Assembly: GCA_913055735.1 (NCBI GenBank) | Contig: CAJXKD010000001.1 | Location: 1,708,281-1,772,280 of the forward strand | Direction: 5' to 3' | Source of the DNA: an uncultured Rhodospirillales bacterium | GTDB taxonomy: Bacteria > Pseudomonadota > Alphaproteobacteria > Rhodospirillales > UBA2165 | Length of the DNA: 64,000 nt | Shown: piece after piece, positions 1 to 64,000 of the stretch | Position numbering within the stretch: position 1 is the stretch's first letter | Layout: each line of letters begins with the position of its first letter | Translations under genes and position numbers: made by a program | Notes under the pieces: model-generated | Databases searched by the model: none | What the model saw: the letters and a program-made list of their open reading frames with translations, nothing else | Told to the model about the DNA's origin: nothing

Positions 1-159
1 AACCGGCAGGTTTGAAAATTCCGTTCCGCGTTTAGCGCGATCATCCCGGCGCTGTCAATCACCCGGCCACTGTATTCTTGCCGAAGGTATAGGAAAACCC
101 GGTAAAAATGTATATAGGGTGCTGCCCGACGCTGGAAAACCCTCTTAACGGACACCATT

Positions 160-1059
160 ATGGCTGAGACATCCTCCTCCAAATCCGCCCCAGAATCCGC
201 CCCAGAATCTGCCATGGCGATTGCCTTTCAGGGCTTCGAGGGGGCGAATTCCCACATCGCTTGCCGGGCGGTCCATCCGGAAATGACGCCTCTGCCCTGC
301 ATTTCCTTCGAGGATGCCTTTGCCGCGGTGCGGGATGGTGACGCCAAATATGCGATGATTCCCATCGATAATTCGGTGGCTGGCCGGGTTGCCGATATTC
401 ACCACCTGCTGCCGGATTCGGGTCTGCATATCATCGGCGAGCATTTTCAACGGGTCGAGCATTGCCTCGTTGCGGTGCGCGGGACAAAGGAAAGCGATCT
501 CACCCACGTGCACAGCCATGTGCACGCGCTTAACCAATGCCGCAACGTCATCCGCGAGTTGGGCGTCGAAGCGGTGGTGCATGCCGACACCGCGGGGGCG
601 GCGCGGGATATCGCCAAGTTAGGTGACAAAACACAGGGCGCCATTGCGTCGTCGCTGGCCGCTGAAGTGTACGGCCTCGATGTTTTGCGGCACAACGTCG
701 AGGATGCGGAGCACAATACGACGCGGTTCCTGATCATGGCGCGCGAGGCGGCCGATCCCGGGCCCGAGAATCCTGAAACCATGACCAGTTTCGTCTTCCG
801 GGTACGCAATGTGCCGGCGGCGCTTTACAAAGCACTAGGCGGTTTTGCCACCAACGGGATTAATATGACCAAACTGGAAAGCTATTTGGTGGGAGGCGGG
901 TTCATCGCCGCGCAGTTCTATGCCGAAGTGGATGGCCATCCCGAACATCGCGGCATGAAGTTGGCCCTCGAGGAACTCGACTTCTTCTCGCACGAAGTGA
1001 AAATTCTGGGCGTCTATCCGGCGAACCCGTTCCGCAAGAGCATGAGCAGCGGCGAGTAG
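160..1059 (+). CDS. pheA: Prephenate dehydratase with C-terminal ACT domain
   Basis: Converts prephenate to phenylpyruvate in cytoplasmic phenylalanine synthesis. The catalytic domain occupies about residues 19-200 and contains the family's TRF motif in NTTRFLIM. The ACT domain follows (about 205-285), with the ALYKALGGF and GINMTKLES motifs that bind phenylalanine for feedback inhibition. Length (299 residues) is normal for a stand-alone alphaproteobacterial enzyme with no chorismate mutase fusion. The first 18 residues are a Ser/Pro/Glu-rich tail encoded by a short direct repeat. An ATG at 214 would remove it but has no ribosome binding site, so 160 is kept with moderate certainty. The gene converges on nudC with a gap of only 6 bases. 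Confidence 0.95.
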   Translation: MAETSSSKSAPESAPESAMAIAFQGFEGANSHIACRAVHPEMTPLPCISFEDAFAAVRDGDAKYAMIPIDNSVAGRVADIHHLLPDSGLHIIGEHFQRVEHCLVAVRGTKESDLTHVHSHVHALNQCRNVIRELGVEAVVHADTAGAARDIAKLGDKTQGAIASSLAAEVYGLDVLRHNVEDAEHNTTRFLIMAREAADPGPENPETMTSFVFRVRNVPAALYKALGGFATNGINMTKLESYLVGGGFIAAQFYAEVDGHPEHRGMKLALEELDFFSHEVKILGVYPANPFRKSMSSGE

Positions 1060-1065
1060 AGCCTT

Positions 1066-1998
1066 TTAGGCCGTCTCGTCGAGCCAGGTATCGATCAGCC
1101 AACGGGAAATGGAAATTTGGCTCGGCGGCAGGACGCCGTCCTGGGCCGCCATGTCGAGCACCTCGTCGCGGCTGAACCAACGCGCGTCGGCGATTTCGTC
1201 TTCCTGAATGACGATATCCTCGTTTTCCGCGCTGGCGCGGAAGCCCAACATCAAATTGGCCGGGAAGGGCCACGGCTGCGAGGCCTGATATTGGACATCG
1301 GAAACCCGAATGCCGGTCTCCTCGAACACCTCGCGGGCAACCGCCTGCTCGAGGGTTTCGGCAGGTTCGACGAAGCCCGCCAGCGTCGAATAGCGGATGC
1401 CGCTTGGGAACCTTTTGTTCTGGGCAAGCAGGGCCCGTTGATTTTTTCCGTTGCCCAACGTCACCAGCATAATCACCGCCGGATCGGTGCGCGGGAAATG
1501 GGTCTTGCCGCAATCCGGGTTGGTGCATTTCCGTTCGTGGCCCGCCTTGCGGCTTTCCGTCGGCGCACCGCACATGCCGCAGAACTGATGGGTGCGGTGC
1601 CAATAGGCGAGCGCGCGGGCGTAGGCCAGCATGGTTGCCGTGCCGTGCTCGAGATCTCCGGCGAGACGGCGCAGGTCCTCGAAGGACGTGTTCTCCGGCA
1701 ACGGAACGTGATTCGCGGGTTCTTCCAGATGCGAGAGGTCGGTGGCGAAATAAGCGACGTCGCCGTCGACCCCGAGGAATACCGTTTCGCCCGACTGGCT
1801 ATGTAGGGCCGTGGCTTCGGCATCGGCCATCAGAATGGCGTCCGGGTTGTCGGCGGCGCTCACCAAAACCCGGTCGCGCCAGAGCGGAAAGACGCGGATT
1901 CCAGCGCCGCCGAGACGTTGCGCCAGCCACTCTTCGTCCTCGCGCAATGTGTGGGCACGGTCGAGGCCGAGGGCGGTATAGAAGATGGTGCGTGTCAT
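1066..1998 (-). CDS. nudC: NADH pyrophosphatase, Nudix family
   Basis: Hydrolyses NADH to NMNH and AMP, and NudC enzymes also remove NAD caps from RNA. The sequence has an N-terminal NudC-type domain, a zinc ribbon (FCGMCG, then CTNPDCG, about residues 140-165), a Nudix box (GFVEPAETLEQAVAREVFEE, about 205-225), and the NudC-specific SQPWPFP motif just after it. These together separate NudC from generic Nudix hydrolases. Length (310 residues) is typical. The ATG at 1998 is followed by a plausible N-terminus. The gene is convergent with pheA and divergent from the lipoprotein gene at 2155. Confidence 0.94.
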   Translation of the reverse strand: MTRTIFYTALGLDRAHTLREDEEWLAQRLGGAGIRVFPLWRDRVLVSAADNPDAILMADAEATALHSQSGETVFLGVDGDVAYFATDLSHLEEPANHVPLPENTSFEDLRRLAGDLEHGTATMLAYARALAYWHRTHQFCGMCGAPTESRKAGHERKCTNPDCGKTHFPRTDPAVIMLVTLGNGKNQRALLAQNKRFPSGIRYSTLAGFVEPAETLEQAVAREVFEETGIRVSDVQYQASQPWPFPANLMLGFRASAENEDIVIQEDEIADARWFSRDEVLDMAAQDGVLPPSQISISRWLIDTWLDETA

Positions 1999-2154
1999 GT
2001 GGGGCGGACCCTGACACAGCGCTGCGCACCAGGCAATGGGATTGTTTCAGGGGATTGTTGCCGCATTTTTCGGTTGGCAGTAGGGTGATCTTGTACGCGG
2101 CGTTGTGCGTAGTCCGGCAAGCGATCAATAATATTGGGCATATTCGGGAACGGC

Positions 2155-2694
2155 ATGCATCTTATCCAGCGACTTTGGCAGCGACTTGGAAAGCTTATTC
2201 TGGTCATGGGTGTGACGGCGGCACTCGCCGGCTGTTCGGGGGGATTTTTCCCCACTTATTTCAATGACGATCCCGTCAGCAACTCGGCGGAGATTGTCGC
2301 GGCGGCGGATTGGGAAACGGCGAAGACCGTCGTCATCGACATGCGTCAAAACAGTTTTACGCCGGCGGTTGTTCGTCTGACCCAGGGACAGCCCTATATC
2401 CTCGTTCTGGAGAACCGCGACGACGTGACCCACGTCTTTGCCGCCAAGGAATTTTTCCGGACCACGGCGGTCCGTCAGATCGTGACGGACGACAAAGAGA
2501 CGCCTGTCCATCGCCTGTCCACGGTTTCGGTCTTGCCGAGCGAGATCAAGGAGGTCTATCTGGTTCCACTGCGGGACGGGTGGTTTTCCTTCGAAGGTGC
2601 GGATCCGGGGCTCAATATTGCCGGAATCTCGCTGTCGCCGTTTAGCCGGGGCGCTATCCACGGTATGGTCGGAAACTTCGTCGTCGAGCCGTGA
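2155..2694 (+). CDS. Lipoprotein with cupredoxin-like domain
   Basis: A predicted envelope lipoprotein. A basic N-terminus and hydrophobic stretch end in the lipobox LAGC, giving lipidated Cys27. The ATG at 2155 is preferred over a TTG at 2134 because it leaves a normal-length signal peptide. Residues 57-179 read as a cupredoxin-like beta sandwich, with His93 (in VTHVF) and a C-terminal HGMVGNFVV block (His169, Met171). The cysteine expected in the copper loop of classical type 1 sites is absent; the only Cys is the lipobox one. Metal binding is therefore possible but not of standard type. The partner is unknown. It lies just upstream of the SRP RNA gene on the same strand. Confidence 0.72.
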   Translation: MHLIQRLWQRLGKLILVMGVTAALAGCSGGFFPTYFNDDPVSNSAEIVAAADWETAKTVVIDMRQNSFTPAVVRLTQGQPYILVLENRDDVTHVFAAKEFFRTTAVRQIVTDDKETPVHRLSTVSVLPSEIKEVYLVPLRDGWFSFEGADPGLNIAGISLSPFSRGAIHGMVGNFVVEP

Positions 2695-2739
2695 AATCAA
2701 CAAAATTCTGCCTTCAGGGGGTAAAATTCGGGATGAATC

Positions 2740-2770
2740 TTGCACGCCGCCCCTCCGGACCTGCTATAGT
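2740..2770 (+). promoter_or_regulatory. Promoter of the SRP RNA gene
   Basis: A -10 hexamer TATAGT at 2765-2770 is preceded by TGC, making an extended -10. It lies 6 bases before the predicted RNA 5' end at 2777. A possible -35 (TTGCAC, 2740-2745) is 19 bases upstream, which is long, so the extended -10 probably carries the activity. Confidence 0.6.
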
Positions 2771-2776
2771 CCCAGC

Positions 2777-2873
2777 GGGAGGTCGGCCGTGGACGGGCCG
2801 CTCGCCAACCCGGTCAGGTCCGGAAGGAAGCAGCCGTAACGAGTTTCGTCCGGGTCGCGTGTCCGGTCTCCCA
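2777..2873 (+). ncRNA. ffs: Signal recognition particle RNA, 4.5S type
   Basis: This is the RNA scaffold that binds Ffh to form the signal recognition particle for co-translational membrane targeting. The conserved domain IV core GGTCAGGTCCGGAAGGAAGC lies at 2812-2831 and is the hallmark of the family. The 5' end (GGGAG, from 2777) pairs with CTCCC (2868-2872), closing a long hairpin of about 96 bases, the usual size of the bacterial small form. It lies directly upstream of dnaX on the same strand, an arrangement common in proteobacteria. Confidence 0.95.
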
Positions 2874-2971
2874 CCTCAGCGGCCCGCGTGGAAAAATCCA
2901 CCGCATAACAGTCGCGCTGCTGCTCATACCTCCGCCCACAATTTTCTGGCGGCAACGGGCTCACGCCAATC

Positions 2972-4849
2972 ATGACCGACAACCAAACGAACCATACCGA
3001 CGACATACTCCTCGAAGACGAGGCATCTGATGAGGTTTCCGGTCGCGACGACTTAACCGGATCGCTGCCCGGGTTCGATGCGCCCGACACAGCCACGGAA
3101 AGCGCATCGACGCCCTACCAGGTGCTTGCCCGAAAATACCGTCCCCGCGATTTTGCCGATTTGGTCGGCCAGGACGCCATGGTGCGAACGCTCACCAACG
3201 CATTTGCGTCGGGGCGCCTTGCGCATGCGTTCATCCTGACCGGCGTGCGCGGTGTTGGCAAAACGACGACCGCGCGGATCATCGCCCGCGCGCTCAATTG
3301 CGTCGGCCCCGACGGCACGGGTGGACCGACCATTACGCCGTGTGGCGTGTGCGAGCATTGCAAATCCATCACCGAAGATCGTCATGTCGATGTTCTCGAA
3401 ATGGATGCGGCGAGCCGTACCGGCGTCGATGATATCCGGGAACTCATTGACGGCGCGCGTTACCGGCCGGTGTCGGCGCGCTACAAGGTCTACATTATCG
3501 ACGAAGTTCACATGCTGTCGCGTAACGCGTTCAACGCGTTGCTCAAGACCTTGGAAGAGCCGCCTGAACATGTGAAATTCATTTTCGCCACTACCGAGAT
3601 CCGGCGGGTGCCCATCACCGTGCTCAGCCGCTGTCAGCGGTTCGATCTCCGGCGTATCGATGCCGATACCTTGGCAGCCGACTTCGCGCGCATTGCCAAG
3701 ATTGAGGGCGCGCAATTGTCGGATGCCGCCATCGCCCTGATCGCCCGCGCCGCCGACGGCTCGCACCGGGATGGTCTTTCCATCCTCGATCAGGCCATCG
3801 CGACCGGCGCACGCGACGGCCGCGTCCTGGACGAGGACGAAGTGCGCACCATGCTTGGCCTTGCCGACCGGACGCGCAGCTTTGATTTGTTGGAGGCGGT
3901 TTTTCGCGGCGACGCGGCGGGCGTGCTGCAGCAAATGGAGGATGATTATCACAACGGCGCCGATCCGGTGTTGGTCTTCCAGGATCTGTTGGAGATCACC
4001 CATTGGCTGACCCGCATCAAATTGGCGCCCACGGCCGCCGACGCGCCGACGGTGCCCGAGGCCGAACGGGTGCGCGGCCGCGACATGGCGGACAAGCTGG
4101 GCATGGCCGCCCTCGCCCGCGCGTGGCAGATGCTGTTGAAGGGCCTGCGCGAAGTGCAGACCGCGCCGTCGCCGATCCAGGCAGCCGATATGGCGCTGGT
4201 GCGGTTGGCATATGCGGCGGAGTTGCCGACGCCCGCCGAGGCGATCAAGACGCTTCAGGGAAATGGCGGACAGGCACCGAAGCCGTCGGGGACGACCGCG
4301 CCTCCTGCGATGCCCTCATCGCGGAGCGGCGGTCCGGCGGCGATGCCAGCGGCCGAACCTGTTTCGGTGCCAACCTCCGAAGAGGCGCCGCGCGCCGAGG
4401 CAATGCCGGTGGTCACCAGCTTTGCCGACGTGATCGCTTTGGCGGAGGCCGCCGGTGAGGCAATCCTCAAAGCGCAGTTGATCAACAACGTCCGTCTCGT
4501 CCGGTTCGAGAAAGGAAGGATCGAGTTCGGTTTGGTGGAAGGGACGCCGCCGGAGATCGTCGCCAATCTTGCAAAGTTCCTTCATGTCCGCACCGGCGAA
4601 CGTTGGATGGTGAGCCTTTCCCAGGAGCAAGGGTCGGACACGATGCAACAGCGGGCCGCGGCCGCCGCAACGGCGGAACGTGAGGAGGCGGCCAAGAATC
4701 CCGTGGTTAAGTCGATCCTGGACGCATTTCCCGGTGCCTCCATTGAGGAGGTCCGGCATATCGGTGCCGCGCCCGTTACCTCCGATAGTCAAATAACAAA
4801 CGAATTCCCCGAGACGGATGGGGATCAGGAAGGAGAGACTGGCCTATGA
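2972..4849 (+). CDS. dnaX: DNA polymerase III subunits gamma/tau
   Basis: The clamp-loader ATPase of the replicative polymerase. An acidic N-terminal extension of about 45 residues precedes the AAA+ domain. The Walker A motif is GVRGVGKTTTAR (about residue 90), followed by the four-cysteine zinc module (Cys, then CGVCEHC). The Walker B/DEAH-like segment is VYIIDEVHML and the arginine finger is in VLSRCQRF. The C-terminal third is Pro/Ala-rich followed by a tau-like domain. Length (625 residues) is typical of full tau in alphaproteobacteria. I saw no A-rich slippery site for a short gamma form. The stop overlaps the start of ybaB (ATGA), suggesting translational coupling. Confidence 0.96.
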   Translation: MTDNQTNHTDDILLEDEASDEVSGRDDLTGSLPGFDAPDTATESASTPYQVLARKYRPRDFADLVGQDAMVRTLTNAFASGRLAHAFILTGVRGVGKTTTARIIARALNCVGPDGTGGPTITPCGVCEHCKSITEDRHVDVLEMDAASRTGVDDIRELIDGARYRPVSARYKVYIIDEVHMLSRNAFNALLKTLEEPPEHVKFIFATTEIRRVPITVLSRCQRFDLRRIDADTLAADFARIAKIEGAQLSDAAIALIARAADGSHRDGLSILDQAIATGARDGRVLDEDEVRTMLGLADRTRSFDLLEAVFRGDAAGVLQQMEDDYHNGADPVLVFQDLLEITHWLTRIKLAPTAADAPTVPEAERVRGRDMADKLGMAALARAWQMLLKGLREVQTAPSPIQAADMALVRLAYAAELPTPAEAIKTLQGNGGQAPKPSGTTAPPAMPSSRSGGPAAMPAAEPVSVPTSEEAPRAEAMPVVTSFADVIALAEAAGEAILKAQLINNVRLVRFEKGRIEFGLVEGTPPEIVANLAKFLHVRTGERWMVSLSQEQGSDTMQQRAAAAATAEREEAAKNPVVKSILDAFPGASIEEVRHIGAAPVTSDSQITNEFPETDGDQEGETGL

Positions 4850-5169
4850 AGAACCTCGGCCAAATGATGAAACAGGCCCAGGAAATGCAAACGAAGATGC
4901 AGGCGATGCAGGACAGTCTGGCCGATGAAGAGGTGACCGGTGCCGCAGGGGGCGGCATGGTTCAAGTGACGTTGAACTGCAAAAGCGACATGCGCGGGAT
5001 CAAGATCGACCCGTCCCTGGCGTCACCCGACGATGTCGAGATGCTGGAGGACTTGATCGTTGCGGCGTGCAACGACGCAAAAGCCAAGGTCGAAGCGCGT
5101 GTCCAAGAGAAAATGTCGGAACTGACCGGCGGCTTGAATCTGCCGCCGGGCTTCAAGCTGCCTTTTTAA
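4846..5169 (+). CDS. ybaB: YbaB/EbfC-family nucleoid-associated protein
   Basis: A small DNA-binding protein associated with the nucleoid. The 107-residue length and the N-terminal MKNLGQMMKQAQEMQTKMQ helix are family hallmarks. So are the glycine-rich GAAGGGMVQVTLN strand and the C-terminal GGLNLPPGFKLPF tail. The start overlaps the dnaX stop by 4 bases. In many proteobacteria recR follows directly. Here recR is found about 7 kb further on, beyond a catabolic cassette. Confidence 0.95.
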   Translation: MKNLGQMMKQAQEMQTKMQAMQDSLADEEVTGAAGGGMVQVTLNCKSDMRGIKIDPSLASPDDVEMLEDLIVAACNDAKAKVEARVQEKMSELTGGLNLPPGFKLPF

Positions 5170-5178
5170 TTTCCCGAT

Positions 5179-6150
5179 TTACTCTACGGTCTCGAACAGT
5201 TCCTCGGGCTTGAACAGCTTCTTGGCGAGGCCCTGTTCGTGGGAATAGCGGCACATGGCCTCCAGACATTTCCGGTTTTTCTCGATGCCGTACGGCCAAT
5301 AATCGTCGCCCATCACCGAGCGAATCTCGGCCATGTTCTCGATCAGCCACGGCATCATCACGTATTTATACGCAACCTGATCCAGTTCGGTCACCGCGTG
5401 CAGCCGCGCTTGTTCGAATGCAGCGAAGATCGCCTTTGCAAGTTCGGGATGGTCTTCGACCAGATCGTTGCGGATGCCCAACAGATGCATGATGGGGAAC
5501 AGGCCGGTCTTTTTGAAATAGGCCTGTTCGGCGCCGCGCACGTCCACGAAGAGACGTGTAACGCGGGGGTCACCGGCATCGAATGCGCGCGGCGAACGAG
5601 GCGCGATGATGGCGTCGATCTCGCCCCGGGTCATCATTCCCCATAACGTTTCGCCTTCGCCGATGGGGCTAATGTCGATGGAGGGCGGCAAATCGGCGGG
5701 TACTTTCTCCTCGCGGCCGACTTCGTAATCGTCCATGCCGCCGTGAACCCAGCGCACATCTTCGGCGCGCACGCCGTATTCATCGGACAACAGCCCACGC
5801 GCCCAAACGTTGGCGGTCAATTGATATTCAGGCAGGCCGATGGTGCGGCCCTTCAGGTCTTCAGGTTTTTCGATTCCCGCATCCGCGCGGATATAGATGG
5901 CGCTGTGGCGGAAGGAACGTGAGGGAAATACCGGCACCGCCCGGTAGCCGTTGTCGCCGCGTGACAGCTGCAGCAGATAGGTGCTGAAAGACATCTCGGT
6001 CAGGTCGAACTCATGATAGACCATGCCGCGCAGGAAGGCCTCCTCCGGCGGCATGATGTGCCAGTCGAGCTCGACCCCTTCGGGTTCGATGTGCTTGGCG
6101 ATCAGGGGCCATGTGCGGTCATAGGCGCCACAGCTTATGGACAGTTTCAC
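5179..6150 (-). CDS. 4,5-dihydroxyphthalate decarboxylase-like protein (Pht5 family / substrate-binding fold)
   Basis: Resembles the Pht5-type proteins annotated as 4,5-dihydroxyphthalate decarboxylase, which share the fold of periplasmic substrate-binding proteins. The sequence starts directly at the first strand (MKLSISCGAYDRTWPL) and has no signal peptide, which argues for a cytoplasmic enzyme. The segment EDLKGRTIGLPEYQLTANVW is the typical binding-lobe motif. GTG at 6150 is the start, with a good ribosome binding site (GAGGGAAAG). It ends 9 bases from ybaB, convergently, and lies downstream of TctA on the same strand. The true substrate cannot be read from sequence. A TTT-associated aromatic or dicarboxylic acid is an inference from context. 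Confidence 0.72.
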   Translation of the reverse strand: MKLSISCGAYDRTWPLIAKHIEPEGVELDWHIMPPEEAFLRGMVYHEFDLTEMSFSTYLLQLSRGDNGYRAVPVFPSRSFRHSAIYIRADAGIEKPEDLKGRTIGLPEYQLTANVWARGLLSDEYGVRAEDVRWVHGGMDDYEVGREEKVPADLPPSIDISPIGEGETLWGMMTRGEIDAIIAPRSPRAFDAGDPRVTRLFVDVRGAEQAYFKKTGLFPIMHLLGIRNDLVEDHPELAKAIFAAFEQARLHAVTELDQVAYKYVMMPWLIENMAEIRSVMGDDYWPYGIEKNRKCLEAMCRYSHEQGLAKKLFKPEELFETVE

Positions 6151-6198
6151 GTTCTTTCCCTCATCCTCACTGAATGGTTTTCGTTTGCATTATGGTTT

Positions 6199-7692
6199 TC
6201 AATTCGTTCCCCGCCGCAAAATCCGCCAGACCGAGAAGAGCGTCAACAGAATGAAGCCGAGCGCGATCCAGTGGGTGAGCAGTTCTGCTGGATTCTCGGC
6301 AAACAGGATCACGGTTTGCCGGAAGGAGATCTCGAAGTTTTCGCCCAAAGCGAATCCGATGATGAATGTCGCAAAGGAGAAATCCAGTTTGCGCATGAAA
6401 TAGCCGAGAACAGCAAACACCACCATGATTGAAATGGAAAAGACGGTGTTGCCGATAGCGAAGGCGCCGGCGATACACAACACGACGATGATGGGGTGGA
6501 TGACGCTCTTGGGGAAACGGACCAGCAGGGCGAAGAAACGTAACCCGAAGCTGCCGATAACGAAGTTCAGGATGTTGGCGATCACCATGGCGCCGAAGAT
6601 GCCGTACACGAGCCGTGGGTATTCCTTGAAGATCAGCGGCCCAGGGTCGACCCCGTGGATGAGGAAGGCGCCGATCAGGATGGCGGCCGACAGGCTGCCG
6701 GGAATGCCGAGGGCCAAAAGCGGGATCAGGTTGGCGCCGGTGACGGCGCTGTTGGCGGCTTCGGCGGCGGCGATGCCTTCCAGTTTGCCGGTGCCGAACT
6801 CATCGGGATTCTTCGACGCGCGGCGCGCCGCCGCATAGCCGAGAAAACCGGCGACGACGGCGCCGATCCCCGGCAGGGCGCCGATCCCGGTACCGATGAA
6901 GCTGGAACGGATGATGGTGCGGAAGCAGCCCATGAACTCCCGGCCTGAAACCGCCTTGTTTTCGCGGGGGACGTCGCGTGAGAAGACATCGATGGACCCG
7001 GTGTCCCTTTCCTTGGCCAGGACATGGTTTTCGATCTGGATGATGATCTCCGACAGCGCCAGCAGGCCGATGGCCATGGGCAAAAGCGGGATGCCGTCGT
7101 CCAACTCGACGAAACCGAAGGTGAGACGCGGTTCGGCGGTTTCGATATCAAGGCCGACGGTCGACAGAAAGCCGCCCAATGCGGCGGCGATCAAGCCCCG
7201 GATCATCGATTTGCCCGCGAGACCGGCAATGATGGTGAGGGAGAAGATGAGGATCGCGGTCATCTCGGGCGGACCCATTTTGAGGGCCACCAATGCCAGC
7301 GGTGCGGCGACGGTGAACAGTACGATGTCGCTGAAGGTGTCGCCGAACACCGATGAATAGAGTGCCATCTTCAGCGCCTTGAGGCCCTTGCCTTGGCGCG
7401 CCAACGGATAACCGTCGAAGGCGGTCGACGTGGCTTCGGGTGACCCCGGCGTGTTCAGCAGGATGGCGGCGATCGAACCGCCGAACGTGCCGCCTTTATT
7501 GATGCCGATGAGAAACGCGATCCCGGCCAGAGGCGACATGTAAAAAGTAATCGGCACCGCAATGGCGATGGCCATCGGCGCATTCAAGCCGGGGATGGCG
7601 CCGACGAAAATGCCGATGAACACCCCCAGGGCCACATAGAGAATGTTGATGAGAGTGAGGGCATCCCCGATGCCGGCGATGATTTGGTCCAT
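6199..7692 (-). CDS. tctA: Tripartite tricarboxylate transporter, large permease (TctA)
   Basis: The large membrane subunit of a TTT-type secondary carrier, which moves carboxylates using an ion gradient and a periplasmic binding protein. It is a 497-residue, highly hydrophobic protein. The N-terminal family signature is GVFIGIFVGAIPGLNAPMAI, with the NKGGTFGGSIAAILLNTPG loop after it. A second glycine-rich repeat (GIGALPGIGAVVAGFLGY) follows around residues 270-290, consistent with the internal duplication of the family. It lies 24 bases downstream of tctB and is followed by the Pht5-like gene. Confidence 0.93.
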   Translation of the reverse strand: MDQIIAGIGDALTLINILYVALGVFIGIFVGAIPGLNAPMAIAIAVPITFYMSPLAGIAFLIGINKGGTFGGSIAAILLNTPGSPEATSTAFDGYPLARQGKGLKALKMALYSSVFGDTFSDIVLFTVAAPLALVALKMGPPEMTAILIFSLTIIAGLAGKSMIRGLIAAALGGFLSTVGLDIETAEPRLTFGFVELDDGIPLLPMAIGLLALSEIIIQIENHVLAKERDTGSIDVFSRDVPRENKAVSGREFMGCFRTIIRSSFIGTGIGALPGIGAVVAGFLGYAAARRASKNPDEFGTGKLEGIAAAEAANSAVTGANLIPLLALGIPGSLSAAILIGAFLIHGVDPGPLIFKEYPRLVYGIFGAMVIANILNFVIGSFGLRFFALLVRFPKSVIHPIIVVLCIAGAFAIGNTVFSISIMVVFAVLGYFMRKLDFSFATFIIGFALGENFEISFRQTVILFAENPAELLTHWIALGFILLTLFSVWRILRRGTN

Positions 7693-7716
7693 GGAGGTCG
7701 CAACTATCCGACCGCG

Positions 7717-8163
7717 TTACGGCAGCGGTACGTGAAAAAGTTTCCAAAAAACGAGATAGAGGATCGCCGGCGTCAGAACCGAAACCAGGGTAAGTCGTAC
7801 CCAGTGGCGGTATTCGCCCATGGCGAACATCAACACGGCGATGGCGATAATCCCGCCGACGATAAAGCCGACATAAGCGATAATTGTCACGATGGCCGCC
7901 AAAAAGACGGCGATTACCGCGACAAACTTGATTTCCCGAAAGGGCAGCGGCGTTCGCTCTTCCTGCGTATCTTTTTTAAGAAGACGGGAAACGCAGAGAA
8001 GCGCCGCAAAAAAAGTCGTGGTCCAGAGCAAGGTCAGGGGGAAGACGTCCGGCGCAATACCGTATTCGGAAGACCCGCTGATCTGGTTCGGCACGATCAC
8101 GAAAATGGTGATCAAACCGAGCAACGTCAGGGTCGCTCCCGAAACGATATCTAGGCGCCGCAC
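7717..8163 (-). CDS. tctB: Tripartite tricarboxylate transporter, small permease (TctB)
   Basis: The small membrane subunit of the TTT carrier. The 148 residues contain four predicted membrane segments: about 10-25, 42-60, 80-112 (a pair) and 125-142. This matches the TctB family in size and topology; primary sequence is poorly conserved in this family, so context carries weight. The start is GTG at 8163 behind a strong GGGGGAGAGG ribosome binding site. It lies between tctC and tctA, the usual TTT order. Confidence 0.88.
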   Translation of the reverse strand: MRRLDIVSGATLTLLGLITIFVIVPNQISGSSEYGIAPDVFPLTLLWTTTFFAALLCVSRLLKKDTQEERTPLPFREIKFVAVIAVFLAAIVTIIAYVGFIVGGIIAIAVLMFAMGEYRHWVRLTLVSVLTPAILYLVFWKLFHVPLP

Positions 8164-8214
8164 GTCCCTCTCCCCCCGAAACCTTGGTCTTAATTATTCG
8201 GCTTTTTGACGCCG

Positions 8215-9177
8215 TTAGTTCATTTTCTTCATATCGGCAACCATCGGCGTCACCAGATCATACTGCGCATGCAGGAATTTCAGGGTGTCTTCCGGGTTGC
8301 GATAGTCGGTGGCCAGCTTCATCTTGCCGAGAAGCTGTTCCGACAGTTCCGGTGTCAGTGCCTTCTTGACCGCGCTGGCGAGCTTTGCCTTCACATCCGC
8401 GGGCAATCCCTTTGGCGCCGACAGCATGAAGGTGTCGACGAAGGTGTAGCCGTAACCGAGTTCCAACATGGTCGGAAGGTCCGGGTAACCCGGCATGCGC
8501 TTGGCGCTGATGGTGACCAGCGGCTTCATGGTGCCGGCGGCCACCTGCTTGTGCCAACCGCTGCCGCTCCAGGTCAGATCGACGTGGCCACCCAGCACCT
8601 GCTGGATGCCGCGCGCACCGCCCTTGACCGGGACGACCTTGAACTTGATGCCGTCTTTCTTCTCGATCGCGAGGGCGAGCATGTTGACCACGGCGACTTG
8701 AGACGCGATGGACAGCGTCTTGCCGTTGGCCTTGGCGTCCTTGACCATGTCTTCGAGAGAATTCCAGGGTGAATCCTTGCGCACGACGAGGGCGTCCTGC
8801 GGAATGGTCACCGTAGCGAGATGATCGAAGTCATCGATCCTGTAGCTGATCTTGGGGTCCAGTTGCGGCGCAAGAGTGTAAGCGGCGCTGGCACCCATGC
8901 CGATGGTATAGCCGTCGGGATCCGCGTTGATCAGTGTGCTGGCCATGATCTTGCCGCCGCCGCCGGCTTTTTGCACGGCGATGACAGGCTGACCGAGTTC
9001 TTTTTCGAGATTGGCAGCCAACAGGCGGCCGGTGGTGTCGACGGCGCCGCCGGGGCGGAAGCCGATGAGCATGGTGATGGGTTTTTCCGGAAACTCGGCG
9101 AGAGCCATGCTTGCCGGAAGCGTCATGGCACCGGCTATGACGAGAGCCGAAAGGGCTAGGAATGGTTTTTTCATCAT
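8215..9177 (-). CDS. tctC: Tripartite tricarboxylate transporter substrate-binding protein (TctC/Bug family)
   Basis: The periplasmic receptor for the TTT carrier. It has a Sec signal peptide ending near residue 27 (ALA, before EFPEKPITMLIGF). The Bug-family first loop follows (FRPGGAVDTTGRLLA), where backbone groups bind a carboxylate. The mature length is about 293 residues, standard for the family. The start is chosen at 9177, supported by GGAGG 9 bases upstream. It is the first gene of the leftward operon tctC-tctB-tctA-pht5-like and shares a divergent promoter region with the ThDP enzyme gene. Confidence 0.93.
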   Translation of the reverse strand: MMKKPFLALSALVIAGAMTLPASMALAEFPEKPITMLIGFRPGGAVDTTGRLLAANLEKELGQPVIAVQKAGGGGKIMASTLINADPDGYTIGMGASAAYTLAPQLDPKISYRIDDFDHLATVTIPQDALVVRKDSPWNSLEDMVKDAKANGKTLSIASQVAVVNMLALAIEKKDGIKFKVVPVKGGARGIQQVLGGHVDLTWSGSGWHKQVAAGTMKPLVTISAKRMPGYPDLPTMLELGYGYTFVDTFMLSAPKGLPADVKAKLASAVKKALTPELSEQLLGKMKLATDYRNPEDTLKFLHAQYDLVTPMVADMKKMN

Positions 9178-9256
9178 CGGTACTTGCCTCCACTGATGAT
9201 TGGTTTAATTCGGGGGATGCCGTTTATGTCCACCCGCCGCACACCTATGATTTATC

Positions 9257-9270
9257 GGGAGAATTCTCCC
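9257..9270. promoter_or_regulatory. Perfect 14-bp palindrome in the tctC/ThDP-enzyme divergent region
   Basis: GGGAGAATTCTCCC is an exact inverted repeat about 80 bases upstream of tctC. Its position in a 258-base divergent promoter region suggests a regulator site. It differs from the TAATCTAG-type element next to marR, so a second regulator would be implied. No promoter hexamers could be fixed with confidence around it. Confidence 0.4.
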
Positions 9271-9334
9271 ATATTCTTACGGTGTCGGCCGAGGTGACGT
9301 GCCTCCCACGTCGAGCATCCTAACAAGGGGGCAT

Positions 9335-9354
9335 TTACTAATCTAGGAAAATAA
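9335..9354. promoter_or_regulatory. Possible second MarR operator upstream of the ThDP enzyme gene
   Basis: This 20-base stretch matches the near-perfect palindrome in front of marR (11864-11883) at 14 of 20 positions. It includes an uninterrupted TAATCTAG (9339-9346). It lies about 80 bases before the ThDP enzyme start and upstream of tctC, so one regulator could control both divergent units. The right half is degenerate (GAAA instead of ATTA). Confidence 0.45.
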
Positions 9355-9435
9355 ATTTGAATAGGCGGGCCTCTAATGAGGCTCATGACAATCTTAATTT
9401 TCCGGCTAACGTTCCGGGACCTTTGGGGGGAGACG

Positions 9436-11241
9436 ATGGACGACCACAACAAAAAATCGGCGGGCGACAGCGAGATCGATGCGCCGGCCAATCTGGGAAA
9501 TCCCCAAATGCAGTGGGGCAGCGACGTCGTCGCTCAGGCCCTCCGGAACTTGGATATCCCCTATATTGCCTTGGTGCCTGGCGCCAGCTATCGCGGCTTT
9601 CACGACAGCATCGTGAATTATTTGGGCAACCGGACACCGCAGATGATCGTTTGCTTGCACGAGGAGCATGCCGTCTCCATTGCCGACGGCTACGGCAAGG
9701 TGACCGAGAAACCGATGGCCGTTGCGCTTCATTCGAACATCGGCCTCATGCACGCGACCATGAATATTTTCAATGCCTGGTGCGACCGAACGCCGATGGT
9801 CATGTTTGGCGCTACCGGTCCCGTGGACGCGCATAAACGCCGTCCTTGGGCCGATTGGGTTCATACCTCCAAGGATCAGGGGGCGCTGATCCGCAACTAC
9901 GTCAAGTGGGACGATCAGCCCGCCTCTCCCGAGGCGGCGGTGGAGGCGGTTTATCGCGCCAATCAGATCGCTTCGACGCCTCCCTACGGGCCCGTTTATG
10001 TCTGCCTCGATCTGACCGTGCAGGAGACAAAGCTCGACCACGATGTGAGCGTGCCGCCGGCGAGCCGCTATGCGCCACCGGTTACGGCGATGCCGCCAGA
10101 CGATGCCGTCGACGCGGCTATAGAGGCGCTTGCCAAAGCAAAGTATCCGATCCTCATGGTTGGACGTGTCTCGCGCAGTCAGGAAGAGTGGGACCGCCGG
10201 GTGGACCTCGCCGAACGGTTGGGCGTTCATGTCTTGACCCACCTTTTCGACCCCTCCGCTTTCCCCAGCGAGCACCCGTTGCATTTCCATTGGCCGGCAC
10301 AGGAGTTCATTCTCGACTCCGAAGCGGAAATCATCGCCAAGGCGGATGCGATCCTGAGCCTCGATTGGCCCGACTTGGCGGGATATATCCGGCACGGCAC
10401 GGGGCATTCGCAAACCCAGAAGCCGACTGACGCGACGGTTATCCAGTGTTCCATGGACAGCCTTCTCGCCAACGGTTGGAGTATGGACCATCAAGCCCTG
10501 CCGGCTGCCGACATCAATATTCTGGCACGGCCCGACGATCTCGTGAAACGTATGTTGGAGCGCTTGCCCGCGTCCTGCACGGCGGAAAATCCGCTGGTCT
10601 CACGCGATCGCTATGCCGGCGTCAAGCACTGGACGGAGGTTCCGCTCGAGCCTGAAAACGATCCGGATGGGGTGATGTCGTTGCAAACCATGGCCTATGT
10701 GCTGCAGGAGTTTGCGGAGACGCGTGAGGTGACCTTTGCTCGTCTCCCCATCGGCTGGCCGGGTAAGGGGATGCGGTTCAGAGGGCCACTCGACTACATG
10801 GGCAAGGACGGCGGTCTGGCGGTGGGCACCGGCCCGGCGCATACCGTGGGCACCGCGCTTGCGTTGAAGGACAGCGGACGGACTGTTATCGGGATCGTTG
10901 GCGACGGCGATTACCTGATGGGGGTCGGTGCCTTGTGGTCCGCCGCCAAAATGCGTCTGCCGATGATGGTCATCATCGCCAACAACCGGTCCTACTATAA
11001 CGACGAGCGGCATCAGGAGCGCATTGCGATCCAGCGTGACCGTCCGGTCGAGAACAAATGGATCGGCCAACGGCTCGATGATCCCGCGCCCGATTTGATC
11101 GGCATGGCCAAGGCGCAAGGGCTTGAGGGCGAAGGTGACATCGATTCACCCGAGAAACTGCGCGAGGCGCTGTTGCGCGGCGAAGACGTGTTACGCCGGG
11201 GTGGCGCTTACGTGATCGACGTCCGGGTGTTGGGATACTGA
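9436..11241 (+). CDS. Thiamine-diphosphate-dependent enzyme, acetolactate synthase/decarboxylase superfamily
   Basis: A 601-residue ThDP enzyme with the three-domain layout of the acetolactate synthase and benzoylformate decarboxylase group. Glu76 in CLHEEHAVSIADGYGK is the expected cofactor-activating glutamate. The cofactor-binding motif starts with GDGDYLMGVGALW and ends with IIANN. The start at 9436 is chosen over an upstream ATG at 9376 because GGGGGGAGA sits directly before it. The reaction (decarboxylation, ligation or oxidation of a 2-oxo acid) cannot be assigned from sequence. It is divergent from the TTT operon and followed convergently by marR, which suggests one regulated catabolic unit. 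Confidence 0.85.
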   Translation: MDDHNKKSAGDSEIDAPANLGNPQMQWGSDVVAQALRNLDIPYIALVPGASYRGFHDSIVNYLGNRTPQMIVCLHEEHAVSIADGYGKVTEKPMAVALHSNIGLMHATMNIFNAWCDRTPMVMFGATGPVDAHKRRPWADWVHTSKDQGALIRNYVKWDDQPASPEAAVEAVYRANQIASTPPYGPVYVCLDLTVQETKLDHDVSVPPASRYAPPVTAMPPDDAVDAAIEALAKAKYPILMVGRVSRSQEEWDRRVDLAERLGVHVLTHLFDPSAFPSEHPLHFHWPAQEFILDSEAEIIAKADAILSLDWPDLAGYIRHGTGHSQTQKPTDATVIQCSMDSLLANGWSMDHQALPAADINILARPDDLVKRMLERLPASCTAENPLVSRDRYAGVKHWTEVPLEPENDPDGVMSLQTMAYVLQEFAETREVTFARLPIGWPGKGMRFRGPLDYMGKDGGLAVGTGPAHTVGTALALKDSGRTVIGIVGDGDYLMGVGALWSAAKMRLPMMVIIANNRSYYNDERHQERIAIQRDRPVENKWIGQRLDDPAPDLIGMAKAQGLEGEGDIDSPEKLREALLRGEDVLRRGGAYVIDVRVLGY

Positions 11242-11246
11242 GACAG

Positions 11247-11792
11247 TTAAGCCGATCGCGGTTCCAGCGCCGCCAACAAGCGTTTGAGTAAGGACGACAG
11301 CTGTTCGATCTGTTTGACGGTCAGCCCTTCGGACAGTTGTTCAGCGTAACCTTCGATGACCAACGGCAGAACCTTCTCTGCCAGGGCGACCCCTTTTTGT
11401 GTCAATCGGACAGATAGGCTGCGGCCGTCGCCCGTATCCCGGCTGCGGGAGATGAGCTTTCGGCTCTCCAGGTTGTGCAGCACTTTGGTCATGCCGCCGG
11501 GTGTGATCAGCAACGACTTTTGCAATTGGGTCGGTGTCAGCTGATATGGCGGATGGACCGTCCGGAGGGTTACGATCACTTCGAACTCGGCGCGGGTCAG
11601 TCCGAATTCCTTTTTCACGCGCTGCCGGGATTCTTCGTAGATAATATCCCGTACACGGAATAATCGGATAACGGCATCGACGGATGGCGTGCTCGTTTCC
11701 GGCCAGGTATCCCGTTTTCGTTCGATAAGTGTTTCGGCGGAAAAATCGTTCAATGGAGGGTGTCCGGCTGGTTGTTTTTGCCGCCGGCCCAT
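11247..11792 (-). CDS. MarR-family transcriptional regulator
   Basis: A winged-helix regulator of 181 residues, probably dimeric. The helix-turn-helix and wing occupy about residues 82-131: LTPTQLQKSLLITPGGMTKV, then NLESRKLISRSRD and the basic wing DGRSLSVRLTQKG. MarR proteins of this type usually repress neighbouring catabolic genes and release DNA on binding an aromatic or other small acid. The ATG at 11792 has a good ribosome binding site (GAGAGGAAA). A strong palindrome lies about 70 bases upstream. The gene ends 5 bases from the ThDP enzyme gene, convergently. Confidence 0.9.
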   Translation of the reverse strand: MGRRQKQPAGHPPLNDFSAETLIERKRDTWPETSTPSVDAVIRLFRVRDIIYEESRQRVKKEFGLTRAEFEVIVTLRTVHPPYQLTPTQLQKSLLITPGGMTKVLHNLESRKLISRSRDTGDGRSLSVRLTQKGVALAEKVLPLVIEGYAEQLSEGLTVKQIEQLSSLLKRLLAALEPRSA

Positions 11793-12113
11793 TCATTTCC
11801 TCTCGGAAGCCGGCCGCTTTTTTTACATCAATTTTCGGGCCGGGAAACCCTCTGTCCAATGATCTATTAATCTAGATTATTAGTTTTCCTGGAAGCCCCC
11901 GGTGTGATGGCGCGCACAGCGCGTCCGTTGGAATCGTTCTACAAATCTTTTGTCGACGTCGTCAGCAACCCGAATTGGTAGTCGAATCGGATGGGCGCTT
12001 TTTCATCTTTTGCCGCGACTTCTTGGCGCGATTGCGGCCCTCTTCCTTCGACAGTACCGGGATGGGAGTGTATCTTCGGTTCACGACCGCGTACCACTCT
12101 GCACCGGAAAACC
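11793..12113. other. Intergenic region between marR and recR
   Basis: About 320 bases with no convincing gene. It contains the marR operator (11864-11883) and otherwise mixed-composition sequence. Short open frames here are not supported by ribosome binding sites or protein-like composition. This is where the inserted catabolic cassette meets the housekeeping recR gene. Confidence 0.5.
11864..11883. promoter_or_regulatory. Probable MarR autoregulatory operator
   Basis: CTATTAATCTAGATTATTAG is a 20-base inverted repeat with a perfect 12-base core (TAATCTAGATTA, 11868-11879) and only one mismatched pair outside it. Size, AT-rich composition and position upstream of marR fit a MarR-family operator. 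The rare tetranucleotide CTAG lies at the centre. Confidence 0.6.
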
Positions 12114-12707
12114 ATGGCCACAACAGACATCGATCGGCTTATCCAGCTCTTGGCGAAATTGCCGGGCTTGGGGCCGCGCTCCGCCCGCCGCGCGGTTCTG
12201 CATCTTATCAAGAATAAAGAAGCGCTGATGATACCGTTGTCGCGCGCCCTGGATTTGGCAGCGGAGAATATCCGTACGTGCGCGGTCTGTGGCAATCTCG
12301 ACGTCGTCGATCCCTGCCCTATTTGTGCCGATCCGCGCCGGGATGGATCGGTGATTTGTGTGGTTGAAGAGGTGGCCGATCTTTGGGCGATGGAGCGAAC
12401 CGCCGCCTTTCGTGGCCGGTACCATGTGCTCGGTGGCGTGTTGTCCCCTCTCGATGGGGTCGGGCCGGAAGATCTCAATATCGATGGATTGGTTGCCCGG
12501 GCGGGGCAGGATGAGGTGAAAGAAGTTATTCTGGCCACGGCGGCGACGGTCGACGGCCAGACCACCGCACATTACGTTTCCGACAGGCTCGGTGATTGTG
12601 GGGTAAAAATTTCCGCGCTGGCGCACGGCATTCCCGTGGGTGGCGAACTTGATTACTTGGATGATGGGACACTGTCTGCCGCGCTTAAGGCAAGGCGGTC
12701 CATCTAG
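12114..12707 (+). CDS. recR: Recombination mediator protein RecR
   Basis: Works with RecF/RecO to load RecA on single-stranded DNA. The order is an N-terminal helix-hairpin-helix ([19 protein letters not shown]), then a four-cysteine zinc finger ([16 protein letters not shown], about residues 57-72). A Toprim domain follows, beginning [16 protein letters not shown]. The 197-residue length is typical. The ATG at 12114 gives the standard N-terminus; an upstream extension to 11991 has no family-like sequence. In related genomes recR commonly follows dnaX-ybaB, but here the cassette at 5179-11883 separates them. Confidence 0.96.
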
Positions 12708-12834
12708 CTAGTTTATTGTTTAGAAATCTAATGCCGATTTAATTCATCCGACGCGACGTTTTCTGATTTGTTCATTAGGGGTGTTCGCCTCTTTGCCGAC
12801 AAACGGCCGCCGGGGGAAAGGCTGGAATCCAGCG

Positions 12835-14751
12835 ATGTTTGGCCTGAGAACCGTTTTAACCGCAACTTTTATTTTGGTTGCCGTCCTGCCTGTTCTTCTT
12901 CTGGGAGACTGGGTGCGGCGCACGACGCTCGACAAAGAGTTTAGCGACGTCGAGCAGATCCATGCGACGATCGCCCGGAACCTGACGTCTGCGCTCAGCG
13001 TCTACGCTTATGATACGAAGGCCGCGTTCAAGCACTTCGTTACTGAAAGCGAGCTTGCGGGAAATGGAAGTGTATCTCTTCCGAATTCTCTGGTCGACCT
13101 CGCCAACGCGCTCGGATTTCGGCATTTCTGCATTCTTGACGAGAAGAATGCCCTTCTCGTGAATTTGCCGGTCAACGAAGCATTGAAAGCGGCCCCCACG
13201 ATGGAAACCGTGGCAAAGCTTCGCACCGAGACCCCGCCGAACAGTGTTTACGTCAGCGACCTGGCAAAGGACATGGGTGGGCACCCGGCAATCTACTTTT
13301 CCGAGTTGCTTTCCGACGGCCGCATCGCCGTTGCGACTTTGGGGACGAATATTATCGTCCAGTTGCAACGGCAGATCGTATTCGGCGAGAAGGGGCATGC
13401 CGCCATCGTCGACAGGAAGGGGCAGGTGATGGCCCATCCCAACGAAAGCTGGCGCGAGGAAATGAAGAATATCTCCCAAGTGAAGCCGGTTGCGCTGATG
13501 ATGCAGGGACAAACCGGTGTGGCCACGTTTTTCTCGCCGGCGCTCAAAGACGATATGATATCCGCCTACACCACGGTCCCCGGCATCGGTTGGGGCGTGA
13601 TGGTCCCGCAGCCGGTGCGCGAACTTCAACAGCGTGCCGAACAGGTCCAGCAAGCGGCTATTTACGTGATCTTGTTGGGGCTCGCCCTCGCCGCGGCAAC
13701 GGGCTGGATTCTGTCCGGGTTTCTCGTGCGTCCTCTCAACAGCATCATGAAATCCGTCGGCGCGTTCGAGAGCGGAAATCTCGACGTGCGTACACATGTA
13801 AATGATCGATGGGTTCCCACGGAAATCGCCACGCTTGCAAGTACGTTCAATTCGATGATCCGTACGGTCGCGGCGAGTATCATCGTGCGCCGCTCCGCAG
13901 AGGCGCAACTTCGTAAAGCACACGATGAGTTGGAAGCACGGGTCGAAGAGCGGACCCATGAGTTGAAACAGGAAATCGTCGAGCGGAAACGCGTCGAACT
14001 GGATCTCAAGCAAGCTAAGGAAGAAGCGGAACGGGCCAATAGCGCTAAGTCCGAGTTTCTCGCCAATATGAGCCATGAATTGCGTACGCCGCTGAACTCG
14101 ATCATCGCCTATGCCGAGGCGCTTCGTCTTGGTACTTTCGGGCCGCTCGCGACGCCCAAGCAAAATGAATATGTGGAAGATATCCAGCAATCCGGGCGGC
14201 ACCTGCTCGATCTGATCAACGACGTTCTCGATCTATCGGTTATCGAGGCCGGAAAAGTCGAGCTCCATGAAGCGGAAATCGACCTTAGCGAGACGGTGGC
14301 CGAGGCGATCCAAATCGTCTCTCACCGTGCGGAGCAGGGCGGCGTGCAAATCGATAACCGAATCGAAAGCGTTCCGATCAGGCTCCAGGCGGATCCCGTT
14401 CGTATGAAACAGGTGTTTTTGAACTTGCTTTCCAACGCGATCAAGTTCACCCCTGAAGGCGGGCATGTGAGACTTGATGCGCATTTGGTGAATGACGGGA
14501 CGGCCGTGATCACGGTTGCCGATACCGGGGTCGGCATGAGCGCCGCCGATCTCGCCAAGGCATTGGAGAAATTCAGCCAGGTAAATCGAGGGAACCTGGC
14601 CACCAGTTACGAGGGAACCGGTCTCGGGTTACCGTTATCGGTCGGCCTTGTCGAAGCCCATGGTGCCGAGTTCAGCATCGAAAGCGAACCCAATGTGGGA
14701 ACCACGATCACCATCCGGTTCCCGAAACACCGGCTCGTTGCGGCAGCCTAA
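12835..14751 (+). CDS. Membrane sensor histidine kinase with periplasmic Cache-like domain
   Basis: A 638-residue two-component sensor. Membrane segments at about 6-26 and 275-297 flank a roughly 245-residue periplasmic domain resembling a double Cache sensor. A HAMP domain follows (about 298-350), then a coiled coil (355-405). The HisKA domain has the H-box [14 protein letters not shown] with His414, and a complete ATPase domain carries the N (NLLSNAIKF), G1 (DTGVGM) and G2 (GTGLGLPLS) boxes. The ATG at 12835 is preferred to a GTG at 12781 because it directly precedes the first membrane helix and has GGGGGAAAGG upstream. No response regulator is adjacent, so partner and ligand are unknown. 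Confidence 0.92.
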
Positions 14752-14766
14752 TCCTAAGCCCTAAAC

Positions 14767-17091
14767 CTAAGCTTTGTTCTCGGCGTCTTGAATGGTCCGC
14801 CATACGCGTTCCGGCGTTGCCGGCATATCGACATGCGTAACCCCAAGGGGCGATAGGGCATCGACGATGGCATTGAGAACCGAAGGCAGGGCACCGACGG
14901 TGCCGCATTCGCCCGCACCCTTGACGCCGAGAGGGTTGGTCGGCGTCGGCACCGGCCGGCCTTCGATATCGTAGGCACAGAGATCGTCCGCCCGCGGCAT
15001 GGCGTAATCGAGGAAAGACCCGGAAAGCAGTTGCCCGGCGCTATCATAGACAATGTCTTCCATCAGAGCCTGTCCGGCCCCCTGGGCAACGCCGCCCATG
15101 ATCTGTCCTTTGACTAACAAGGGATTGAGTTCGTATCCGACATCATCGACCACCGTGTAGTTGACCATCTCGGTCTTCCCCGTGTCGGGGTCGATCTCCA
15201 CTTCGCAGATATGGCACCCATTGGGAAAATTGCCGGCCTCGGGTCCCCAAGTGGCGATCTCGTAAAGGCCGGGTTCCATTCCGGGTGGCAATTTCCCGGG
15301 CTGAAAAGCGGCCCGCGCAACGTCTTGGAAAGAGATGCTCTTGTCCGTTCCGGCGACGCGGTATGTTCCGTCCTCGAAGGTGATGTCTGCTTCCGCCGCC
15401 TCCAGGGCATGTGCGGCGATCTTGGTTCCTTTTTCGACCACCTTGTTGACGGCGGCAAGCACCGCCGACGTGCCGATGGTCGCCGAGCGAGAGCCACCCG
15501 TGCCCGTGCCGAACGAAACCTTATCGGTGTCGCCCTCGATGACCCGGACTTCGGCGGGATCGATGCCGAGCTTTTCGCAGACCAGCTGTTTGTAGATGGT
15601 CTCATGACCCTGACCGTGGGGTGTCGTTCCGGCAAGGACCGTCAACGTTCCCGACGGATCGAATCGTAGTTCCGCCGTTTCGGGCTGTGGCGCCGCGGCT
15701 TGTTCAATGGTGCAGGAAATGCCCATACCGCGCAGCTTGCCGCGCGCCTTGGCATCTGCGCGGCGAGCTTCGAAACCTGCGTAATCGGCTTTATCGAGGC
15801 ACCTGTTCATAAGGGCCTCGAATTCTCCGCTGTCATAGGTGAAGGTCAGCGCGGTTTTGTAGGGCATGGCGTCGGGTGGAATGAAATTGCGCCGCCGGAG
15901 TTCGACCGCGTCGATGCCCGTCTGTTTGGCGGCCAGATGGATCATCCGTTCGATGATGTATGCCGCTTCGGGGCGCCCGGCGCCCCGGTAAGGCGACAAG
16001 GGCGTCGTGTTGGTGAAAACGCCTGCCACCTGGACGTAGATCGCCGGGGTAGTATAGAGCCCGGCGAGGCCACCGATATTGCCGGTCGGCGGGCCGAAGC
16101 CGAGATACGACATGTAGGCGCCTAAATTGGCATTGGTTTTGACGCGCAAGGCAAGGAACCGCCCCTCGGCGTCGAGTGCCAATTCTGCGTCACTGATATT
16201 GTCGCGGGCATGATCGTCCGCGGCCAATCCTTCGGAGCGTTCTGCCGTCCATTTTACCGGCCGTCCGACGCGTTTCGATGCCCAAGCCGTCAACGGGATT
16301 TCCGGATAGATCGAGCCGCGCATCCCGAAAGAGCCACCAAGGTCGCCGGTGATCAGGCTCAGCTTGTTTTCCGGAATATGAAACAGGTTCTTCGTCAGGG
16401 TGGTGCGCCACGCATAGGGACGCTGATGTCCGGCATAAATGGTGTAGCGGTCTTCGAAGGGTGTGTAGACGCCATTGGAGCCACGCGGTTCCATGGAATT
16501 GGCGGTAATACGGTTGATGACAAACCGCTGTTTGACGATGTGGGCCGCTTCGGCGAAGGCCTTGTCCGTGGCTTCCTTGTCGCCGCGCTCGAACAGGAAG
16601 CTTTCATTGTCCGGGCAATCCGGCCAGATCGCTGGTTGTCCCGATTGGTTGGCCAATTCCGTAGACAGCACCGTGGGAAGCGGCGTGTAGTCGACCATGA
16701 CCGCTTCCGCGGCATCTTTGGCCTGTGCGACCGACGCGGCAATCACCATCGCAACCGGTTCACCCACATGACGGACCCGGTCGTTGGTCAGGGCGGGACG
16801 GGGCGGCCGGTACATGGGCGATCCGTCCCGGCGTTTGTGAGGCGATCCGCCGGTGATGTGGCCCAAGCCGTCGGCGGCGTAGTCGGCGCCGGTGAGTACC
16901 CCGATAACACCGGGCATGGCCTCCGCGGCGGTTTTGTCGATGGATTTGATGTCGGCGTGAGCATGGGGGGAGCGGACGAACACCGCATAAGCTTGATGCG
17001 GCAAGGTGACGTCATCCGTGTAGTGGCCGTTGCCCGTCAGAAGCCTCGGGTCCTCGGTACGCGGCACCGGCTGGCCGATCGCAAATCGCAT
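14767..17091 (-). CDS. Molybdopterin-binding large subunit, xanthine oxidase family (form II CoxL-like)
   Basis: A 774-residue large subunit of the molybdenum hydroxylase family. The active-site loop reads PYRGAGR, the form II-type motif, rather than the AYxCSFR of genuine CO dehydrogenase. CO oxidation is therefore unlikely to be the main role. The catalytic glutamate is present in GVKGAGECGTVG near the C-terminus. Molybdopterin-contact segments such as GGSFGMRGSIYPE and TTPHGQGHETIYKQ are intact. These enzymes normally need an FAD subunit and a 2Fe-2S subunit; neither is next to this gene. The flanking genes (kinase, O-antigen ligase-like) are unrelated, so substrate and partners are unknown. 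Confidence 0.88.
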   Translation of the reverse strand: MRFAIGQPVPRTEDPRLLTGNGHYTDDVTLPHQAYAVFVRSPHAHADIKSIDKTAAEAMPGVIGVLTGADYAADGLGHITGGSPHKRRDGSPMYRPPRPALTNDRVRHVGEPVAMVIAASVAQAKDAAEAVMVDYTPLPTVLSTELANQSGQPAIWPDCPDNESFLFERGDKEATDKAFAEAAHIVKQRFVINRITANSMEPRGSNGVYTPFEDRYTIYAGHQRPYAWRTTLTKNLFHIPENKLSLITGDLGGSFGMRGSIYPEIPLTAWASKRVGRPVKWTAERSEGLAADDHARDNISDAELALDAEGRFLALRVKTNANLGAYMSYLGFGPPTGNIGGLAGLYTTPAIYVQVAGVFTNTTPLSPYRGAGRPEAAYIIERMIHLAAKQTGIDAVELRRRNFIPPDAMPYKTALTFTYDSGEFEALMNRCLDKADYAGFEARRADAKARGKLRGMGISCTIEQAAAPQPETAELRFDPSGTLTVLAGTTPHGQGHETIYKQLVCEKLGIDPAEVRVIEGDTDKVSFGTGTGGSRSATIGTSAVLAAVNKVVEKGTKIAAHALEAAEADITFEDGTYRVAGTDKSISFQDVARAAFQPGKLPPGMEPGLYEIATWGPEAGNFPNGCHICEVEIDPDTGKTEMVNYTVVDDVGYELNPLLVKGQIMGGVAQGAGQALMEDIVYDSAGQLLSGSFLDYAMPRADDLCAYDIEGRPVPTPTNPLGVKGAGECGTVGALPSVLNAIVDALSPLGVTHVDMPATPERVWRTIQDAENKA

Positions 17092-17161
17092 GGTTACGGA
17101 TCCCCCCCAAATTGAGCGTTATTGGCTATTGCGGGCAATCATACCCTTTGAGGTCCGCCAG

Positions 17162-17220
17162 AGAAATGACCATGCGAAATGACCATGCGAAATGACGATG
17201 AGAAATGACCATGCGAAATG
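17162..17220. repeat. Tandem repeat, 13-base unit, about 4.5 copies
   Basis: The unit GAAATGACCATGC repeats head to tail at 17162, 17175, 17188 (two changes) and 17201, with a partial copy from 17214. It lies between the CoxL-like gene start and the O-antigen ligase-like gene end. It contains no gene and is likely a slippage-generated repeat. Confidence 0.9.
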
Positions 17221-17239
17221 GCTGCGGCTATCAGGCGAC

Positions 17240-18520
17240 CTAATTTTCAGAAACAGTAGGACGAACGTAGGCTGTCGATACGGCCGCGATCAATCCCGCC
17301 CCGAACCACAAGGTCGCCATCCACCATCCTTGCCAGATGCCAAAACTAATGCTGCCGAGGGTGAGTGCTATTGTCAGCTGCCCGACCATTATTGCCGCAA
17401 GGTAGCGATCCGGCACCGAGCGATAGATGTAGCGGATGATTGCAAGAATAAAGGCAATGAACAGGATCGCGCCGAAAACGCCAAGTTCGAGCCAGATCTG
17501 AAGAACACCATTGTGCGGATGCAGGGGCAGTGCGGTTCCGATTCCCTCGCCGTCTTCCGTGTACAAGTATTCATCTCCGCCGGGAATTATCTTTGACGAA
17601 TTCATCCCCCAGCCGCGGATCGGGTGTTCTGCAATACGTTCGCCGGCGAATGCCCAAATGGCGAGGCGGTGTTTCGATTCGCGGATTGGTATGCCGGCGT
17701 CGCGGGCCGCGGTGACCAACAGATTATGATGTTGGGCGATAACCGGTGAAAACAGGCCGAACAGAACGACGATCGCGGCCAGTCCGATAAGTACCTGTTT
17801 CTTGAAGACGAATGTCGCCGCCGCGAGCACGCACCCCAAACAAATTGCAATAACCCCGGCCCAAAATTGGATGGCAACGAGGGCGTAGAGTAGAACGGCG
17901 AGGGCGGCAACCGCTGGCCAAATACCATAGCGTTGCCTCAGCGTTGTCGCCACGGGCCATGCCGACATGAGCAGGACCGTTGCGCAGCCGTTCAGCCAGA
18001 AATATCCGACATGAGCGATTCTGTATTTGTCATAGGCGGCCCCGAAAATGCCGCCAATGATTGGCCCATTAAAAATGATCTCTTCGAGAACTAGGGCGAG
18101 GCCGATTCCCCATCCGACGCTGGTAAACAGGAGCAAACGGGACCGCCAAACCGGCGGTACCAACAAAGCGGTCGTTAAAAACAGGAGTCCGACGATCAAA
18201 TTCCCGGCCAATTTGGTCATGCCAACCAAAGCCGCATTGGGGTCGAGGGCCCACAGGGCCGTAACCCCTGTCCAGGCGATAAGAAGTGCCAGAACAACTG
18301 CCGCGCGCCGGGGAAAATTCTCACGAAGCCCGGCAATTAGCCCTATCCCCAGTGCACCGAAAAGGGCGGCGCTGATGAGAACGGGAACCATGCCTTTCGG
18401 CTGGAAAAACGCGACGATCGGCGCAAGCGCGCAGATGGCGAGGAAGATTGCCAGCAGCGGTGAAGAACCTTCGATGGAGTCGAGCCCCGGCTTACCGTTC
18501 TTGGAGCTCAGCGTGGCCAT
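17240..18520 (-). CDS. O-antigen ligase / Wzy-type polymerase family membrane protein
   Basis: A 426-residue polytopic membrane protein with roughly 10-12 hydrophobic segments. It has the family's large periplasmic loop at about residues 275-345. In that loop ESKHRLAIWAFAGERIAEHP, then IRGWGMNSS, then LHPHNGVLQIWLELGVFG match the conserved R-W-HP-G-HPHN-E pattern of WaaL/Wzy_C proteins. Such proteins join or polymerise O-antigen or other glycans at the periplasmic face. No lipopolysaccharide gene cluster is adjacent, so whether it is a ligase or polymerase is not decided. Confidence 0.82.
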   Translation of the reverse strand: MATLSSKNGKPGLDSIEGSSPLLAIFLAICALAPIVAFFQPKGMVPVLISAALFGALGIGLIAGLRENFPRRAAVVLALLIAWTGVTALWALDPNAALVGMTKLAGNLIVGLLFLTTALLVPPVWRSRLLLFTSVGWGIGLALVLEEIIFNGPIIGGIFGAAYDKYRIAHVGYFWLNGCATVLLMSAWPVATTLRQRYGIWPAVAALAVLLYALVAIQFWAGVIAICLGCVLAAATFVFKKQVLIGLAAIVVLFGLFSPVIAQHHNLLVTAARDAGIPIRESKHRLAIWAFAGERIAEHPIRGWGMNSSKIIPGGDEYLYTEDGEGIGTALPLHPHNGVLQIWLELGVFGAILFIAFILAIIRYIYRSVPDRYLAAIMVGQLTIALTLGSISFGIWQGWWMATLWFGAGLIAAVSTAYVRPTVSEN

Positions 18521-18617
18521 GATGCCCTGGTTGATGATTTATCCGTATTTTCATGCGGGGATGGATAAACCTATTTTTGCCGGCCAACAACATCCGATCC
18601 GCGTTTGACAGGACGGT

Positions 18618-19730
18618 CTAGTCGCTGCCGTCGCGGCGGAGTGGGAGTTCGTGGATTTCGGCCATGGATTGGTCCAAGGGGCCATCGACGGCGTCAGGGC
18701 CTTGGGTTCCGCCTAATTGAATTTCTTCGATTTTTTCCGAATGCCGGGCGATTTTGCCCGCCGATGTCCGGATGTCGCCGATGGTTTTGGTAACGGTCGC
18801 GAACTGGCTTTGCAGCTTTTCGGTCCGCTGATCGAGGCGCTCCACATCGGTATGCAACAGCCGAACCTGATTTTGGATCAACTGGGCCGATTCCTGAAGA
18901 CGTGCATCTTTGAGAACGGCGCGGATCGTGCCCAGCAACGCCCACAGGGTATTCGGTGATACCGTGTAAACACGGCGCCGATGGCATTCGGTAATCACAT
19001 CCGGGAAATTGGCATGCAGTTCAGCATAGACAGCTTCGGAGGGTAAAAACATAAGCGCCTGTTCGGCCGTTTCGCCGGGAACGATGTAGCGTTCTGCAAT
19101 GTCCTTCACATGCTTGCGGACGTCGGCGGAAAAGGCACGGGCGGCGGCCGTTCGGGCCGCCTCATCGGTGGCGGCGTGCAGGGCACGGTAACTTTCCAGT
19201 GGAAACTTGGAATCGATGGCAATGGGGCCATGCGGCTTGGGCAGGTTAAGCACGCAGTCGGCGCGCCGGCCGTTGGATAGTTGCACTTGGAAGGCATAAG
19301 CCGACGGCGGCAAGGCGTCTTCGATGATGTCGATCAGACGATATTCACCGAAAGCCCCCCGGGCCTGCTTGTTGGACAGGATATCCTGCAGCCCGACCAC
19401 TTCCTTGGACAGATCGGTGATTTCCTTTTGTGCGGAATCGATGACCGCGAGCCGCTCGTGCAGTTCCTTGAGGGTCTTGCCGGTTGTTTCGGTTTGCTGA
19501 GTCAAGCCGTCGCCGAGCCGTTTGGCCAACGAGTCCAGCCGTTCGTCGACACGGGCGCCCAACTCGGTCTGAGCATGGCTCAGCCGGTTGGCGATGTCGG
19601 CGAATTGGTTCATTTGTGCGGTTGTTTGGGCGGCGGCGTCTGCGCGCGTCCGGTCGCTGCGCACGATCAATGCGACGGCGATCAGAACGCCGGCGGCGGC
19701 AACAATGGCCAGAATCAGGGAAATATCCAT
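18618..19730 (-). CDS. rmuC: DNA recombination protein RmuC
   Basis: A 370-residue RmuC-family protein linked to restraint of recombination and rearrangement at inverted repeats. It has one N-terminal membrane anchor (about residues 3-22), a long coiled coil (40-120), then a nuclease-like core. The core includes GAFGEYRLIDIIEDALPP, then DCVLNLPKPHGPIAIDSKFP and EQALMFLPSEAVYAEL, all conserved in the family. A second coiled coil lies near residues 290-340. It is divergent from def, in the same neighbourhood as recR, fmt and truA. Confidence 0.93.
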   Translation of the reverse strand: MDISLILAIVAAAGVLIAVALIVRSDRTRADAAAQTTAQMNQFADIANRLSHAQTELGARVDERLDSLAKRLGDGLTQQTETTGKTLKELHERLAVIDSAQKEITDLSKEVVGLQDILSNKQARGAFGEYRLIDIIEDALPPSAYAFQVQLSNGRRADCVLNLPKPHGPIAIDSKFPLESYRALHAATDEAARTAAARAFSADVRKHVKDIAERYIVPGETAEQALMFLPSEAVYAELHANFPDVITECHRRRVYTVSPNTLWALLGTIRAVLKDARLQESAQLIQNQVRLLHTDVERLDQRTEKLQSQFATVTKTIGDIRTSAGKIARHSEKIEEIQLGGTQGPDAVDGPLDQSMAEIHELPLRRDGSD

Positions 19731-19893
19731 TTGGGTAGTTTGGCGCAGCCTGCGGCGTAACGCAAATAGCCCCCGCGGCGGGGGGGCGGCGTGCCCAGTT
19801 GGGCGGTTTTCCTTGCTTTCCCGGCGGTTTCTTGACCTGGCGGCACACCTGGCCTATCTGGTGGGACGAACAATCGGGTAAAATCGGCGAATC

Positions 19894-20469
19894 ATGGCCA
19901 TACGCGACATCATCACTGCCCCAGACCCCCGGCTGAAACAGCGCTGCAAGCCGGTCGATAAGGTGGATGCCGAAATCGTCCAGTTGATGGACGACATGCT
20001 GGAGACCATGTATCTGGCGCCCGGCGTCGGTTTGGCGGCGCCGCAGGTCGGGGTGACCAAACGGGTGATCGTGGTCGACGTTTCCAAGGACGAGGACAAC
20101 CGCAATCCTCATCAGATGGCCAATCCCGAACTCGTTTGGACGTCCGACGAGATGCTGGATTACGAGGAAGGCTGTCTCAGCCTGCCCGACCATTATGCCG
20201 AAGTGACGCGCCCGGCGAAAATCCGTGTCCGCTATCTCGACCGTGAAAACGAAATCCGCGAGCTTGAGGCGGATGGCCTTTTGGCGGTTTGCATTCAGCA
20301 TGAGATGGATCATTTGGAAGGTGTGCTGTTCGTCGATCATATTTCCAAGATCAAACGTGATTTGATTCTACGCAAACTCACCAAGCTCAAGAAACAACTG
20401 GCCAAGGAAAAGGCGCGTGGAAAATCGCGATCGCGCCAAACCGTCTCGGCCGTTTCGACCGGCACCTAG
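19894..20469 (+). CDS. def: Peptide deformylase
   Basis: Removes the N-terminal formyl group from nascent proteins. All three signature motifs are present: GVGLAAPQVG (about residues 45-54), EEGCLSLP with the metal-binding cysteine, and QHEMDHLEG with the two metal-binding histidines and catalytic glutamate. The 191-residue length includes a basic Ser/Arg-rich tail. It is followed by fmt on the same strand, the classical def-fmt pair of formyl-methionine metabolism. Confidence 0.97.
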   Translation: MAIRDIITAPDPRLKQRCKPVDKVDAEIVQLMDDMLETMYLAPGVGLAAPQVGVTKRVIVVDVSKDEDNRNPHQMANPELVWTSDEMLDYEEGCLSLPDHYAEVTRPAKIRVRYLDRENEIRELEADGLLAVCIQHEMDHLEGVLFVDHISKIKRDLILRKLTKLKKQLAKEKARGKSRSRQTVSAVSTGT

Positions 20470-20491
20470 AACCGTTTCCCCGCAGGCTTGG

Positions 20492-20530
20492 CCGAGGGAT
20501 TGGGCCGAGGGATTGGGCCGCGGGATTGGA
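20492..20530. repeat. Tandem repeat, 13-base unit, three copies, between def and fmt
   Basis: The unit CCGAGGGATTGGG occurs at 20492, 20505 and (with two changes) 20518. It fills most of the space between the def stop and the fmt start, just upstream of the fmt ribosome binding region, so copy number could change def-fmt spacing. Confidence 0.85.
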
Positions 20531-20547
20531 TTGTCCAAAGGGCTCTT

Positions 20548-21477
20548 ATGACTGATCGTCCGCTCCGGCTTGCCTTCATGGGCACCCCCGATTTTTCCGT
20601 TCCGGTTCTGAAGGCGCTGATCGATGCCGGCCATACGATTGTCGCCGTCTACTGTCAGCCGCCCCGCCCGGCGGGGCGCGGCCAGAAGGAACGCAAATGT
20701 CCGGTGCACGTGGCCGCCGACGGTTACGGCATCGAGGTGCGAACGCCCGAGACGCTCAAGAAAGCCGAGGAGCAGGCCAGGTTCGCGGCGCTTGATCTCG
20801 ATGCTGCAGTGGTTGTCGCCTACGGTCTGATCCTTCCCAAAGAATTCCTGGAGGCGCCTAAGTTGGGCTGCATCAATGTCCATGCGTCGCTTTTGCCGCG
20901 CTGGCGCGGCGCGGCGCCCATTCAACGCGCCATCGAAGCGGGGGACGAAGAAACCGGGGTGACCATCATGCTGATGGATGAAGGCCTCGACACCGGCGAC
21001 ATGCTGATGGACGACGCAATCGGGATCGGCCCGGAGACGACCGGCGGGACATTGCACGACAGCCTGTCGGAATTGGGCGCACGGTTGATCGTTCCGGCGC
21101 TCGAAGGGCTTGCGAACGGAACCCTCAAGCCGCGCCCTCAGCCGCCGGAGGGGGCGACCTACGCCGCGAAGTTCGGCAAGAACGAAGGCCATATCAATTG
21201 GACGCGCGACGCCAAGGATTTGGAGCGGCATGTGCGGGCGTTTGCGCCATGGCCGGGGGCCTGGACCGATCTCGAAGGCACACGGCTCAAAGTGCTGGCC
21301 GCCGAGTTGGCGTCGGGCCAAGGCACGGCCGGGACCATCCTCGACGATAAACTGACTGTTGCGTGCGGGACCGGGGCCTTGCGTCTGACCCGGGTTCAGC
21401 TGGCGGGCAAAGCCGCCATGACCGCATCGGAGTTCTTGCGGGGGCGTTCCGTGCTGCCCGGAACGCAGCTCGGCTAA
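20548..21477 (+). CDS. fmt: Methionyl-tRNA formyltransferase
   Basis: Formylates initiator Met-tRNA using 10-formyltetrahydrofolate. The N-terminal Rossmann-like domain begins [16 protein letters not shown]. The active-site region has the family motif [15 protein letters not shown], preceded by the catalytic Asn in GCINVHAS. The C-terminal OB-like domain follows residue 205. The ATG at 20548 gives a standard 309-residue protein. An upstream extension to 20488 would encode the tandem repeat and is rejected. The gene is 3 bases from truA, so the pair is probably co-translated. Confidence 0.97.
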
Positions 21478-21480
21478 GCC

Positions 21481-22221
21481 ATGCCCCGCTACAAGCTCAC
21501 TCTCGAATATGACGGCGGCGGTTTTGTCGGTTGGCAGCGCCAGGACAATGGCCTGGGCGTGCAGCAGGCCTTGGAGGACGCGGTTCTTGCGTTCACCGGT
21601 GAACGTGCCCTGGTCGAAGGGGCCGGACGGACCGATACAGGTGTGCATGCGTCGGGACAAGTGGCGCATGTCGATTTTACCCGCCAGTGGGAACCGGACA
21701 CGGTCCGTGACGCGCTCAATTACCACGCCAAGCCGCATCCGGTGGTGGTGCTTTCCGTCGATCCCGTCGCGGAGGATTTCCATGCCCGGTTCTCGGCGAT
21801 CCAACGGGCCTATGCCTACCGTATTCTCAACCGGCGCCCGCCGCCCGCCTTGTTGGCAGGGCAGTGCTGGTGGGTGCCACAGCCGCTGGATGCCGCGGCC
21901 ATGCACCAGGCGGCACAATGTTTGCCGGGTAAGCATGATTTCTCGACCTTCCGCGCGGCGGGTTGTCAGGCGGATTCGCCGGTCAGGACCCTTGATAGCA
22001 TTGAGGTCACGCGGGACGGTGACGAGGAGATTTGGGTCCGTGTCCGGGCGCGTTCCTTCCTTTACCGCCAAGTGCGCAATATCGTCGGTTCCCTGAAATT
22101 GGTGGGCGAAGGGCGGTGGGCGCCCACCGACGTGAAGGAAGCCCTGGAGGTCCGGGACCGGAAAAGGGGCGGCCCCACGGCCCCTGCCGGCGGCCTGACC
22201 CTGACCGAGGTGGTTTACTAG
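21481..22221 (+). CDS. truA: tRNA pseudouridine(38-40) synthase TruA
   Basis: Makes pseudouridine at positions 38-40 in the anticodon arm of tRNAs. The N-terminus YKLTLEYDGGGFVGWQRQ and the catalytic segment GAGRTDTGVHASGQVAHVDF (catalytic Asp in RTDTG) are diagnostic. The second conserved block (KHDFSTFRAAGCQADSPVRT) and the C-terminal RSFLYRQVRNIVGSL are also intact. Length is 246 residues. It is the last gene of the def-fmt-truA unit. Confidence 0.97.
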   Translation: MPRYKLTLEYDGGGFVGWQRQDNGLGVQQALEDAVLAFTGERALVEGAGRTDTGVHASGQVAHVDFTRQWEPDTVRDALNYHAKPHPVVVLSVDPVAEDFHARFSAIQRAYAYRILNRRPPPALLAGQCWWVPQPLDAAAMHQAAQCLPGKHDFSTFRAAGCQADSPVRTLDSIEVTRDGDEEIWVRVRARSFLYRQVRNIVGSLKLVGEGRWAPTDVKEALEVRDRKRGGPTAPAGGLTLTEVVY

Positions 22222-22348
22222 CGGCCGTTAACCTTTAAATGCTGGTGTTTGTGTCGGCTTTTGGATATGTGTCCTTCTGGTTGTGGCGCTGGTTGAGTCC
22301 TTCTCGGTAGTGCCGCGCCAAGGGGAATACATAATTGGGGGCCTGAAA

Positions 22349-22777
22349 ATGAAAAAGTTGGCTTTGCCGCTAACGATAATTGCGTCTGGAATCCTATCGG
22401 CTTGCGCCTCACAGCCGGAGAAAATTCAATCTGCATATGTTTCGCCGATCCAGTATCGGAGCTACGACTGCGATCAACTCGGGGGTGAAGCCGAACGTGT
22501 TACCCGCCGGGTCACGGAACTTCATGGTCATCTTAAGAAAACGGCAGACGCCGATGCCGCGCAAATGGGTGTCGGTTTGGTCCTATTTTGGCCGACGCTG
22601 TTTTTCCTTGAAGGCGGAGATGGCCCTGAAGCGGCCGAGTACGCCCGCTTGAAGGGTGAGCGCGATGCGATCGAAAAAGTATCGATCCAGAAGAAATGCG
22701 CGATCGAATTCAAACCGATAACGCCACCCGAGAAAGAAAAGAAGGAAATCGAAGCCGACGCGGGTGAGCTGTCCTAG
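22349..22777 (+). CDS. Small lipoprotein of unknown function
   Basis: A 142-residue predicted lipoprotein with a basic start (MKKLALPL), a short hydrophobic core and a lipobox ending in Cys19 (ILSAC). The mature part contains an YRSYDCDQLGGEAERVTRRV helix, a hydrophobic VGLVLFWPTLFFL segment that may be a second membrane contact, and a charged Lys/Glu-rich tail. A conserved Cys pair (about 37 and 119) could form a disulfide. The ATG at 22349 is chosen because GGGGG lies just upstream. I recognise the general type (small proteobacterial lipoproteins with an FWPTLF segment) but no function. Confidence 0.7.
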   Translation: MKKLALPLTIIASGILSACASQPEKIQSAYVSPIQYRSYDCDQLGGEAERVTRRVTELHGHLKKTADADAAQMGVGLVLFWPTLFFLEGGDGPEAAEYARLKGERDAIEKVSIQKKCAIEFKPITPPEKEKKEIEADAGELS

Positions 22778-22885
22778 CTGACCGGTTTTCTAACCGTTAC
22801 TTTCCGGTTGCCAGGGGAGGGCAGGCGCTCCACCATGCGCCCGCCCCAGGAAAAATCCCATGGGCGGTAACATCGGGAAAGCATT

Positions 22886-23995
22886 ATGGACGAGACACCC
22901 CTGTCGATCGGCTATATCCGTAGGAACTTGCAGCGGGTTCGAAAATGGAACCCGACCCGCATGCTGGCCGGCGAGCAGGAGGGCGGGGTTCACCGGATGG
23001 ACCTCAATGAGTGCCCGTTCCCGCCGTCACCCCGCGTGGTGAAGGCAATCCAGGACGCCGCCATTAAGGTCAACCGCTATCCCGATGGGGTGTGTCCCGA
23101 GGTATCCGAGCGCCTGTCGGCCATGACCGGTGTCCCGGCAGATCAGATCTGCTGGGGAACCGGGTCGTCGGAACTCGTCGGCAACATTGCAATGATCTCC
23201 GTTTCGCCGGGCGATGGGGTGGTGGCACCGGGACCGGTCTGGCGCCGCTTCGCCAATGTGTTCAACGTCGTTGATGCCCGGGTGATCCGGGTGGCGAACA
23301 GAGCCGACGGGTCGGTCGATCCCTATGGTCTCGTTGATGCACTCGATGCCGGCACCAAGCTGCTGGTTGCCGTGTCGCCCAACAACCCGTCCGGCGCGAT
23401 GCTGAGTGCCGAGGAGATCACGTATCTCGCCGAGAACGTGCCGGACGATGTGCTGCTCTATCTGGACGAAGCCTATTTCGAGTTCGCGCGGTTCGCCGGC
23501 GGTCCCGACGGCTTGAAGATTCTACAGGAGAAGCGCCGTGGACCATGGGTGGTGACGCGGACGTTCTCGAAAGCCTACGCCATGGCCGGGATGCGGCTTG
23601 GTTATGCGTTGACCAGTTCGGACGTCATCTCCAACGCGTTGCGTGCCGTCACGAGCACCTTCAACGTGACAGCATTGGCCGAGGCGGCCGCTTTGGCGGC
23701 GTTGGACGACGTTGATTATGCCCGCGAGATTCAGGAACGTACCGCCGCCGAACGGGCGCGGCTTGTCGAAGGTTTGCGGAATCTCGGTCTGGAGCCGTTG
23801 CCGTCAGTGACCAACTTCGTGTCGGCGGCGCTTCCCGTGCCCGCCGCGCCGGTGGTCGAGGAACTGAAAACCCGGCGCATCCGTATCGGCGCCTGGGGTG
23901 AGGAAGGGTTCGAGAATTTTATCCGTATCTCGCTCGGCCTTCCCGAAGATACCGATGCCGTGTTGGCGGCCCTCCGCGATATTCTCAAAAAATAG
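22886..23995 (+). CDS. Pyridoxal-phosphate aminotransferase, histidinol-phosphate aminotransferase-like
   Basis: A fold-type I PLP enzyme of 369 residues closest to HisC-like class II aminotransferases. Landmarks include the N-terminal DLNECPFPPSP segment, WGTGSSELVGNIAMI for cofactor binding, and VSPNNPSGAML with the conserved Asn. The Asp/Tyr are in LYLDEAYFEF, and the Schiff-base lysine is in TRTFSKAYAMAGMRLGYA. The substrate may be histidinol phosphate or another amino acid, since this family includes phenylalanine/tyrosine aminotransferases and cobalamin-type decarboxylases. No other his gene is nearby. Confidence 0.8.
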   Translation: MDETPLSIGYIRRNLQRVRKWNPTRMLAGEQEGGVHRMDLNECPFPPSPRVVKAIQDAAIKVNRYPDGVCPEVSERLSAMTGVPADQICWGTGSSELVGNIAMISVSPGDGVVAPGPVWRRFANVFNVVDARVIRVANRADGSVDPYGLVDALDAGTKLLVAVSPNNPSGAMLSAEEITYLAENVPDDVLLYLDEAYFEFARFAGGPDGLKILQEKRRGPWVVTRTFSKAYAMAGMRLGYALTSSDVISNALRAVTSTFNVTALAEAAALAALDDVDYAREIQERTAAERARLVEGLRNLGLEPLPSVTNFVSAALPVPAAPVVEELKTRRIRIGAWGEEGFENFIRISLGLPEDTDAVLAALRDILKK

Positions 23996-24004
23996 AAATT
24001 GGCT

Positions 24005-24940
24005 TTAGCCGATGGAACGGCTTTCCGCGTCGGCCAGTTGCCGTTTGCGGATGGCGGCCTCGCGCCGGGCGACGTAGGTCGTCGCGCCGACAATGAGCGC
24101 GCCCCCGATCCAGGTCCAGATATCGGGTATTTCGGCGAAGAAGACGTAGCCCAAAATCGCGGCCCACACCAGACGGGTGAAGTTCACCGGTTCGAGCGCG
24201 CTGACATCGGCAAGCCGGATGGAATGCATGAAGGTGAAATGGGCGCCGGACAAAAGAAAGCCGGCGAACAGCAGCTTCAGGAGATCGCTCGGTGCCGGGG
24301 TCTGCCAGACGAACAGCGCGACGATAAAGGTCACCGGCGCCATAAACATCATGAGATAGATGACGCTGGTCGAGCTGCTTTCGGTACGTGTCAGCGACTT
24401 GGCGATCAAACGCTGAGTGGCGCCGCATACCACCGTAATCATCACCAGGCCGACGCCGATACCAACGGTTTCAATCCCTGGACGCACAATGACCAAGGCG
24501 CCGAAAATGCCAATGGCGAGAGCGAGCCACCGTCGAGGGCCGACATTCTCGCCGAGAAAAAGCATGGCGCCCACGATCACGCCCAGAGGCATCAGCAATA
24601 TCAGCGCCGCGGCATCGGCCAGCGGCAGCATGGAGAGTGCGGTGAACCATGCCAATACGCCCACCGCGTTGAGAACGCCGCGCACGAGGTGCGTACCCAA
24701 CCGCCGCGTTACGAACACCTGTTTGCCCCGGCGAACCAGCCAGGGAATGAACATCAGCAAGCCGAAAAACGTGGCGAAGAACGTGACTTCGACGGAGGGG
24801 ATGCGGGATGAAACGTCGCGCACGATAACCCATAAAACGGCGAGCATTCCCGACGAAACGGCGGCCCAAAACACCGCCATTGCACCTGAAGGTGAGGCAA
24901 GGCCGGAGGCAATTCCATTTTTAATTGAAGCGCCGTTCAT
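24005..24940 (-). CDS. EamA-family (DMT superfamily) transporter
   Basis: An inner-membrane carrier of 311 residues with ten predicted membrane helices in two EamA repeats (about residues 20-155 and 165-300). Family-like segments include the helix-loop PSVEVTFFATFFGLLMFIPW in the first repeat and SALEPVNFTRLVWAAILGYVFFAEIP in the second. These proteins usually export metabolites such as amino acids or purines; the substrate is not predictable. The ATG at 24940 is preferred to a TTG at 24961. It is convergent with the aminotransferase gene, 9 bases apart. Confidence 0.85.
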   Translation of the reverse strand: MNGASIKNGIASGLASPSGAMAVFWAAVSSGMLAVLWVIVRDVSSRIPSVEVTFFATFFGLLMFIPWLVRRGKQVFVTRRLGTHLVRGVLNAVGVLAWFTALSMLPLADAAALILLMPLGVIVGAMLFLGENVGPRRWLALAIGIFGALVIVRPGIETVGIGVGLVMITVVCGATQRLIAKSLTRTESSSTSVIYLMMFMAPVTFIVALFVWQTPAPSDLLKLLFAGFLLSGAHFTFMHSIRLADVSALEPVNFTRLVWAAILGYVFFAEIPDIWTWIGGALIVGATTYVARREAAIRKRQLADAESRSIG

Positions 24941-25127
24941 ACTTCTAGCGTAGCGGTACAAATCGGTGAAGAAAAGACGGGAGCTGTGTATTTTCTAGAC
25001 TTGCGCGAAAAATTCCGGTTGGGCCGCTTTTCTTTCCAATTTACATTTACGTTCGGACGATTCTGGCGGCGGCCTTTGTACGCACCACGAGGTAAGATGG
25101 TTTTGCCAGCAATGAGGGAGAGCTGAT

Positions 25128-25982
25128 TTGCGCATCGTTTCCTTTTTTGCCGACGGCCGTGAAAGTTATGGTGCCGTCATCGATGACGGGATCATCGATG
25201 CTGGCCAACGTTTGGGTGCCCGCTTTGCGTCCTTTGCCGCCGTCCTCGAAGCAGAGGCATTTGGCGAGTTCAAACGGGAGGTCTCGGGCAAGCCGGCCGA
25301 TTGCGCCCTAGAGGACGTGACGTTGGTGCCGCCGGTTCGAGGGCGGAATCCTGTCTTTTGCGTCGGGCGAAACTATGCGGAGGTGAACGAACAGGCCGGC
25401 TATCCGGAAGCCGCTTATCCCAGCATCTTTCAGCGCCGCCATGCCGCCCAAGTCGGGCATGGACAGCCGATGATCAAACCCAAGGTCTCGGACATGTTCG
25501 ATACCGAGGTTGAGTTGGCCTTGATTATCGGCAAACGCGGCCGGCACATTTCGGAAGGCGAGGCGATCTATCACGTTGCCGGGTACACCATCCTGTGCGA
25601 GTCCTCCGTGGTCGACTGGATGAACCATACGAGCCGCAATGTGACGCCCGGTAAGAATTTCGATGCCTCGGGAGCGATGGGTCCCTGGATGGTAACCGCC
25701 GATGAAGTTGCCGATCCTACCAGGCTTTCCATTATCCAGCGCATAAACGACGAAACCGTCCAGGAAGGATCAACATCCGCCATGATCTATTCCATCCCGC
25801 GACTCATCGCTTATCTCTCCAGCTTCACGGAGTTGATCCCCGGCGACGTGATCAGCACCGGCACGCCCGGGGGCATTCATGCGCGGCGCAAGCAAGGTCT
25901 GTTTCTGCAGGCCGGGGACGCGGTAGAGGCAGAGATTAGCGGCATCGGCGTGCTGCAAAACGAGGTTGTTGCCGAGGCTTAG
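25128..25982 (+). CDS. Fumarylacetoacetate hydrolase (FAH) family protein
   Basis: A 284-residue FAH-family enzyme, which typically hydrolyses or decarboxylates acylpyruvates and 2-oxo dicarboxylates in aromatic degradation. The metal-binding acidic residues appear in FDTEVELALIIGKRGRHISE. Other signatures are FCVGRNYAEVNEQ and the C-terminal GDVISTGTPGGIHA. The start is TTG at 25128 with a clear GGGAGAG ribosome binding site. An SLC13-type carrier gene follows on the same strand 88 bases later, which could supply a carboxylate substrate (inference). Confidence 0.87.
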   Translation: MRIVSFFADGRESYGAVIDDGIIDAGQRLGARFASFAAVLEAEAFGEFKREVSGKPADCALEDVTLVPPVRGRNPVFCVGRNYAEVNEQAGYPEAAYPSIFQRRHAAQVGHGQPMIKPKVSDMFDTEVELALIIGKRGRHISEGEAIYHVAGYTILCESSVVDWMNHTSRNVTPGKNFDASGAMGPWMVTADEVADPTRLSIIQRINDETVQEGSTSAMIYSIPRLIAYLSSFTELIPGDVISTGTPGGIHARRKQGLFLQAGDAVEAEISGIGVLQNEVVAEA

Positions 25983-26070
25983 GACAGGCTTCCCCGTTAT
26001 TGTGATTTCAATTGGGCGGATGCCGCTCTAGAGTGATCCCCGTTTCCGCAACAGCGTACCCAACGCCTTC

Positions 26071-27453
26071 GTGTCCCGATTTTTCTCTATTTCCCGCCTG
26101 ATCTTTATCGGCGCTTTGATTGTCGCGGCAGGTTTGTTGCTGATGCCGCCGCCGGTCGGCGCGACGCCGGTCATCATGCGCGCCGCTGCGATCATCGTGT
26201 TGGCCATTGGGCTTTGGTCGACTGCCGTCATCCCACCCTATCTGGGCGCGCTGGTTTTCCTGTTCGCGGCCATGGTGCTGGGTGTCGCGCCCGCCTCCGC
26301 CGTGTTCTCCGGCTTCCATGCCGGTGCCATGTGGCTGGTCTTCGGTGGGCTCGTGATCGGCCTCGCTGTGCAACGCACCGGCCTCGACATGCGCTTGGTG
26401 CGGACGATCTTGGCGCGTGCGCCCGGGCACTATCTCTCTATTCTCTACGGTATCGCCATTATCGCGGTGGCACTCGCCTTCGTTATTCCGTCGGCGTCGG
26501 GACGGGTGGCCATGATGGTGCCGATCATGGTGGCTCTTGCCCACCGGCTCGGATTCGACCCCGGCAGCCGGGGTTATACGGGATTGGTGCTGGGCGGTGC
26601 CATGGGGACGATGAATCCCGCGTTCGCCATCTTGCCGGCGAATGTGCCGAACATGAGCCTCTACGGCGCGGCGGAAAGTATTCTCGGCTATCACCTGACG
26701 TTCGGCGACTACATCCTGCTCAACTTCCCCGTCCTCGGGATCGGCGGCGTGCTTCTCTATCCGTTGGTGATCTACGCGCTGTTCGGCGAGGCGCCCAAAC
26801 AAGGGGACCATGAAGAGGTGCCGCCGGCATGGTCGGCCGCAGAGGGACGTCTGTTTGTCATCCTGCTCGCCGCTCTCGCCCTGTGGGTCACCGATACGGT
26901 GCATGGTGTCGCGCCGCCCTGGGTCGCGCTCGGCGCGGCGCTTCTCTGTCTGATGCCGAAAGTCGGCATGCTCCCGGCCAAGACCCTTGGTGAACTCAAC
27001 TACACGCCGATGTTCTTTCTTGCCGGTGTTATCGGTCTCGGGGCGGTTGCGACCCATTCGGGGATCGGCGCTTTGATCGCAGACAGCCTCCTGCCGCTTT
27101 TGGACCTGTCACCCGAAACGCCTGTCCGCAATTTCATCGCCATGACCGGGTTGAGTTCTGTCGTCGGCATCGCCACGACCCTGCCCGCGGCGCCGTCGGT
27201 AATGGTCCCCATGGCCGAGGCCATGGCGGAGGCATCGGGCTGGTCGATCCGCGGCGTGCTGATGACGCAGGTGGCGACCTGGATGGTATTTCCCTTCCCC
27301 TATCAGGCGCCGCCGGTGGTGGTGGCCATCGTGCTCGGCGACCTCCGCATCGGTGCCGTGCTCAAGATGTTGCTGACCTATATGGTCGTTGGTTTGGTGC
27401 TGCTGTTGCCACTCCACTATTTGTGGGGGCGGACTTTGGGCGTCTTCTTGTAA
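26071..27453 (+). CDS. SLC13/DASS-family anion transporter
   Basis: A 460-residue polytopic protein with about 11 membrane segments and an internal repeat, as in divalent-anion:sodium symporters of the SLC13 type. The first-repeat motif region is SGRVAMMVPIMVALAHRLGF with the hairpin GGAMGTMNPAFAILPAN. The second repeat has FIAMTGLSSVVGIATTLPAAPSVMVPM. The start is GTG at 26071. Substrates of the family include succinate, citrate, sulfate and tartrate; none can be assigned here. It lies downstream of the FAH-family gene and is convergent with the membrane-protein gene at 27454 without a gap. Confidence 0.84.
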   Translation: MSRFFSISRLIFIGALIVAAGLLLMPPPVGATPVIMRAAAIIVLAIGLWSTAVIPPYLGALVFLFAAMVLGVAPASAVFSGFHAGAMWLVFGGLVIGLAVQRTGLDMRLVRTILARAPGHYLSILYGIAIIAVALAFVIPSASGRVAMMVPIMVALAHRLGFDPGSRGYTGLVLGGAMGTMNPAFAILPANVPNMSLYGAAESILGYHLTFGDYILLNFPVLGIGGVLLYPLVIYALFGEAPKQGDHEEVPPAWSAAEGRLFVILLAALALWVTDTVHGVAPPWVALGAALLCLMPKVGMLPAKTLGELNYTPMFFLAGVIGLGAVATHSGIGALIADSLLPLLDLSPETPVRNFIAMTGLSSVVGIATTLPAAPSVMVPMAEAMAEASGWSIRGVLMTQVATWMVFPFPYQAPPVVVAIVLGDLRIGAVLKMLLTYMVVGLVLLLPLHYLWGRTLGVFL

Positions 27454-28029
27454 TTAGCTGAGCCGCAGCATAACGTCGGCGGCGAAGTTGACAGCAAAGC
27501 TCAAGACCAAGTCGACAGCAACGAGCATGGCCGCGACACCGCCTGTCACATCGAGGGCGTAGCGTGTTACCACCCAGGTGTAGCTCAGGACAACCACCAT
27601 CAGAACAAGGGACAAAGTGCCGGCGAAGGATCCGGTGATCATGCCGATCTCGATCAGTATCGCGATCGGCAGGAACACGAGATTTTGCCAAACAGATGCC
27701 CAATTATAGGCGACGATATAGGTGATGTACCGGTTTTCGCGATCAAGTGTCCGGCTGAGACCGACCATGACAACGGGAAAGGCGACCCACGCCATCACAT
27801 AGGCGACGGTTTCGATGGCGGCGATCCGAAGCGGGCTGGCAAACAGGTCGCCGTCGCTGTAGCGGACATAAAACAACGCGATGACGAGCGGCGCGACCAA
27901 AATTGCCGCGAAAAAGGATCGCCAGAACCCATCCACCGTCGTGTTGAAATATTTGAGCCCTGCCGGATCGAGGCGGGCCAGCCGCCAGGCGCCGTAAAGT
28001 CCTCCGGCGATCTCGGAAAGGGGCGGCAT
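27454..28029 (-). CDS. Membrane protein of unknown function coupled to dapE
   Basis: A 191-residue integral membrane protein with about five hydrophobic segments (roughly 38-55, 65-85, 100-125, 128-150, 162-185). The soluble N-terminus reads MPPLSEIAGGLYGAWRLARL. The start ATG overlaps the dapE stop as TGATG, so translation is probably coupled. I do not recognise an established function. The fold and short loops would fit a Yip1-like or similar family, but this is weak. Confidence 0.75.
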   Translation of the reverse strand: MPPLSEIAGGLYGAWRLARLDPAGLKYFNTTVDGFWRSFFAAILVAPLVIALFYVRYSDGDLFASPLRIAAIETVAYVMAWVAFPVVMVGLSRTLDRENRYITYIVAYNWASVWQNLVFLPIAILIEIGMITGSFAGTLSLVLMVVVLSYTWVVTRYALDVTGGVAAMLVAVDLVLSFAVNFAADVMLRLS

Positions 28030-29192
28030 CAGGTCTTTCCGAAATAGGCGTCGAGGATCGCTTCGTAGATATCGGTGAGTCGCGCAACATCCCCGGCGGG
28101 AATATGTTCGTCGGTCTTGTGCATGGTTTGTCCGACCATGCCGAACTCGATCACTGGACAATAGTCTTTGATGAATCGCGCATCCGACGTGCCGCCCGAG
28201 GTGGAAAGTTCGGGTTTCTTGCCCGTCGCCTTTTCGACGGCGGCGGTAACGACCTCGGACAAGGTGCCCGGCGGTGTAAGGAACGCGTCACCGGAAACAT
28301 GGATGGCGAGATCGTAATCCTCGCCCTGTTTGGCGCCCGTGCTTTGAAACTGCTGATGCAGCCACTCGGTCAAAGACGTGCCCGTATGGAGGTCGTTATA
28401 CCGGATATTGAACAGAGCCGTCACCTTGCCGGGGATGACGTTGCTCGCACTGTTGTCTGCATCGACCGAAGCGATCTGTACGGTCGACGGCTGAAAATGA
28501 TCGGTGCCGTCGTCCAAGGGCTCGCTGATGATCGACGCCAGCATGGGGATCAGCTTGTGGATCGGGTTGTCGGCGAGATGGGGGTAGGCGGTATGGCCCT
28601 GAATGCCGAAAACGGTCAGGTTGGCGGTCAGGCTGCCGCGGCGGCCGATCTTGGCCATGTCGCCGAGAGCATTGGGGTTAGTCGGCTCGCCGACGATGCA
28701 GGCATCCAGCGTCTCGCCGTCGGTGGCGATTTGCTGCAATAGCTTCCTGGTGCCGTTGATGGCGACGCCCTCTTCATCGCCTGTGATCAAAAACGAGATG
28801 GAACCGCCGAAGTCCGATCCGTGCCGCTCGACGAACCGCGATGCTGCGGCGGCGAAACAAGCGACCGCCGTCTTCATGTCGGACGCCCCGCGTCCGAACA
28901 ATTTTTCGTCGATCACCTCACCGCCGAACGGATCGACTGTCCAGGCATCACGATTGCCAACCGGTACAACGTCGGTGTGCCCGGCGAAACAGAAGTTCGG
29001 CGCGGCCGTGCCGAAACGGGCATAAAGATTGTCGACGTTCGGTGTGTTCTCGTCCGAAAACACATGGCGGTGACAGGTGAAGCCGATGCCTTCGAGCGCC
29101 CGGCCCAGCGTGTCGAGCGCGCCGCCCTCTTCAGGGGTGACACTCGGGCAGCGGATCAGCGCTTGCGCCAAGTCGAGGGCATCGAGGCTCAT
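28029..29192 (-). CDS. dapE: Succinyl-diaminopimelate desuccinylase
   Basis: A zinc peptidase-family enzyme that produces LL-diaminopimelate for lysine and peptidoglycan synthesis. The 387 residues include metal-ligand motifs CFAGHTDVVPVG (His), GRGASDMKTAVA (bridging Asp) and LITGDEEG (catalytic Glu pair). The C-terminal metal His lies near GMVGQTMHKTDEHIP. The dimerisation domain lies around residues 180-295. The ATG at 29192 gives the canonical N-terminus (MSLDALDLAQALIRCPSVTPEEGG). It is 14 bases downstream of dapD, so dapD-dapE-membrane protein form one operon. Confidence 0.96.
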   Translation of the reverse strand: MSLDALDLAQALIRCPSVTPEEGGALDTLGRALEGIGFTCHRHVFSDENTPNVDNLYARFGTAAPNFCFAGHTDVVPVGNRDAWTVDPFGGEVIDEKLFGRGASDMKTAVACFAAAASRFVERHGSDFGGSISFLITGDEEGVAINGTRKLLQQIATDGETLDACIVGEPTNPNALGDMAKIGRRGSLTANLTVFGIQGHTAYPHLADNPIHKLIPMLASIISEPLDDGTDHFQPSTVQIASVDADNSASNVIPGKVTALFNIRYNDLHTGTSLTEWLHQQFQSTGAKQGEDYDLAIHVSGDAFLTPPGTLSEVVTAAVEKATGKKPELSTSGGTSDARFIKDYCPVIEFGMVGQTMHKTDEHIPAGDVARLTDIYEAILDAYFGKT

Positions 29193-29206
29193 CCCAGCAA
29201 TTCCAA

Positions 29207-30061
29207 TCAATCCCGCAAGAGGTCGTTGATGGAGGTCTTGGATCGTGTGCGTTCGTCGACCCGCTTGACGATCACCACGCAATAGAGGCTCGGGCCGGGC
29301 TTGCCGTCGGGCAGGTTGCCGCCGGGCAACGAGCCCGGCACGACCACCGAATAGGCAGGTACGCGCCCCATCAGCACCTCGCCGGTGGCGCGGTCGACGA
29401 TCTTGGTGGAAGCGCCGATATAGACGCCCATGGAGAGGACCGAACCTTCTTCGACAATCACGCCTTCGGCCACTTCTGAGCGCGCGCCGATGAAACAGTT
29501 GTCCTCGACGATCACGGGGTCCGCTTGTAGCGGCTCAAGAACGCCGCCGATGCCGGCGCCGCCGGAGATGTGACAGTTCTTGCCGATCTGTGCGCAGCTG
29601 CCGATGGTCGCCCAGGTATCGACCATGGTGCCTTCATCGACGTAGGCACCCAGATTGACGAAGGAGGGCATCAGCACCGCGCCCGGGGCGATAAAGGCGG
29701 ACCGCCGCACCACGCAGTTGGGAACGGCGCGGAACCCGGCCGCCTTGAAGTCGGCTTCGGACATATTCTCGAATTTGGATGGCACCTTGTCCCACCAATG
29801 GCCGCCACCGGGGCTGCCGTCGATGGGCGTCATGTCGTTGAGACGGAACGACAAAAGGACCGCCTTCTTGAGCCATTGATTAACCTGCCATGTGCCATCG
29901 ATCTTTTCAGCGACCCGGGCGGCACCCTTGTCGAGAAGATCGAGAGCGGCCTCGACGGCATCGCGAACCTCGCCGATGGTGGCCGGGGTTACCTGGTCGC
30001 GCGCCTCCCAGGCGGCGTCGATGGCGGATTGAAGTTGATCATTGGATATGGCGTCAGGCAC
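29207..30061 (-). CDS. dapD: Tetrahydrodipicolinate N-succinyltransferase
   Basis: Adds a succinyl group to tetrahydrodipicolinate in the lysine/diaminopimelate pathway; dapE acts after it. The left-handed beta-helix repeats run from about residue 110 ([20 protein letters not shown]) to 225, with the typical [20 protein letters not shown] and [20 protein letters not shown] blocks. The GTG at 30061 is chosen as start because GGAAGGAA lies just upstream and the resulting 284-residue length is standard. A longer frame to 30133 is not supported. Confidence 0.96.
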
Positions 30062-30154
30062 GTTCTTATTCCTTCCGAAAGTCCCCAAATTCGTAAGCGG
30101 GCGGACCATGGGCCACCCCGCCCGCTCTGTCAATCCTCGGGCGATCTTGGGGGG

Positions 30155-31159
30155 TTACCAGGGCTTTACCATCACCTTGCATTGGGTGGTGCGTTCCCGC
30201 AGCGCCTCGAAGATGGGCGGCATGTCTTCGAGCGACACCGTATCGGTGATCATCGACCGGGGGGCGACGTCACCGGCATCCAGCGGCGTCGCCGCGTGCT
30301 GGAACTCTTGTAAGGAATAGAACCCCGAGCATTGGATGCGGACTTCCTTGCCGACGGCGATGACCGGAATGAGGGTGTCGGGTTTGAAGCACAGACCGAG
30401 CACCACGACGGTACCGCGGCGGCGCACCGTCGCCACCGCCTGTTGGATCAATCCGGGCTTGCCGACGCATTCGAATACGATGTCCGGTGGACCGCCTAAC
30501 GCCTCGACGGCTTCAGCGACCGGATCGGCCGAGGGCGCGACGAATATCTCGGCCCCCATTTGTTTCGCCAACTCGGCACGGCGCATCGAGCTGGCGGTCG
30601 CAGCGATTTTCCCGGCGCCCATGCGTTTGGCCCAGAAGATCGCCGCGAGGCCGATGGGACCCGCACCGATCACCAGGATTTTCTGGCCCGGCTTCATTTC
30701 GGAAATCGCCACACCGTGAAGCCCGACCGCTAGCGGTTCGACCAAGGCACCGTCTTCCATGGACAGGGTCGAGGGCAAGACGACACATTGGCGTTCGTAG
30801 GTCAGGGCGTATTCGGCGTAGCCGCCGCCGTCGACCTGACGATGGTCGCACCAGGCGGGTTCACCGGACAGGCAACTGATGCAGTGACCGCATCCCGATA
30901 GCGGCAGGACAGCAATTTTGTCGCCGGTCCTGATCCGTTCGACGCCCGCGCCAACGGCGACGATCTCGCCGGCGAACTCGTGGCCCAACACTTTGCCCGA
31001 CGGCGCCAGAAAGTCAGGCTCTTCGGTGACGTGTAGATCGGACCCGCAGATGCCGCAGCGGCCGACCTTGAGGACGACTTGGCCTGCATCGGGCGTCGGA
31101 TCGGCCACGTTCTCAACCGACAACGGCAGTCCCAGTTCCTTGAAAACGGCGGCTTTCAT
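30155..31159 (-). CDS. Zinc-dependent medium-chain alcohol dehydrogenase
   Basis: A 334-residue MDR-family NAD(P)-dependent dehydrogenase. Catalytic zinc ligands are expected in GRCGICGSDLH and VLGHEFAGEI. The structural zinc lobe is present as CGHCISCLSGEPAWC. The nucleotide-binding motif is VIGAGPIGLAAIFWAKRMG (about residue 165). The layout is like sorbitol, threonine or butanediol dehydrogenases; the substrate is not decided. It is 21 bases downstream of a short-chain dehydrogenase gene on the same strand, so the two probably act in one small catabolic route. Confidence 0.88.
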   Translation of the reverse strand: MKAAVFKELGLPLSVENVADPTPDAGQVVLKVGRCGICGSDLHVTEEPDFLAPSGKVLGHEFAGEIVAVGAGVERIRTGDKIAVLPLSGCGHCISCLSGEPAWCDHRQVDGGGYAEYALTYERQCVVLPSTLSMEDGALVEPLAVGLHGVAISEMKPGQKILVIGAGPIGLAAIFWAKRMGAGKIAATASSMRRAELAKQMGAEIFVAPSADPVAEAVEALGGPPDIVFECVGKPGLIQQAVATVRRRGTVVVLGLCFKPDTLIPVIAVGKEVRIQCSGFYSLQEFQHAATPLDAGDVAPRSMITDTVSLEDMPPIFEALRERTTQCKVMVKPW

Positions 31160-31180
31160 TGAGCGCTTCTCCCGGTTCGA

Positions 31181-31954
31181 TCAGTTTAGGTTCCAGCCGC
31201 CGTCAATATTGAAGGCGGCGCCGGTGACGTACCGGGACTCATCGCAGGCCAGATAAAGGATCATGTAGGCGACGTCTTCGGGTTCCCCCAATTCGCCCAT
31301 GGGCACGCGGGCCAATGACATCGCCCGCGCCGCGTCGAAATCCTTGTTCGTATCGCGGGCGCGGGTCGCGTGAATGTTCTCGAGCATGCGGGTGCGGATC
31401 AGGCCGGGGTGAACCGAATTGCAGCGGACCTTGTCGGCGGCGCCGTGATGGGCCACCGACATGGTCAAATGCCGAACGCCCGCTTTGCTCGACCCGTAGG
31501 GTGCGGTAAACGGCGTCGCGAAATGCGCGACGATCGACGAGATATTGACGATGGACCCGCCACCCGCCCGGCGCATCGCGGGGATGGCCTCCCGGCAGCC
31601 GAGAAAGGTGCCGTCCAGGTTTATGGCATGCACCCGTTTCCATTCCGCGTAGCTGGCGTTCTCCGGCGTGCCGCCGGAAACATCACCCTCGATACCGGCC
31701 GCGTTGACCAGGATATTCAAGGCACCGTGCGCACTCTCGACGGATTTAACGAGGCTGCTCCATTGCGCCTCGTCGGTCACGTCTTGGTGGTGGTAGGTGC
31801 CGCCGATCTCGTCGGCGAGCTTGCGGCCATTGTCATCGTTGATATCGGTGAGGACGACCTTGGCGCCTTCCCGGGCCAGCAGCCTCGCGGTCGCGGCGCC
31901 GATACCGCCGGCGCCCCCGGTAATGATCGCGACTTTCCCCTCGACGCGGCCCAT
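31181..31954 (-). CDS. Short-chain dehydrogenase/reductase
   Basis: A classical SDR of 257 residues. The cofactor motif is ITGGAGGIGAATARLLAREG, and the Asp at the end of the second strand (VVLTDIN) suggests NAD preference. NAAGIE is the NNAG-type motif. The catalytic Ser lies in IVNISSI and the Tyr-Lys pair in YGSSKAG. The C-terminal YVTGAAFNIDGGWNLN is typical. It precedes the zinc alcohol dehydrogenase gene. Substrate unknown. Confidence 0.9.
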   Translation of the reverse strand: MGRVEGKVAIITGGAGGIGAATARLLAREGAKVVLTDINDDNGRKLADEIGGTYHHQDVTDEAQWSSLVKSVESAHGALNILVNAAGIEGDVSGGTPENASYAEWKRVHAINLDGTFLGCREAIPAMRRAGGGSIVNISSIVAHFATPFTAPYGSSKAGVRHLTMSVAHHGAADKVRCNSVHPGLIRTRMLENIHATRARDTNKDFDAARAMSLARVPMGELGEPEDVAYMILYLACDESRYVTGAAFNIDGGWNLN

Positions 31955-32082
31955 GGCGTCATCTCCCTTGTTGATTGTTTGGTTGTCGTATTACGCGCGA
32001 CGATACACCGCGTAAGACAGGAGCGACAAGGTAACGAGGGCAGGGCTGATCAGGGAGCGGACAAAAATCAAAGACCGGCCAA

Positions 32083-32793
32083 TTAGATGCCGGTCAACTC
32101 CGCGAGCCAGCGGGTGAGGTCTTCTACCCTGTGGTCGGGGCGCACCCCTTCTGCTTCCGCCTGTGCCCAGGGCCGATCGGTCACGACCCAGACGGTGGCC
32201 ATGCCCATATCGGCGGCAGGGCCGAGATTACGTGCTACGTCTTCGACCATGACGGCGCGTACGGGGTCGATATCGAACGATTCGACAAGCTTTCTATAAA
32301 CCCCGTGATCGGGCTTAGGAACGTAATCTCCGGCGACGATATCGAAAATTTCGTCGAAATGGTGTCCGACGCCGAGCCGCGCCAGCACCCGTTCCGCGTG
32401 GCCGCGCGACGCATTGGTGAAAATAACCTTGCGTCCGCTAAGTCGTGCCAGGGCCTGGTCGAGGAGAGGGTCGGGTTTGACGCCCTCGACGCTCACTTCA
32501 TGGACGTAGTCGAGATAAGGACCAGGGTCCATATCGTGATTGTCCATCAGCCCCTTGAGCGATGTGCCGTGCTCGCGGAAATAGCGTTTCTGCACGCGAT
32601 AGGCGGCAGCGTGATCGATTTCCAGAAAATTGGCGATATAGGCGCACATCCGCCGGTCGATTTCATCGAACATATTCGCCGAGGCCGGATAGAGGGTGTT
32701 GTCCAGGTCGAACACCCAGGTTTCCCGATCCTTCAGGCCCTGATCGGGTGCGGCATTGACCGATAAGCGGCGGTTTGGCGGGGTTTCAGCCAT
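32083..32793 (-). CDS. HAD-family hydrolase, pyrimidine 5'-nucleotidase type
   Basis: A 236-residue HAD phosphatase. The catalytic motif I is VFDLDNTLYP (both Asp present), motif II is VIFTNASRGHA, the motif III lysine lies in GDYVPKPDHGVYRK, and motif IV is MVEDVARNLGPA. The FDLDNTLYP signature and helical cap match the pyrimidine 5'-nucleotidases often found beside argB in alphaproteobacteria. The ATG at 32793 is chosen; a frame open to 32871 is possible. An EAL-domain gene lies between it and argB on the other strand. Confidence 0.85.
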   Translation of the reverse strand: MAETPPNRRLSVNAAPDQGLKDRETWVFDLDNTLYPASANMFDEIDRRMCAYIANFLEIDHAAAYRVQKRYFREHGTSLKGLMDNHDMDPGPYLDYVHEVSVEGVKPDPLLDQALARLSGRKVIFTNASRGHAERVLARLGVGHHFDEIFDIVAGDYVPKPDHGVYRKLVESFDIDPVRAVMVEDVARNLGPAADMGMATVWVVTDRPWAQAEAEGVRPDHRVEDLTRWLAELTGI

Positions 32794-32994
32794 GGAATAT
32801 ATGTGCTCTGGTACTCCGCCGTCGGCAACCCCATTTATGTAGTTGGCCTGTAAGTCCGGTGTTCCGGGCATTTTTCAGGTTCTGCCGGGTCAACAAGAAC
32901 CCGGCTCGGGGCGCCGACGGAACGCCGGCCTCCCGCCAAGAACGATCCGCCGAGAAATCTCCACCTCTCGGGAAAATGGCACCGGGCTGAATTT

Positions 32995-34689
32995 GTGACA
33001 GCACGACTACGAGATACCGCTCCTGGCCTCGACGACGAGGTGAAGACAGATCGCAATCGCTTTGTCGCCTTTGCGTTCTGTTGGGCAGACATCCTGTTGG
33101 AGTTGGATGCCGACCGGTGCGTTCTTTTCGTGGCGGGTGCCGTCGAGAGGGTTATCGGAAAACAACCCGCCGCACTCATCGGCATCCCGGCTCGGGATTT
33201 GGTGATCGAAACCGACCGACTTCTCATCGACAATCTCCTAAACATTGCCGACAAAAGAGGGCGTGTCGATGACATGACCCTCCGGCTGTTGGACGAAGAG
33301 GACGAACCGGTGTCGGTAAACGTCGTCGGATATCGGTTCGAGGATCTGGGGGGGCACTATTATGTCGCCTTGCGGTCCCTGGCAGGCCAGGTGGCTGGCG
33401 ATATGCGGCCAAAGGACCGTGAAACAGGCCTCTATGGCGTCGAGCATTTCAGCGATATCGCCAGCCGGCGCCTGAAGGAGGCCCAGAAACAGGGCCGGGA
33501 CGCCGAACTGACGTTGGTGTCGCTGCCGACGCTTGGGGCTCTGCAACAGCGGTTGGACGAAAGCGCCGGGCTGGCGCTCAATCAAACGATCGGCGCCGCG
33601 CTCAAGGCGGTATCGATCGATGGCGATTCAGCGGCCGGACTTGGTGAGGGCAGATACGCACTGATCAGTGACGCCGCGCTGGATACGGCTCAGCTCCGCA
33701 ATCATCTGGGCGACATCACGAAGGACGCGGACCCGACGGGGGAAGGTGCCCAGGCGGAAGTCGCCCAAGCAGACCTGCCGACCGCAGATTTTGTGGAAGA
33801 GGACCTTGCGGCGGGCTTGGTCTATGCGATCAACCAGTTCAGTGCCCAGCAAGGCGGGGCCTTCAGCCTCGCAGAATTCTCGCGCAATCTCGGGTCAATG
33901 GTGGTGGAGGCGCAGACCGCAGTGAATTCTTTCAAGGATGTGGTCAGCGACGCGAACTTCGACATTGCGTTCCATCCCATCTTGTCGATTCAGGATGGCG
34001 CTATTCAACATTACGAAGCGCTTGTTCGTTTCCGGGGGGATATGGGTGGACAATCGCCCTTCCGGTATATCAATTTTGCCGAGGAAACCGGTCTCATCTG
34101 GCGCTTCGATATCGCCATGCTGCGCAAGGTTCTGGAATGGCTGCGTCAACAGCAGGACAAGCAGGTTTCGGTGGCGGTCAATGTGTCGGGCAACTCGATC
34201 GGCAACCTCTCTTTCCTGAACGCGCTCCAGGGCGTACTCAAAACCAACATTTGGGCGCGGGGCCGCCTTCTGTTCGAAGTCACCGAATCGGCGCGCATCG
34301 ACAATCTCGAGGAGACCGATCGGGTTCTCCAAAACTTGCGTAAACAAGGGTTCAAGGTTTGTCTCGATGATTTCGGCGCCGGCGCAGCCAGCTTTCAATA
34401 TCTGACGGCGCTGGAAGTCGATATCGTCAAACTGGACGGAGAATCTGTTCAGAACGCCCGTAAGGCCCGCAAAGGACGGGCCTTGATGACCTCGATGACG
34501 CGTCTTTGTTCCGATCTCGGTGTGAAAACGGTCGCGGAGATGATTGACGACGAGGCCGGGTTGGAGTTCGTCCGCGATTGCGGTGTCGACTGTGTGCAGG
34601 GATACCTGTTCGGATTGCCGAGTACGGACTTCAAAGACGTCATGCGCCGAACGCAGCTCAGCGCCAAGCAGTTGTTCCGGGGTGAATAG
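32995..34689 (+). CDS. PAS / degenerate GGDEF / EAL protein, probable cyclic-di-GMP phosphodiesterase
   Basis: A 564-residue signalling protein without membrane segments. The order is a PAS-like domain (about residues 24-130), a region resembling GGDEF (141-245) whose signature is degraded to LGEGRYAL, then an EAL domain (315-560). The EAL domain keeps the residues needed for phosphodiesterase activity: Glu341 (YEALVRF), Asn396, Glu428, Asp458-Asp459 (LDDFGAG), Lys479, Glu515 and Gln535. It should therefore hydrolyse c-di-GMP, with the inactive GGDEF as a regulatory domain (inference). The start is GTG at 32995. It sits on the opposite strand between two housekeeping genes, argB and the HAD nucleotidase. 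Confidence 0.88.
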   Translation: MTARLRDTAPGLDDEVKTDRNRFVAFAFCWADILLELDADRCVLFVAGAVERVIGKQPAALIGIPARDLVIETDRLLIDNLLNIADKRGRVDDMTLRLLDEEDEPVSVNVVGYRFEDLGGHYYVALRSLAGQVAGDMRPKDRETGLYGVEHFSDIASRRLKEAQKQGRDAELTLVSLPTLGALQQRLDESAGLALNQTIGAALKAVSIDGDSAAGLGEGRYALISDAALDTAQLRNHLGDITKDADPTGEGAQAEVAQADLPTADFVEEDLAAGLVYAINQFSAQQGGAFSLAEFSRNLGSMVVEAQTAVNSFKDVVSDANFDIAFHPILSIQDGAIQHYEALVRFRGDMGGQSPFRYINFAEETGLIWRFDIAMLRKVLEWLRQQQDKQVSVAVNVSGNSIGNLSFLNALQGVLKTNIWARGRLLFEVTESARIDNLEETDRVLQNLRKQGFKVCLDDFGAGAASFQYLTALEVDIVKLDGESVQNARKARKGRALMTSMTRLCSDLGVKTVAEMIDDEAGLEFVRDCGVDCVQGYLFGLPSTDFKDVMRRTQLSAKQLFRGE

Positions 34690-34712
34690 CTATAGGAGAC
34701 CGAAGGCGCGGG

Positions 34713-35633
34713 TCAGTCAGCTTCGATCAAGGTGCCTGCGCCGTGTTCGGTAAACAATTCCAGCAAAAGTGCATGAGGCACGCGTCCGTCGATGATGACG
34801 GCGGCTTCGACGCCTTGTTCCACGGCTGACAGGCAGGTTTCCACCTTGGGGATCATGCCGCCCGCGATGGTGCCGTCGTGGATCAATTCCCTTGCTTCTT
34901 CGACGGTGAGCGACGGTATTAGCTTGCCGTCCTTGTCTTTCACGCCCGCGACATCGGTCAGCAGCAGTAGCCGCTTGGCACCCATTGCTTCGGCGATGGC
35001 GCCGGACGCCGTGTCGGCGTTGATGTTGTAGGTCTCGCCATGAGTGCCGCCGCCGATTGGGGCGATCACCGGGATCATATCGGATTGCTCGAAGAACTCG
35101 AGGACATGGGTGGTGATCTCGCTCGGTTCGCCGACAAAGCCCAGATCGAGAATTTTCTCGATGTTTGAATCGGGGTCGCGCTGCGTGCGCCGCAGCTTGG
35201 TTGCCCGGATAAGATTGCCGTCCTTGCCCGATAGCCCGACGGCCATGCCGCCGGCTGCATTTATGCTGGCGGCGATCTGCTTGTTGATGCTGCCGGCGAG
35301 CACCATTTCGACGACTTCCACGGTCGCGGCATCGGTGACCCGGAGACCGTCGATGAACGACGATTGAATCTTCAGACGTTCCAACATTTCGCCGATCTGC
35401 GGCCCGCCGCCATGAACGACGATCGGATTGATGCCCACATGCTTGAGCAGCACGACGTCCTCGGAAAACAGCTTGGCCAAGTGGTCATCGCCCATGGCGT
35501 GGCCGCCATACTTGATAACGAAGGTTTGGCCTTCGTGGCGCTGCATGTACGGCAGGGCTTCGGCAAGGGTGTGCGCCTGGGCCAGCCAGTCAGCCTCGGT
35601 TTTCGGTTTTGGGGGTATCGACTCGTCGTTCAT
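34713..35633 (-). CDS. argB: Acetylglutamate kinase
   Basis: Phosphorylates N-acetylglutamate in arginine synthesis. The 306 residues contain the amino-acid-kinase motifs [34 protein letters not shown] and the C-terminal [20 protein letters not shown]. The family's N-terminal helix is present, which in many bacteria goes with arginine feedback. The ATG at 35633 is used. It is the last gene of the leftward unit rpmH-rnpA-yidD-yidC-engB-argB and is convergent with the EAL gene. Confidence 0.97.
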
Positions 35634-35685
35634 GGATTCACGTCGTCAAAAAAAGTTTCAGCAATTGTTCAACTGCGTCAGGACT

Positions 35686-36345
35686 TTAACCGATGTCGAC
35701 AGGAGCCGCCAGCGCCGTGAGGCGGGCGCGTAACTCGGGAATGCCGTCGCCGGTTGTCGCGCTTGTCGGCACGATATCGGGGTGTGCGGCAACATGGCCT
35801 GCCGCTTCACGGGCAACGTCGTCCATCACCTTGGTCAGCGCACCTGGTTTGATCTTGTCGATCTTGGTCAGCACGATCTGATAGGATACGGCCGCGTCGT
35901 CCATCAGTTTCATCGCGCCGCGATCCGCTTCCTTTAGCCCATGCCGCGCATCCACCAGCAGGCAGGCCCGGCGCAGGCTTGCGCGGCCGCGCAAGTAGGC
36001 CCATACCAACTTCGTCCATTGAGCGATCTCGGTCTTTGGGGCGCGGGCATACCCGTAACCCGGCAGGTCGGCAATCATCAGCCGCCCGCCGAGATCGAAG
36101 AAATTGAGCAATCGGGTGCGGCCGGGCGTGTTGGACGCGCGTGCCAGGGTCTTGCGGCCGGTAAGCGCGTTGATCAGACTCGATTTCCCAACGTTGGAGC
36201 GCCCGGCGAAAGCGACCTCAGGCAGGCTGTCATCGGGGATTTGCTTGAGAGAGGCGGCGCTGAGGACAAAGGTGCACTCCTGCGCGAACAGCAGCCGTCC
36301 GGCCTCCAGGTCCAGCTCGTCCTCGTTTGCCATGTCGCTATTCAT
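35686..36345 (-). CDS. engB: Ribosome biogenesis GTP-binding protein YihA/YsxC (EngB)
   Basis: A 219-residue essential-type GTPase involved in large ribosomal subunit assembly. The P-loop is FAGRSNVGKSSLIN (about residue 46), switch motif NTPGRTRLLNFF, G3 DLPGYGYA, and G4 LTKIDK. It lies between yidC and argB, a common alphaproteobacterial order. Confidence 0.95.
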   Translation of the reverse strand: MNSDMANEDELDLEAGRLLFAQECTFVLSAASLKQIPDDSLPEVAFAGRSNVGKSSLINALTGRKTLARASNTPGRTRLLNFFDLGGRLMIADLPGYGYARAPKTEIAQWTKLVWAYLRGRASLRRACLLVDARHGLKEADRGAMKLMDDAAVSYQIVLTKIDKIKPGALTKVMDDVAREAAGHVAAHPDIVPTSATTGDGIPELRARLTALAAPVDIG

Positions 36346-36380
36346 CGCCGATCCCCATCACCCGTCCGGTGCCCGGGAGG

Positions 36381-38198
36381 TCAGGACTTCGGAGGTTTGC
36401 CCTTGGTCTTGTCGGGGGCGTTTGCGTTTGCCGCCGCCGGCTTCTCGACCTTGCCGCCGCCAATCGGCACACCGGCCCGGCGCATGATGACGTATTGCTG
36501 CAAAATGGACAGGAAGTTGTTCCATGCCCAGTAGATCACCAGCCCCGCCGGGAAACGGGCCAGCATCACCGTGAACACCACGGGCAACAGCATGAAGATC
36601 TTGGCCTGCGTTGGGTCGGGCGGCGGCGGGTTCAGCTTTTGCTGCAGGAACATGGTAACACCCATGATCACCGGCCACACACCGATGATCATGATTTCCG
36701 GCGGCGTCCAATCGATCAGGCCGAACAGATTGACGAAGGTCAGCGTGTCCATGGCGCTGAGGTCCTGGATCCAGCCGAAGAACGGTGCCTGACGCATTTC
36801 GATGGTGACGAACAGCACCTTATAAAGGGCGAAGAACACCGGAATCTGCGGCAAGATGGGCAAACAGCCTGCGGCGGGATTGGCTTTTTCGCGCTTGTAC
36901 AGCGCCATGACTTCCTGGTTCATCCGCGCCCGGTCGTCGCCGAACCGTTCGCGAAGCTTCATCATCTCGGGCTGCAATTCCTTCATCTTGCTCATCGCCC
37001 GGTAGGACTTGTTGGCGAGCGGGAAGAAAGCCAGTTTGATCAACACGGTCAGCAACAGAATGGCGACGCCCATATTGCCGACATAATCGTGGATATAGAC
37101 GAGCGCGAAGAAAATCGGTTTGGTGAGGAACTCGAACCAACCCCAGTCGATGGCAAGATCAAAACGCGTGATATTGAGCTCATCCCGATAGCTCGTTACC
37201 AGTTTGGCTTCCTTCGCGCCGGCGAACAGGCGGTTGGCGATGGAGGCCGTGCCGCCGGCCGGGATGACCGTTTCGGCCCCGGCGAAATCGACCTGGTACT
37301 TGTCGACCCCGTTCACCGGCTGGCTATAGAAACGGGCAGTTGCTTTGGTTTCCTGGTTGGGGATCAGGGCCGCCAACCAATATTTGTCGGTGATACCGAT
37401 CCAGCCGCCGGTGGTTTCGGCACGGATAACCTTTTCTTCTTGGATATCGTCGTAGTCGACCTCTTGGAGGACACCGTCGAACACGCCGAGCAGACCTTCG
37501 TGCAGGATATAGAAATCCGTGATTTCCGGTGTGCTGGTCCGCTCGATCCGACCGAAGGGGAAAAGGGTCACGGGCACGGCGCCGGTGTTACGGACACTCT
37601 GCGTGACCGTGAACATGTAGTTGGCGTCGTGATTGAACGCGAGCGAAAAGATCAAGCCTTCGCCATTGTCCCATGTCAGGGTGACGGGCTTGCCCGGGCT
37701 CAAGGTATCGCTGTCTGCAGACCAGCGCGTGGTCGAGGTCGGAACTTTCACGCCGGATGAGACCCAGCCGAAATCGGCAAAATACGGATTGGGTCCGCCG
37801 ACGGGCCTCAAGAGCCGGATGTTCGGGCTATTGGGATCAACTGTCCGCCGGTAGTCGAGCAGGGTGAGGTCGTCGAGCTTGGCGCCGATCAGGGAAATGG
37901 AACCCGAAACCCGTTCGGAAACGATTTTCACCCGCGGCGCGGCTGCGACGGCATTTTCAATGGATTGCTGTGTCGTGGCCTGCTGCGTCGGCTGTGCCGC
38001 GCCTGGCACCGGCACCGGCGTGGCGCCAGGTGCCGTAGGTGCGACGGGCGTCATCGTCGGCGACGTCTCCGTCGTTGCCGTCGTTTGCTGTTCCGCGGTT
38101 TGATCTTCCGGCGGGACGACGGTGCTGTAATACCATTGCCAGCCGATCATGATCGCGACGGCGAGGACGATGGCGATGAGGAGGTTCTTTTGTTCCAT
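36381..38198 (-). CDS. yidC: Membrane protein insertase YidC
   Basis: Inserts and folds inner-membrane proteins, alone or with SecYEG. The 605 residues show the Gram-negative layout: an N-terminal anchor (MEQKNLLIAIVLAVAIMIGW), a Pro/Thr-rich linker, a large periplasmic beta domain (about 85-345), and the five-helix insertase core. The core includes the conserved coiled loop KMKELQPEMMKLRERFGDD and NPAAGCLPILPQIPVFFALY. The ATG at 38198 gives the standard N-terminus; a longer frame to 38429 overlaps yidD and is rejected. It is 20 bases downstream of yidD. Confidence 0.97.
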   Translation of the reverse strand: MEQKNLLIAIVLAVAIMIGWQWYYSTVVPPEDQTAEQQTTATTETSPTMTPVAPTAPGATPVPVPGAAQPTQQATTQQSIENAVAAAPRVKIVSERVSGSISLIGAKLDDLTLLDYRRTVDPNSPNIRLLRPVGGPNPYFADFGWVSSGVKVPTSTTRWSADSDTLSPGKPVTLTWDNGEGLIFSLAFNHDANYMFTVTQSVRNTGAVPVTLFPFGRIERTSTPEITDFYILHEGLLGVFDGVLQEVDYDDIQEEKVIRAETTGGWIGITDKYWLAALIPNQETKATARFYSQPVNGVDKYQVDFAGAETVIPAGGTASIANRLFAGAKEAKLVTSYRDELNITRFDLAIDWGWFEFLTKPIFFALVYIHDYVGNMGVAILLLTVLIKLAFFPLANKSYRAMSKMKELQPEMMKLRERFGDDRARMNQEVMALYKREKANPAAGCLPILPQIPVFFALYKVLFVTIEMRQAPFFGWIQDLSAMDTLTFVNLFGLIDWTPPEIMIIGVWPVIMGVTMFLQQKLNPPPPDPTQAKIFMLLPVVFTVMLARFPAGLVIYWAWNNFLSILQQYVIMRRAGVPIGGGKVEKPAAANANAPDKTKGKPPKS

Positions 38199-38218
38199 TT
38201 TGCCGGTTCCGCTGGCGA

Positions 38219-38542
38219 TCAGGCGTTGCTGGAACTGGGCCGGGAAGCCGGTCCAGAATGAGCCCCAGGATTTGATCCCGAACTGGGTGCGGGCACCGGA
38301 TCGTATCCGGAGTTGCCCCACGGGTGGCAACGGCTGATCCGCTTGAGCGCCAACCAGCACCCGCGAAGGGGGCCATGAGTTTCGATGGCGTCCATGGCGT
38401 ACTGCGAACAGCTGGGCGTGTAGCGGCAATTGTTGCCAAGGATGGGGGATAAAAAGAGCTGATAGACGCGAATGAGAAGGCGCAGGATCAAGCCAAAGAG
38501 GAGGCCCAGGAGGAGGCCAAGTGGCCGCACGAAATAGTTCAT
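38219..38542 (-). CDS. yidD: Membrane protein insertion efficiency factor YidD
   Basis: A small membrane-associated protein that assists YidC-dependent insertion. The 107 residues contain the family signature [19 protein letters not shown] followed by [16 protein letters not shown]. An N-terminal hydrophobic/amphipathic helix and a Ser/Pro-rich tail flank it. Its start overlaps the rnpA stop (TAATG), indicating translational coupling. Confidence 0.95.
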
Positions 38543-38940
38543 TATCCCGCCTGTTCCTTTTTGTCGGCTTTTGGAGCCGTTTCCTGGTACGCGTTCAACT
38601 TCTTCAAGGCCTTCTGCAAGTCGCCAAGCAGATCGGCAAATGATCTTTCTGCGGTGGCCGCGCGTCCGATCAGAACATAGTCGCGACCGGGCGCCGCGTG
38701 AACCGAAAGAACTTGGTCTGCTGCCGCCCTAAGCCGGCGTTTGACCCGGTTCCGTGTTACCGCATTGCCGACCCGCCGGCTCACCGTGTAGCCAATACGG
38801 ACGGCAGGCAGCCGCTGGGCTTCCGCCGCGTCGTGGCGCCTTGCCTGCACGATGACACCTGGGGTGACCGCCTTCGCACCTGAGTTCGCTGCCCGTAGGA
38901 AATCGGCGCGGACTTTCAGGCGCACGAGCGGCACGCTCAT
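38542..38940 (-). CDS. rnpA: Ribonuclease P protein component
   Basis: The protein subunit of RNase P, which matures tRNA 5' ends. The 132 residues include the central RNR-type motif [17 protein letters not shown], the N-terminal [14 protein letters not shown] segment, and [11 protein letters not shown] lysine-rich C-terminal extension is present. It lies between rpmH and yidD, the universal arrangement. Confidence 0.96.
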
Positions 38941-38959
38941 GGCGGATCGCCTGATCCGG

Positions 38960-39094
38960 TTAAGCAGAAAGGCGCTTGCGGCCTTTGGCGCGGCGGTTCT
39001 TGATCACGCGGCGGCCACCGACTGTGGCCATACGCGCGCGGAAGCCGTGCCGGCGCTTGCGCACAAGTTTACTGGGCTGGTAGGTCCGTTTCAC
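38960..39094 (-). CDS. rpmH: Large ribosomal subunit protein bL34
   Basis: A 44-residue, highly basic ribosomal protein. Reading the minus strand gives [15 protein letters not shown], then [16 protein letters not shown], ending KGRKRLSA, a perfect match to the family pattern. The start is GTG at 39094 with GGAGAAGA upstream. The gene is too short for common length cut-offs. It heads the rpmH-rnpA-yidD-yidC-engB-argB unit. Confidence 0.97.
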
Positions 39095-39132
39095 TGTCTT
39101 CTCCAAGAACGGCACTGATTTGCAAGGCCCGG

Positions 39133-39161
39133 TGTATAGGGGACCAACCCCGCCAAGTCAA
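39133..39161 (-). promoter_or_regulatory. Sigma70-type promoter of rpmH
   Basis: On the minus strand, TTGACT (39156-39161) and TATACA (39133-39138) are separated by exactly 17 bases. The predicted start of transcription is about 30 bases upstream of the rpmH GTG. This is one of the best promoter matches in the window and fits a highly expressed ribosomal gene. Confidence 0.75.
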
Positions 39162-39318
39162 CGATCCCGGACACTTAACGTCACGGAATGGTGACTGGCG
39201 GCGGGCGGCGGTAGGTATTAACAAGACGGGGCATTGGTTAACGGCAAGATTGGCGGATTTCCGGGCTTTCCGGGAGAGGTGTCCGTTTCGGCCGCACGCC
39301 GCCCCTGGATTTGCGATC

Positions 39319-40107
39319 ATGGAACCCTCCGGCCACCGGCCCCCTGAACAAGGTATCGAAGAGGAATTTCCGGCCAAAAAGCTTGGATTTCCGCTGAAAA
39401 GGCTGGTTCCCGTCGCCGTGCTGGTGACGGCTTTGATCGCCGCCTTTGCCCTGGATCTCCACCGATTTCTCTCCTTCGAGATGCTACAGACCCACCGCGA
39501 AGCCCTGCTTGCCTGGCGGACCGACCATCATTTTCTGACGGCTCTGGGTTTCATTGCCCTCTACGCTGCCGCGACTGCAATCAGCCTGCCGGGGGCAATT
39601 TGGCTGACGATCCTGAGCGGTTTCCTGTTCGGCACCCTCGAGGGCGGTATCCTGACGGTCGTCGCGGCAACCACCGGTGCGACGGCGATTTTCCTCGCGG
39701 CGCGTTACGCCTTCGCCGATTATTTCCGTGCCAAGGTCGGCGTCACCGCGCGTAAGATGGAGGACGGTTTTCGAGAGAACGCCATCAGCTACATGCTGGT
39801 GCTACGCCTCGTGCCGTTGTTTCCGTTCTGGCTGGTCAATCTGGTGCCGGCTTTATTAGGCGTGCCCACGTCCGTTTATGTGATCAGCACGTTCGTCGGT
39901 ATTATGCCCGGCACGTTCGTTTATGCGAGCCTGGGTGCCGGCGTCGGGCATTTGATCGAAGCGGGTGAAACGCCCAATCTCGGGGTGATCTTCGAACCGC
40001 AAGTTCTGGGTCCGCTGATCGGTCTCGCGGTTCTGTCACTGGTGCCGGTGGTTTATAAACGCCTAAGACAACGTGTGGGGCGGCGCAACGAGAGTTCTGC
40101 GACGTAA
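39319..40107 (+). CDS. TVP38/TMEM64-family (VTT domain) membrane protein
   Basis: A 262-residue membrane protein of the DedA/TVP38 superfamily. The VTT core includes GFIALYAAATAISLPGAIWL, then SGFLFGTLEGGILTVVAAT, then RLVPLFPFWLVNLVPALLGV and FVGIMPGTFVYASLGAG. Six or so membrane segments are visible. Exact transport roles of the family are debated; some DedA relatives act on lipids. Start choice is uncertain: ATG at 39319 or TTG at 39250. Two bases separate it from an FAD oxidoreductase gene; in some bacteria these two domains occur as one fused protein (recalled, not checked), which supports a joint function. Confidence 0.87.
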   Translation: MEPSGHRPPEQGIEEEFPAKKLGFPLKRLVPVAVLVTALIAAFALDLHRFLSFEMLQTHREALLAWRTDHHFLTALGFIALYAAATAISLPGAIWLTILSGFLFGTLEGGILTVVAATTGATAIFLAARYAFADYFRAKVGVTARKMEDGFRENAISYMLVLRLVPLFPFWLVNLVPALLGVPTSVYVISTFVGIMPGTFVYASLGAGVGHLIEAGETPNLGVIFEPQVLGPLIGLAVLSLVPVVYKRLRQRVGRRNESSAT

Positions 40108-40109
40108 TC

Positions 40110-41537
40110 ATGGCCGATACCATCAATACAGATATCTGCGTCATCGGCGCCGGTTCCGGCGGGTTGAGCGTTGCCTACGTTGCCGCCAATCTGGGGCGCC
40201 CAACCGTGCTGCTGGAACGTGACAAGATGGGCGGCGATTGTCTCAATTACGGATGCGTACCGTCCAAGGCGTTGCTCGCCGCAGGGCACTCGGCCGCCGC
40301 TGCCCGGGGTGGACGGCCGTTCGGCATCATGCCGGGGACGGCGGAAGTATCATCAACGGGCGTGTACAGCCATGTCCGCAATACAATCGCAGCCATCGCA
40401 CCTAACGACTCCGTCGAGCGATACGAAGGGTTCGGCGTCAACGTTATCCAGGCGGCAGGCCGCTTCGTCGGGTCGCGGGAAGTCGAGGCGGACGGGACGC
40501 GGATCACCGCGCGCCGTTTCGTCATTGCCACCGGGTCGGGACCGTTCGTACCGCCCATATCCGGCCTCGACACCACGCCGTACCTCACCAACGAAACGGT
40601 TTTCGATCTCGATGCCGTGCCGTCACATTTGATCATCGTCGGCGGTGGTCCCATCGGGATCGAGATGGCGCAAGCGCACCGCCAGTTGGGGGCGCGTGTC
40701 ACGGTTCTCGAAATGGCGAGCATCCTTCCCAATGATGATCCGGAACTCGTTGCCGTCTTGCGCGGTCAATTGACCGACGACGGCATCGATCTTCGCGAAG
40801 GGGTGAAAGTTGTTGGCACTTCTGCGGAGGCAGGTGGGGTTGCGGTCACCATCGAAGCAGACGGCACACAAAATAAGATTGCCGGGTCCCACCTATTGAT
40901 CGCCGCCGGACGGCGGCCCCATCTGGGCGGGCTGGGATTGGACGCAGCGGGGATTGCCTACGATCAAAAAGGGATCAAGGTCGATGCCCGTCTGCGCACC
41001 ACCAACAAGAAAGTATTCGCTATCGGGGACGTTGCCGGTGGATTGCAGTTCACGCATATGGCCGGATACCACGCCGGAATCGTGATCAAGAATGCCTTGT
41101 TCCGGCTTCCGGCCAAGCAGGATACATCGGCGATCCCGTGGGTGACTTACACGGCACCCGAACTTGCCAATGTGGGACTGACCGAGGCCAAAGCGCGGGA
41201 GCAATTGGGGGACAAGGTGCGGGTCGTTTCCTGGCCTTTCGCCGAGAACGACCGGGCCATCGCCGAACGGCAAACCAAGGGGCTGGTCAAGATCGTCACG
41301 AATGAACGCGGCAGGGTCTTGGGGGCGGGGATCGTCGGCGCGCACGCCGGGGAACTCATTCAAATCTGGCAACTTGCCGTACAGAAGAAGATGAAAATCG
41401 GCACCATCGCCAATACGGTCGCGCCCTATCCCACCCTAAGCGAGGCTTCCAAACGTGCCGCCGGGCAATATTTCACGCCTTCCCTGTTCAGCGACCGGAC
41501 CCGTGCCGTCGTGCGGTTTCTCTCAAAACTAGGGTAA
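40110..41537 (+). CDS. FAD-dependent pyridine nucleotide-disulfide oxidoreductase, class I
   Basis: A 475-residue flavoprotein of the dihydrolipoamide dehydrogenase/mercuric reductase family. FAD-binding GAGSGGLSVAYVAANLG is near the N-terminus, and the redox-active disulfide is in GGDCLNYGCVPSK. The NAD(P)-binding motif is VGGGPIGIEMAQAHRQLG, with VFAIGDVAGG for the second FAD contact. The C-terminal dimerisation domain ends APYPTLSEASKRAAGQYF. It lacks mercury-binding terminal cysteines, and no 2-oxoacid dehydrogenase genes are nearby. It is therefore unlikely to be MerA or a standard Lpd. Tightly linked to the TVP38 gene upstream. Confidence 0.9.
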   Translation: MADTINTDICVIGAGSGGLSVAYVAANLGRPTVLLERDKMGGDCLNYGCVPSKALLAAGHSAAAARGGRPFGIMPGTAEVSSTGVYSHVRNTIAAIAPNDSVERYEGFGVNVIQAAGRFVGSREVEADGTRITARRFVIATGSGPFVPPISGLDTTPYLTNETVFDLDAVPSHLIIVGGGPIGIEMAQAHRQLGARVTVLEMASILPNDDPELVAVLRGQLTDDGIDLREGVKVVGTSAEAGGVAVTIEADGTQNKIAGSHLLIAAGRRPHLGGLGLDAAGIAYDQKGIKVDARLRTTNKKVFAIGDVAGGLQFTHMAGYHAGIVIKNALFRLPAKQDTSAIPWVTYTAPELANVGLTEAKAREQLGDKVRVVSWPFAENDRAIAERQTKGLVKIVTNERGRVLGAGIVGAHAGELIQIWQLAVQKKMKIGTIANTVAPYPTLSEASKRAAGQYFTPSLFSDRTRAVVRFLSKLG

Positions 41538-41584
41538 ACGGCGGGCCGCCACTATTTTGGCGGTATATGGTATAAAAGAACCTG

Positions 41585-43009
41585 ATGGCACTGCGGATCG
41601 GCAAAAACACCCCTGTCGCCAGGAGTTTGTCGTCGCGGCTCCTGCTTTTGACCCTGGCGTTCGTCATGCTGGGGGAGGTGCTTATCTATGCCCCATCGGT
41701 GGCACGTTTCCGTAAAACCTATCTCGAAGAACGCATTGCGGCAGCGCACCTTGCGACGCTTACCCTCGAGGCGCTCGAAAACCGCGACGTCGGGCAAGAG
41801 CTTCAGCAAACGTTGCTGGATCGTGCGCAGACCTACAACGTCGTCTTGAGGACGCCGCGCCGGCACGTCTTCGCCCTCGGCACCGATAAACTGCCGTCCA
41901 TCGATGTGACCTTCGATCTGCGCGAAACGAGTTTCTTCGGTTGGATCGTCGATGCCTTCGCGGCGTTGGCGCAAGACGACAACCGGGTCCTCCGTATCGT
42001 CGCGCCATCGCCGCAGGACCCGGAAACCGTGGTCGAGATCATGATCGACGAAGCACCGATGCGGAAAGCGATGTATGCCTTTTCCGTCCGCATCCTGGCT
42101 TTGTCGTTGGTCATCTCGGGGATTGCCGCAAGCCTCGTCTTTCTCACGCTGCAATGGATGATGGTTCGGCCCATGCGGCGGATCACTGAAAGCATGATCG
42201 CGTTTCGCGCCGATCCGGAGGACCTTTCCCGTACTCTGGAACCCGACGACCGCGAAGATGAAATCGGCGTCGCCCAGCGGGAATTGAGTGTCATGCAGGA
42301 AGAAGTGCGCAATGCGCTTCGGCAGCGGCGCCGGTTGGCGACGCTTGGAGAATCGGTTGCCAAGATAAATCACGATCTGCGTAACTCGCTGGCAACGGCC
42401 ATGCTGGTGTCCGACCGTCTGGGCGATAGCAGTGACCCGAAGATCGTCAAAATGGCACCGCGGTTGTCCAGTGCTATCGACCGCGCCGTGGAGTTGTGCA
42501 ACCAGACACTCGATTTCGTCCGCAATGGCGGCAAGTTGGTCGTTACCCGGTTTTCTCTGGCGGATGTCGTCAAAGAAGTGGGTGCCGGCATCGATCACTC
42601 CGATCTCGGGGTCTATGACTTACGCTGGCACAACGACGTGTCACCCGACTTCCAAATCGATGCCGACCGGGATCAATTATTCCGGGCCTTACTGAATATT
42701 GGTCGCAATGCCGTTCAGGCGGGGGCGCGGGATGTCTGGGTGCGCGCAGAGTCCCGTTTTGGATTCGCGTGCATCGATGTCGTCGATAACGGCCCGGGCA
42801 TTCCTCCCCAGGTGCAGGATAAACTCTTTTCGCCGTTTGCCGGGTCGGCAACGGAGGGCGGTACCGGGCTGGGATTGGTCATTGCCCGCGAAGTGATGCG
42901 TGCCCATGGCGGCGATGTCAATTTGGTGAAAACGGGACCCGACGGGACGACGTTTTGTCTCGAATTGCCATTGCCGACGACATCACCATCCGCGAAAGAT
43001 GAGTTATGA
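41585..43009 (+). CDS. Membrane sensor histidine kinase with HDLRN-type H-box
   Basis: A 474-residue sensor kinase. Membrane segments at about 18-38 and 165-192 enclose a 125-residue periplasmic domain. A HAMP-like linker follows, then the phosphoacceptor region with His263 in KINHDLRNSL. The ATPase domain has ALLNIGRNAVQAG (N box), DNGPGIP (G1) and GTGLGLVIAREV (G2). No response regulator is adjacent. Its stop overlaps the start of the DUF547 gene (ATGA), and it lies 47 bases after the FAD oxidoreductase gene. The kinase thus seems to belong to the TVP38/oxidoreductase/DUF547 module. Confidence 0.9.
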   Translation: MALRIGKNTPVARSLSSRLLLLTLAFVMLGEVLIYAPSVARFRKTYLEERIAAAHLATLTLEALENRDVGQELQQTLLDRAQTYNVVLRTPRRHVFALGTDKLPSIDVTFDLRETSFFGWIVDAFAALAQDDNRVLRIVAPSPQDPETVVEIMIDEAPMRKAMYAFSVRILALSLVISGIAASLVFLTLQWMMVRPMRRITESMIAFRADPEDLSRTLEPDDREDEIGVAQRELSVMQEEVRNALRQRRRLATLGESVAKINHDLRNSLATAMLVSDRLGDSSDPKIVKMAPRLSSAIDRAVELCNQTLDFVRNGGKLVVTRFSLADVVKEVGAGIDHSDLGVYDLRWHNDVSPDFQIDADRDQLFRALLNIGRNAVQAGARDVWVRAESRFGFACIDVVDNGPGIPPQVQDKLFSPFAGSATEGGTGLGLVIAREVMRAHGGDVNLVKTGPDGTTFCLELPLPTTSPSAKDEL

Positions 43010-43827
43010 AATCCGCGAGTCTCCTTGTATTGCTGTTTATCGTGACGGCGGCGACGAATGCGTTGGCGGCACCCAAGGCGGATCTCTGGCAGAAATGGAC
43101 GGCCCATGATCCCGCCTCGACCGTTCGAGTGGATCACGCTGCTTGGGGACGGTTTCTTGCCCTGTATGTCGTTCCCGGCAGCGATGGGATCAACCGGGTC
43201 GCCTACGGCCTCGTAGCCGCCGAGGATCGTGCGCGCCTCGACGCATACATAGATGGGTTAGCGACGGTCGCGGTCGGAACATTGAACCGGGACGAACAAC
43301 TCGCCTATTGGATCAATCTCTACAACGCGCTCACGGTCCGGGTTGTGCTCGACCACTACCCGGTGGACAGCATCCGCGACATCGACATTTCGCCGGGCTT
43401 CTTCGCCGATGGGCCTTGGGGCAAGAAGCTTGTCAGGGTGGACGGAGAGGAGATCAGTCTCGACGATATCGAACACCGGATCCTGCGGCCCATTTGGCGG
43501 GACCCCCGGATTCATTACGCGGTCAATTGTGCCTCGCTCGGTTGTCCCAATCTGCAGCCGTTTCCGTACGAGGCGGCAACCGTAAGCCGCATGCTCGAGG
43601 CGGCCGCGCGCGTGTTTATCGCCAGCGACCGGGCCGTTTTCTTCGAGGGTGACAAGTTGGGCGTCTCAAAAATCTATGACTGGTTTGCCGATGATTTCGG
43701 CGGCACTGACGCCGAGGTCATTGCCCATATCGCACAGTTTGCGCCGTCTGAATTGAAGAAGCGGCTCGCGGGGCAAACCGATATCGATGTGTATCGCTAC
43801 GATTGGCGGCTCAACGACGCGAGTTGA
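43006..43827 (+). CDS. DUF547 domain protein, exported
   Basis: A 273-residue protein with a Sec signal peptide (cleavage near ALA-APKAD, residue 22). The DUF547 signatures are clear: NRDEQLAYWINLYNALTVRV and RIHYAVNCASLGCPNLQP, with paired cysteines and histidines that look like a catalytic or metal site. The family's biochemical function is not established; it has a cysteine-protease-like flavour. Start overlaps the kinase stop by 4 bases. It is convergent with the rRNA methyltransferase gene. Confidence 0.85.
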   Translation: MKSASLLVLLFIVTAATNALAAPKADLWQKWTAHDPASTVRVDHAAWGRFLALYVVPGSDGINRVAYGLVAAEDRARLDAYIDGLATVAVGTLNRDEQLAYWINLYNALTVRVVLDHYPVDSIRDIDISPGFFADGPWGKKLVRVDGEEISLDDIEHRILRPIWRDPRIHYAVNCASLGCPNLQPFPYEAATVSRMLEAAARVFIASDRAVFFEGDKLGVSKIYDWFADDFGGTDAEVIAHIAQFAPSELKKRLAGQTDIDVYRYDWRLNDAS

Positions 43828-43829
43828 GG

Positions 43830-45029
43830 CTAGTCGAACGCCAGCATGAGGCCTTTTAGGTAAGACGATTCCGGTAAGTTGGGATGGACCGGATGATCCG
43901 GCCCGGCTCCCGAGGCGCGCAGGATGCGTACTTTGCGTCCGGCGCTCTGAATGCCTCGGCATATCTCGTCGCGGAAAACATCCGGCGAGACGTTGTAGCT
44001 GCATGACGCGATAAACAAGAAGCCATCATTGTCGACGGTGGCCGCGGCCAGACGCGCTAACTTACGGTATCCACGAAGTCCCGATTTGAGGTCTTTTTTG
44101 GTTTTGACGAACGCCGGCGGATCGGTGGCAACCAATCCGTAGCGTTCGCCTGCGTCGGCCAGTGCTTCCAGCTTCTCGAATGCATCGCCTTGTTCCCAAC
44201 GGCAGCGGTCGGCGACACCGTTGAGTTCCGCCGTGCGGCGGGCGAGGTCGAGCGCATCCTGGGACCGGTCGACGCCGGTCACGTCGGTGGCACCGGCCAT
44301 CGCGGCGGCAACGCCGAATCCGCCGCCGTAGCAATAGACGTCGAGCATCCGCTGGCCGTCGGCGAATTGGGCAGCGAAGCGGCGATTGTCGCGCTGATCA
44401 TAGAACCAGCCGGTCTTCTGTCCGCCCGCCAAGTCGGCGGCGAATTGGAGATCGCCCTCATGGCCGGCGACGGGCTGGCCGAGATCACCTTTGGCGACCC
44501 TTGAATAGGTATTGAGACCTTCGCGGTGGCGGGCGGGGCTGTCGGCTCGGATGGCGACGGCAGAAGGGCTCAATGTCTTTTCAATCGCCGTCATCATGGC
44601 GGGCAGCATCAATTCCGCCCCGGCGGTATTCGGCTGTACCGTCACCGCATCGCCGAAACGGTCGATGATGAAACCGGGAAGCCCGTCCGCCTCGGCGTGC
44701 ACGAGCCGATAGAAAGGGGCGTCGAACAATCGCTCGCGGATGGCGAGGGCGCGCCGCAATCGTTTCATCAAGAAGGTTTCGTCTATTTGGACGAACGTAT
44801 CGTGCGAAAATATCCGGGCCGCGATCAGGGCATGCGGATTGAAGGTCGCGATCCCCACCGGCTTGCCGTCGACCCGGCGCAACTCGACCAGACTGCCCGG
44901 CTCGACATCGCGGGCGTTGTTATCCATGCGCACTTCGTTGGAATAGGCCCACGGGTGGCCGTTGCGAATACGACGGTCACCACCTGCGATGAGAAAAACG
45001 CAGGGGAGTGATGTAATGGGACCTTCCAT
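43830..45029 (-). CDS. rlmI: Class I rRNA methyltransferase, RlmI family
   Basis: An S-adenosylmethionine-dependent enzyme of the RlmI type, which methylates C5 of a cytosine in 23S rRNA. An N-terminal PUA-like domain (RNGHPWAYSNEV, about residues 25-90) precedes the Rossmann domain. The SAM motif is DVYCYGGGFGVAAAMAGAT, followed by TDPPAFVKTKKD (motif IV) and the catalytic cysteine in FIASCSYNV. The ATG at 45029 is preferred to a TTG at 45041. The ggt stop lies 8 bases upstream, so the two may be co-transcribed. Confidence 0.87.
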   Translation of the reverse strand: MEGPITSLPCVFLIAGGDRRIRNGHPWAYSNEVRMDNNARDVEPGSLVELRRVDGKPVGIATFNPHALIAARIFSHDTFVQIDETFLMKRLRRALAIRERLFDAPFYRLVHAEADGLPGFIIDRFGDAVTVQPNTAGAELMLPAMMTAIEKTLSPSAVAIRADSPARHREGLNTYSRVAKGDLGQPVAGHEGDLQFAADLAGGQKTGWFYDQRDNRRFAAQFADGQRMLDVYCYGGGFGVAAAMAGATDVTGVDRSQDALDLARRTAELNGVADRCRWEQGDAFEKLEALADAGERYGLVATDPPAFVKTKKDLKSGLRGYRKLARLAAATVDNDGFLFIASCSYNVSPDVFRDEICRGIQSAGRKVRILRASGAGPDHPVHPNLPESSYLKGLMLAFD

Positions 45030-45037
45030 CAAAAAAC

Positions 45038-46807
45038 TCAATCGCCGACCGCGGCGCCCTCGCGGCGGGGATCGGCGCCGCCCGTGATGCCGTCCGCCGA
45101 AATCCGAATGGCGTGTAAGCCGCTGTTCAGTTCGCGCACATTAACCTCATGCCCGCGTGCTTCCAGGGCGCGTTGCAACGTTTCCGCCGGCGTGCCTTTT
45201 TCGAGATCGGTCGCCCCATTGCGGTTGACGACGTGCGGTGCGCTGACCGCCGCCTGCGGGTTCATACCCCAGTCGAGAACATTGAGGATCGTTTGGGAGA
45301 CGTAGCCGATAATGCGTGATCCGCCCGGCGATCCCACCGCGAGAACGGGTTTGCCGGATCCATCAAAGACGATGGTTGGGCTCATGGACGAGCGTGGCCG
45401 TTTGCCGGGTTCGACCCGGTTGGCGTAGGGCTGGCCGTCCTCATTGGCGGGCCGGAAGGAAAAATCCGTCAGCTGATTGTTGAGCAGAAAGCCGCGCACC
45501 ATCAATCCCGATCCGAAAGCGCTTTCGATGGAGGACGTCAGAGAAACGACATTTCCTTCTTTGTCGATGATGCTGAAGTGGGTTGTCGAGACACCTTTCT
45601 CCGTTGCCGAGGGGGCATAGGGGATTTCAGCGCGTTGATCGAGATCGCCGGGATGGGCGACACCCATGCTGCGGTCGCGATCGATTTCCTTGGCGCGCCG
45701 CGCGAGATAGCCGGGATCGATCAATTTCGCCGTTGGCACGAAGACGAAGTCGCTGTCGGCGACATAAACGTTGCGGTCGGCGAAGGCGAGCCGGCTCGCC
45801 TCGGCGATCAGATGCGCGGCCTCGGCGCTTTCCGGTTTCAACTTGGCCAAATCGAAATTCTGGAGAATGCCCAGAATCTGTAGGGTGGCGATACCGCCTG
45901 ACGTCGGTGGCGGCATGCCGCACACCACCCATTGACGATACAGCGAGCACAGAGGATCGCGTTTCTTGGCCTCATAGCTGAGGAGATCTTCCTCGGTCAT
46001 GCTACCCGGATTGAGGGTCACCCCCCGCACCGCATCGACGATGTCGGCGGCGACCGGTCCCCGGTAGAAGGCCTCGGGACCGAAATCGGCGATGAGCTTG
46101 AAGGTTTCCGCCAGCGGTTTATTGACCAGCTTCGTCCCGACCGGTTTCGGCGCACCGTCCTCGGTGAGGAAATAGCCGGAAGCTGTCGGGAATTTGTTGA
46201 TGTGGCTGTCGTCAGCGATCATCTGATGGAGGCGCGGCGACAGCTCGAAACCTTGTTCGGCGATCTTGATGGCGGGATCGAACAGTTTTCGCCAAGGAAG
46301 TTTACCGTGCTCCTTGTGCGCCAACTCGAGCAGACGCAACAGACCGGGCACGCCCACCGAAAGACCGCCGGGCACGGCGTCGAAAAAGGCCATGGGGGTG
46401 CCGTCGGCGTTGAGGAACATGGTTTCGCTGGCACCATCGGGGGCGGTTTCGCGGCCGTCATAGGCCTCGATGGCACCGGACTTGGCGGCATAGTGGACGA
46501 GGAAGCCACCACCCCCGATGCCGGAGGATTGGGGCTCCACCACATTGAGGACCATTTGCACGGCAATGGCCGCGTCAACGGCGCTGCCGCCCGCCCTTAA
46601 AATATCGAGGCCGGCTTGAGCGGCGAGGGGATTGGCGGCGGAGACCATTTGGGTCTTGGCGCGGGCGGGCGCGGGTCCCGAGGACTCTCTGGGCTGGGTG
46701 CTCGCGGTTCTATCGGGAGGAGGTGTCCCGCAGGCGGCGAGCGCCACCAATACAACCGCCAGAACTGGGCCGAAACGTTTGAATGGAAAAGAGAATATCT
46801 TGAACAT
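45038..46807 (-). CDS. ggt: Gamma-glutamyltransferase, predicted lipoprotein
   Basis: An N-terminal nucleophile hydrolase that cleaves glutathione and other gamma-glutamyl compounds outside the cytoplasm. The precursor self-cleaves before the catalytic threonine in GVSTTHFSIIDKEGN. Other hallmarks are AIAVQMVLNVVEPQSSGIGG, the LTSSIESAFGSGLMV block and VGSPGGSRIIGYVSQTIL. The start at 46807 is set by GGAGG just upstream. It exposes a lipobox (ALAAC, Cys26), so the enzyme is probably membrane-anchored rather than freely periplasmic. Length is 589 residues. Divergent from panB. Confidence 0.94.
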   Translation of the reverse strand: MFKIFSFPFKRFGPVLAVVLVALAACGTPPPDRTASTQPRESSGPAPARAKTQMVSAANPLAAQAGLDILRAGGSAVDAAIAVQMVLNVVEPQSSGIGGGGFLVHYAAKSGAIEAYDGRETAPDGASETMFLNADGTPMAFFDAVPGGLSVGVPGLLRLLELAHKEHGKLPWRKLFDPAIKIAEQGFELSPRLHQMIADDSHINKFPTASGYFLTEDGAPKPVGTKLVNKPLAETFKLIADFGPEAFYRGPVAADIVDAVRGVTLNPGSMTEEDLLSYEAKKRDPLCSLYRQWVVCGMPPPTSGGIATLQILGILQNFDLAKLKPESAEAAHLIAEASRLAFADRNVYVADSDFVFVPTAKLIDPGYLARRAKEIDRDRSMGVAHPGDLDQRAEIPYAPSATEKGVSTTHFSIIDKEGNVVSLTSSIESAFGSGLMVRGFLLNNQLTDFSFRPANEDGQPYANRVEPGKRPRSSMSPTIVFDGSGKPVLAVGSPGGSRIIGYVSQTILNVLDWGMNPQAAVSAPHVVNRNGATDLEKGTPAETLQRALEARGHEVNVRELNSGLHAIRISADGITGGADPRREGAAVGD

Positions 46808-46956
46808 GGGGCCGCCTCCGGCGCGAATAATGCCCGAGAATGCTGTATTGCGTAAAGGCGGGGTGTGCCCTGCGCGCGAACCGGATGACGAAACCCTAAT
46901 CGATATGCTATGTGTCCGTCTCTTTGCAGTGCACAATCGCGTGGTAAACAGTCCTA

Positions 46957-47796
46957 ATGAGCACACATTCCGGCAAAACGAAGCGAATCACCGTGCCCGA
47001 TATCGCGGCCCGGAAAGGGGGCGAACCGGTGGTTTGTCTGACCGCGTACTCGGCGCCGATGGCCAAACTGCTCGACCCGCACGTGGATCTATTCATCGTT
47101 GGCGATTCCATGGGAACGGCGCTGTACGGTCTCGACAGCACCTTGGGTGTGACTCTTGACATGGAAATAGCCCATGGCGCTGCCGTGGTGCGCGGCAGTT
47201 CGCGGGCCTGTGTGATCGTCGATATGCCCTTCGCGACATATCAGGAATCTCCTGAACAAGCGTTTCGCAACGGCGCCCGAGTGATGGCGGAAACCGGATG
47301 TGACGGCATCAAGCTCGAGGGCGGCACCGAAATGGCGGAAACTGTTCGCTTCCTCGTCGAACGCGGCATCCCCGTCATGGGGCACGTCGGTCTCACCCCG
47401 CAGTCGGTCAATGTGTTCGGCGGCTACCGCGCCCAGGGGCGCGATGAAAAGACGGCGGAGAAAATTCTCGCCGACGCGCGCGCGATCGCCGATGCCGGCG
47501 CCTTTTCCATGGTGATCGAAGGCGTGGTTGCCGATCTTGCCACCCGGATCACGCAGGCCGTTCCGGTGGTGACCATCGGTATCGGCGGGTCGCCGGACTG
47601 CGACGGCCAGGTTCTGGTCACCGAGGATGTGCTCGGCATCTTCACCGATTTCACACCCAAGTTCGTCAAACGATATGCCGAGTTGGGCGATGCCATCGGC
47701 CAGGCCGCTGCTGATTATGCCGCCGAGGTAAGAGCTCGCAAATTCCCCGGGCCGGAGCATTGCTACGGCACGAAGACAAACAACACGACGTCTTAG
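46957..47796 (+). CDS. panB: 3-methyl-2-oxobutanoate hydroxymethyltransferase
   Basis: Makes ketopantoate from 2-oxoisovalerate and methylene-tetrahydrofolate, the first step to pantothenate. Family motifs are [29 protein letters not shown] (metal Asp), [28 protein letters not shown] and MVIEGV (catalytic Glu). Length 279 is typical. It is 21 bases upstream of panC and divergent from ggt. Confidence 0.97.
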
Positions 47797-47817
47797 GGTC
47801 ATCGGGGATCACGGGCC

Positions 47818-48681
47818 TTGGACGCCGGCAAAACCTCTCTCGATATCGTCCGGTCGGTTTCCGATTTACGGGGCAAAGTGCGCGGCTGGCGCGCGGCCGG
47901 CGAAACGGTCGGTCTTGTCCCTACCATGGGCGCCTTGCACGACGGCCATTTTTCCCTGGTCGAGGCATCGCTCACGGGAACAGACCGCACCTGCGTGACG
48001 TTGTTCGTCAATCCCAAGCAATTTGGCGAGGGCGAGGATTTCGAGGTCTATCCCCGGGATGAAGCCACCGACGCCCAGGCATTGGCGGCGCGCGGCGCGC
48101 ATCTTCTGTTCGCGCCCGGGGTCAAGGACATGTACCCCGAAGGCTTTGCGTCCAGCGTTTCGGTTCCGGGGATCGGCGATGTCCTTGAAGGGGAGTTCCG
48201 GCCCGGCTTTTTTACCGGCGTCGCCACCGTGGTCACCAAGTTGCTGCTGCAGGCGCTGCCCGACAAAGCCTATTTCGGAGAGAAGGATTATCAACAACTG
48301 TGCGTCATCCGGCGCATGACCGCCGATCTCGATATTCCCGTCGAGATTGTCGGTTGCCCTATCGTTCGCGAGTCCGACGGGCTCGCGCTCTCTTCCCGTA
48401 ACGCGTACCTCTCCGCCGACGAGCGCGAGGTCGCGCCTGCTCTTCATCAGGTGTTACAGGAAACGGCAAGCCGCGTTTCCGGCGGCGCCGATCCTGCCGC
48501 CGCGGGTGAGGACGGCGCGGCGGCACTGCGCCAGCGGGGGTTTGCCAAAGTGGACTATATAAGTGTCCGGGACGCCGAAACCCTGGCGGTTCCGGACGGG
48601 TCGGACCGCCCGCTACGAGTTCTTGGGGCCGCTTGGCTCGGCAGAACCCGCCTGATCGACAATATCGCAATAGATTGTTGA
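47818..48681 (+). CDS. panC: Pantothenate synthetase
   Basis: Joins pantoate and beta-alanine using ATP. The 287 residues contain GLVPTMGALHDGHFSLVEAS (with the HxGH-type nucleotide motif), LFVNPKQFGEGEDFEVYPRD, FGEKDYQQLCVIRRM and SDGLALSSRNAYL (KMSKS equivalent). The start is TTG at 47818, preceded by GGGGAT. It forms an operon with panB. Confidence 0.96.
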   Translation: MDAGKTSLDIVRSVSDLRGKVRGWRAAGETVGLVPTMGALHDGHFSLVEASLTGTDRTCVTLFVNPKQFGEGEDFEVYPRDEATDAQALAARGAHLLFAPGVKDMYPEGFASSVSVPGIGDVLEGEFRPGFFTGVATVVTKLLLQALPDKAYFGEKDYQQLCVIRRMTADLDIPVEIVGCPIVRESDGLALSSRNAYLSADEREVAPALHQVLQETASRVSGGADPAAAGEDGAAALRQRGFAKVDYISVRDAETLAVPDGSDRPLRVLGAAWLGRTRLIDNIAIDC

Positions 48682-48728
48682 GGATTACCGCTTAGCGTCC
48701 TTCCTGACGGTCACCGCAGGACAGGGAT

Positions 48729-49469
48729 ATGAGCGGCGCAAGCGACCCAATTCGGATTTTCATCGGCTACGATCCGCGCGAAGCGGTGGCTTTCCACGTG
48801 CTTTCCCATTCCATCCAACGCCGGGCCAGCGTGCCGGTGTCGATTACGCCGCTGATGCTGTCCCAGTTGGACGGATTGATGTGGCGGTCCCGGCACAAGC
48901 TGCAATCGACCGATTTTTCCTTTTCGCGCTTCCTGACGCCCTATCTGAGCGGCTATAGCGGCTGGTCTCTGTTCATGGACTGCGACATGCTGGTGTTGGA
49001 CGATATCGCCGACTTGTGGGCGCTGCGTGATGACGCGTATGCGGTGCAGGTGGTCAAGCACGAGCATATGCCGCCCGAAGCGACTAAGTTTCTTCACCAG
49101 CCGCAAACGGCCTATGAAAAGAAGAATTGGTCGAGCGTCATGCTGTTCAACAATGCCGAATGTGCGGCGCTGACGCCGGACTACGTGAATTCGGCCTCGG
49201 GGTTGGAATTACACCGCTTCCATTGGTTGGCCGGGGATCACCTCATCGGCGATCTGCCCCACCGCTGGAATCATCTCGTCGATTACGATCCTGAGGTTCC
49301 GGTGTCGGAGGTGTCCAACCTCCATTTCACCACGGGCGGCCCTTATTTCGACGAGTACCGCAATTGCGGCTATGCGGAGGAATGGTTCGCCGAACGGGAC
49401 CGGATGCTGCATGCCGGCGTGCAAGAGGGGCCGGCGCTTAAGCTCGTCTCCCGCCGCGCGACGATTTAG
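48729..49469 (+). CDS. Glycosyltransferase, GT-A type (family 8-like)
   Basis: A 246-residue cytoplasmic glycosyltransferase-like protein. The nucleotide-sugar fold starts IRIFIGYDPREAVAFHVLSH. The metal-binding DxD is MDCDMLVLDDI (about residues 79-89), and SNLHFTTGGPYFDEYRN near the C-terminus resembles the conserved late motif of these proteins. No partner polysaccharide genes are adjacent. The acceptor is unknown. Its end overlaps the convergent EamA gene by 4 bases. Confidence 0.78.
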   Translation: MSGASDPIRIFIGYDPREAVAFHVLSHSIQRRASVPVSITPLMLSQLDGLMWRSRHKLQSTDFSFSRFLTPYLSGYSGWSLFMDCDMLVLDDIADLWALRDDAYAVQVVKHEHMPPEATKFLHQPQTAYEKKNWSSVMLFNNAECAALTPDYVNSASGLELHRFHWLAGDHLIGDLPHRWNHLVDYDPEVPVSEVSNLHFTTGGPYFDEYRNCGYAEEWFAERDRMLHAGVQEGPALKLVSRRATI

Positions 49470-50353
49470 CGGCGCCGGGACGGCAGCAGCACCAACGCGA
49501 GCGCGGCACATACCAGAACCAAGGCGCCGATCTCGCGCAGCCCGATCACCTCTCCCAGAACGATAGCACCGCTGATCACCGCAACGACGGGGATAATCTG
49601 TGTGCTTACGGAGGCAACGGAGATGGGAACCCATCCGACGATCTTGAACCAGGCGAACTGGCAGAACACCACCGGGATCGTCAGCACATAGAGGGTCGAC
49701 CAAACAGCGGCGGCCGACACGGGTTCCAGGTGCGGGACATCGACCACGATGGCAACCGCGGTAATCGGCAGCCCGCCGATCAGCAATTGCCAGCCGGCAA
49801 GGGATAAGGGTGGTAGTTGCCAGACGGTGCGTTTTTGAATAACCGTTCCGGCGCCCCACGAAATTGCGCTGCCGAACATAAACAGCGTTCCCAGCGGCGA
49901 GATGGCGAAGATACCGAACTCCCCGGAAAGAAGCACGGCCATACCGGCCAGCCCGAGGACAAGACCGGCCAGGCGTTGAAGGGTGATGCGCTCGCTCGCG
50001 AACGCGACACCGAAAATGACAGCCCACAGGGGCATCGTATAAGCGATGATCGAGGCGTGTCCCGACTCCAAAAGGCGCAGTCCTTGCGCGCTAAACACGT
50101 GCCAGCCGGTGACGTTGAACAGTGCCGCGACGAGCAGAGGGCGCCATTGCCCATTGGGCAGCCTCACGCCTTCCTTCATCAAGGCCGCAAGGCTGAATAG
50201 AAACAAACCGGCAAAAGGCGCGATCAACCCCCTGAACATCCAAGGCGGAATTTCCGTCAGGGCGATTTTCATAAACGGCCAGGCGGTTCCCCATCCCAGC
50301 GTGAGGGCGGCGAGAAGGACGAGCCCGGCCGGCGGCAAACTGTCTGACTTCAT
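49466..50353 (-). CDS. EamA-family (DMT superfamily) transporter
   Basis: A 295-residue inner-membrane carrier with ten predicted helices in two EamA repeats. The first begins LGWGTAWPFMKIALTEIPPW, and the second contains SAISWGAGTVIQKRTVWQLP and SVASVSTQIIPVVAVISGAI. This is a typical drug/metabolite exporter with no assigned substrate. It lies downstream of the OmpA-like lipoprotein gene on the same strand but beyond a terminator. Confidence 0.87.
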   Translation of the reverse strand: MKSDSLPPAGLVLLAALTLGWGTAWPFMKIALTEIPPWMFRGLIAPFAGLFLFSLAALMKEGVRLPNGQWRPLLVAALFNVTGWHVFSAQGLRLLESGHASIIAYTMPLWAVIFGVAFASERITLQRLAGLVLGLAGMAVLLSGEFGIFAISPLGTLFMFGSAISWGAGTVIQKRTVWQLPPLSLAGWQLLIGGLPITAVAIVVDVPHLEPVSAAAVWSTLYVLTIPVVFCQFAWFKIVGWVPISVASVSTQIIPVVAVISGAIVLGEVIGLREIGALVLVCAALALVLLPSRRR

Positions 50354-50397
50354 GCGGCTGCTTCGGCGGTTGCGATACGGGCCATCTGCTCAAATGA

Positions 50398-50425
50398 AAA
50401 CCGCGCCGATGAAACGGCGCGGTTT
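50398..50425 (-). terminator. Intrinsic terminator after the OmpA-like lipoprotein gene
   Basis: An 11-bp perfect stem (AAACCGCGCCG with CGGCGCGGTTT) and a 6-base loop end in a TTTT run on the minus strand, 22 bases past the stop at 50448. It separates this gene from the downstream EamA gene. Confidence 0.8.
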
Positions 50426-50447
50426 CCGGCTGTTTCGGCAGCCATGT

Positions 50448-51644
50448 TTAGTTCAGATACAGGTGAACTTCGTTGTTCTGGGCTTGCGCGCTGGTTTGCG
50501 CCGAGATGTTCACCCGTTGCGCCGGCAGGCCCATGCTTTGCAGGGTCCGTAAGACCGCTTCGGCGTTGCGGCGCGCCTGGTTGGCATCGAGCGCCCGGCG
50601 GGCGTTGTCGCCGGTTGCCGGTGAAACGGCCACGAGTTCGAAGGTCGCGTTCGGCCGGCGCTCCAACGCGCGGCTGACGGCGCTGTAAAGGGCCTGTTCA
50701 TAGGCGACATTCTGACGATCGAAGCGAATTACGACCAAGGGCCGGCGTCCGGCGAGTGACCGCGACGGCGACAGTGCCGAGCGCGCGTTCGGGCTCCCGG
50801 CGGCGCCCAAGGCCCGGTTTGTCAGGCTGGCACCGAGGATTTCACCGCTCTTGATGGATTCGGACAGCGTGTTCAGATTGCTGCGTTCCGTGGCGACATA
50901 GTTGGTTTGCCGCTGAATATCTTCGCTCAGCTCTTTGAGCAGACGGTCGACCAGCACCACGGTGCGGTCAACTTCGTCCTGGAGGATGGCGAGTTGCTGA
51001 TGATCCTCGTCGATGGCGCCGGAAATACGGAAGGCGGCGCGCGTGTTTTCGGCGAGGAAGGCAGCCAAGGTGGCATCCGAGGTCACGCTGTTGGTGATGT
51101 CGTTCATCCTGGAGATGTCGGCGCCGATCTTATCGAGGTCCGAGACGGCCTGGTTGTATTGCTCGACCAGGATCGGGTTGCCCGGCGTCGTGCCCACTTG
51201 CAGGCGGGCGTTGATCGCCGCGACGGCGCCGTGATAGCGCTGTGAATCCTGAACCGTGCGGGCGCGGATTTGCTGCAAATCCGTGTTGTTGCGCGACACG
51301 TTGCCCTGCAAACGGCGTAATTCGTTACGGAGTTCCACGACCTTCTTGCCGACGAAGGTGCCCGATTCCCGGCCGGACGTGACGCCGGGGGTCTGGAAAT
51401 TGGTGGTGCCCAGCTGCGGCGGTTGCTGCACCTGGACCTGGGGCGCGGGTTGTGCCGGCTGCATCGGCGGCGGTGGCGGAGCGGCCTGGGCCTGTTGAGG
51501 GGCGGGGGCTTGTTGCTCAGACTGTTCGCTTCCGACTGGGTCTTCGCCGGTGAGCGACGGCCACAATGACTCGGTTGCGAAGGAACATCCACTCAGCAAC
51601 AACGCCGCGCCGAAAACTATCGGCCGAATCGTCTTAGACTCCAT
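50448..51644 (-). CDS. Lipoprotein with coiled coil and OmpA-like C-terminal domain
   Basis: A 398-residue envelope lipoprotein. The lipobox is LLLSGC (Cys20). A Pro/Gln-rich linker (about 45-90) follows, then a long helical region (105-280) likely to form a coiled coil. A C-terminal domain (295-398) is similar to OmpA-type peptidoglycan-binding domains, ending NQARRNAEAVLRTLQSMGLP. The order suggests a tether from a membrane to peptidoglycan, but the C-terminal match is loose and function is unassigned. The ATG at 51644 is chosen to give a proper signal peptide. Confidence 0.8.
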   Translation of the reverse strand: MESKTIRPIVFGAALLLSGCSFATESLWPSLTGEDPVGSEQSEQQAPAPQQAQAAPPPPPMQPAQPAPQVQVQQPPQLGTTNFQTPGVTSGRESGTFVGKKVVELRNELRRLQGNVSRNNTDLQQIRARTVQDSQRYHGAVAAINARLQVGTTPGNPILVEQYNQAVSDLDKIGADISRMNDITNSVTSDATLAAFLAENTRAAFRISGAIDEDHQQLAILQDEVDRTVVLVDRLLKELSEDIQRQTNYVATERSNLNTLSESIKSGEILGASLTNRALGAAGSPNARSALSPSRSLAGRRPLVVIRFDRQNVAYEQALYSAVSRALERRPNATFELVAVSPATGDNARRALDANQARRNAEAVLRTLQSMGLPAQRVNISAQTSAQAQNNEVHLYLN

Positions 51645-51827
51645 TGCGCAGCGCACCTTTTTGAATGATGAGAAACCCGGACGAATCAAGAGATTAGAAA
51701 ACAGAAGTAAACGCCCCCTAAAGAATTTTCAAGATATTAACGAAACCCCGACTCCGCGACAAGCGTGGATACCCGAACCATTTTGTCCACATTTCTCGTG
51801 TATTGTCGGTCAATGATCAGCCTGGGA

Positions 51828-51860
51828 TCGGCCAATGGTCGGCCAATGGTCGGCTTGGGG
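51828..51860. repeat. Short tandem repeat, 11-base unit
   Basis: TCGGCCAATGG occurs at 51828 and 51839, followed by a degenerate third copy from 51850. It lies in the 298-base stretch between the OmpA-like lipoprotein gene and the tRNA. I see no gene in that stretch. A weak promoter candidate for the tRNA (TTGCGC, 17 bases, TAGTGT) lies at about 51881-51909. Confidence 0.6.
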
Positions 51861-51942
51861 TCAACATGTGCGGCATTCTACTTGCGCAGGAGGAGTGATT
51901 TGAATAGTGTCCCCTCCCGCCGGGCGGAAGTCCGCGCACCAA

Positions 51943-52019
51943 GCGCCCGTAGCTCAATTGGATAGAGCGTCTGACTACGGATCAGGAGGTTGGGGGTTCG
52001 AGTCCTCCCGGGCGCGCCA
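51943..52019 (+). tRNA. tRNA-Arg, anticodon ACG
   Basis: A complete 77-base cloverleaf including the encoded CCA. The acceptor stem GCGCCCG pairs with CGGGCGC, the D-arm is GCTC/GAGC, and the anticodon stem TCTGA/TCAGG encloses the loop CTACGGA with anticodon ACG. The T-arm has loop TTCGAGT. It decodes CGU and, with inosine, CGC/CGA. Its 3' end is repeated at 56350, marking the likely insertion point of an island. Confidence 0.96.
51996..52015. repeat. Left copy of a 20-bp direct repeat in the tRNA-Arg 3' end (attL-like)
   Basis: GTTCGAGTCCTCCCGGGCGC in the T-arm and acceptor of tRNA-Arg is repeated exactly at 56350-56369. Integrative elements commonly use tRNA 3' ends as attachment sites and restore the gene on insertion. 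The repeats bracket only the RND efflux pair. Confidence 0.7.
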
Positions 52020-52042
52020 TTTTTCTTAGTAGTTAGTAGATA

Positions 52043-55000
52043 TTAGCCGGTAGGCCGCGGTGCCTGTGATACGGCGTCAGCAACACCGTCGGTGTTGATC
52101 CTGAAAAACAGCGTATAGAGCACAGGGACGAAACCCAGCGTAAATAGAGTCGCGACGATCAACCCTATCGCGATGACGCTGGCCATTCCGTAGAACAATG
52201 CTCCCCCGAACAGAATGAGAGGAACCAAGCCCAAGACAGTGGTTAGGGTTGTCATCAGGATCGGACGCAAACGGGCGAGGCAGGCTGTGACTATTGCATC
52301 TAGAGCGTCGCGACCCGCCCGCTCCTCGATCTGAATGCGGTCGATCAAAACGATGCCATTGTTGATCAGGATACCGGCGAGGCTAAACAGGCCAAGTATT
52401 ACCATGAAGCCGAAGGGTGCATTCATGACGATCAATCCCAGGACGCCGCCTATCAAGATGAGCGGAATGGTGACGATTATGATCGTTCCCTTTCGGAACG
52501 AATTGAACTGGCCAACAAGTAGGACGATGATTCCGGCGAGGGCCAGAGGAAGCAGTCCAAATAGGTTTTGATTGGCCTCTGCTTGATCCTCGATCTCGCC
52601 GCCAATCTCCAGTTTGTGACCGGCGGGTAGGTCGAGCGCGTTAAGGGCAGGTTGGATAAGTTCCAGCAGCTTCGGCGCCGGTAGGTTAGGGTTTCGCGCC
52701 TCAACGGTCACGGTCCGTACCTGATTTCTGCGCTTGATTCGGCTGTGCCGCCATTCCGCGTTGATTGTCGCGACTTGGCCCAGGGACACAAAACTATCGG
52801 ACGAAGATGAGTAGACTTGTACTTGGCCGAGGCTGGACAGCGAAAATCTCAGATCGTCGTTTCCTCTGACCACAATGGGAATAATTCTGTCACCCTCGCG
52901 GTAGTCACTGATTGCCAGTCCAGCGAATGTGGTATTTAAAGCGCTCGCGACATCGCTTGAGGTAACGCCCGCGCGACGTGCCCTCACCTGGTCGACATCC
53001 GCGACCAGGGACAGCACCTTATTCTCCCAATCTTGCTCAATGCCGACCGTCCCTTCGATTTCATGAAGTGCGTTGACGAGCTTGCCCGCCGCTTGGGTTA
53101 AGGCGTCTTGGTTGACGCCAACCAGGCGAATTTGGATTAGGCCCGGTTCCGACGAGCCGAACCACATTTTCTTTGCGTCTACCAATCCAGTCGGCATGTT
53201 CTGATCGGCGAAGGAATTGATCCTCCCTATCAGCGTACTCACATCGGCCGCCGAGCTGGTGTTGACCAAGACGAAGGCGTGATGGGGGTCGGGATCGACG
53301 GGCGACAAGGCCAAGAAAAACCTGGGGCCGCCGAATCCTACATAAGCGATGTTACTTGTTATTTCTGGATTTGCGGACTTATCGGATAACCAGGAAGTCA
53401 GTTTCCTCAATTGCCTTTCTGTCTCACGGACATCCGTTCCCGCTTCAAAATCCAAATAGACGAGGAGTTGATTTCGGTCGCCCAATGGAAAGAACTCGGT
53501 CCTGATCGTTCCTAAGGCAAGGACCGCGATTACAAGCAGTCCGATCAAGGAACCGATCGAAGCAAGGCGCCAGCGCAGGAATGCGAATAATACTTTCCGA
53601 TAAAGCCTGTAGATAAATCCGTCATAAGAGGGCCCCTTTTGATCGGCCGCCTGAGGAGAAACCCGCATAAACCAGGCGCACATAGCTGGTGTGACGGTCA
53701 TGGAAAGAAGCCAGGACGCGAGTAGCAGGATCGCAACCACCTGAGCCAGGGATCGGACGAACTCTCCAGTGGCGCCATCTATTAACAACATGGGCAGAAA
53801 GGCAAAGATCGTTGTTAGAGATGACGTTAGAAGCGGTATCGCGAGTGTCCTGCCCGCCTGAATCGCGGCGTCGGATCGCCCAACGCCTTGTTCAAGACGT
53901 GCCCTGATATCCTCCGCAACAACAATGCCATTATCCACGAGCATGCCGAGCGCGATGATCGTCGCGGCGATCGACATCCGTTGGAGTTCGACGTCAAAGG
54001 CGCGCATCACAATGATGCCCAGGAGCATCGTCAAGGGAACGAAAGAGCCGACAATCAGCCCCGTCCGCAAACCCAGGAAGAGCATGACAACCACAAGCAC
54101 AATAGCCAAAGTCTGATAAACGTTGCTGACGGCGCTACCGACGGCGGCGGCGATTAGCTCCGGTTGGAAAGTGGCGTATTCTAGGACGTATCCGATCGGT
54201 AATTCGCTCTGGATGTCCGTGATGAGTGCCGTCAAGCGCTTGCCGAACTCGACATTGTTTGTGCCTTCGACCGTCGAGACCGAGATCACGATGGTGGGGC
54301 GGTTGTTGAAGTAAGCCGGGAACTGCGGTGGATCGACAAGGCTGCGGCGGACGGATACGACATCGCCGAGGGTCAGAACCCGATCGGTTTCGGGAATGCG
54401 AAACACGGTATTCCGGATTTCATCAACGGAAGACAGATTGCCGGAAGGCTCGATAATTAAAGTCCGGCCGTCGGAGACAATTTGGCCGCCGGGCTCGACA
54501 ATGTTCTGATTTGCCAGCGCTCCAAAAACGTCCCGCGGGGACAATTCAAGTTGCGCATACTCCGAAGGGTCTAGTTCCAGGTATATGCGTTCGTCCTGAA
54601 TCCCAATTAGCTCAACTTTTTTTACGCCGGTCAGAGTATAGACCTGATCGCGAATCTCTCTGGCAACGTCGTGCATCTCCCCGAGCGAAAACCCATCCGC
54701 CCAAAGCGCGATGGTTGCGACCGCTGTCAGCCCCACATCGTCGCTAACCGAGGGCCCAATCGTGCCGTCGGGAAGTTCCCGCTTTAGATCGTCTGCTTTG
54801 TTCCGAATGTCCTGAAAAATCGGCTCCAGGGTTGTAAACCGGTCGTGTATGTCGAGCTTCACCTGGCTCGAACCGGTCTTGGAGATAGAGTTAATTTCAT
54901 CGATCTCCGCGATCTCCCGCATTGCCGATTCGATGGGTTTGGTGATCAGTTCCTCTACCCGATCAGGTGACATGCCGGGAAAGGAAGCCGATATCTCGAC

Positions 55001-55138
55001 CTGTCTGATTGTCACGGTCGGGTCTTCGGCTCGGGGATATGTGATGAATTGGGAGGTGCCGAGCGCGATGACGATAAGGATGCCGATTATCGTAAGCCGA
55101 GAGTTCTCGAGGGCGAGCTTGGATAAGTTCATGGCCAA
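52043..55138 (-). CDS. RND-family efflux transporter permease
   Basis: A 1031-residue inner-membrane RND pump of the AcrB/MdtB type, driven by protons. Twelve membrane helices and two large periplasmic loops fit the sequence, with an internal repeat. The TM4 proton-relay segment reads LGMLVDNGIVVAEDI, so the usual Asp-Asp pair is Asp402-Asn403 here. The second half has the GILINNGIVLIDRIQ counterpart. It is 14 bases downstream of its adaptor gene. No outer-membrane channel gene is nearby, so a TolC-like protein encoded elsewhere would be needed. The gene lies between the two tRNA-derived repeats and parts of it are AT-richer than the surroundings. Confidence 0.92.
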   Translation of the reverse strand: MAMNLSKLALENSRLTIIGILIVIALGTSQFITYPRAEDPTVTIRQVEISASFPGMSPDRVEELITKPIESAMREIAEIDEINSISKTGSSQVKLDIHDRFTTLEPIFQDIRNKADDLKRELPDGTIGPSVSDDVGLTAVATIALWADGFSLGEMHDVAREIRDQVYTLTGVKKVELIGIQDERIYLELDPSEYAQLELSPRDVFGALANQNIVEPGGQIVSDGRTLIIEPSGNLSSVDEIRNTVFRIPETDRVLTLGDVVSVRRSLVDPPQFPAYFNNRPTIVISVSTVEGTNNVEFGKRLTALITDIQSELPIGYVLEYATFQPELIAAAVGSAVSNVYQTLAIVLVVVMLFLGLRTGLIVGSFVPLTMLLGIIVMRAFDVELQRMSIAATIIALGMLVDNGIVVAEDIRARLEQGVGRSDAAIQAGRTLAIPLLTSSLTTIFAFLPMLLIDGATGEFVRSLAQVVAILLLASWLLSMTVTPAMCAWFMRVSPQAADQKGPSYDGFIYRLYRKVLFAFLRWRLASIGSLIGLLVIAVLALGTIRTEFFPLGDRNQLLVYLDFEAGTDVRETERQLRKLTSWLSDKSANPEITSNIAYVGFGGPRFFLALSPVDPDPHHAFVLVNTSSAADVSTLIGRINSFADQNMPTGLVDAKKMWFGSSEPGLIQIRLVGVNQDALTQAAGKLVNALHEIEGTVGIEQDWENKVLSLVADVDQVRARRAGVTSSDVASALNTTFAGLAISDYREGDRIIPIVVRGNDDLRFSLSSLGQVQVYSSSSDSFVSLGQVATINAEWRHSRIKRRNQVRTVTVEARNPNLPAPKLLELIQPALNALDLPAGHKLEIGGEIEDQAEANQNLFGLLPLALAGIIVLLVGQFNSFRKGTIIIVTIPLILIGGVLGLIVMNAPFGFMVILGLFSLAGILINNGIVLIDRIQIEERAGRDALDAIVTACLARLRPILMTTLTTVLGLVPLILFGGALFYGMASVIAIGLIVATLFTLGFVPVLYTLFFRINTDGVADAVSQAPRPTG

Positions 55139-55152
55139 CCGGAACCGCTTCT

Positions 55153-56262
55153 TTACTGGCCGCCGAGCAACTTGACCCGTTGGCCATCCCTAAGGAAGCT
55201 GACGCCAGCGGACGCGATTATGTCCCCGGTGTTGAGGCCCTCCGAGACGCTTATCAAGTTGCCGCGAACCGCTTCACCGCCCTGGATTGGTGTTCTCCTG
55301 ACGGTCATAGAAGCTGGATCATAGCGAAATACATAACCCCTTGCGTTCTCGTCCCCCGGTGCAATCGCAACTAAGGGGATTAGAAATCCTCGGTCCTCCG
55401 CATTTGGCGACGATGTTACGCCGGCCTCCACGGCCATTCCAGGGAGCAAACTCGGTGGGCCGTCAACGACAGCCGCCGTGACAGTTACTGAATTAGCCGC
55501 ACCGGCAGATGTGCCGATTTCGGTAATTCGGCCTGAACAGCCGCAACCGGCCACGGCGGTTGTCGCGATAGTGATGGGAGAGCCAACAGACAACCTGTTC
55601 ACGAATGTGTCGGGTACCGAGAAATCGACCTCCAGCACTCCCTTAGAATCGATCTGGAGGACCGTCTGTCCTTTCTGGACTTCGACGAATGGCTCAACCT
55701 GCCGCGCAGAAACAACCCCGTCGAACGGTGCCTTAAGACTGGCATTTTCCAAGTCACGGCGCGCCAGTCCCAGCCTTGATCGCGCAAGACTTAACGCACC
55801 CTCCGAAGCGTCGAAGGCTACGGTCGCTTGGTCTAACGCCGCTTTGGCAACCCAGCCCTTGCTGTGTAGATCGCGCTTGCGTTCCAGGTCGCTCTTCGCG
55901 TTATCGAACTGAGCTTTATCACTATCCAACTGCGCTTGAGCGGCAGTTACATCCAGTGAAAATGGTTCGGTATCCAAGCGCGCCAGCACCTGATCCCGCG
56001 TTACCGCGTCGCCTATCTTGACGTTTACCGCCGCGACGGTTCCCGAAACGGCAAAGCTGAGAGCCGCGGAGTTTGCCGCGGTCAGCTTTCCCGAGAAACG
56101 CCGTACATTGCCCCCTGCCGGCTCTACCACCGTATAAGATTTAATAGCCCGAATCCGTTCTTGGATCTCCGGACGTTCCTCCTCGCAAGCCGCCAGCGCG
56201 AACAAGACCAATGGAGCTAAAGGGGCTAGCAATATCCTGGTATGAAACTTCGAGCTACTCAT
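55153..56262 (-). CDS. RND efflux periplasmic adaptor (membrane fusion protein), lipoprotein
   Basis: A 369-residue HlyD/AcrA-type adaptor linking the RND pump to an outer-membrane channel. The lipobox is ALAAC (Cys26). The first lipoyl half is SFAVSGTVAAVNVKIGDAVT, then a helical hairpin (about 95-160), then the second lipoyl half ASLKAPFDGVVSARQVEPFV. A beta barrel and membrane-proximal domain follow. It is the first gene of the two-gene efflux operon. Substrate range cannot be read from sequence. Confidence 0.92.
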   Translation of the reverse strand: MSSSKFHTRILLAPLAPLVLFALAACEEERPEIQERIRAIKSYTVVEPAGGNVRRFSGKLTAANSAALSFAVSGTVAAVNVKIGDAVTRDQVLARLDTEPFSLDVTAAQAQLDSDKAQFDNAKSDLERKRDLHSKGWVAKAALDQATVAFDASEGALSLARSRLGLARRDLENASLKAPFDGVVSARQVEPFVEVQKGQTVLQIDSKGVLEVDFSVPDTFVNRLSVGSPITIATTAVAGCGCSGRITEIGTSAGAANSVTVTAAVVDGPPSLLPGMAVEAGVTSSPNAEDRGFLIPLVAIAPGDENARGYVFRYDPASMTVRRTPIQGGEAVRGNLISVSEGLNTGDIIASAGVSFLRDGQRVKLLGGQ

Positions 56263-56328
56263 CGCGGCATCCTATCGGCTATGCGTCCGCTTGGAAACGG
56301 TGGGCTCATCACCAATTAGTCATCACGT

Positions 56329-56371
56329 GATCAGGCTGGAAAGTTTGGAGTTCGAGTCCTCCCGGGCGCCA
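56329..56371 (+). repeat. tRNA-Arg 3' fragment at the far end of the RND island (attR-like)
   Basis: Contains the exact 20-base copy of the tRNA 3' end (56350-56369) followed by CCA, and upstream GATCAGG, also shared with the tRNA anticodon arm. The region between differs in length from the real tRNA, and the 5' half is missing. It is a displaced fragment, not a working tRNA. Confidence 0.65.
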
Positions 56372-56441
56372 TTCCCTCGGGAATGGCCGCCCTCCTAATA
56401 AACGAAGAGGTTCGAACGGCGTTCGAACCGGCGCGCCATTT
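56368..56441. repeat. Inverted repeats and second tRNA-flank match beside the attR-like site
   Basis: A hairpin of 8 bp with loop CTCG lies at 56368-56387. A perfect 9-bp inverted repeat (GGTTCGAAC, GGC, GTTCGAACC) lies at 56409-56429. The 12 bases GGCGCGCCATTT at 56430-56441 repeat the sequence at 52011-52022 spanning the tRNA end and its flank. This may be a scar of an earlier or nested insertion. The second hairpin is not followed by a T-tract. Confidence 0.5.
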
Positions 56442-56459
56442 CTTCCATACAAATTCAGA

Positions 56460-59177
56460 CTAGACCGCGGGCAACCGCACGGTGAAGCAGGCGCCGTCAC
56501 CCGCGTCTGGTTGAAGCACCAGATCGCCGCCCAGGCGCTTCATGATCTGTTTGGAAATGGCAAGGCCGAGGCCGCTGCCGCCGTGGCGTCCCGCATGTTC
56601 GTCCCAGCCGCGCGAGAATTTGGAGAAAAGACCTTCCCGGTCGGGCGCCGAAATGCCCGGGCCGTTGTCCCGAACATGGATCTCCCAACCTGTGTTGGTG
56701 CCGTTCGACAAGGTGATCCACGTCTTACGTGCCGGAGAGTCGTTGAACTTGATGGCGTTGGACAACAGATTGATGAACACCTGTTTCAGCCGGTCCGAGT
56801 TCGCCTTCACCATCACGGGTTTCTCGCCCATCTCGTCGATCAGGGTCACGCCATTGTTCTGCGCGAGCCCGCGCATGGTTTCGACCGCGGTGCGGACGGC
56901 GTCGACGGCGTCGACATCCTCGAGCTGCCAATCGATCTCGTCGTTCTCTAAACGCCCCAGTTCCAGAATCTCGTCGAGCAAGCGGGTCAGGCGCATGCTT
57001 TCCTGTTGAATGATGGTGAGGAACCGGCTGGCTTGTTCGGTTTCTAAATCCGGTTGATCGACCAGAATTTCGGAAAAGGAGCGGATCGACGTCATCGGCG
57101 TGCGCAGTTCATGGCTGACCCGGCTGAGGAAATCGTCCTTGAGTTTGTCGAGGGTGGTCAACTGGGCGTTGGCGCGGCGGAGTTCGGCGGCCGTATCCTC
57201 GAGTTCCTTCGACTTGCGCTCCAACTCGCGGCTATAGCGGATGGCTTGCTGGGTTTCGTCGAGAATATTGATAACCGTGTCGAGGCTGATGGTTTCGCCT
57301 TTGACGATCCGCGAGATCAATGAGCGGGCGGAGGCGGCGCCGACGTTGCTGGCAAGCTCGCGTTCCACCTGGGCGATCAGGGCGGGATCGGGCGACGGCA
57401 GCTCATCGGTCCGGCCTTGCTGGCGGGCGAAATCCTCGAACAATCGGTGGGCGCGGGGTTCGCCGAGGAACCGCCGGGCCAACTGATAAAGGTCGTCGAT
57501 GGTGACAGAGCGGATCAGGGCGCCTTCGAAAACCTGTTTGCTGTCCTTGAGGGCATCGACGAACACCGCCGATTGCAGGCGCTCGATGGGGCTTTGGCGG
57601 GTCGCGAGCGATACGGCGACGTAAAGGCCCGTGTTCACCGTCATGCTCCAGAACACGCCGTGCACGATCAGGTCCCATCCGACAAACCCGAACAGAGCAT
57701 CGGGTTTGAGGAAGGCGATGGACCACGGACCGTGTTCAACCACATCCATGAAGGCCCATCCCGATCCGGCAAAGCTCGGCACCAATAAGGTATAGACCCA
57801 AAGCAGAAATCCGGTGGCGAGACCGACAAGAGCGCCTTTCTTGGTGCCGCCCGACCAAAAGATGCCGCCCAACAGGGCCGGCAGGAATTGGGCGATCCCG
57901 ACGAACGAGATCAAACCGATGGAGGCGAGGGGGCTCGAGGTGCCGATCAGCCGGTAGTAGGTAAAGCCCAAGCTGAGAATGGCGATGATGCTGAGCCGCC
58001 GCACGAGCAGCAGGGTTGCGGAGAAGTCGCCGCTGTCATGTGTGCTGAAGAAATGAAACCGCAGGATGACCGGCATGACGAGGTGGTTGGAGATCATGAT
58101 CGCCAGCGCAATGCTCGCGACGATGACCATCGAGGTCGCCGCCGACAGGCCGCCGATGAACGCGAGCAAGGCCAGGGTTTCGTGACCCGAAGCCAGCGGC
58201 ACGGCGAGAACATAGAGATCGGGGTTCATCGAGGCGGGCAGTTGCGTCATGCCGCTTATGGCGATGGGCACGACGAACATACTGACCAGCATCAGGTAAA
58301 GCGGGAACAGCCACGACGCGGTCGCGACATGACGCTCTTCGACATTTTCCACCACCGCGACCTGAAATTGACGCGGCAGGCAGATGATCGCGGCCGCCGA
58401 CAAAAACGTCAGCACCACCCAGCGGGGCTCGAAGCCTTCTGAAAATCCATACAGCTTATGGACGTCGGCATTCGCCGAGGCTTGAACGAACAGGTCCCGC
58501 AGACCGTCGTGCAGACCATAGGTCGCGAGAAAGGCGATGGCGCCGAGGCTTAACAGCTTGACGATCGATTCGAACGCGATGGCGGCAACGATGCCCGGAT
58601 GACGTTCGTCGGCGCCCAGGTTGCGGGTGCCGAACAGAATGACGAACACGGCCATGCAGACGGCGACCCAAAACCCGGTGTCGGCGACGAAGCTGGGCCG
58701 TCTCGCGCCGACAGTGTCCAGAGTGTTGAAGGCCCCCAAGGTGTCGAAGCTCGTCGCGACTGCCTGGAGTTGCAAGGCAATATACGGGGTGACGCCGATC
58801 ACCGCGATGATGGTGACCAGGGCGGAGATGGAGACGCTTTTGCCGTAGCGCGCCGAAATAAAGTCGGCAATGGAGGTGATGCGCTGTGACTTGCTGATGC
58901 GGACCAGTTTGCGGAGCCCAAAGCTCCAAGCAACGAGCACCAGCGTCGGTCCGAGATAGATGGTCAGGAATTCAAGGCCGGATCGCGCCGCCGAGCCCAC
59001 CGCGCCGTAGAAGGTCCAGGACGTGCAATAGACGGCGAGGGACAAGGTATAGACGACGGAGGAATTGACGAAGCTCGAGCCGCCCTTTTTCGCGCGGCGG
59101 TCACTGTAGAAGGCAAGCAGAAACAAGCCGCCCAGATAGATGCTCGCAACGAGAATGATGAGGGACGAACTGAGCAT
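56460..59177 (-). CDS. SLC5-STAC sensor histidine kinase (CbrA/CrbS type)
   Basis: A 905-residue fusion of a sodium/solute symporter-like domain (SLC5, about residues 1-525, 12-13 helices) and a STAC-type linker (540-640, LKDSKQVFEGALIRSVTIDD). A coiled coil precedes the HisKA domain (His689 in RVSHELRTPMTSIRSF). The ATPase domain has [20 protein letters not shown] and GSGLGLAISKQI. Relatives CbrA and CrbS sense carbon/histidine or acetate availability. There is no PAS domain, so the kinase follows STAC directly. It is the last gene of a four-gene operon with an ScfR-type regulator, a receiver and a small membrane protein. Confidence 0.94.
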   Translation of the reverse strand: MLSSSLIILVASIYLGGLFLLAFYSDRRAKKGGSSFVNSSVVYTLSLAVYCTSWTFYGAVGSAARSGLEFLTIYLGPTLVLVAWSFGLRKLVRISKSQRITSIADFISARYGKSVSISALVTIIAVIGVTPYIALQLQAVATSFDTLGAFNTLDTVGARRPSFVADTGFWVAVCMAVFVILFGTRNLGADERHPGIVAAIAFESIVKLLSLGAIAFLATYGLHDGLRDLFVQASANADVHKLYGFSEGFEPRWVVLTFLSAAAIICLPRQFQVAVVENVEERHVATASWLFPLYLMLVSMFVVPIAISGMTQLPASMNPDLYVLAVPLASGHETLALLAFIGGLSAATSMVIVASIALAIMISNHLVMPVILRFHFFSTHDSGDFSATLLLVRRLSIIAILSLGFTYYRLIGTSSPLASIGLISFVGIAQFLPALLGGIFWSGGTKKGALVGLATGFLLWVYTLLVPSFAGSGWAFMDVVEHGPWSIAFLKPDALFGFVGWDLIVHGVFWSMTVNTGLYVAVSLATRQSPIERLQSAVFVDALKDSKQVFEGALIRSVTIDDLYQLARRFLGEPRAHRLFEDFARQQGRTDELPSPDPALIAQVERELASNVGAASARSLISRIVKGETISLDTVINILDETQQAIRYSRELERKSKELEDTAAELRRANAQLTTLDKLKDDFLSRVSHELRTPMTSIRSFSEILVDQPDLETEQASRFLTIIQQESMRLTRLLDEILELGRLENDEIDWQLEDVDAVDAVRTAVETMRGLAQNNGVTLIDEMGEKPVMVKANSDRLKQVFINLLSNAIKFNDSPARKTWITLSNGTNTGWEIHVRDNGPGISAPDREGLFSKFSRGWDEHAGRHGGSGLGLAISKQIMKRLGGDLVLQPDAGDGACFTVRLPAV

Positions 59178-59186
59178 CGAACCGGC

Positions 59187-59447
59187 CTACCGCTCCGCCG
59201 GGTCGGTCGTGTTCGGCCCGGGAGAGGCCGACACATTGGTATCGCTGGTCATGACCATCCGGCGAGACAGCCATGCGGTGACCACGATTCCGGCTAGCCA
59301 CACGGAGAATATGTAGACATGGAGCAGCGGAATGCCGGCGAGGAAACTTTGCTGGTCGAACACCTGCAAATAAGGCGGCATGAGCAGCAACAGCATCACC
59401 ACCGGCAGGACGAATGCGGCATCGCGGGTGCGTCTGTTGCGGGACAT
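59187..59447 (-). CDS. Small two-helix membrane protein, symporter-associated
   Basis: An 86-residue protein with two predicted membrane helices (about 11-28 and 42-62), joined by a short loop QVFDQQSFLAGIPLLHVYIF. Small proteins of this sort (DUF3311-like) often lie directly upstream of sodium:solute symporter genes. Here it precedes the SLC5-kinase by 9 bases, so it is probably a partner of the transporter-like sensor domain. Function is inferred from position. Confidence 0.75.
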   Translation of the reverse strand: MSRNRRTRDAAFVLPVVMLLLLMPPYLQVFDQQSFLAGIPLLHVYIFSVWLAGIVVTAWLSRRMVMTSDTNVSASPGPNTTDPAER

Positions 59448-59469
59448 GGCCCTAACCTTTTCCCTGAAA

Positions 59470-59856
59470 CTACTGTTGCGGCGCCTTGGCGCTTTCCAGA
59501 AGGGCGGCGACCGAGCTCACCAGTTCCTGATTGGAAAACGGTTTGGTCATGAATTGATCGACACCCAGATCGACCATGCGACGCCGGTCCGCTTCCTGGC
59601 CCTTTGCGGTCAGGGCCAACACCGGCAAGGCGGCGAACTCGGGTTGTTCGCGGATGCGGCGTAGAATTTCGAAACCGCTGGTGGTCGGCAGCATGATGTC
59701 GAGGATCAACAAATCCGGCCGCTGTTTTTTCAGTTCGTCCAGAACCGAGGCGCCGTCGGAGACCGACGCTATGGTGTGTCCTTCCCGTGACAGAAGGAAG
59801 CTGAGCGATTCAACGATGAACGGCTCGTCCTCCGCGATAAGAATTTTGGTTCCCAT
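59470..59856 (-). CDS. Single-domain response regulator (receiver only)
   Basis: A 128-residue CheY-like receiver without output domain. The acidic pocket Asp10-Glu11, phosphoacceptor Asp53 (LLILDIMLP), Thr83 and Lys105 (TKPFS) are all present, so it should be phosphorylatable. The ATG at 59856 is selected by GGGGGAG just upstream. It lies between the ScfR-type regulator and the symporter-kinase genes and is their obvious phosphotransfer partner. With no DNA-binding domain it must act on another protein. Confidence 0.93.
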   Translation of the reverse strand: MGTKILIAEDEPFIVESLSFLLSREGHTIASVSDGASVLDELKKQRPDLLILDIMLPTTSGFEILRRIREQPEFAALPVLALTAKGQEADRRRMVDLGVDQFMTKPFSNQELVSSVAALLESAKAPQQ

Positions 59857-59927
59857 GGTTTTCTCCCCCATGCTCTCCCTGTGCGGCACCCGTTTTTATC
59901 TGGTGGTGTGCTCGCGCTTTTGAAATT

Positions 59928-61508
59928 TCATTCCGCTGCCGCGCCCGTGACGGGTGCCTTACGGTTGTTTTGCCTACTGTCGCCAGCCAACAACGATGGC
60001 TGTGCCCGTTGACGGCAATCGTGCCGTTCGCAGAGCCGGCAGCTGAATCCGACCGGCGTCTCGAGCGATGCCTGCCCGGTGGCGTATCGGTCGCCGTAAA
60101 CGAGCCGGTCCATATACAGAGAATCACACCCGATCATGACGCTGTAGCGGGTCGGCGCTTCGCCGAAGCCGGCGGTTCGTTTGTCAACGGTGCGGGCAAT
60201 GAACAGATAGCGTTCGCCCAGCTGCGTCGTTGCCAATTGCGATACGATACGCCCCGGTTCCGAGAAGGCGGCATAGATGGCCCATAAAGGGCACGCCCCG
60301 CCGAACCGCGGCATGGGAAGGCCGGGTATGCTGAACGGCTTGGAAATATTGCCGGCCGGATCGGTGCGCAAGAAGGCAAAGGGAACGCCGGGTGCTTTCG
60401 GCCGTTGCAGGGTCACGAGGCGGTGGGCCGTTTGCTCGAAACTGCTGCCGAAAGCGGCGCTCAGGCGGTCGATATCATAACGGTGATGTTCGGCGGCCTT
60501 CAGAAATTCTTGATAGGGAAAGAGAAGGGCGCCTGCGCCGTAACTGGCGAGGGCCCTGCGGCCAAGAGATCGGGCGTCGTCGTTGGTCAGCCGGCTATCT
60601 TGCACGAGTCTGTCGAGAAGGTCGGCGGCCTCGATCTCGATCAACCGCTTCGCCATGCGGAAACGGATGGAAGCCTCCGGTGCCCGGGTGTCGAGCCAAA
60701 ACACATTCTCCGAAGGTTCTCTCGTGTCGCCATCTGTGAAACGGACGTCGATGCCGTGGCGATCGGAAAGCCGTCCGGCAATTGCCGTTGCCACCAGCTT
60801 GCCGCTGACTCCCATCTCGTCCCGCAGCGACCGCGTCGCCGATTCGAGTTCATCGAAATAGTTGCGGTGCGCAATGATGAAGTCGTCGACCTCTTTTTCC
60901 GGCGACAGCGGTTCGGGTGCATCCATGGCGCTACCGAGCAATTCGATCATCGCGCGGACACTGGAACCCAACTGGCCGCTTTGTGAAGCGACGATGCCGC
61001 TGAACCGCCGCTGGTCACCCGCATTGAGATCGTCGAATTGACCTAGAATTTCGGCGAAGGACCGGATCGACGTGGTCTGGGTGAGAATGGCATGGCTGAG
61101 CTGATGCAGCATGGGGTCCTGGCTCAACCTGTCGGACAGAGACAGGGCGTGCTCCGCGGTGTCTTGGTATTTGCGGTGCAGTGCCAGTAAGGCCCGTGCC
61201 CAATCGGGGTTCTCCGCGACCAGCCGGACGACGTTCTTTTCATCGAGCCCCGTCAGCGATTGGGATCGCGCCATCTCGAGAGTTTGCTGAACGAGGGGGC
61301 CGTCTTCGGCGTCGCTCAAATGGCTCGTCTCTACGCCCAGCTGGGCCGCCAAACGGTTGAGCAGGGCGCCCCCGATCATCCGTTTGTTGTGCTCGATGAG
61401 GTTCAAATAGGAAACGGAAATGCCTGCCTGTTGCGCCAAGGCGGACTGGGTCAAGCCCAGTTCCTTCCGCTTGTTGCGGATCCGTTGTCCGATCGGCAGA
61501 CGTTGCAC
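59928..61508 (-). CDS. ScfR-type (XRE-HTH, IrrE-like) acyl-CoA regulator with HisKA-like segment
   Basis: A 526-residue transcription factor. An XRE helix-turn-helix (about 6-60, with the ScfR-like GISVSYLNLIEHNKRM) comes first. The C-terminal half is a short-chain fatty acyl regulator domain ending in the cysteine motif CRLCERHDCRQRA (Cys490, 493, 498). An IrrE-like region (about 270-300) lacks the HExxH zinc motif, so no peptidase activity is expected. Residues 134-191 match the HisKA region of the neighbouring kinase (22 of 58 identical, no gap), aligning His139 with its phosphoacceptor. A PccR-type operator lies 33 bases upstream of the start. The gene heads the operon with the receiver and SLC5-kinase. 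Confidence 0.9.
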   Translation of the reverse strand: MQRLPIGQRIRNKRKELGLTQSALAQQAGISVSYLNLIEHNKRMIGGALLNRLAAQLGVETSHLSDAEDGPLVQQTLEMARSQSLTGLDEKNVVRLVAENPDWARALLALHRKYQDTAEHALSLSDRLSQDPMLHQLSHAILTQTTSIRSFAEILGQFDDLNAGDQRRFSGIVASQSGQLGSSVRAMIELLGSAMDAPEPLSPEKEVDDFIIAHRNYFDELESATRSLRDEMGVSGKLVATAIAGRLSDRHGIDVRFTDGDTREPSENVFWLDTRAPEASIRFRMAKRLIEIEAADLLDRLVQDSRLTNDDARSLGRRALASYGAGALLFPYQEFLKAAEHHRYDIDRLSAAFGSSFEQTAHRLVTLQRPKAPGVPFAFLRTDPAGNISKPFSIPGLPMPRFGGACPLWAIYAAFSEPGRIVSQLATTQLGERYLFIARTVDKRTAGFGEAPTRYSVMIGCDSLYMDRLVYGDRYATGQASLETPVGFSCRLCERHDCRQRAQPSLLAGDSRQNNRKAPVTGAAAE

Positions 61509-61540
61509 GTAATGCCTCCCCAGGCGTGTGCGTGTTTAAT

Positions 61541-61560
61541 TTTGCAAAAATATTTACTTA
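61541..61560. promoter_or_regulatory. Candidate ScfR/PccR-type operator
   Basis: TTTGCAAA (61541-61548), four bases, then TTTACTTA (61553-61560). Rhodobacter PccR is described as binding TTTGCAAA-N4-TTTGCAAA, and other ScfR proteins bind TTTGCAAA-like sites. Here the first half-site is perfect and the second matches 5 of 8. It lies between the divergent regulator and ABC transporter genes. A weaker pair (TTTACAAG, TTTGCTAG, spacing 2) lies at 61584-61601. Confidence 0.62.
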
Positions 61561-61721
61561 AAAAAGCTCGGAACACAAACATTTTTACAAGATTTTGCTA
61601 GCCGGCCTCTCGCCGCTTGCGCGCTTTCCTTCCCATCCGTAGTGAAGAGAGGGACAGGGGCGGGGCGCCTATTTGCCCCAAAGAAAGTCCTTGGATAACG
61701 AAATCACGGGAGAGCTTCGAA

Positions 61722-63074
61722 ATGGATTTTTCGGACAGCAAGCTGACACGCCGCAGCGTTCTAAAGGGCGCCACGGCTTTGGCAGGCACCGCGGCAGCCG
61801 CGTCGCCGGCCTTTTTCATCAAGAATGCCTGGGCTGCGGGGCAATTCCGCAATGATCCGGGTAACGCCAAATCGGTGACCATCGGCTTCAACGTGCCGCA
61901 AACGGGCGCCTATGCCGATGAGGGTGCCGACGAGTTGCGCGCCTACAAGCTGGCCGTTCAGCACATCAACGGTGAAGGCGACGGCGGCCTGCTCAACACC
62001 ATGAAGCCGCTTTCTCTGAAGGGGAACGGCATTCTCGGCAAAAAGCTCGAATACGTCACCGGTGATACGCAGACCAAGTCGGACGCGGCGCGGGCTTCCG
62101 CCAAGCGAATGATAGAAAAGGACGGCGTGGTGATGTTTTCCGGCGGCTCGTCGTCGGGCGTTGCCATCGCACAACAGTCCTTGGCGCAGGAGATGGGCGT
62201 CATCTTCATGTGTGGTCTGACGCACTCCAACGACACCACCGGTAAGGACAAGCGCCGCTATGGTTTCCGCCACTTCTTCAACGCCTACATGTCGGGCGCC
62301 GCGCTCGGTCCGGTGCTGGAGAAGGAGATGGGCAAGGAACGGCGCGCCTATCACTTGACCGCCGACTACACCTGGGGCTGGACCCAGGAAGAGTCGATCA
62401 AGAACACCACGGAAAAGCTGGGTTGGCAGACGGTCAATGCCGTCAAGACGCCGCTGGGCGCGGGCGACTTTTCGCAATACATCACGCCCGTTCTCAACTC
62501 CGGTGCCGACGTGTTGATCCTCAACCACTACGGCAAGGACATGATCAACTCCTTGACCCAAGCGGTTCAGTTCGGTCTTCGCGACAAGCAGGTCAACGGC
62601 AAGAACTTCGAAATCGTCGTACCCCTGTTCTCGCGTCTGATGGCTCAGGGCGCCGGTGACAACATCAAAGGCATCCTCGGTTCGACCAACTGGAACTGGT
62701 CGCTGCAGGACGAGGGCTCGAAGGCTTTCGTCAAGTCCTTCGGCGCGGCTTACGGCTTCCCACCGTCACAGGCGGCCCACACCTGCTACGTCCAGACGGT
62801 GCTCTATGCCAACGCCGTTGAAATGGCCGGGACCTTCTTCCCGCCGGAAGTCATCAAGTCCCTGGAAGGCTTCGAATTCGACGGTATGGGGAACGGTCCG
62901 ACCGAATACCGGGCGGCCGATCACCAGTGCTTCAAGAACGTTCTTGTGGTGCGTGGAAAACAGAATCCGAGCAGCCAGTTCGACCTCCTGGAAGTGGTGC
63001 AAGAAGTGCCCCGTTCTCAGGTCGAGTACGATCCGAAAATCTTCGGCGGCGAACTCGGACCCTATCAAGCATAA
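61722..63074 (+). CDS. ABC transporter substrate-binding protein, branched-chain amino acid type, Tat-exported
   Basis: A 450-residue periplasmic receptor of the LivJ/amide type. The signal contains a twin-arginine motif (LTRRSVLKGATAL) with cleavage near AWAAGQF. The mature part starts SVTIGFNVPQTGAYADEG and has the typical ligand-site segment MFSGGSSSGVAIA. The start is ATG 61722 with GGGAGAG upstream. It is followed by a hairpin and the permease gene, and is divergent from the ScfR-type regulator. Ligand is unknown: branched-chain amino acids, amides, urea and aromatic acids are all possible. Confidence 0.9.
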   Translation: MDFSDSKLTRRSVLKGATALAGTAAAASPAFFIKNAWAAGQFRNDPGNAKSVTIGFNVPQTGAYADEGADELRAYKLAVQHINGEGDGGLLNTMKPLSLKGNGILGKKLEYVTGDTQTKSDAARASAKRMIEKDGVVMFSGGSSSGVAIAQQSLAQEMGVIFMCGLTHSNDTTGKDKRRYGFRHFFNAYMSGAALGPVLEKEMGKERRAYHLTADYTWGWTQEESIKNTTEKLGWQTVNAVKTPLGAGDFSQYITPVLNSGADVLILNHYGKDMINSLTQAVQFGLRDKQVNGKNFEIVVPLFSRLMAQGAGDNIKGILGSTNWNWSLQDEGSKAFVKSFGAAYGFPPSQAAHTCYVQTVLYANAVEMAGTFFPPEVIKSLEGFEFDGMGNGPTEYRAADHQCFKNVLVVRGKQNPSSQFDLLEVVQEVPRSQVEYDPKIFGGELGPYQA

Positions 63075-63097
63075 AAAAACAAACTAAGTCCCTCATT

Positions 63098-63121
63098 GCC
63101 GGTCGCCGAGAGGCGGCCGGC
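63098..63121 (+). terminator. Intercistronic hairpin after the binding-protein gene
   Basis: A 10-bp stem (GCCGGTCGCC with GGCGGCCGGC, one G-T pair), tetraloop GAGA, then ATTT. In such operons a hairpin here often stabilises the abundant binding-protein message or partly terminates before the permease gene. Confidence 0.6.
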
Positions 63122-63157
63122 ATTTGGGGTCCATAAGGGGAGGATGGATCCGCCGTC

Positions 63158-64000
63158 ATGGATGCGATCCTGCTTCAGATATTGAACGGTCTGGACAAGG
63201 GCGGCGCTTATGCGCTGATTGCTCTCGGTCTGACCTTGGTATTCGGTACGCTCGGCGTGGTGAACTTCGCGCACGGTGCGTTGTTCATGTTGGGCGCTTT
63301 CTGCGCCGTCACCCTGCAACAACTTCTGACCATTTCGAAGCGCGTCAAGGATGAAAGCATCACCTTCTTCGACGCCTACAAGGAAACGCCCTATCTCGAA
63401 ATCTGGTTCGGCGATACGGGCAAGACCATCATCGATTTTTCGGTGCCGCTGTCGATATTGCTGGCGATTCCGGTCATGTTGCTGATCGGCTTCGTCATGG
63501 AACGGGGCTTGATCCGATTTTTTTACAAGCGGCCCCACGCGGAACAAATCCTCGTCACCTTCGGCCTAGCCATCGTTCTCCAGGAAGTTATCAAGGCGCA
63601 ATTCGGCGCCAATCCTGTGCCGCAGGCCGCGCCTGACTTCGTTGCGGGCAGCGCCGATATCGGGTTGTGGTTCGGGTTGGGCGAAGGTCTCGTCTATCCC
63701 TGGTGGCGTTTGATCTATCTCGGCTTTGCCGCCGTGGTGATTACGCTCGTGTTCTCATTTTTGCAGTTCACCACCTATGGCATGGTCGTGCGCGCCGGCA
63801 TGCAGGACCGCGAGACGGTCGGGCTGCTCGGCATCAATATTCAGCGGCGCTTTACCGTCGTGTTCGGTATCGCCGCCGTCGTCGCCGGTCTGGCCGGCGT
63901 CATGTACACACCGATCCTGCCACCCGACTATCACATGGGCATGGACTTCCTCGTTCTGTCGTTCGTGGTGGTCGTTGTCGGCGGTATGGGTTCGTTGCCG
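63158..64000 (+). CDS. Branched-chain amino acid ABC transporter permease, LivH type (partial)
   Basis: The first 281 residues of a LivH-type inner-membrane permease; the frame is open at the window edge. It begins MDAILLQILNGLDKGGAYAL, with the family segment VFGTLGVVNFAHGALFMLGA. An insert of about 35 residues between the first helices (KDESITFFDAYKETPYLEIW and following) is longer than in classical LivH. Later motifs include ERGLIRFFYKRPHAEQILVT and MVVRAGMQDRETVGLLGI. The GGGGAGG upstream is about 13 bases from the ATG. Confidence 0.9.
   Translation, partial: MDAILLQILNGLDKGGAYALIALGLTLVFGTLGVVNFAHGALFMLGAFCAVTLQQLLTISKRVKDESITFFDAYKETPYLEIWFGDTGKTIIDFSVPLSILLAIPVMLLIGFVMERGLIRFFYKRPHAEQILVTFGLAIVLQEVIKAQFGANPVPQAAPDFVAGSADIGLWFGLGEGLVYPWWRLIYLGFAAVVITLVFSFLQFTTYGMVVRAGMQDRETVGLLGINIQRRFTVVFGIAAVVAGLAGVMYTPILPPDYHMGMDFLVLSFVVVVVGGMGSLP

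Follow-up and report, generated by a model that had tools for sequence, protein, structure and literature searches.

In textbook two-component systems, the DNA-binding output is fused to the receiver. On the kinase side, the receiver docks on the DHp domain, which also carries the phospho-acceptor of histidine kinases, and DHp domains dimerise. In the Spo0F-Spo0B pair, a single-domain receiver faces a phosphotransferase built as a DHp-type four-helix bundle, and Spo0B hands the phosphate on to Spo0A. To our knowledge, many single-domain receivers have no known output. A disabled DHp that senses a phosphorylated receiver has a precedent in DivL-DivK (PMC4211667). The systems based on SLC5-STAC kinases are linked by short-chain acid themes, such as acetate and pyruvate (PMC5715377, PMC9100948), and CbrX, a small two-helix protein encoded just upstream of CbrA, is bound to SLC5 (PMC13022988). 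Among the ScfR relatives, the gene for Pden_1785 of Paracoccus denitrificans is reported to cluster with a two-component system (PMC10370305). No description was found in the literature of a sensor and receiver controlling a regulator via a kinase docking domain built into it.

Organisation of the locus

The window, that is the whole stretch of 64,000 nucleotides analysed, contains at 56460-61508 four leftward genes which, in the ORF listing, encode in order a ScfR-type regulator (61508-59928), a receiver (59889-59470), a two-helix membrane protein (59447-59187) and an SLC5-STAC histidine kinase (59177-56460), so that the gene order proposed in an earlier, sequence-only reading is real. Since the gaps from the end of the ScfR gene to the kinase gene are only 38-71, 22 and 9 bp, the four genes likely form a single operon. 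By the standard set in that reading, lack of a conserved neighbourhood in relatives would refute it; the comparison of neighbourhoods found the identical order again in dozens of genera, which argues against a chance arrangement, with the receiver adjoining most of the ScfRs of this type (see below). The RND pump genes downstream (52043-56262) were not found within the conserved block in the relatives' neighbourhoods. The plasmid matches inspected were ordinary or lacked annotation.

The regulator (complement strand, 59928..61508; 526 aa) was assigned by Pfam, homologue alignment, a PrpR match and an AF2 model. It comprises an HTH (residues 6-64), a DHp-like insert (123-197), an M78-like domain (249-364) and a ScfRs/GAF-like region with C406 and C490-X2-C493-X4-C498. 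Its Pfam matches, HTH_3, M78/IrrE-like and ScfRs (PF09856, E 1e-49), are the domain set of the ScfR/IsaR regulators, and the PrpR profile matches with E 1e-102. The cysteines have the pattern of an Fe-S site (C-X2-C-X4-C plus a fourth Cys), each of the four being kept in at least 90% of 33 ScfR homologues. In Foldseek searches of the PDB with the whole AF2 model (mean pLDDT 86), the matches were PrpR, IrrE and HTH proteins. Identity with RamB was considered and rejected, as the NCBIfam model NF038139 scores 363 bits, below its equivalog cut-off of 700 bits. The PrpR-type domain, the retained Fe-S cysteines and the acs/prp genes nearby suggest that the ScfR may sense short-chain acyl-CoA.

The kinase (complement strand, 56460..59177; 905 aa), assigned by Pfam and by profile alignment to CbrA, has a DHp domain at residues 680-745 with His689, a CA domain at 793-904 and no receiver domain. 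Pfam detects HisKA and HATPase_c and makes no call in the SLC5 part, while a profile of 14 such kinases places residues 7-622 on 10ed, the SLC5-STAC structure of CbrA (E 7e-106); the protein thus joins SLC5 and STAC domains to a kinase core. Its AF2 model is poor around the DHp and was left out of the analysis. The ligand would be a small substrate, possibly a carboxylate. The small protein encoded between receiver and kinase (complement strand, 59187..59447; 86 aa) was recognised by hydropathy, alignment and conserved position; it has two hydrophobic helices, resembles CbrX in position and helix number, and matched nothing in Pfam or NCBIfam and nothing significantly in the PDB.

Divergent to the ScfR gene lies an ABC transporter, a probable target, which begins with a TAT substrate-binding protein of the Peripla_BP_6 type by Pfam (61722..63074, forward strand), whose solved relatives, at weak similarity, bind amino acids or urea, followed by a LivH-type permease, the first of LivHMGF (63158..64000, forward strand), which runs beyond the end of the window. 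A literature search gave no substrate for this transporter. Such a transporter is divergent to the DHp-bearing ScfR in 57 of 66 loci. The 213 bp between the two transcription units hold two operator-like sites that fit the family motif, both on the complement strand, AATCTTGTAAAAAT upstream of the ScfR gene (61581..61594) and ATTTTTGCAAAATT, 43 bp from it (61538..61551). The TTTGTAAA-type motif is found in 66 of 67 upstream regions, as scored with a matrix trained on these same regions. The exact palindrome TTTGCAAA was discarded as the operator, since few relatives have it and the conserved form is of the TTTGTAAA type. The sequence-only reading mentions neither the operator-like sites nor the conserved transporter on the other strand, nor the DHp-like part of the ScfR.

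A DHp-like domain in the ScfR and its linkage to the receiver

The DHp-like domain of the ScfR (about 75 residues, 60918..61142, complement strand) was recognised by BLASTP, hhalign and HisKA matches. It aligns with the DHp of the operon's own kinase at 37% identity by BLASTP (E 9e-7) and with a probability of 99.4% by hhalign (E 5e-21), and it is closer to this kinase (score 93) than to any other kinase of the genome (at most 52). HisKA is matched by 42 of the 49 members with the domain, the window's own segment lying below the Pfam cut-off (16.5 vs 26.9 bits), and the profile also matches the structures of HK853 and DivL. A further PDB profile match, to the protein A repeats, was dismissed, its score being summed over repeats with no single significant stretch. 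The AF2 model shows a hairpin at the insert, which Foldseek was unable to isolate, and the DHp call therefore rests on sequence profiles. The ordinary ScfRs compared lack the insert.

His139 of the ScfR (codon 61092..61094, complement strand) aligns with the acceptor His689 of the kinase. The acceptor His is present in 62 of 69 homologues of the domain, so that the insert combines homology to HisKA/DHp with the acceptor residue, and a Thr, Ser or Asn at H+4 is kept in 67 of 69. The catalytic acid at H+1, a Glu, occurs in just 9 of 69 and is replaced by Ala in the window, and Pfam finds no HATPase_c (the CA, or ATPase, domain) in the ScfR, which hence lacks both features of a functional histidine kinase. 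At the specificity positions mapped from EnvZ, the DHps of ScfR and kinase in the window are identical at 8 of 9; over 53 loci, identity is 0.64 at these positions vs 0.31 elsewhere (p 0.002). The dimer-core positions of alpha-2, H+42 to H+48, are poorly shared by the two domains.

The receiver (complement strand, 59470..59889, from the listed GTG at 59889; likely start the ATG at 59856) contains only Response_reg (PF00072, E 4e-29). The intact phosphorylation site claimed earlier was borne out: 51-53 of the 53 operon receivers keep E20/D21, D64, T94 and K116 (numbered from the GTG), with D64 and K116 invariant (53/53). The receiver gene is directly downstream of 51 of 66 DHp-bearing ScfRs vs 0 of 39 ordinary ScfRs (Fisher 9e-17), these loci not being phylogenetically independent and the ordinary set being rich in Pelagibacteraceae. 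All seven DHps without the His lack an adjacent receiver (7/7, p 8e-6, for perhaps 3-4 independent losses), and the His is kept in a few loci, L046, L047, L099, L104 and L115, where receiver or kinase is relocated or unseen. Divergence of the receiver correlates with that of the ScfR DHp when the other domains are controlled for (partial r 0.20, Mantel p 0.001). The earlier suggestion that the receiver may act through the ScfR has thus gained strong comparative support from adjacency, the kinase-like DHp and co-divergence. The search for a DNA-binding response regulator as partner of the kinase found none belonging to the conserved block; in the linked genes the conserved partner is the receiver-only protein, not the cognate DNA-binding regulator of CbrA-type systems, and in the neighbourhoods compared the receiver is accompanied by no other conserved output protein.

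From membrane sensor to promoter: a model and its alternatives

We favour, with a probability of roughly 0.78, a model in which the signal passes from kinase to receiver to the DHp-like domain of the ScfR, the output being a metabolite-sensing factor that acquired a kinase docking domain. On sensing its small substrate, the SLC5-STAC kinase, which probably carries the two-helix protein much as CbrA carries CbrX, would phosphorylate the stand-alone receiver, which would then dock on the DHp-like domain as on the kinase DHp that it mimics, and either shift the conformation of the ScfR or transfer its phosphoryl group to His139. Two inputs would meet in the ScfR, the state of the receiver (and so membrane sensing) and the acyl-CoA level read by the PrpR-like domain. 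Acting via TTTGTAAA-type sites, the ScfR would control the divergent transporter and the operon in which it is encoded; in some relatives acetyl-CoA synthetase genes would be a further target. Domain homology, linkage, residue conservation and conserved sites are read directly from the sequences; from them we infer binding, phosphorylation, phosphotransfer, direction of regulation and ligand.

Two forms of the last step can be envisaged. A strict phosphorelay, from the kinase to the receiver Asp and on to His139, as from Spo0F to Spo0B, with phospho-His on the ScfR as output, is a tenable form somewhat short of even odds: the His (62/69) and the H+4 residue are conserved and loss of the His is confined to loci without an adjacent receiver, but the seven His-less homologues retain the domain and the linkage to the transporter, the H+1 acid is mostly gone and docking on DivL requires no acceptor His (PMC4211667). 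Phosphotransfer cannot be universal, given the lineages without the His. These same His-less homologues, the conserved receiver-contact residues and a PAS-exonuclease variant whose DHp is also His-less speak for docking only, with the phosphorylated receiver binding the DHp-like domain and altering DNA binding without phosphotransfer, as in DivK-DivL; this too is plausible without being probable, a His kept in 90% of homologues being more than a pure docking surface needs.

It is improbable that the DHp-like domain instead contacts the kinase, in a mixed four-helix bundle or through phosphorylation of His139 by the CA domain, leaving the receiver as sink or feedback. The operon kinase has the DHp nearest to this domain and DHp domains dimerise, but the conserved face is the one for receiver specificity, the two domains agree little at the dimer-core positions H+42 to H+48, and in some lineages kinase and ScfR are encoded on separate contigs, at distant loci or in opposite operons. 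We likewise give little credence to an insert that merely dimerises or spaces the ScfR, the receiver acting on something else. Dimerisation is in the nature of DHp domains, but the insert tracks the receiver (51/66 vs 0/39), identity is concentrated at receiver-contact positions (0.64 vs 0.31), most homologues keep the His, and the receiver's neighbourhoods hold no other conserved output protein. On the side of such a role, PrpR-type regulators form oligomers (PMC6765138).

The wiring of the favoured model appears to occur in many alphaproteobacteria. In four genomes without a DHp-bearing ScfR, the PAS-exonuclease protein with its His-less DHp fills the slot, and the chances are about even that there is a class of transcription factors with captured DHp domains, possibly ending in phospho-His, whose scheme was reused in the PAS-exonuclease and hence reflects a general wiring of receivers to DHp effectors. 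If true, this would reverse the usual scheme, in which receiver and DNA-binding domain are fused, with one promoter-binding protein taking both membrane-sensor and acyl-CoA inputs. It would also define a searchable type of target for single-domain receivers, DHp domains in non-kinase proteins, and predict a function for those SLC5-STAC kinases that lack a DNA-binding response regulator.

Comparison with described systems

The kinase shares SLC5 and STAC domains with CbrA/CbrB, CrbS/CrbR and RpuS/RpuR and, as for CbrX and CbrA, a two-helix protein is encoded just upstream of it (PMC13022988). In those three systems the partners are DNA-binding response regulators, whereas here a lone receiver is paired with a DHp-bearing ScfR as candidate output; CrbS, moreover, is a hybrid kinase, while the kinase of the window has no receiver domain. 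PrpR, RamB and PccR (ScfR/IsaR) resemble the regulator in HTH, M78-like and ScfRs domains, Cys pattern and TTTGTAA-like half-sites, but the known members are one-component regulators; in this subfamily a DHp domain is added and a two-component system is linked to the gene. In comparison with Spo0F-Spo0B, the DHp would here be part of the transcription factor itself. Pden_1785, a possible member of this subfamily, is described in a single sentence that does not speak of a DHp domain (PMC10370305). In the Caulobacter DivL-DivK pair, a catalytically disabled DHp senses the state of a single-domain receiver (PMC4211667), and the interface residues are conserved here. DivL, however, is a pseudokinase of the membrane that retains its CA domain and acts on another kinase, whereas the DHp of the window is part of a DNA-binding protein without a CA domain and belongs to a family in which the His is mostly kept.

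The operon and the domain inside its regulator

In the window, four leftward genes separated by short gaps encode an ScfR-type regulator (61508-59928; HTH, M78 and ScfRs in Pfam), a receiver-only protein (59889-59470, probable start at 59856; a single Response_reg), a two-helix protein of 86 aa (59447-59187) and a kinase of 905 aa (59177-56460; HisKA and HATPase_c), and both ORFs and Pfam domains agree with the arrangement claimed in the sequence-only reading. The membrane half of the kinase receives no Pfam call; its residues 7-622 align with the solved CbrA structure 10ed across SLC5 and STAC (E 7e-106), which bears out the proposed SLC5-STAC identity. The receiver phosphorylation site, described earlier as intact, is conserved among operon receivers, with D64 and K116 kept in 53/53 and T94 in 51/53. 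By profile (E 1e-102) and by structure (Foldseek E 2e-25) the ScfR resembles M. tuberculosis PrpR, and it retains C406, C490, C493 and C498, the counterparts of the cysteines in the Fe-S motif described in PrpR (PMC6765138). The kinase gene is followed, also leftward, by RND efflux pump and adaptor genes (52043-56262), which were not found with the module in the relatives' loci compared, and the same genome carries a second, ordinary ScfR, without the insert described below (G000:C1:1673004-1674350), about 35 kb upstream of the window.

The ScfR of the operon contains a domain homologous to DHp, the receiver-docking, phospho-acceptor domain of histidine kinases, and its match to the kinase DHp is found at every level tested. 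In a direct comparison, the kinase DHp aligns to ScfR residues 118-190, phospho-acceptor His included (SHELRTPMTSIRSFSEIL vs SHAILTQTTSIRSFAEIL), while profile-profile comparison of 49 ScfR segments with 14 operon kinases gives 99.4% probability and E 5e-21 over 61 ungapped columns. Pfam HisKA is matched singly by 42 of the 49 segments (E up to 0.1), that of the window falling below the cut-off, and the segment profile matches the structures of HK853 and DivL. In the AlphaFold2 model the region forms two helices (132-157 and 163-196), and ordinary ScfRs align with a gap at the position of the insert. The domain seems suited to receiver docking, possibly also to phosphotransfer, and no longer kinase-competent. 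In several DHp-bearing ScfRs (L064, L065, L066, L067, L068) the M78-like region is shortened or lost and the HTH, the DHp and the C-terminal Cys motif are retained, so that the DHp is there the better conserved part.

By sequence, the ScfR domain appears to be an imitation of the DHp of its own partner kinase. In the window genome its score with the operon kinase is 93 and with 25 other kinases never exceeds 52, and over 56 loci the mean score is 100 against the cognate kinase and 40 against others. At the nine co-evolving specificity positions named in EnvZ (PMC2991266), mapped as H+7, 8, 11, 12, 14, 15, 26, 29 and 30, the window ScfR reads TSSFEIDRF and the kinase TSSFEIQRF; the other kinases scored share at most 4 of the 6 alpha-1 positions with this ScfR. 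Across 53 loci, identity is 0.64 at these positions vs 0.31 in the rest of the domain (permutation p 0.002). With four other domains regressed out, receiver and ScfR-DHp distances correlate (partial r 0.20, Mantel p 0.001), the value for receiver and kinase DHp being 0.33.

Conserved neighbourhood and a second candidate effector

Conserved adjacency was sought in 289 genomes of the class, with ScfRs carrying the insert told apart from those without, and in a set of 84,980 species genomes, which added named loci from Thalassospira, Devosia, Pelagibacterium, Maritalea, Falsochrobactrum, Magnetovibrio and the betaproteobacteria Rubrivivax and Rhodocyclus. The pooled non-redundant set held 69 DHp-ScfRs and 41 ordinary ScfRs, the latter rich in Pelagibacteraceae. 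Where the sequence extends far enough, a receiver lies immediately downstream of 51/66 DHp-ScfRs and 0/39 ordinary ones (Fisher 9e-17). The kinase is within the locus in 54/69 vs 0/41, and 57 of the 66 DHp-ScfR loci with enough upstream sequence, but no ordinary one, have a divergent gene for a substrate-binding protein; the adjacency seen in the window is conserved. None of the counts in this comparison, those on the His below included, is phylogenetically independent. Seven DHp-ScfRs have lost the His, replaced by Gln, Phe or Tyr, perhaps in three or four events, and all seven lack the adjacent receiver, vs 8/59 of those that kept the His (p 8e-6). In four of the seven (L052, L057, L058, L114) the divergent transporter operon ends instead with receiver, two-helix protein and kinase. 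One genome (L037 and L079) has an ScfR-side receiver 59% identical to that of the window and a second, kinase-side receiver at 36%.

A full-length non-hybrid kinase was found in 39 genomes, among them all complete genomes with a full-length DHp-ScfR. Five of the 39 have no DHp-ScfR, and four of these carry between receiver and kinase a gene for a PAS and DnaQ-type exonuclease protein (L072:12016-14106; L073:6744-8777; L074, ~8936-11083; L075, ~6753-9338). These proteins have a DHp-like segment without the His; profiled from only the four sequences, it matches the DHp of the kinase (96%, E 4e-9) as well as that of the ScfR (97%, E 6e-11), which suggests, as a lead rather than a finding, a modular scheme of a receiver and a DHp-bearing effector. 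At L110:1787-9623, DHp-ScfR, receiver, TM, kinase and DUF294 genes are followed by a second receiver and a DnaQ-type gene, two receiver/DHp-effector pairs thus adjoining in one locus; CBS-DUF294 nucleotidyltransferase-like and DnaQ-type genes adjoin the module in some lineages (L049, L054, L055, L110).

Probable targets and operator-like sites

The genes divergent from the operon (from 61722, forward strand) specify a Peripla_BP_6 protein of TAT type together with homologues of LivH, LivM, LivG and LivF, whose identity among alphaproteobacterial loci is mostly 60-86%; in the betaproteobacterial L113, L125 and L152 the layout is kept with another transporter of the same (HAAT) type, at ~38% identity. 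This transporter operon is probably a target of the ScfR. A 14-bp motif, AATTTTGTAAATTT, occurs in 66/67 non-redundant upstream regions vs 7-16 in Markov shuffles, with a matrix trained on the same regions; independently of the matrix, exact TTTGTAAA or its complement is present in 40/71, vs ~0.8 expected from mononucleotide shuffles. Pairs are common, 31-32 bp apart if direct and 43-44 bp if inverted, and the window has operator-like copies at 61581-61594 (AATCTTGTAAAAAT) and, 43 bp away, at 61538-61551 (ATTTTTGCAAAATT). The RamB binding-site probe includes, on one strand, TCTGTAAGGTTTGTCA (PMC10370305), which may be read as a half-site pair related to the module motif.

Several lineages have an acetyl-CoA synthetase gene as part of the cluster (L052, L057, L058, L067, L078, L100, L107). 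In the L078 genome, acs, receiver and kinase are separate from ScfR and transporter, and a pair of motif copies with 8 bp between them, located ~450 bp upstream of acs, hints at acs as a further target. Beyond the window, the own genome has prpC-, prpB- and prpD-like genes of the 2-methylcitrate pathway (L083:13443-16992), ~12-15 kb from the ScfR; the interval holds genes for a TRAP transporter and an AcnX-type aconitase.

Proposed mechanism and its precedents

The sequence evidence covers homology, linkage, residue conservation and sites. In the proposed mechanism, the SLC5-STAC kinase would phosphorylate the receiver and receiver~P would dock onto the ScfR DHp, where docking, or phosphate transfer to His139 (aligned with kinase His689), would alter DNA binding; acyl-CoA binding may be a second input to the ScfR. 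The His kept in most DHp-ScfRs argues that the imidazole matters, and the lineages that have lost it argue that docking can be enough by itself. There is a real chance that the module defines a new class of signal-receiving transcription factor. A search of largely open-access literature found no report of a DHp domain in an ScfR and no description of a receiver acting through one; a single sentence of a 2023 paper places the ScfR relative Pden_1785 in a cluster with two-component genes (PMC10370305).

In the cryo-EM structure of CbrXA, the two-helix peptide CbrX is bound to the SLC5 domain (PMC13022988), and the two-helix protein of the module occupies the place of CbrX, a parallel that is an analogy because a search for sequence homology between the two found none. 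The closest mechanistic precedent for docking of receiver~P on the ScfR DHp is the DivL-DivK pair, in which DivL binds DivK~P via a disabled DHp (PMC4211667).
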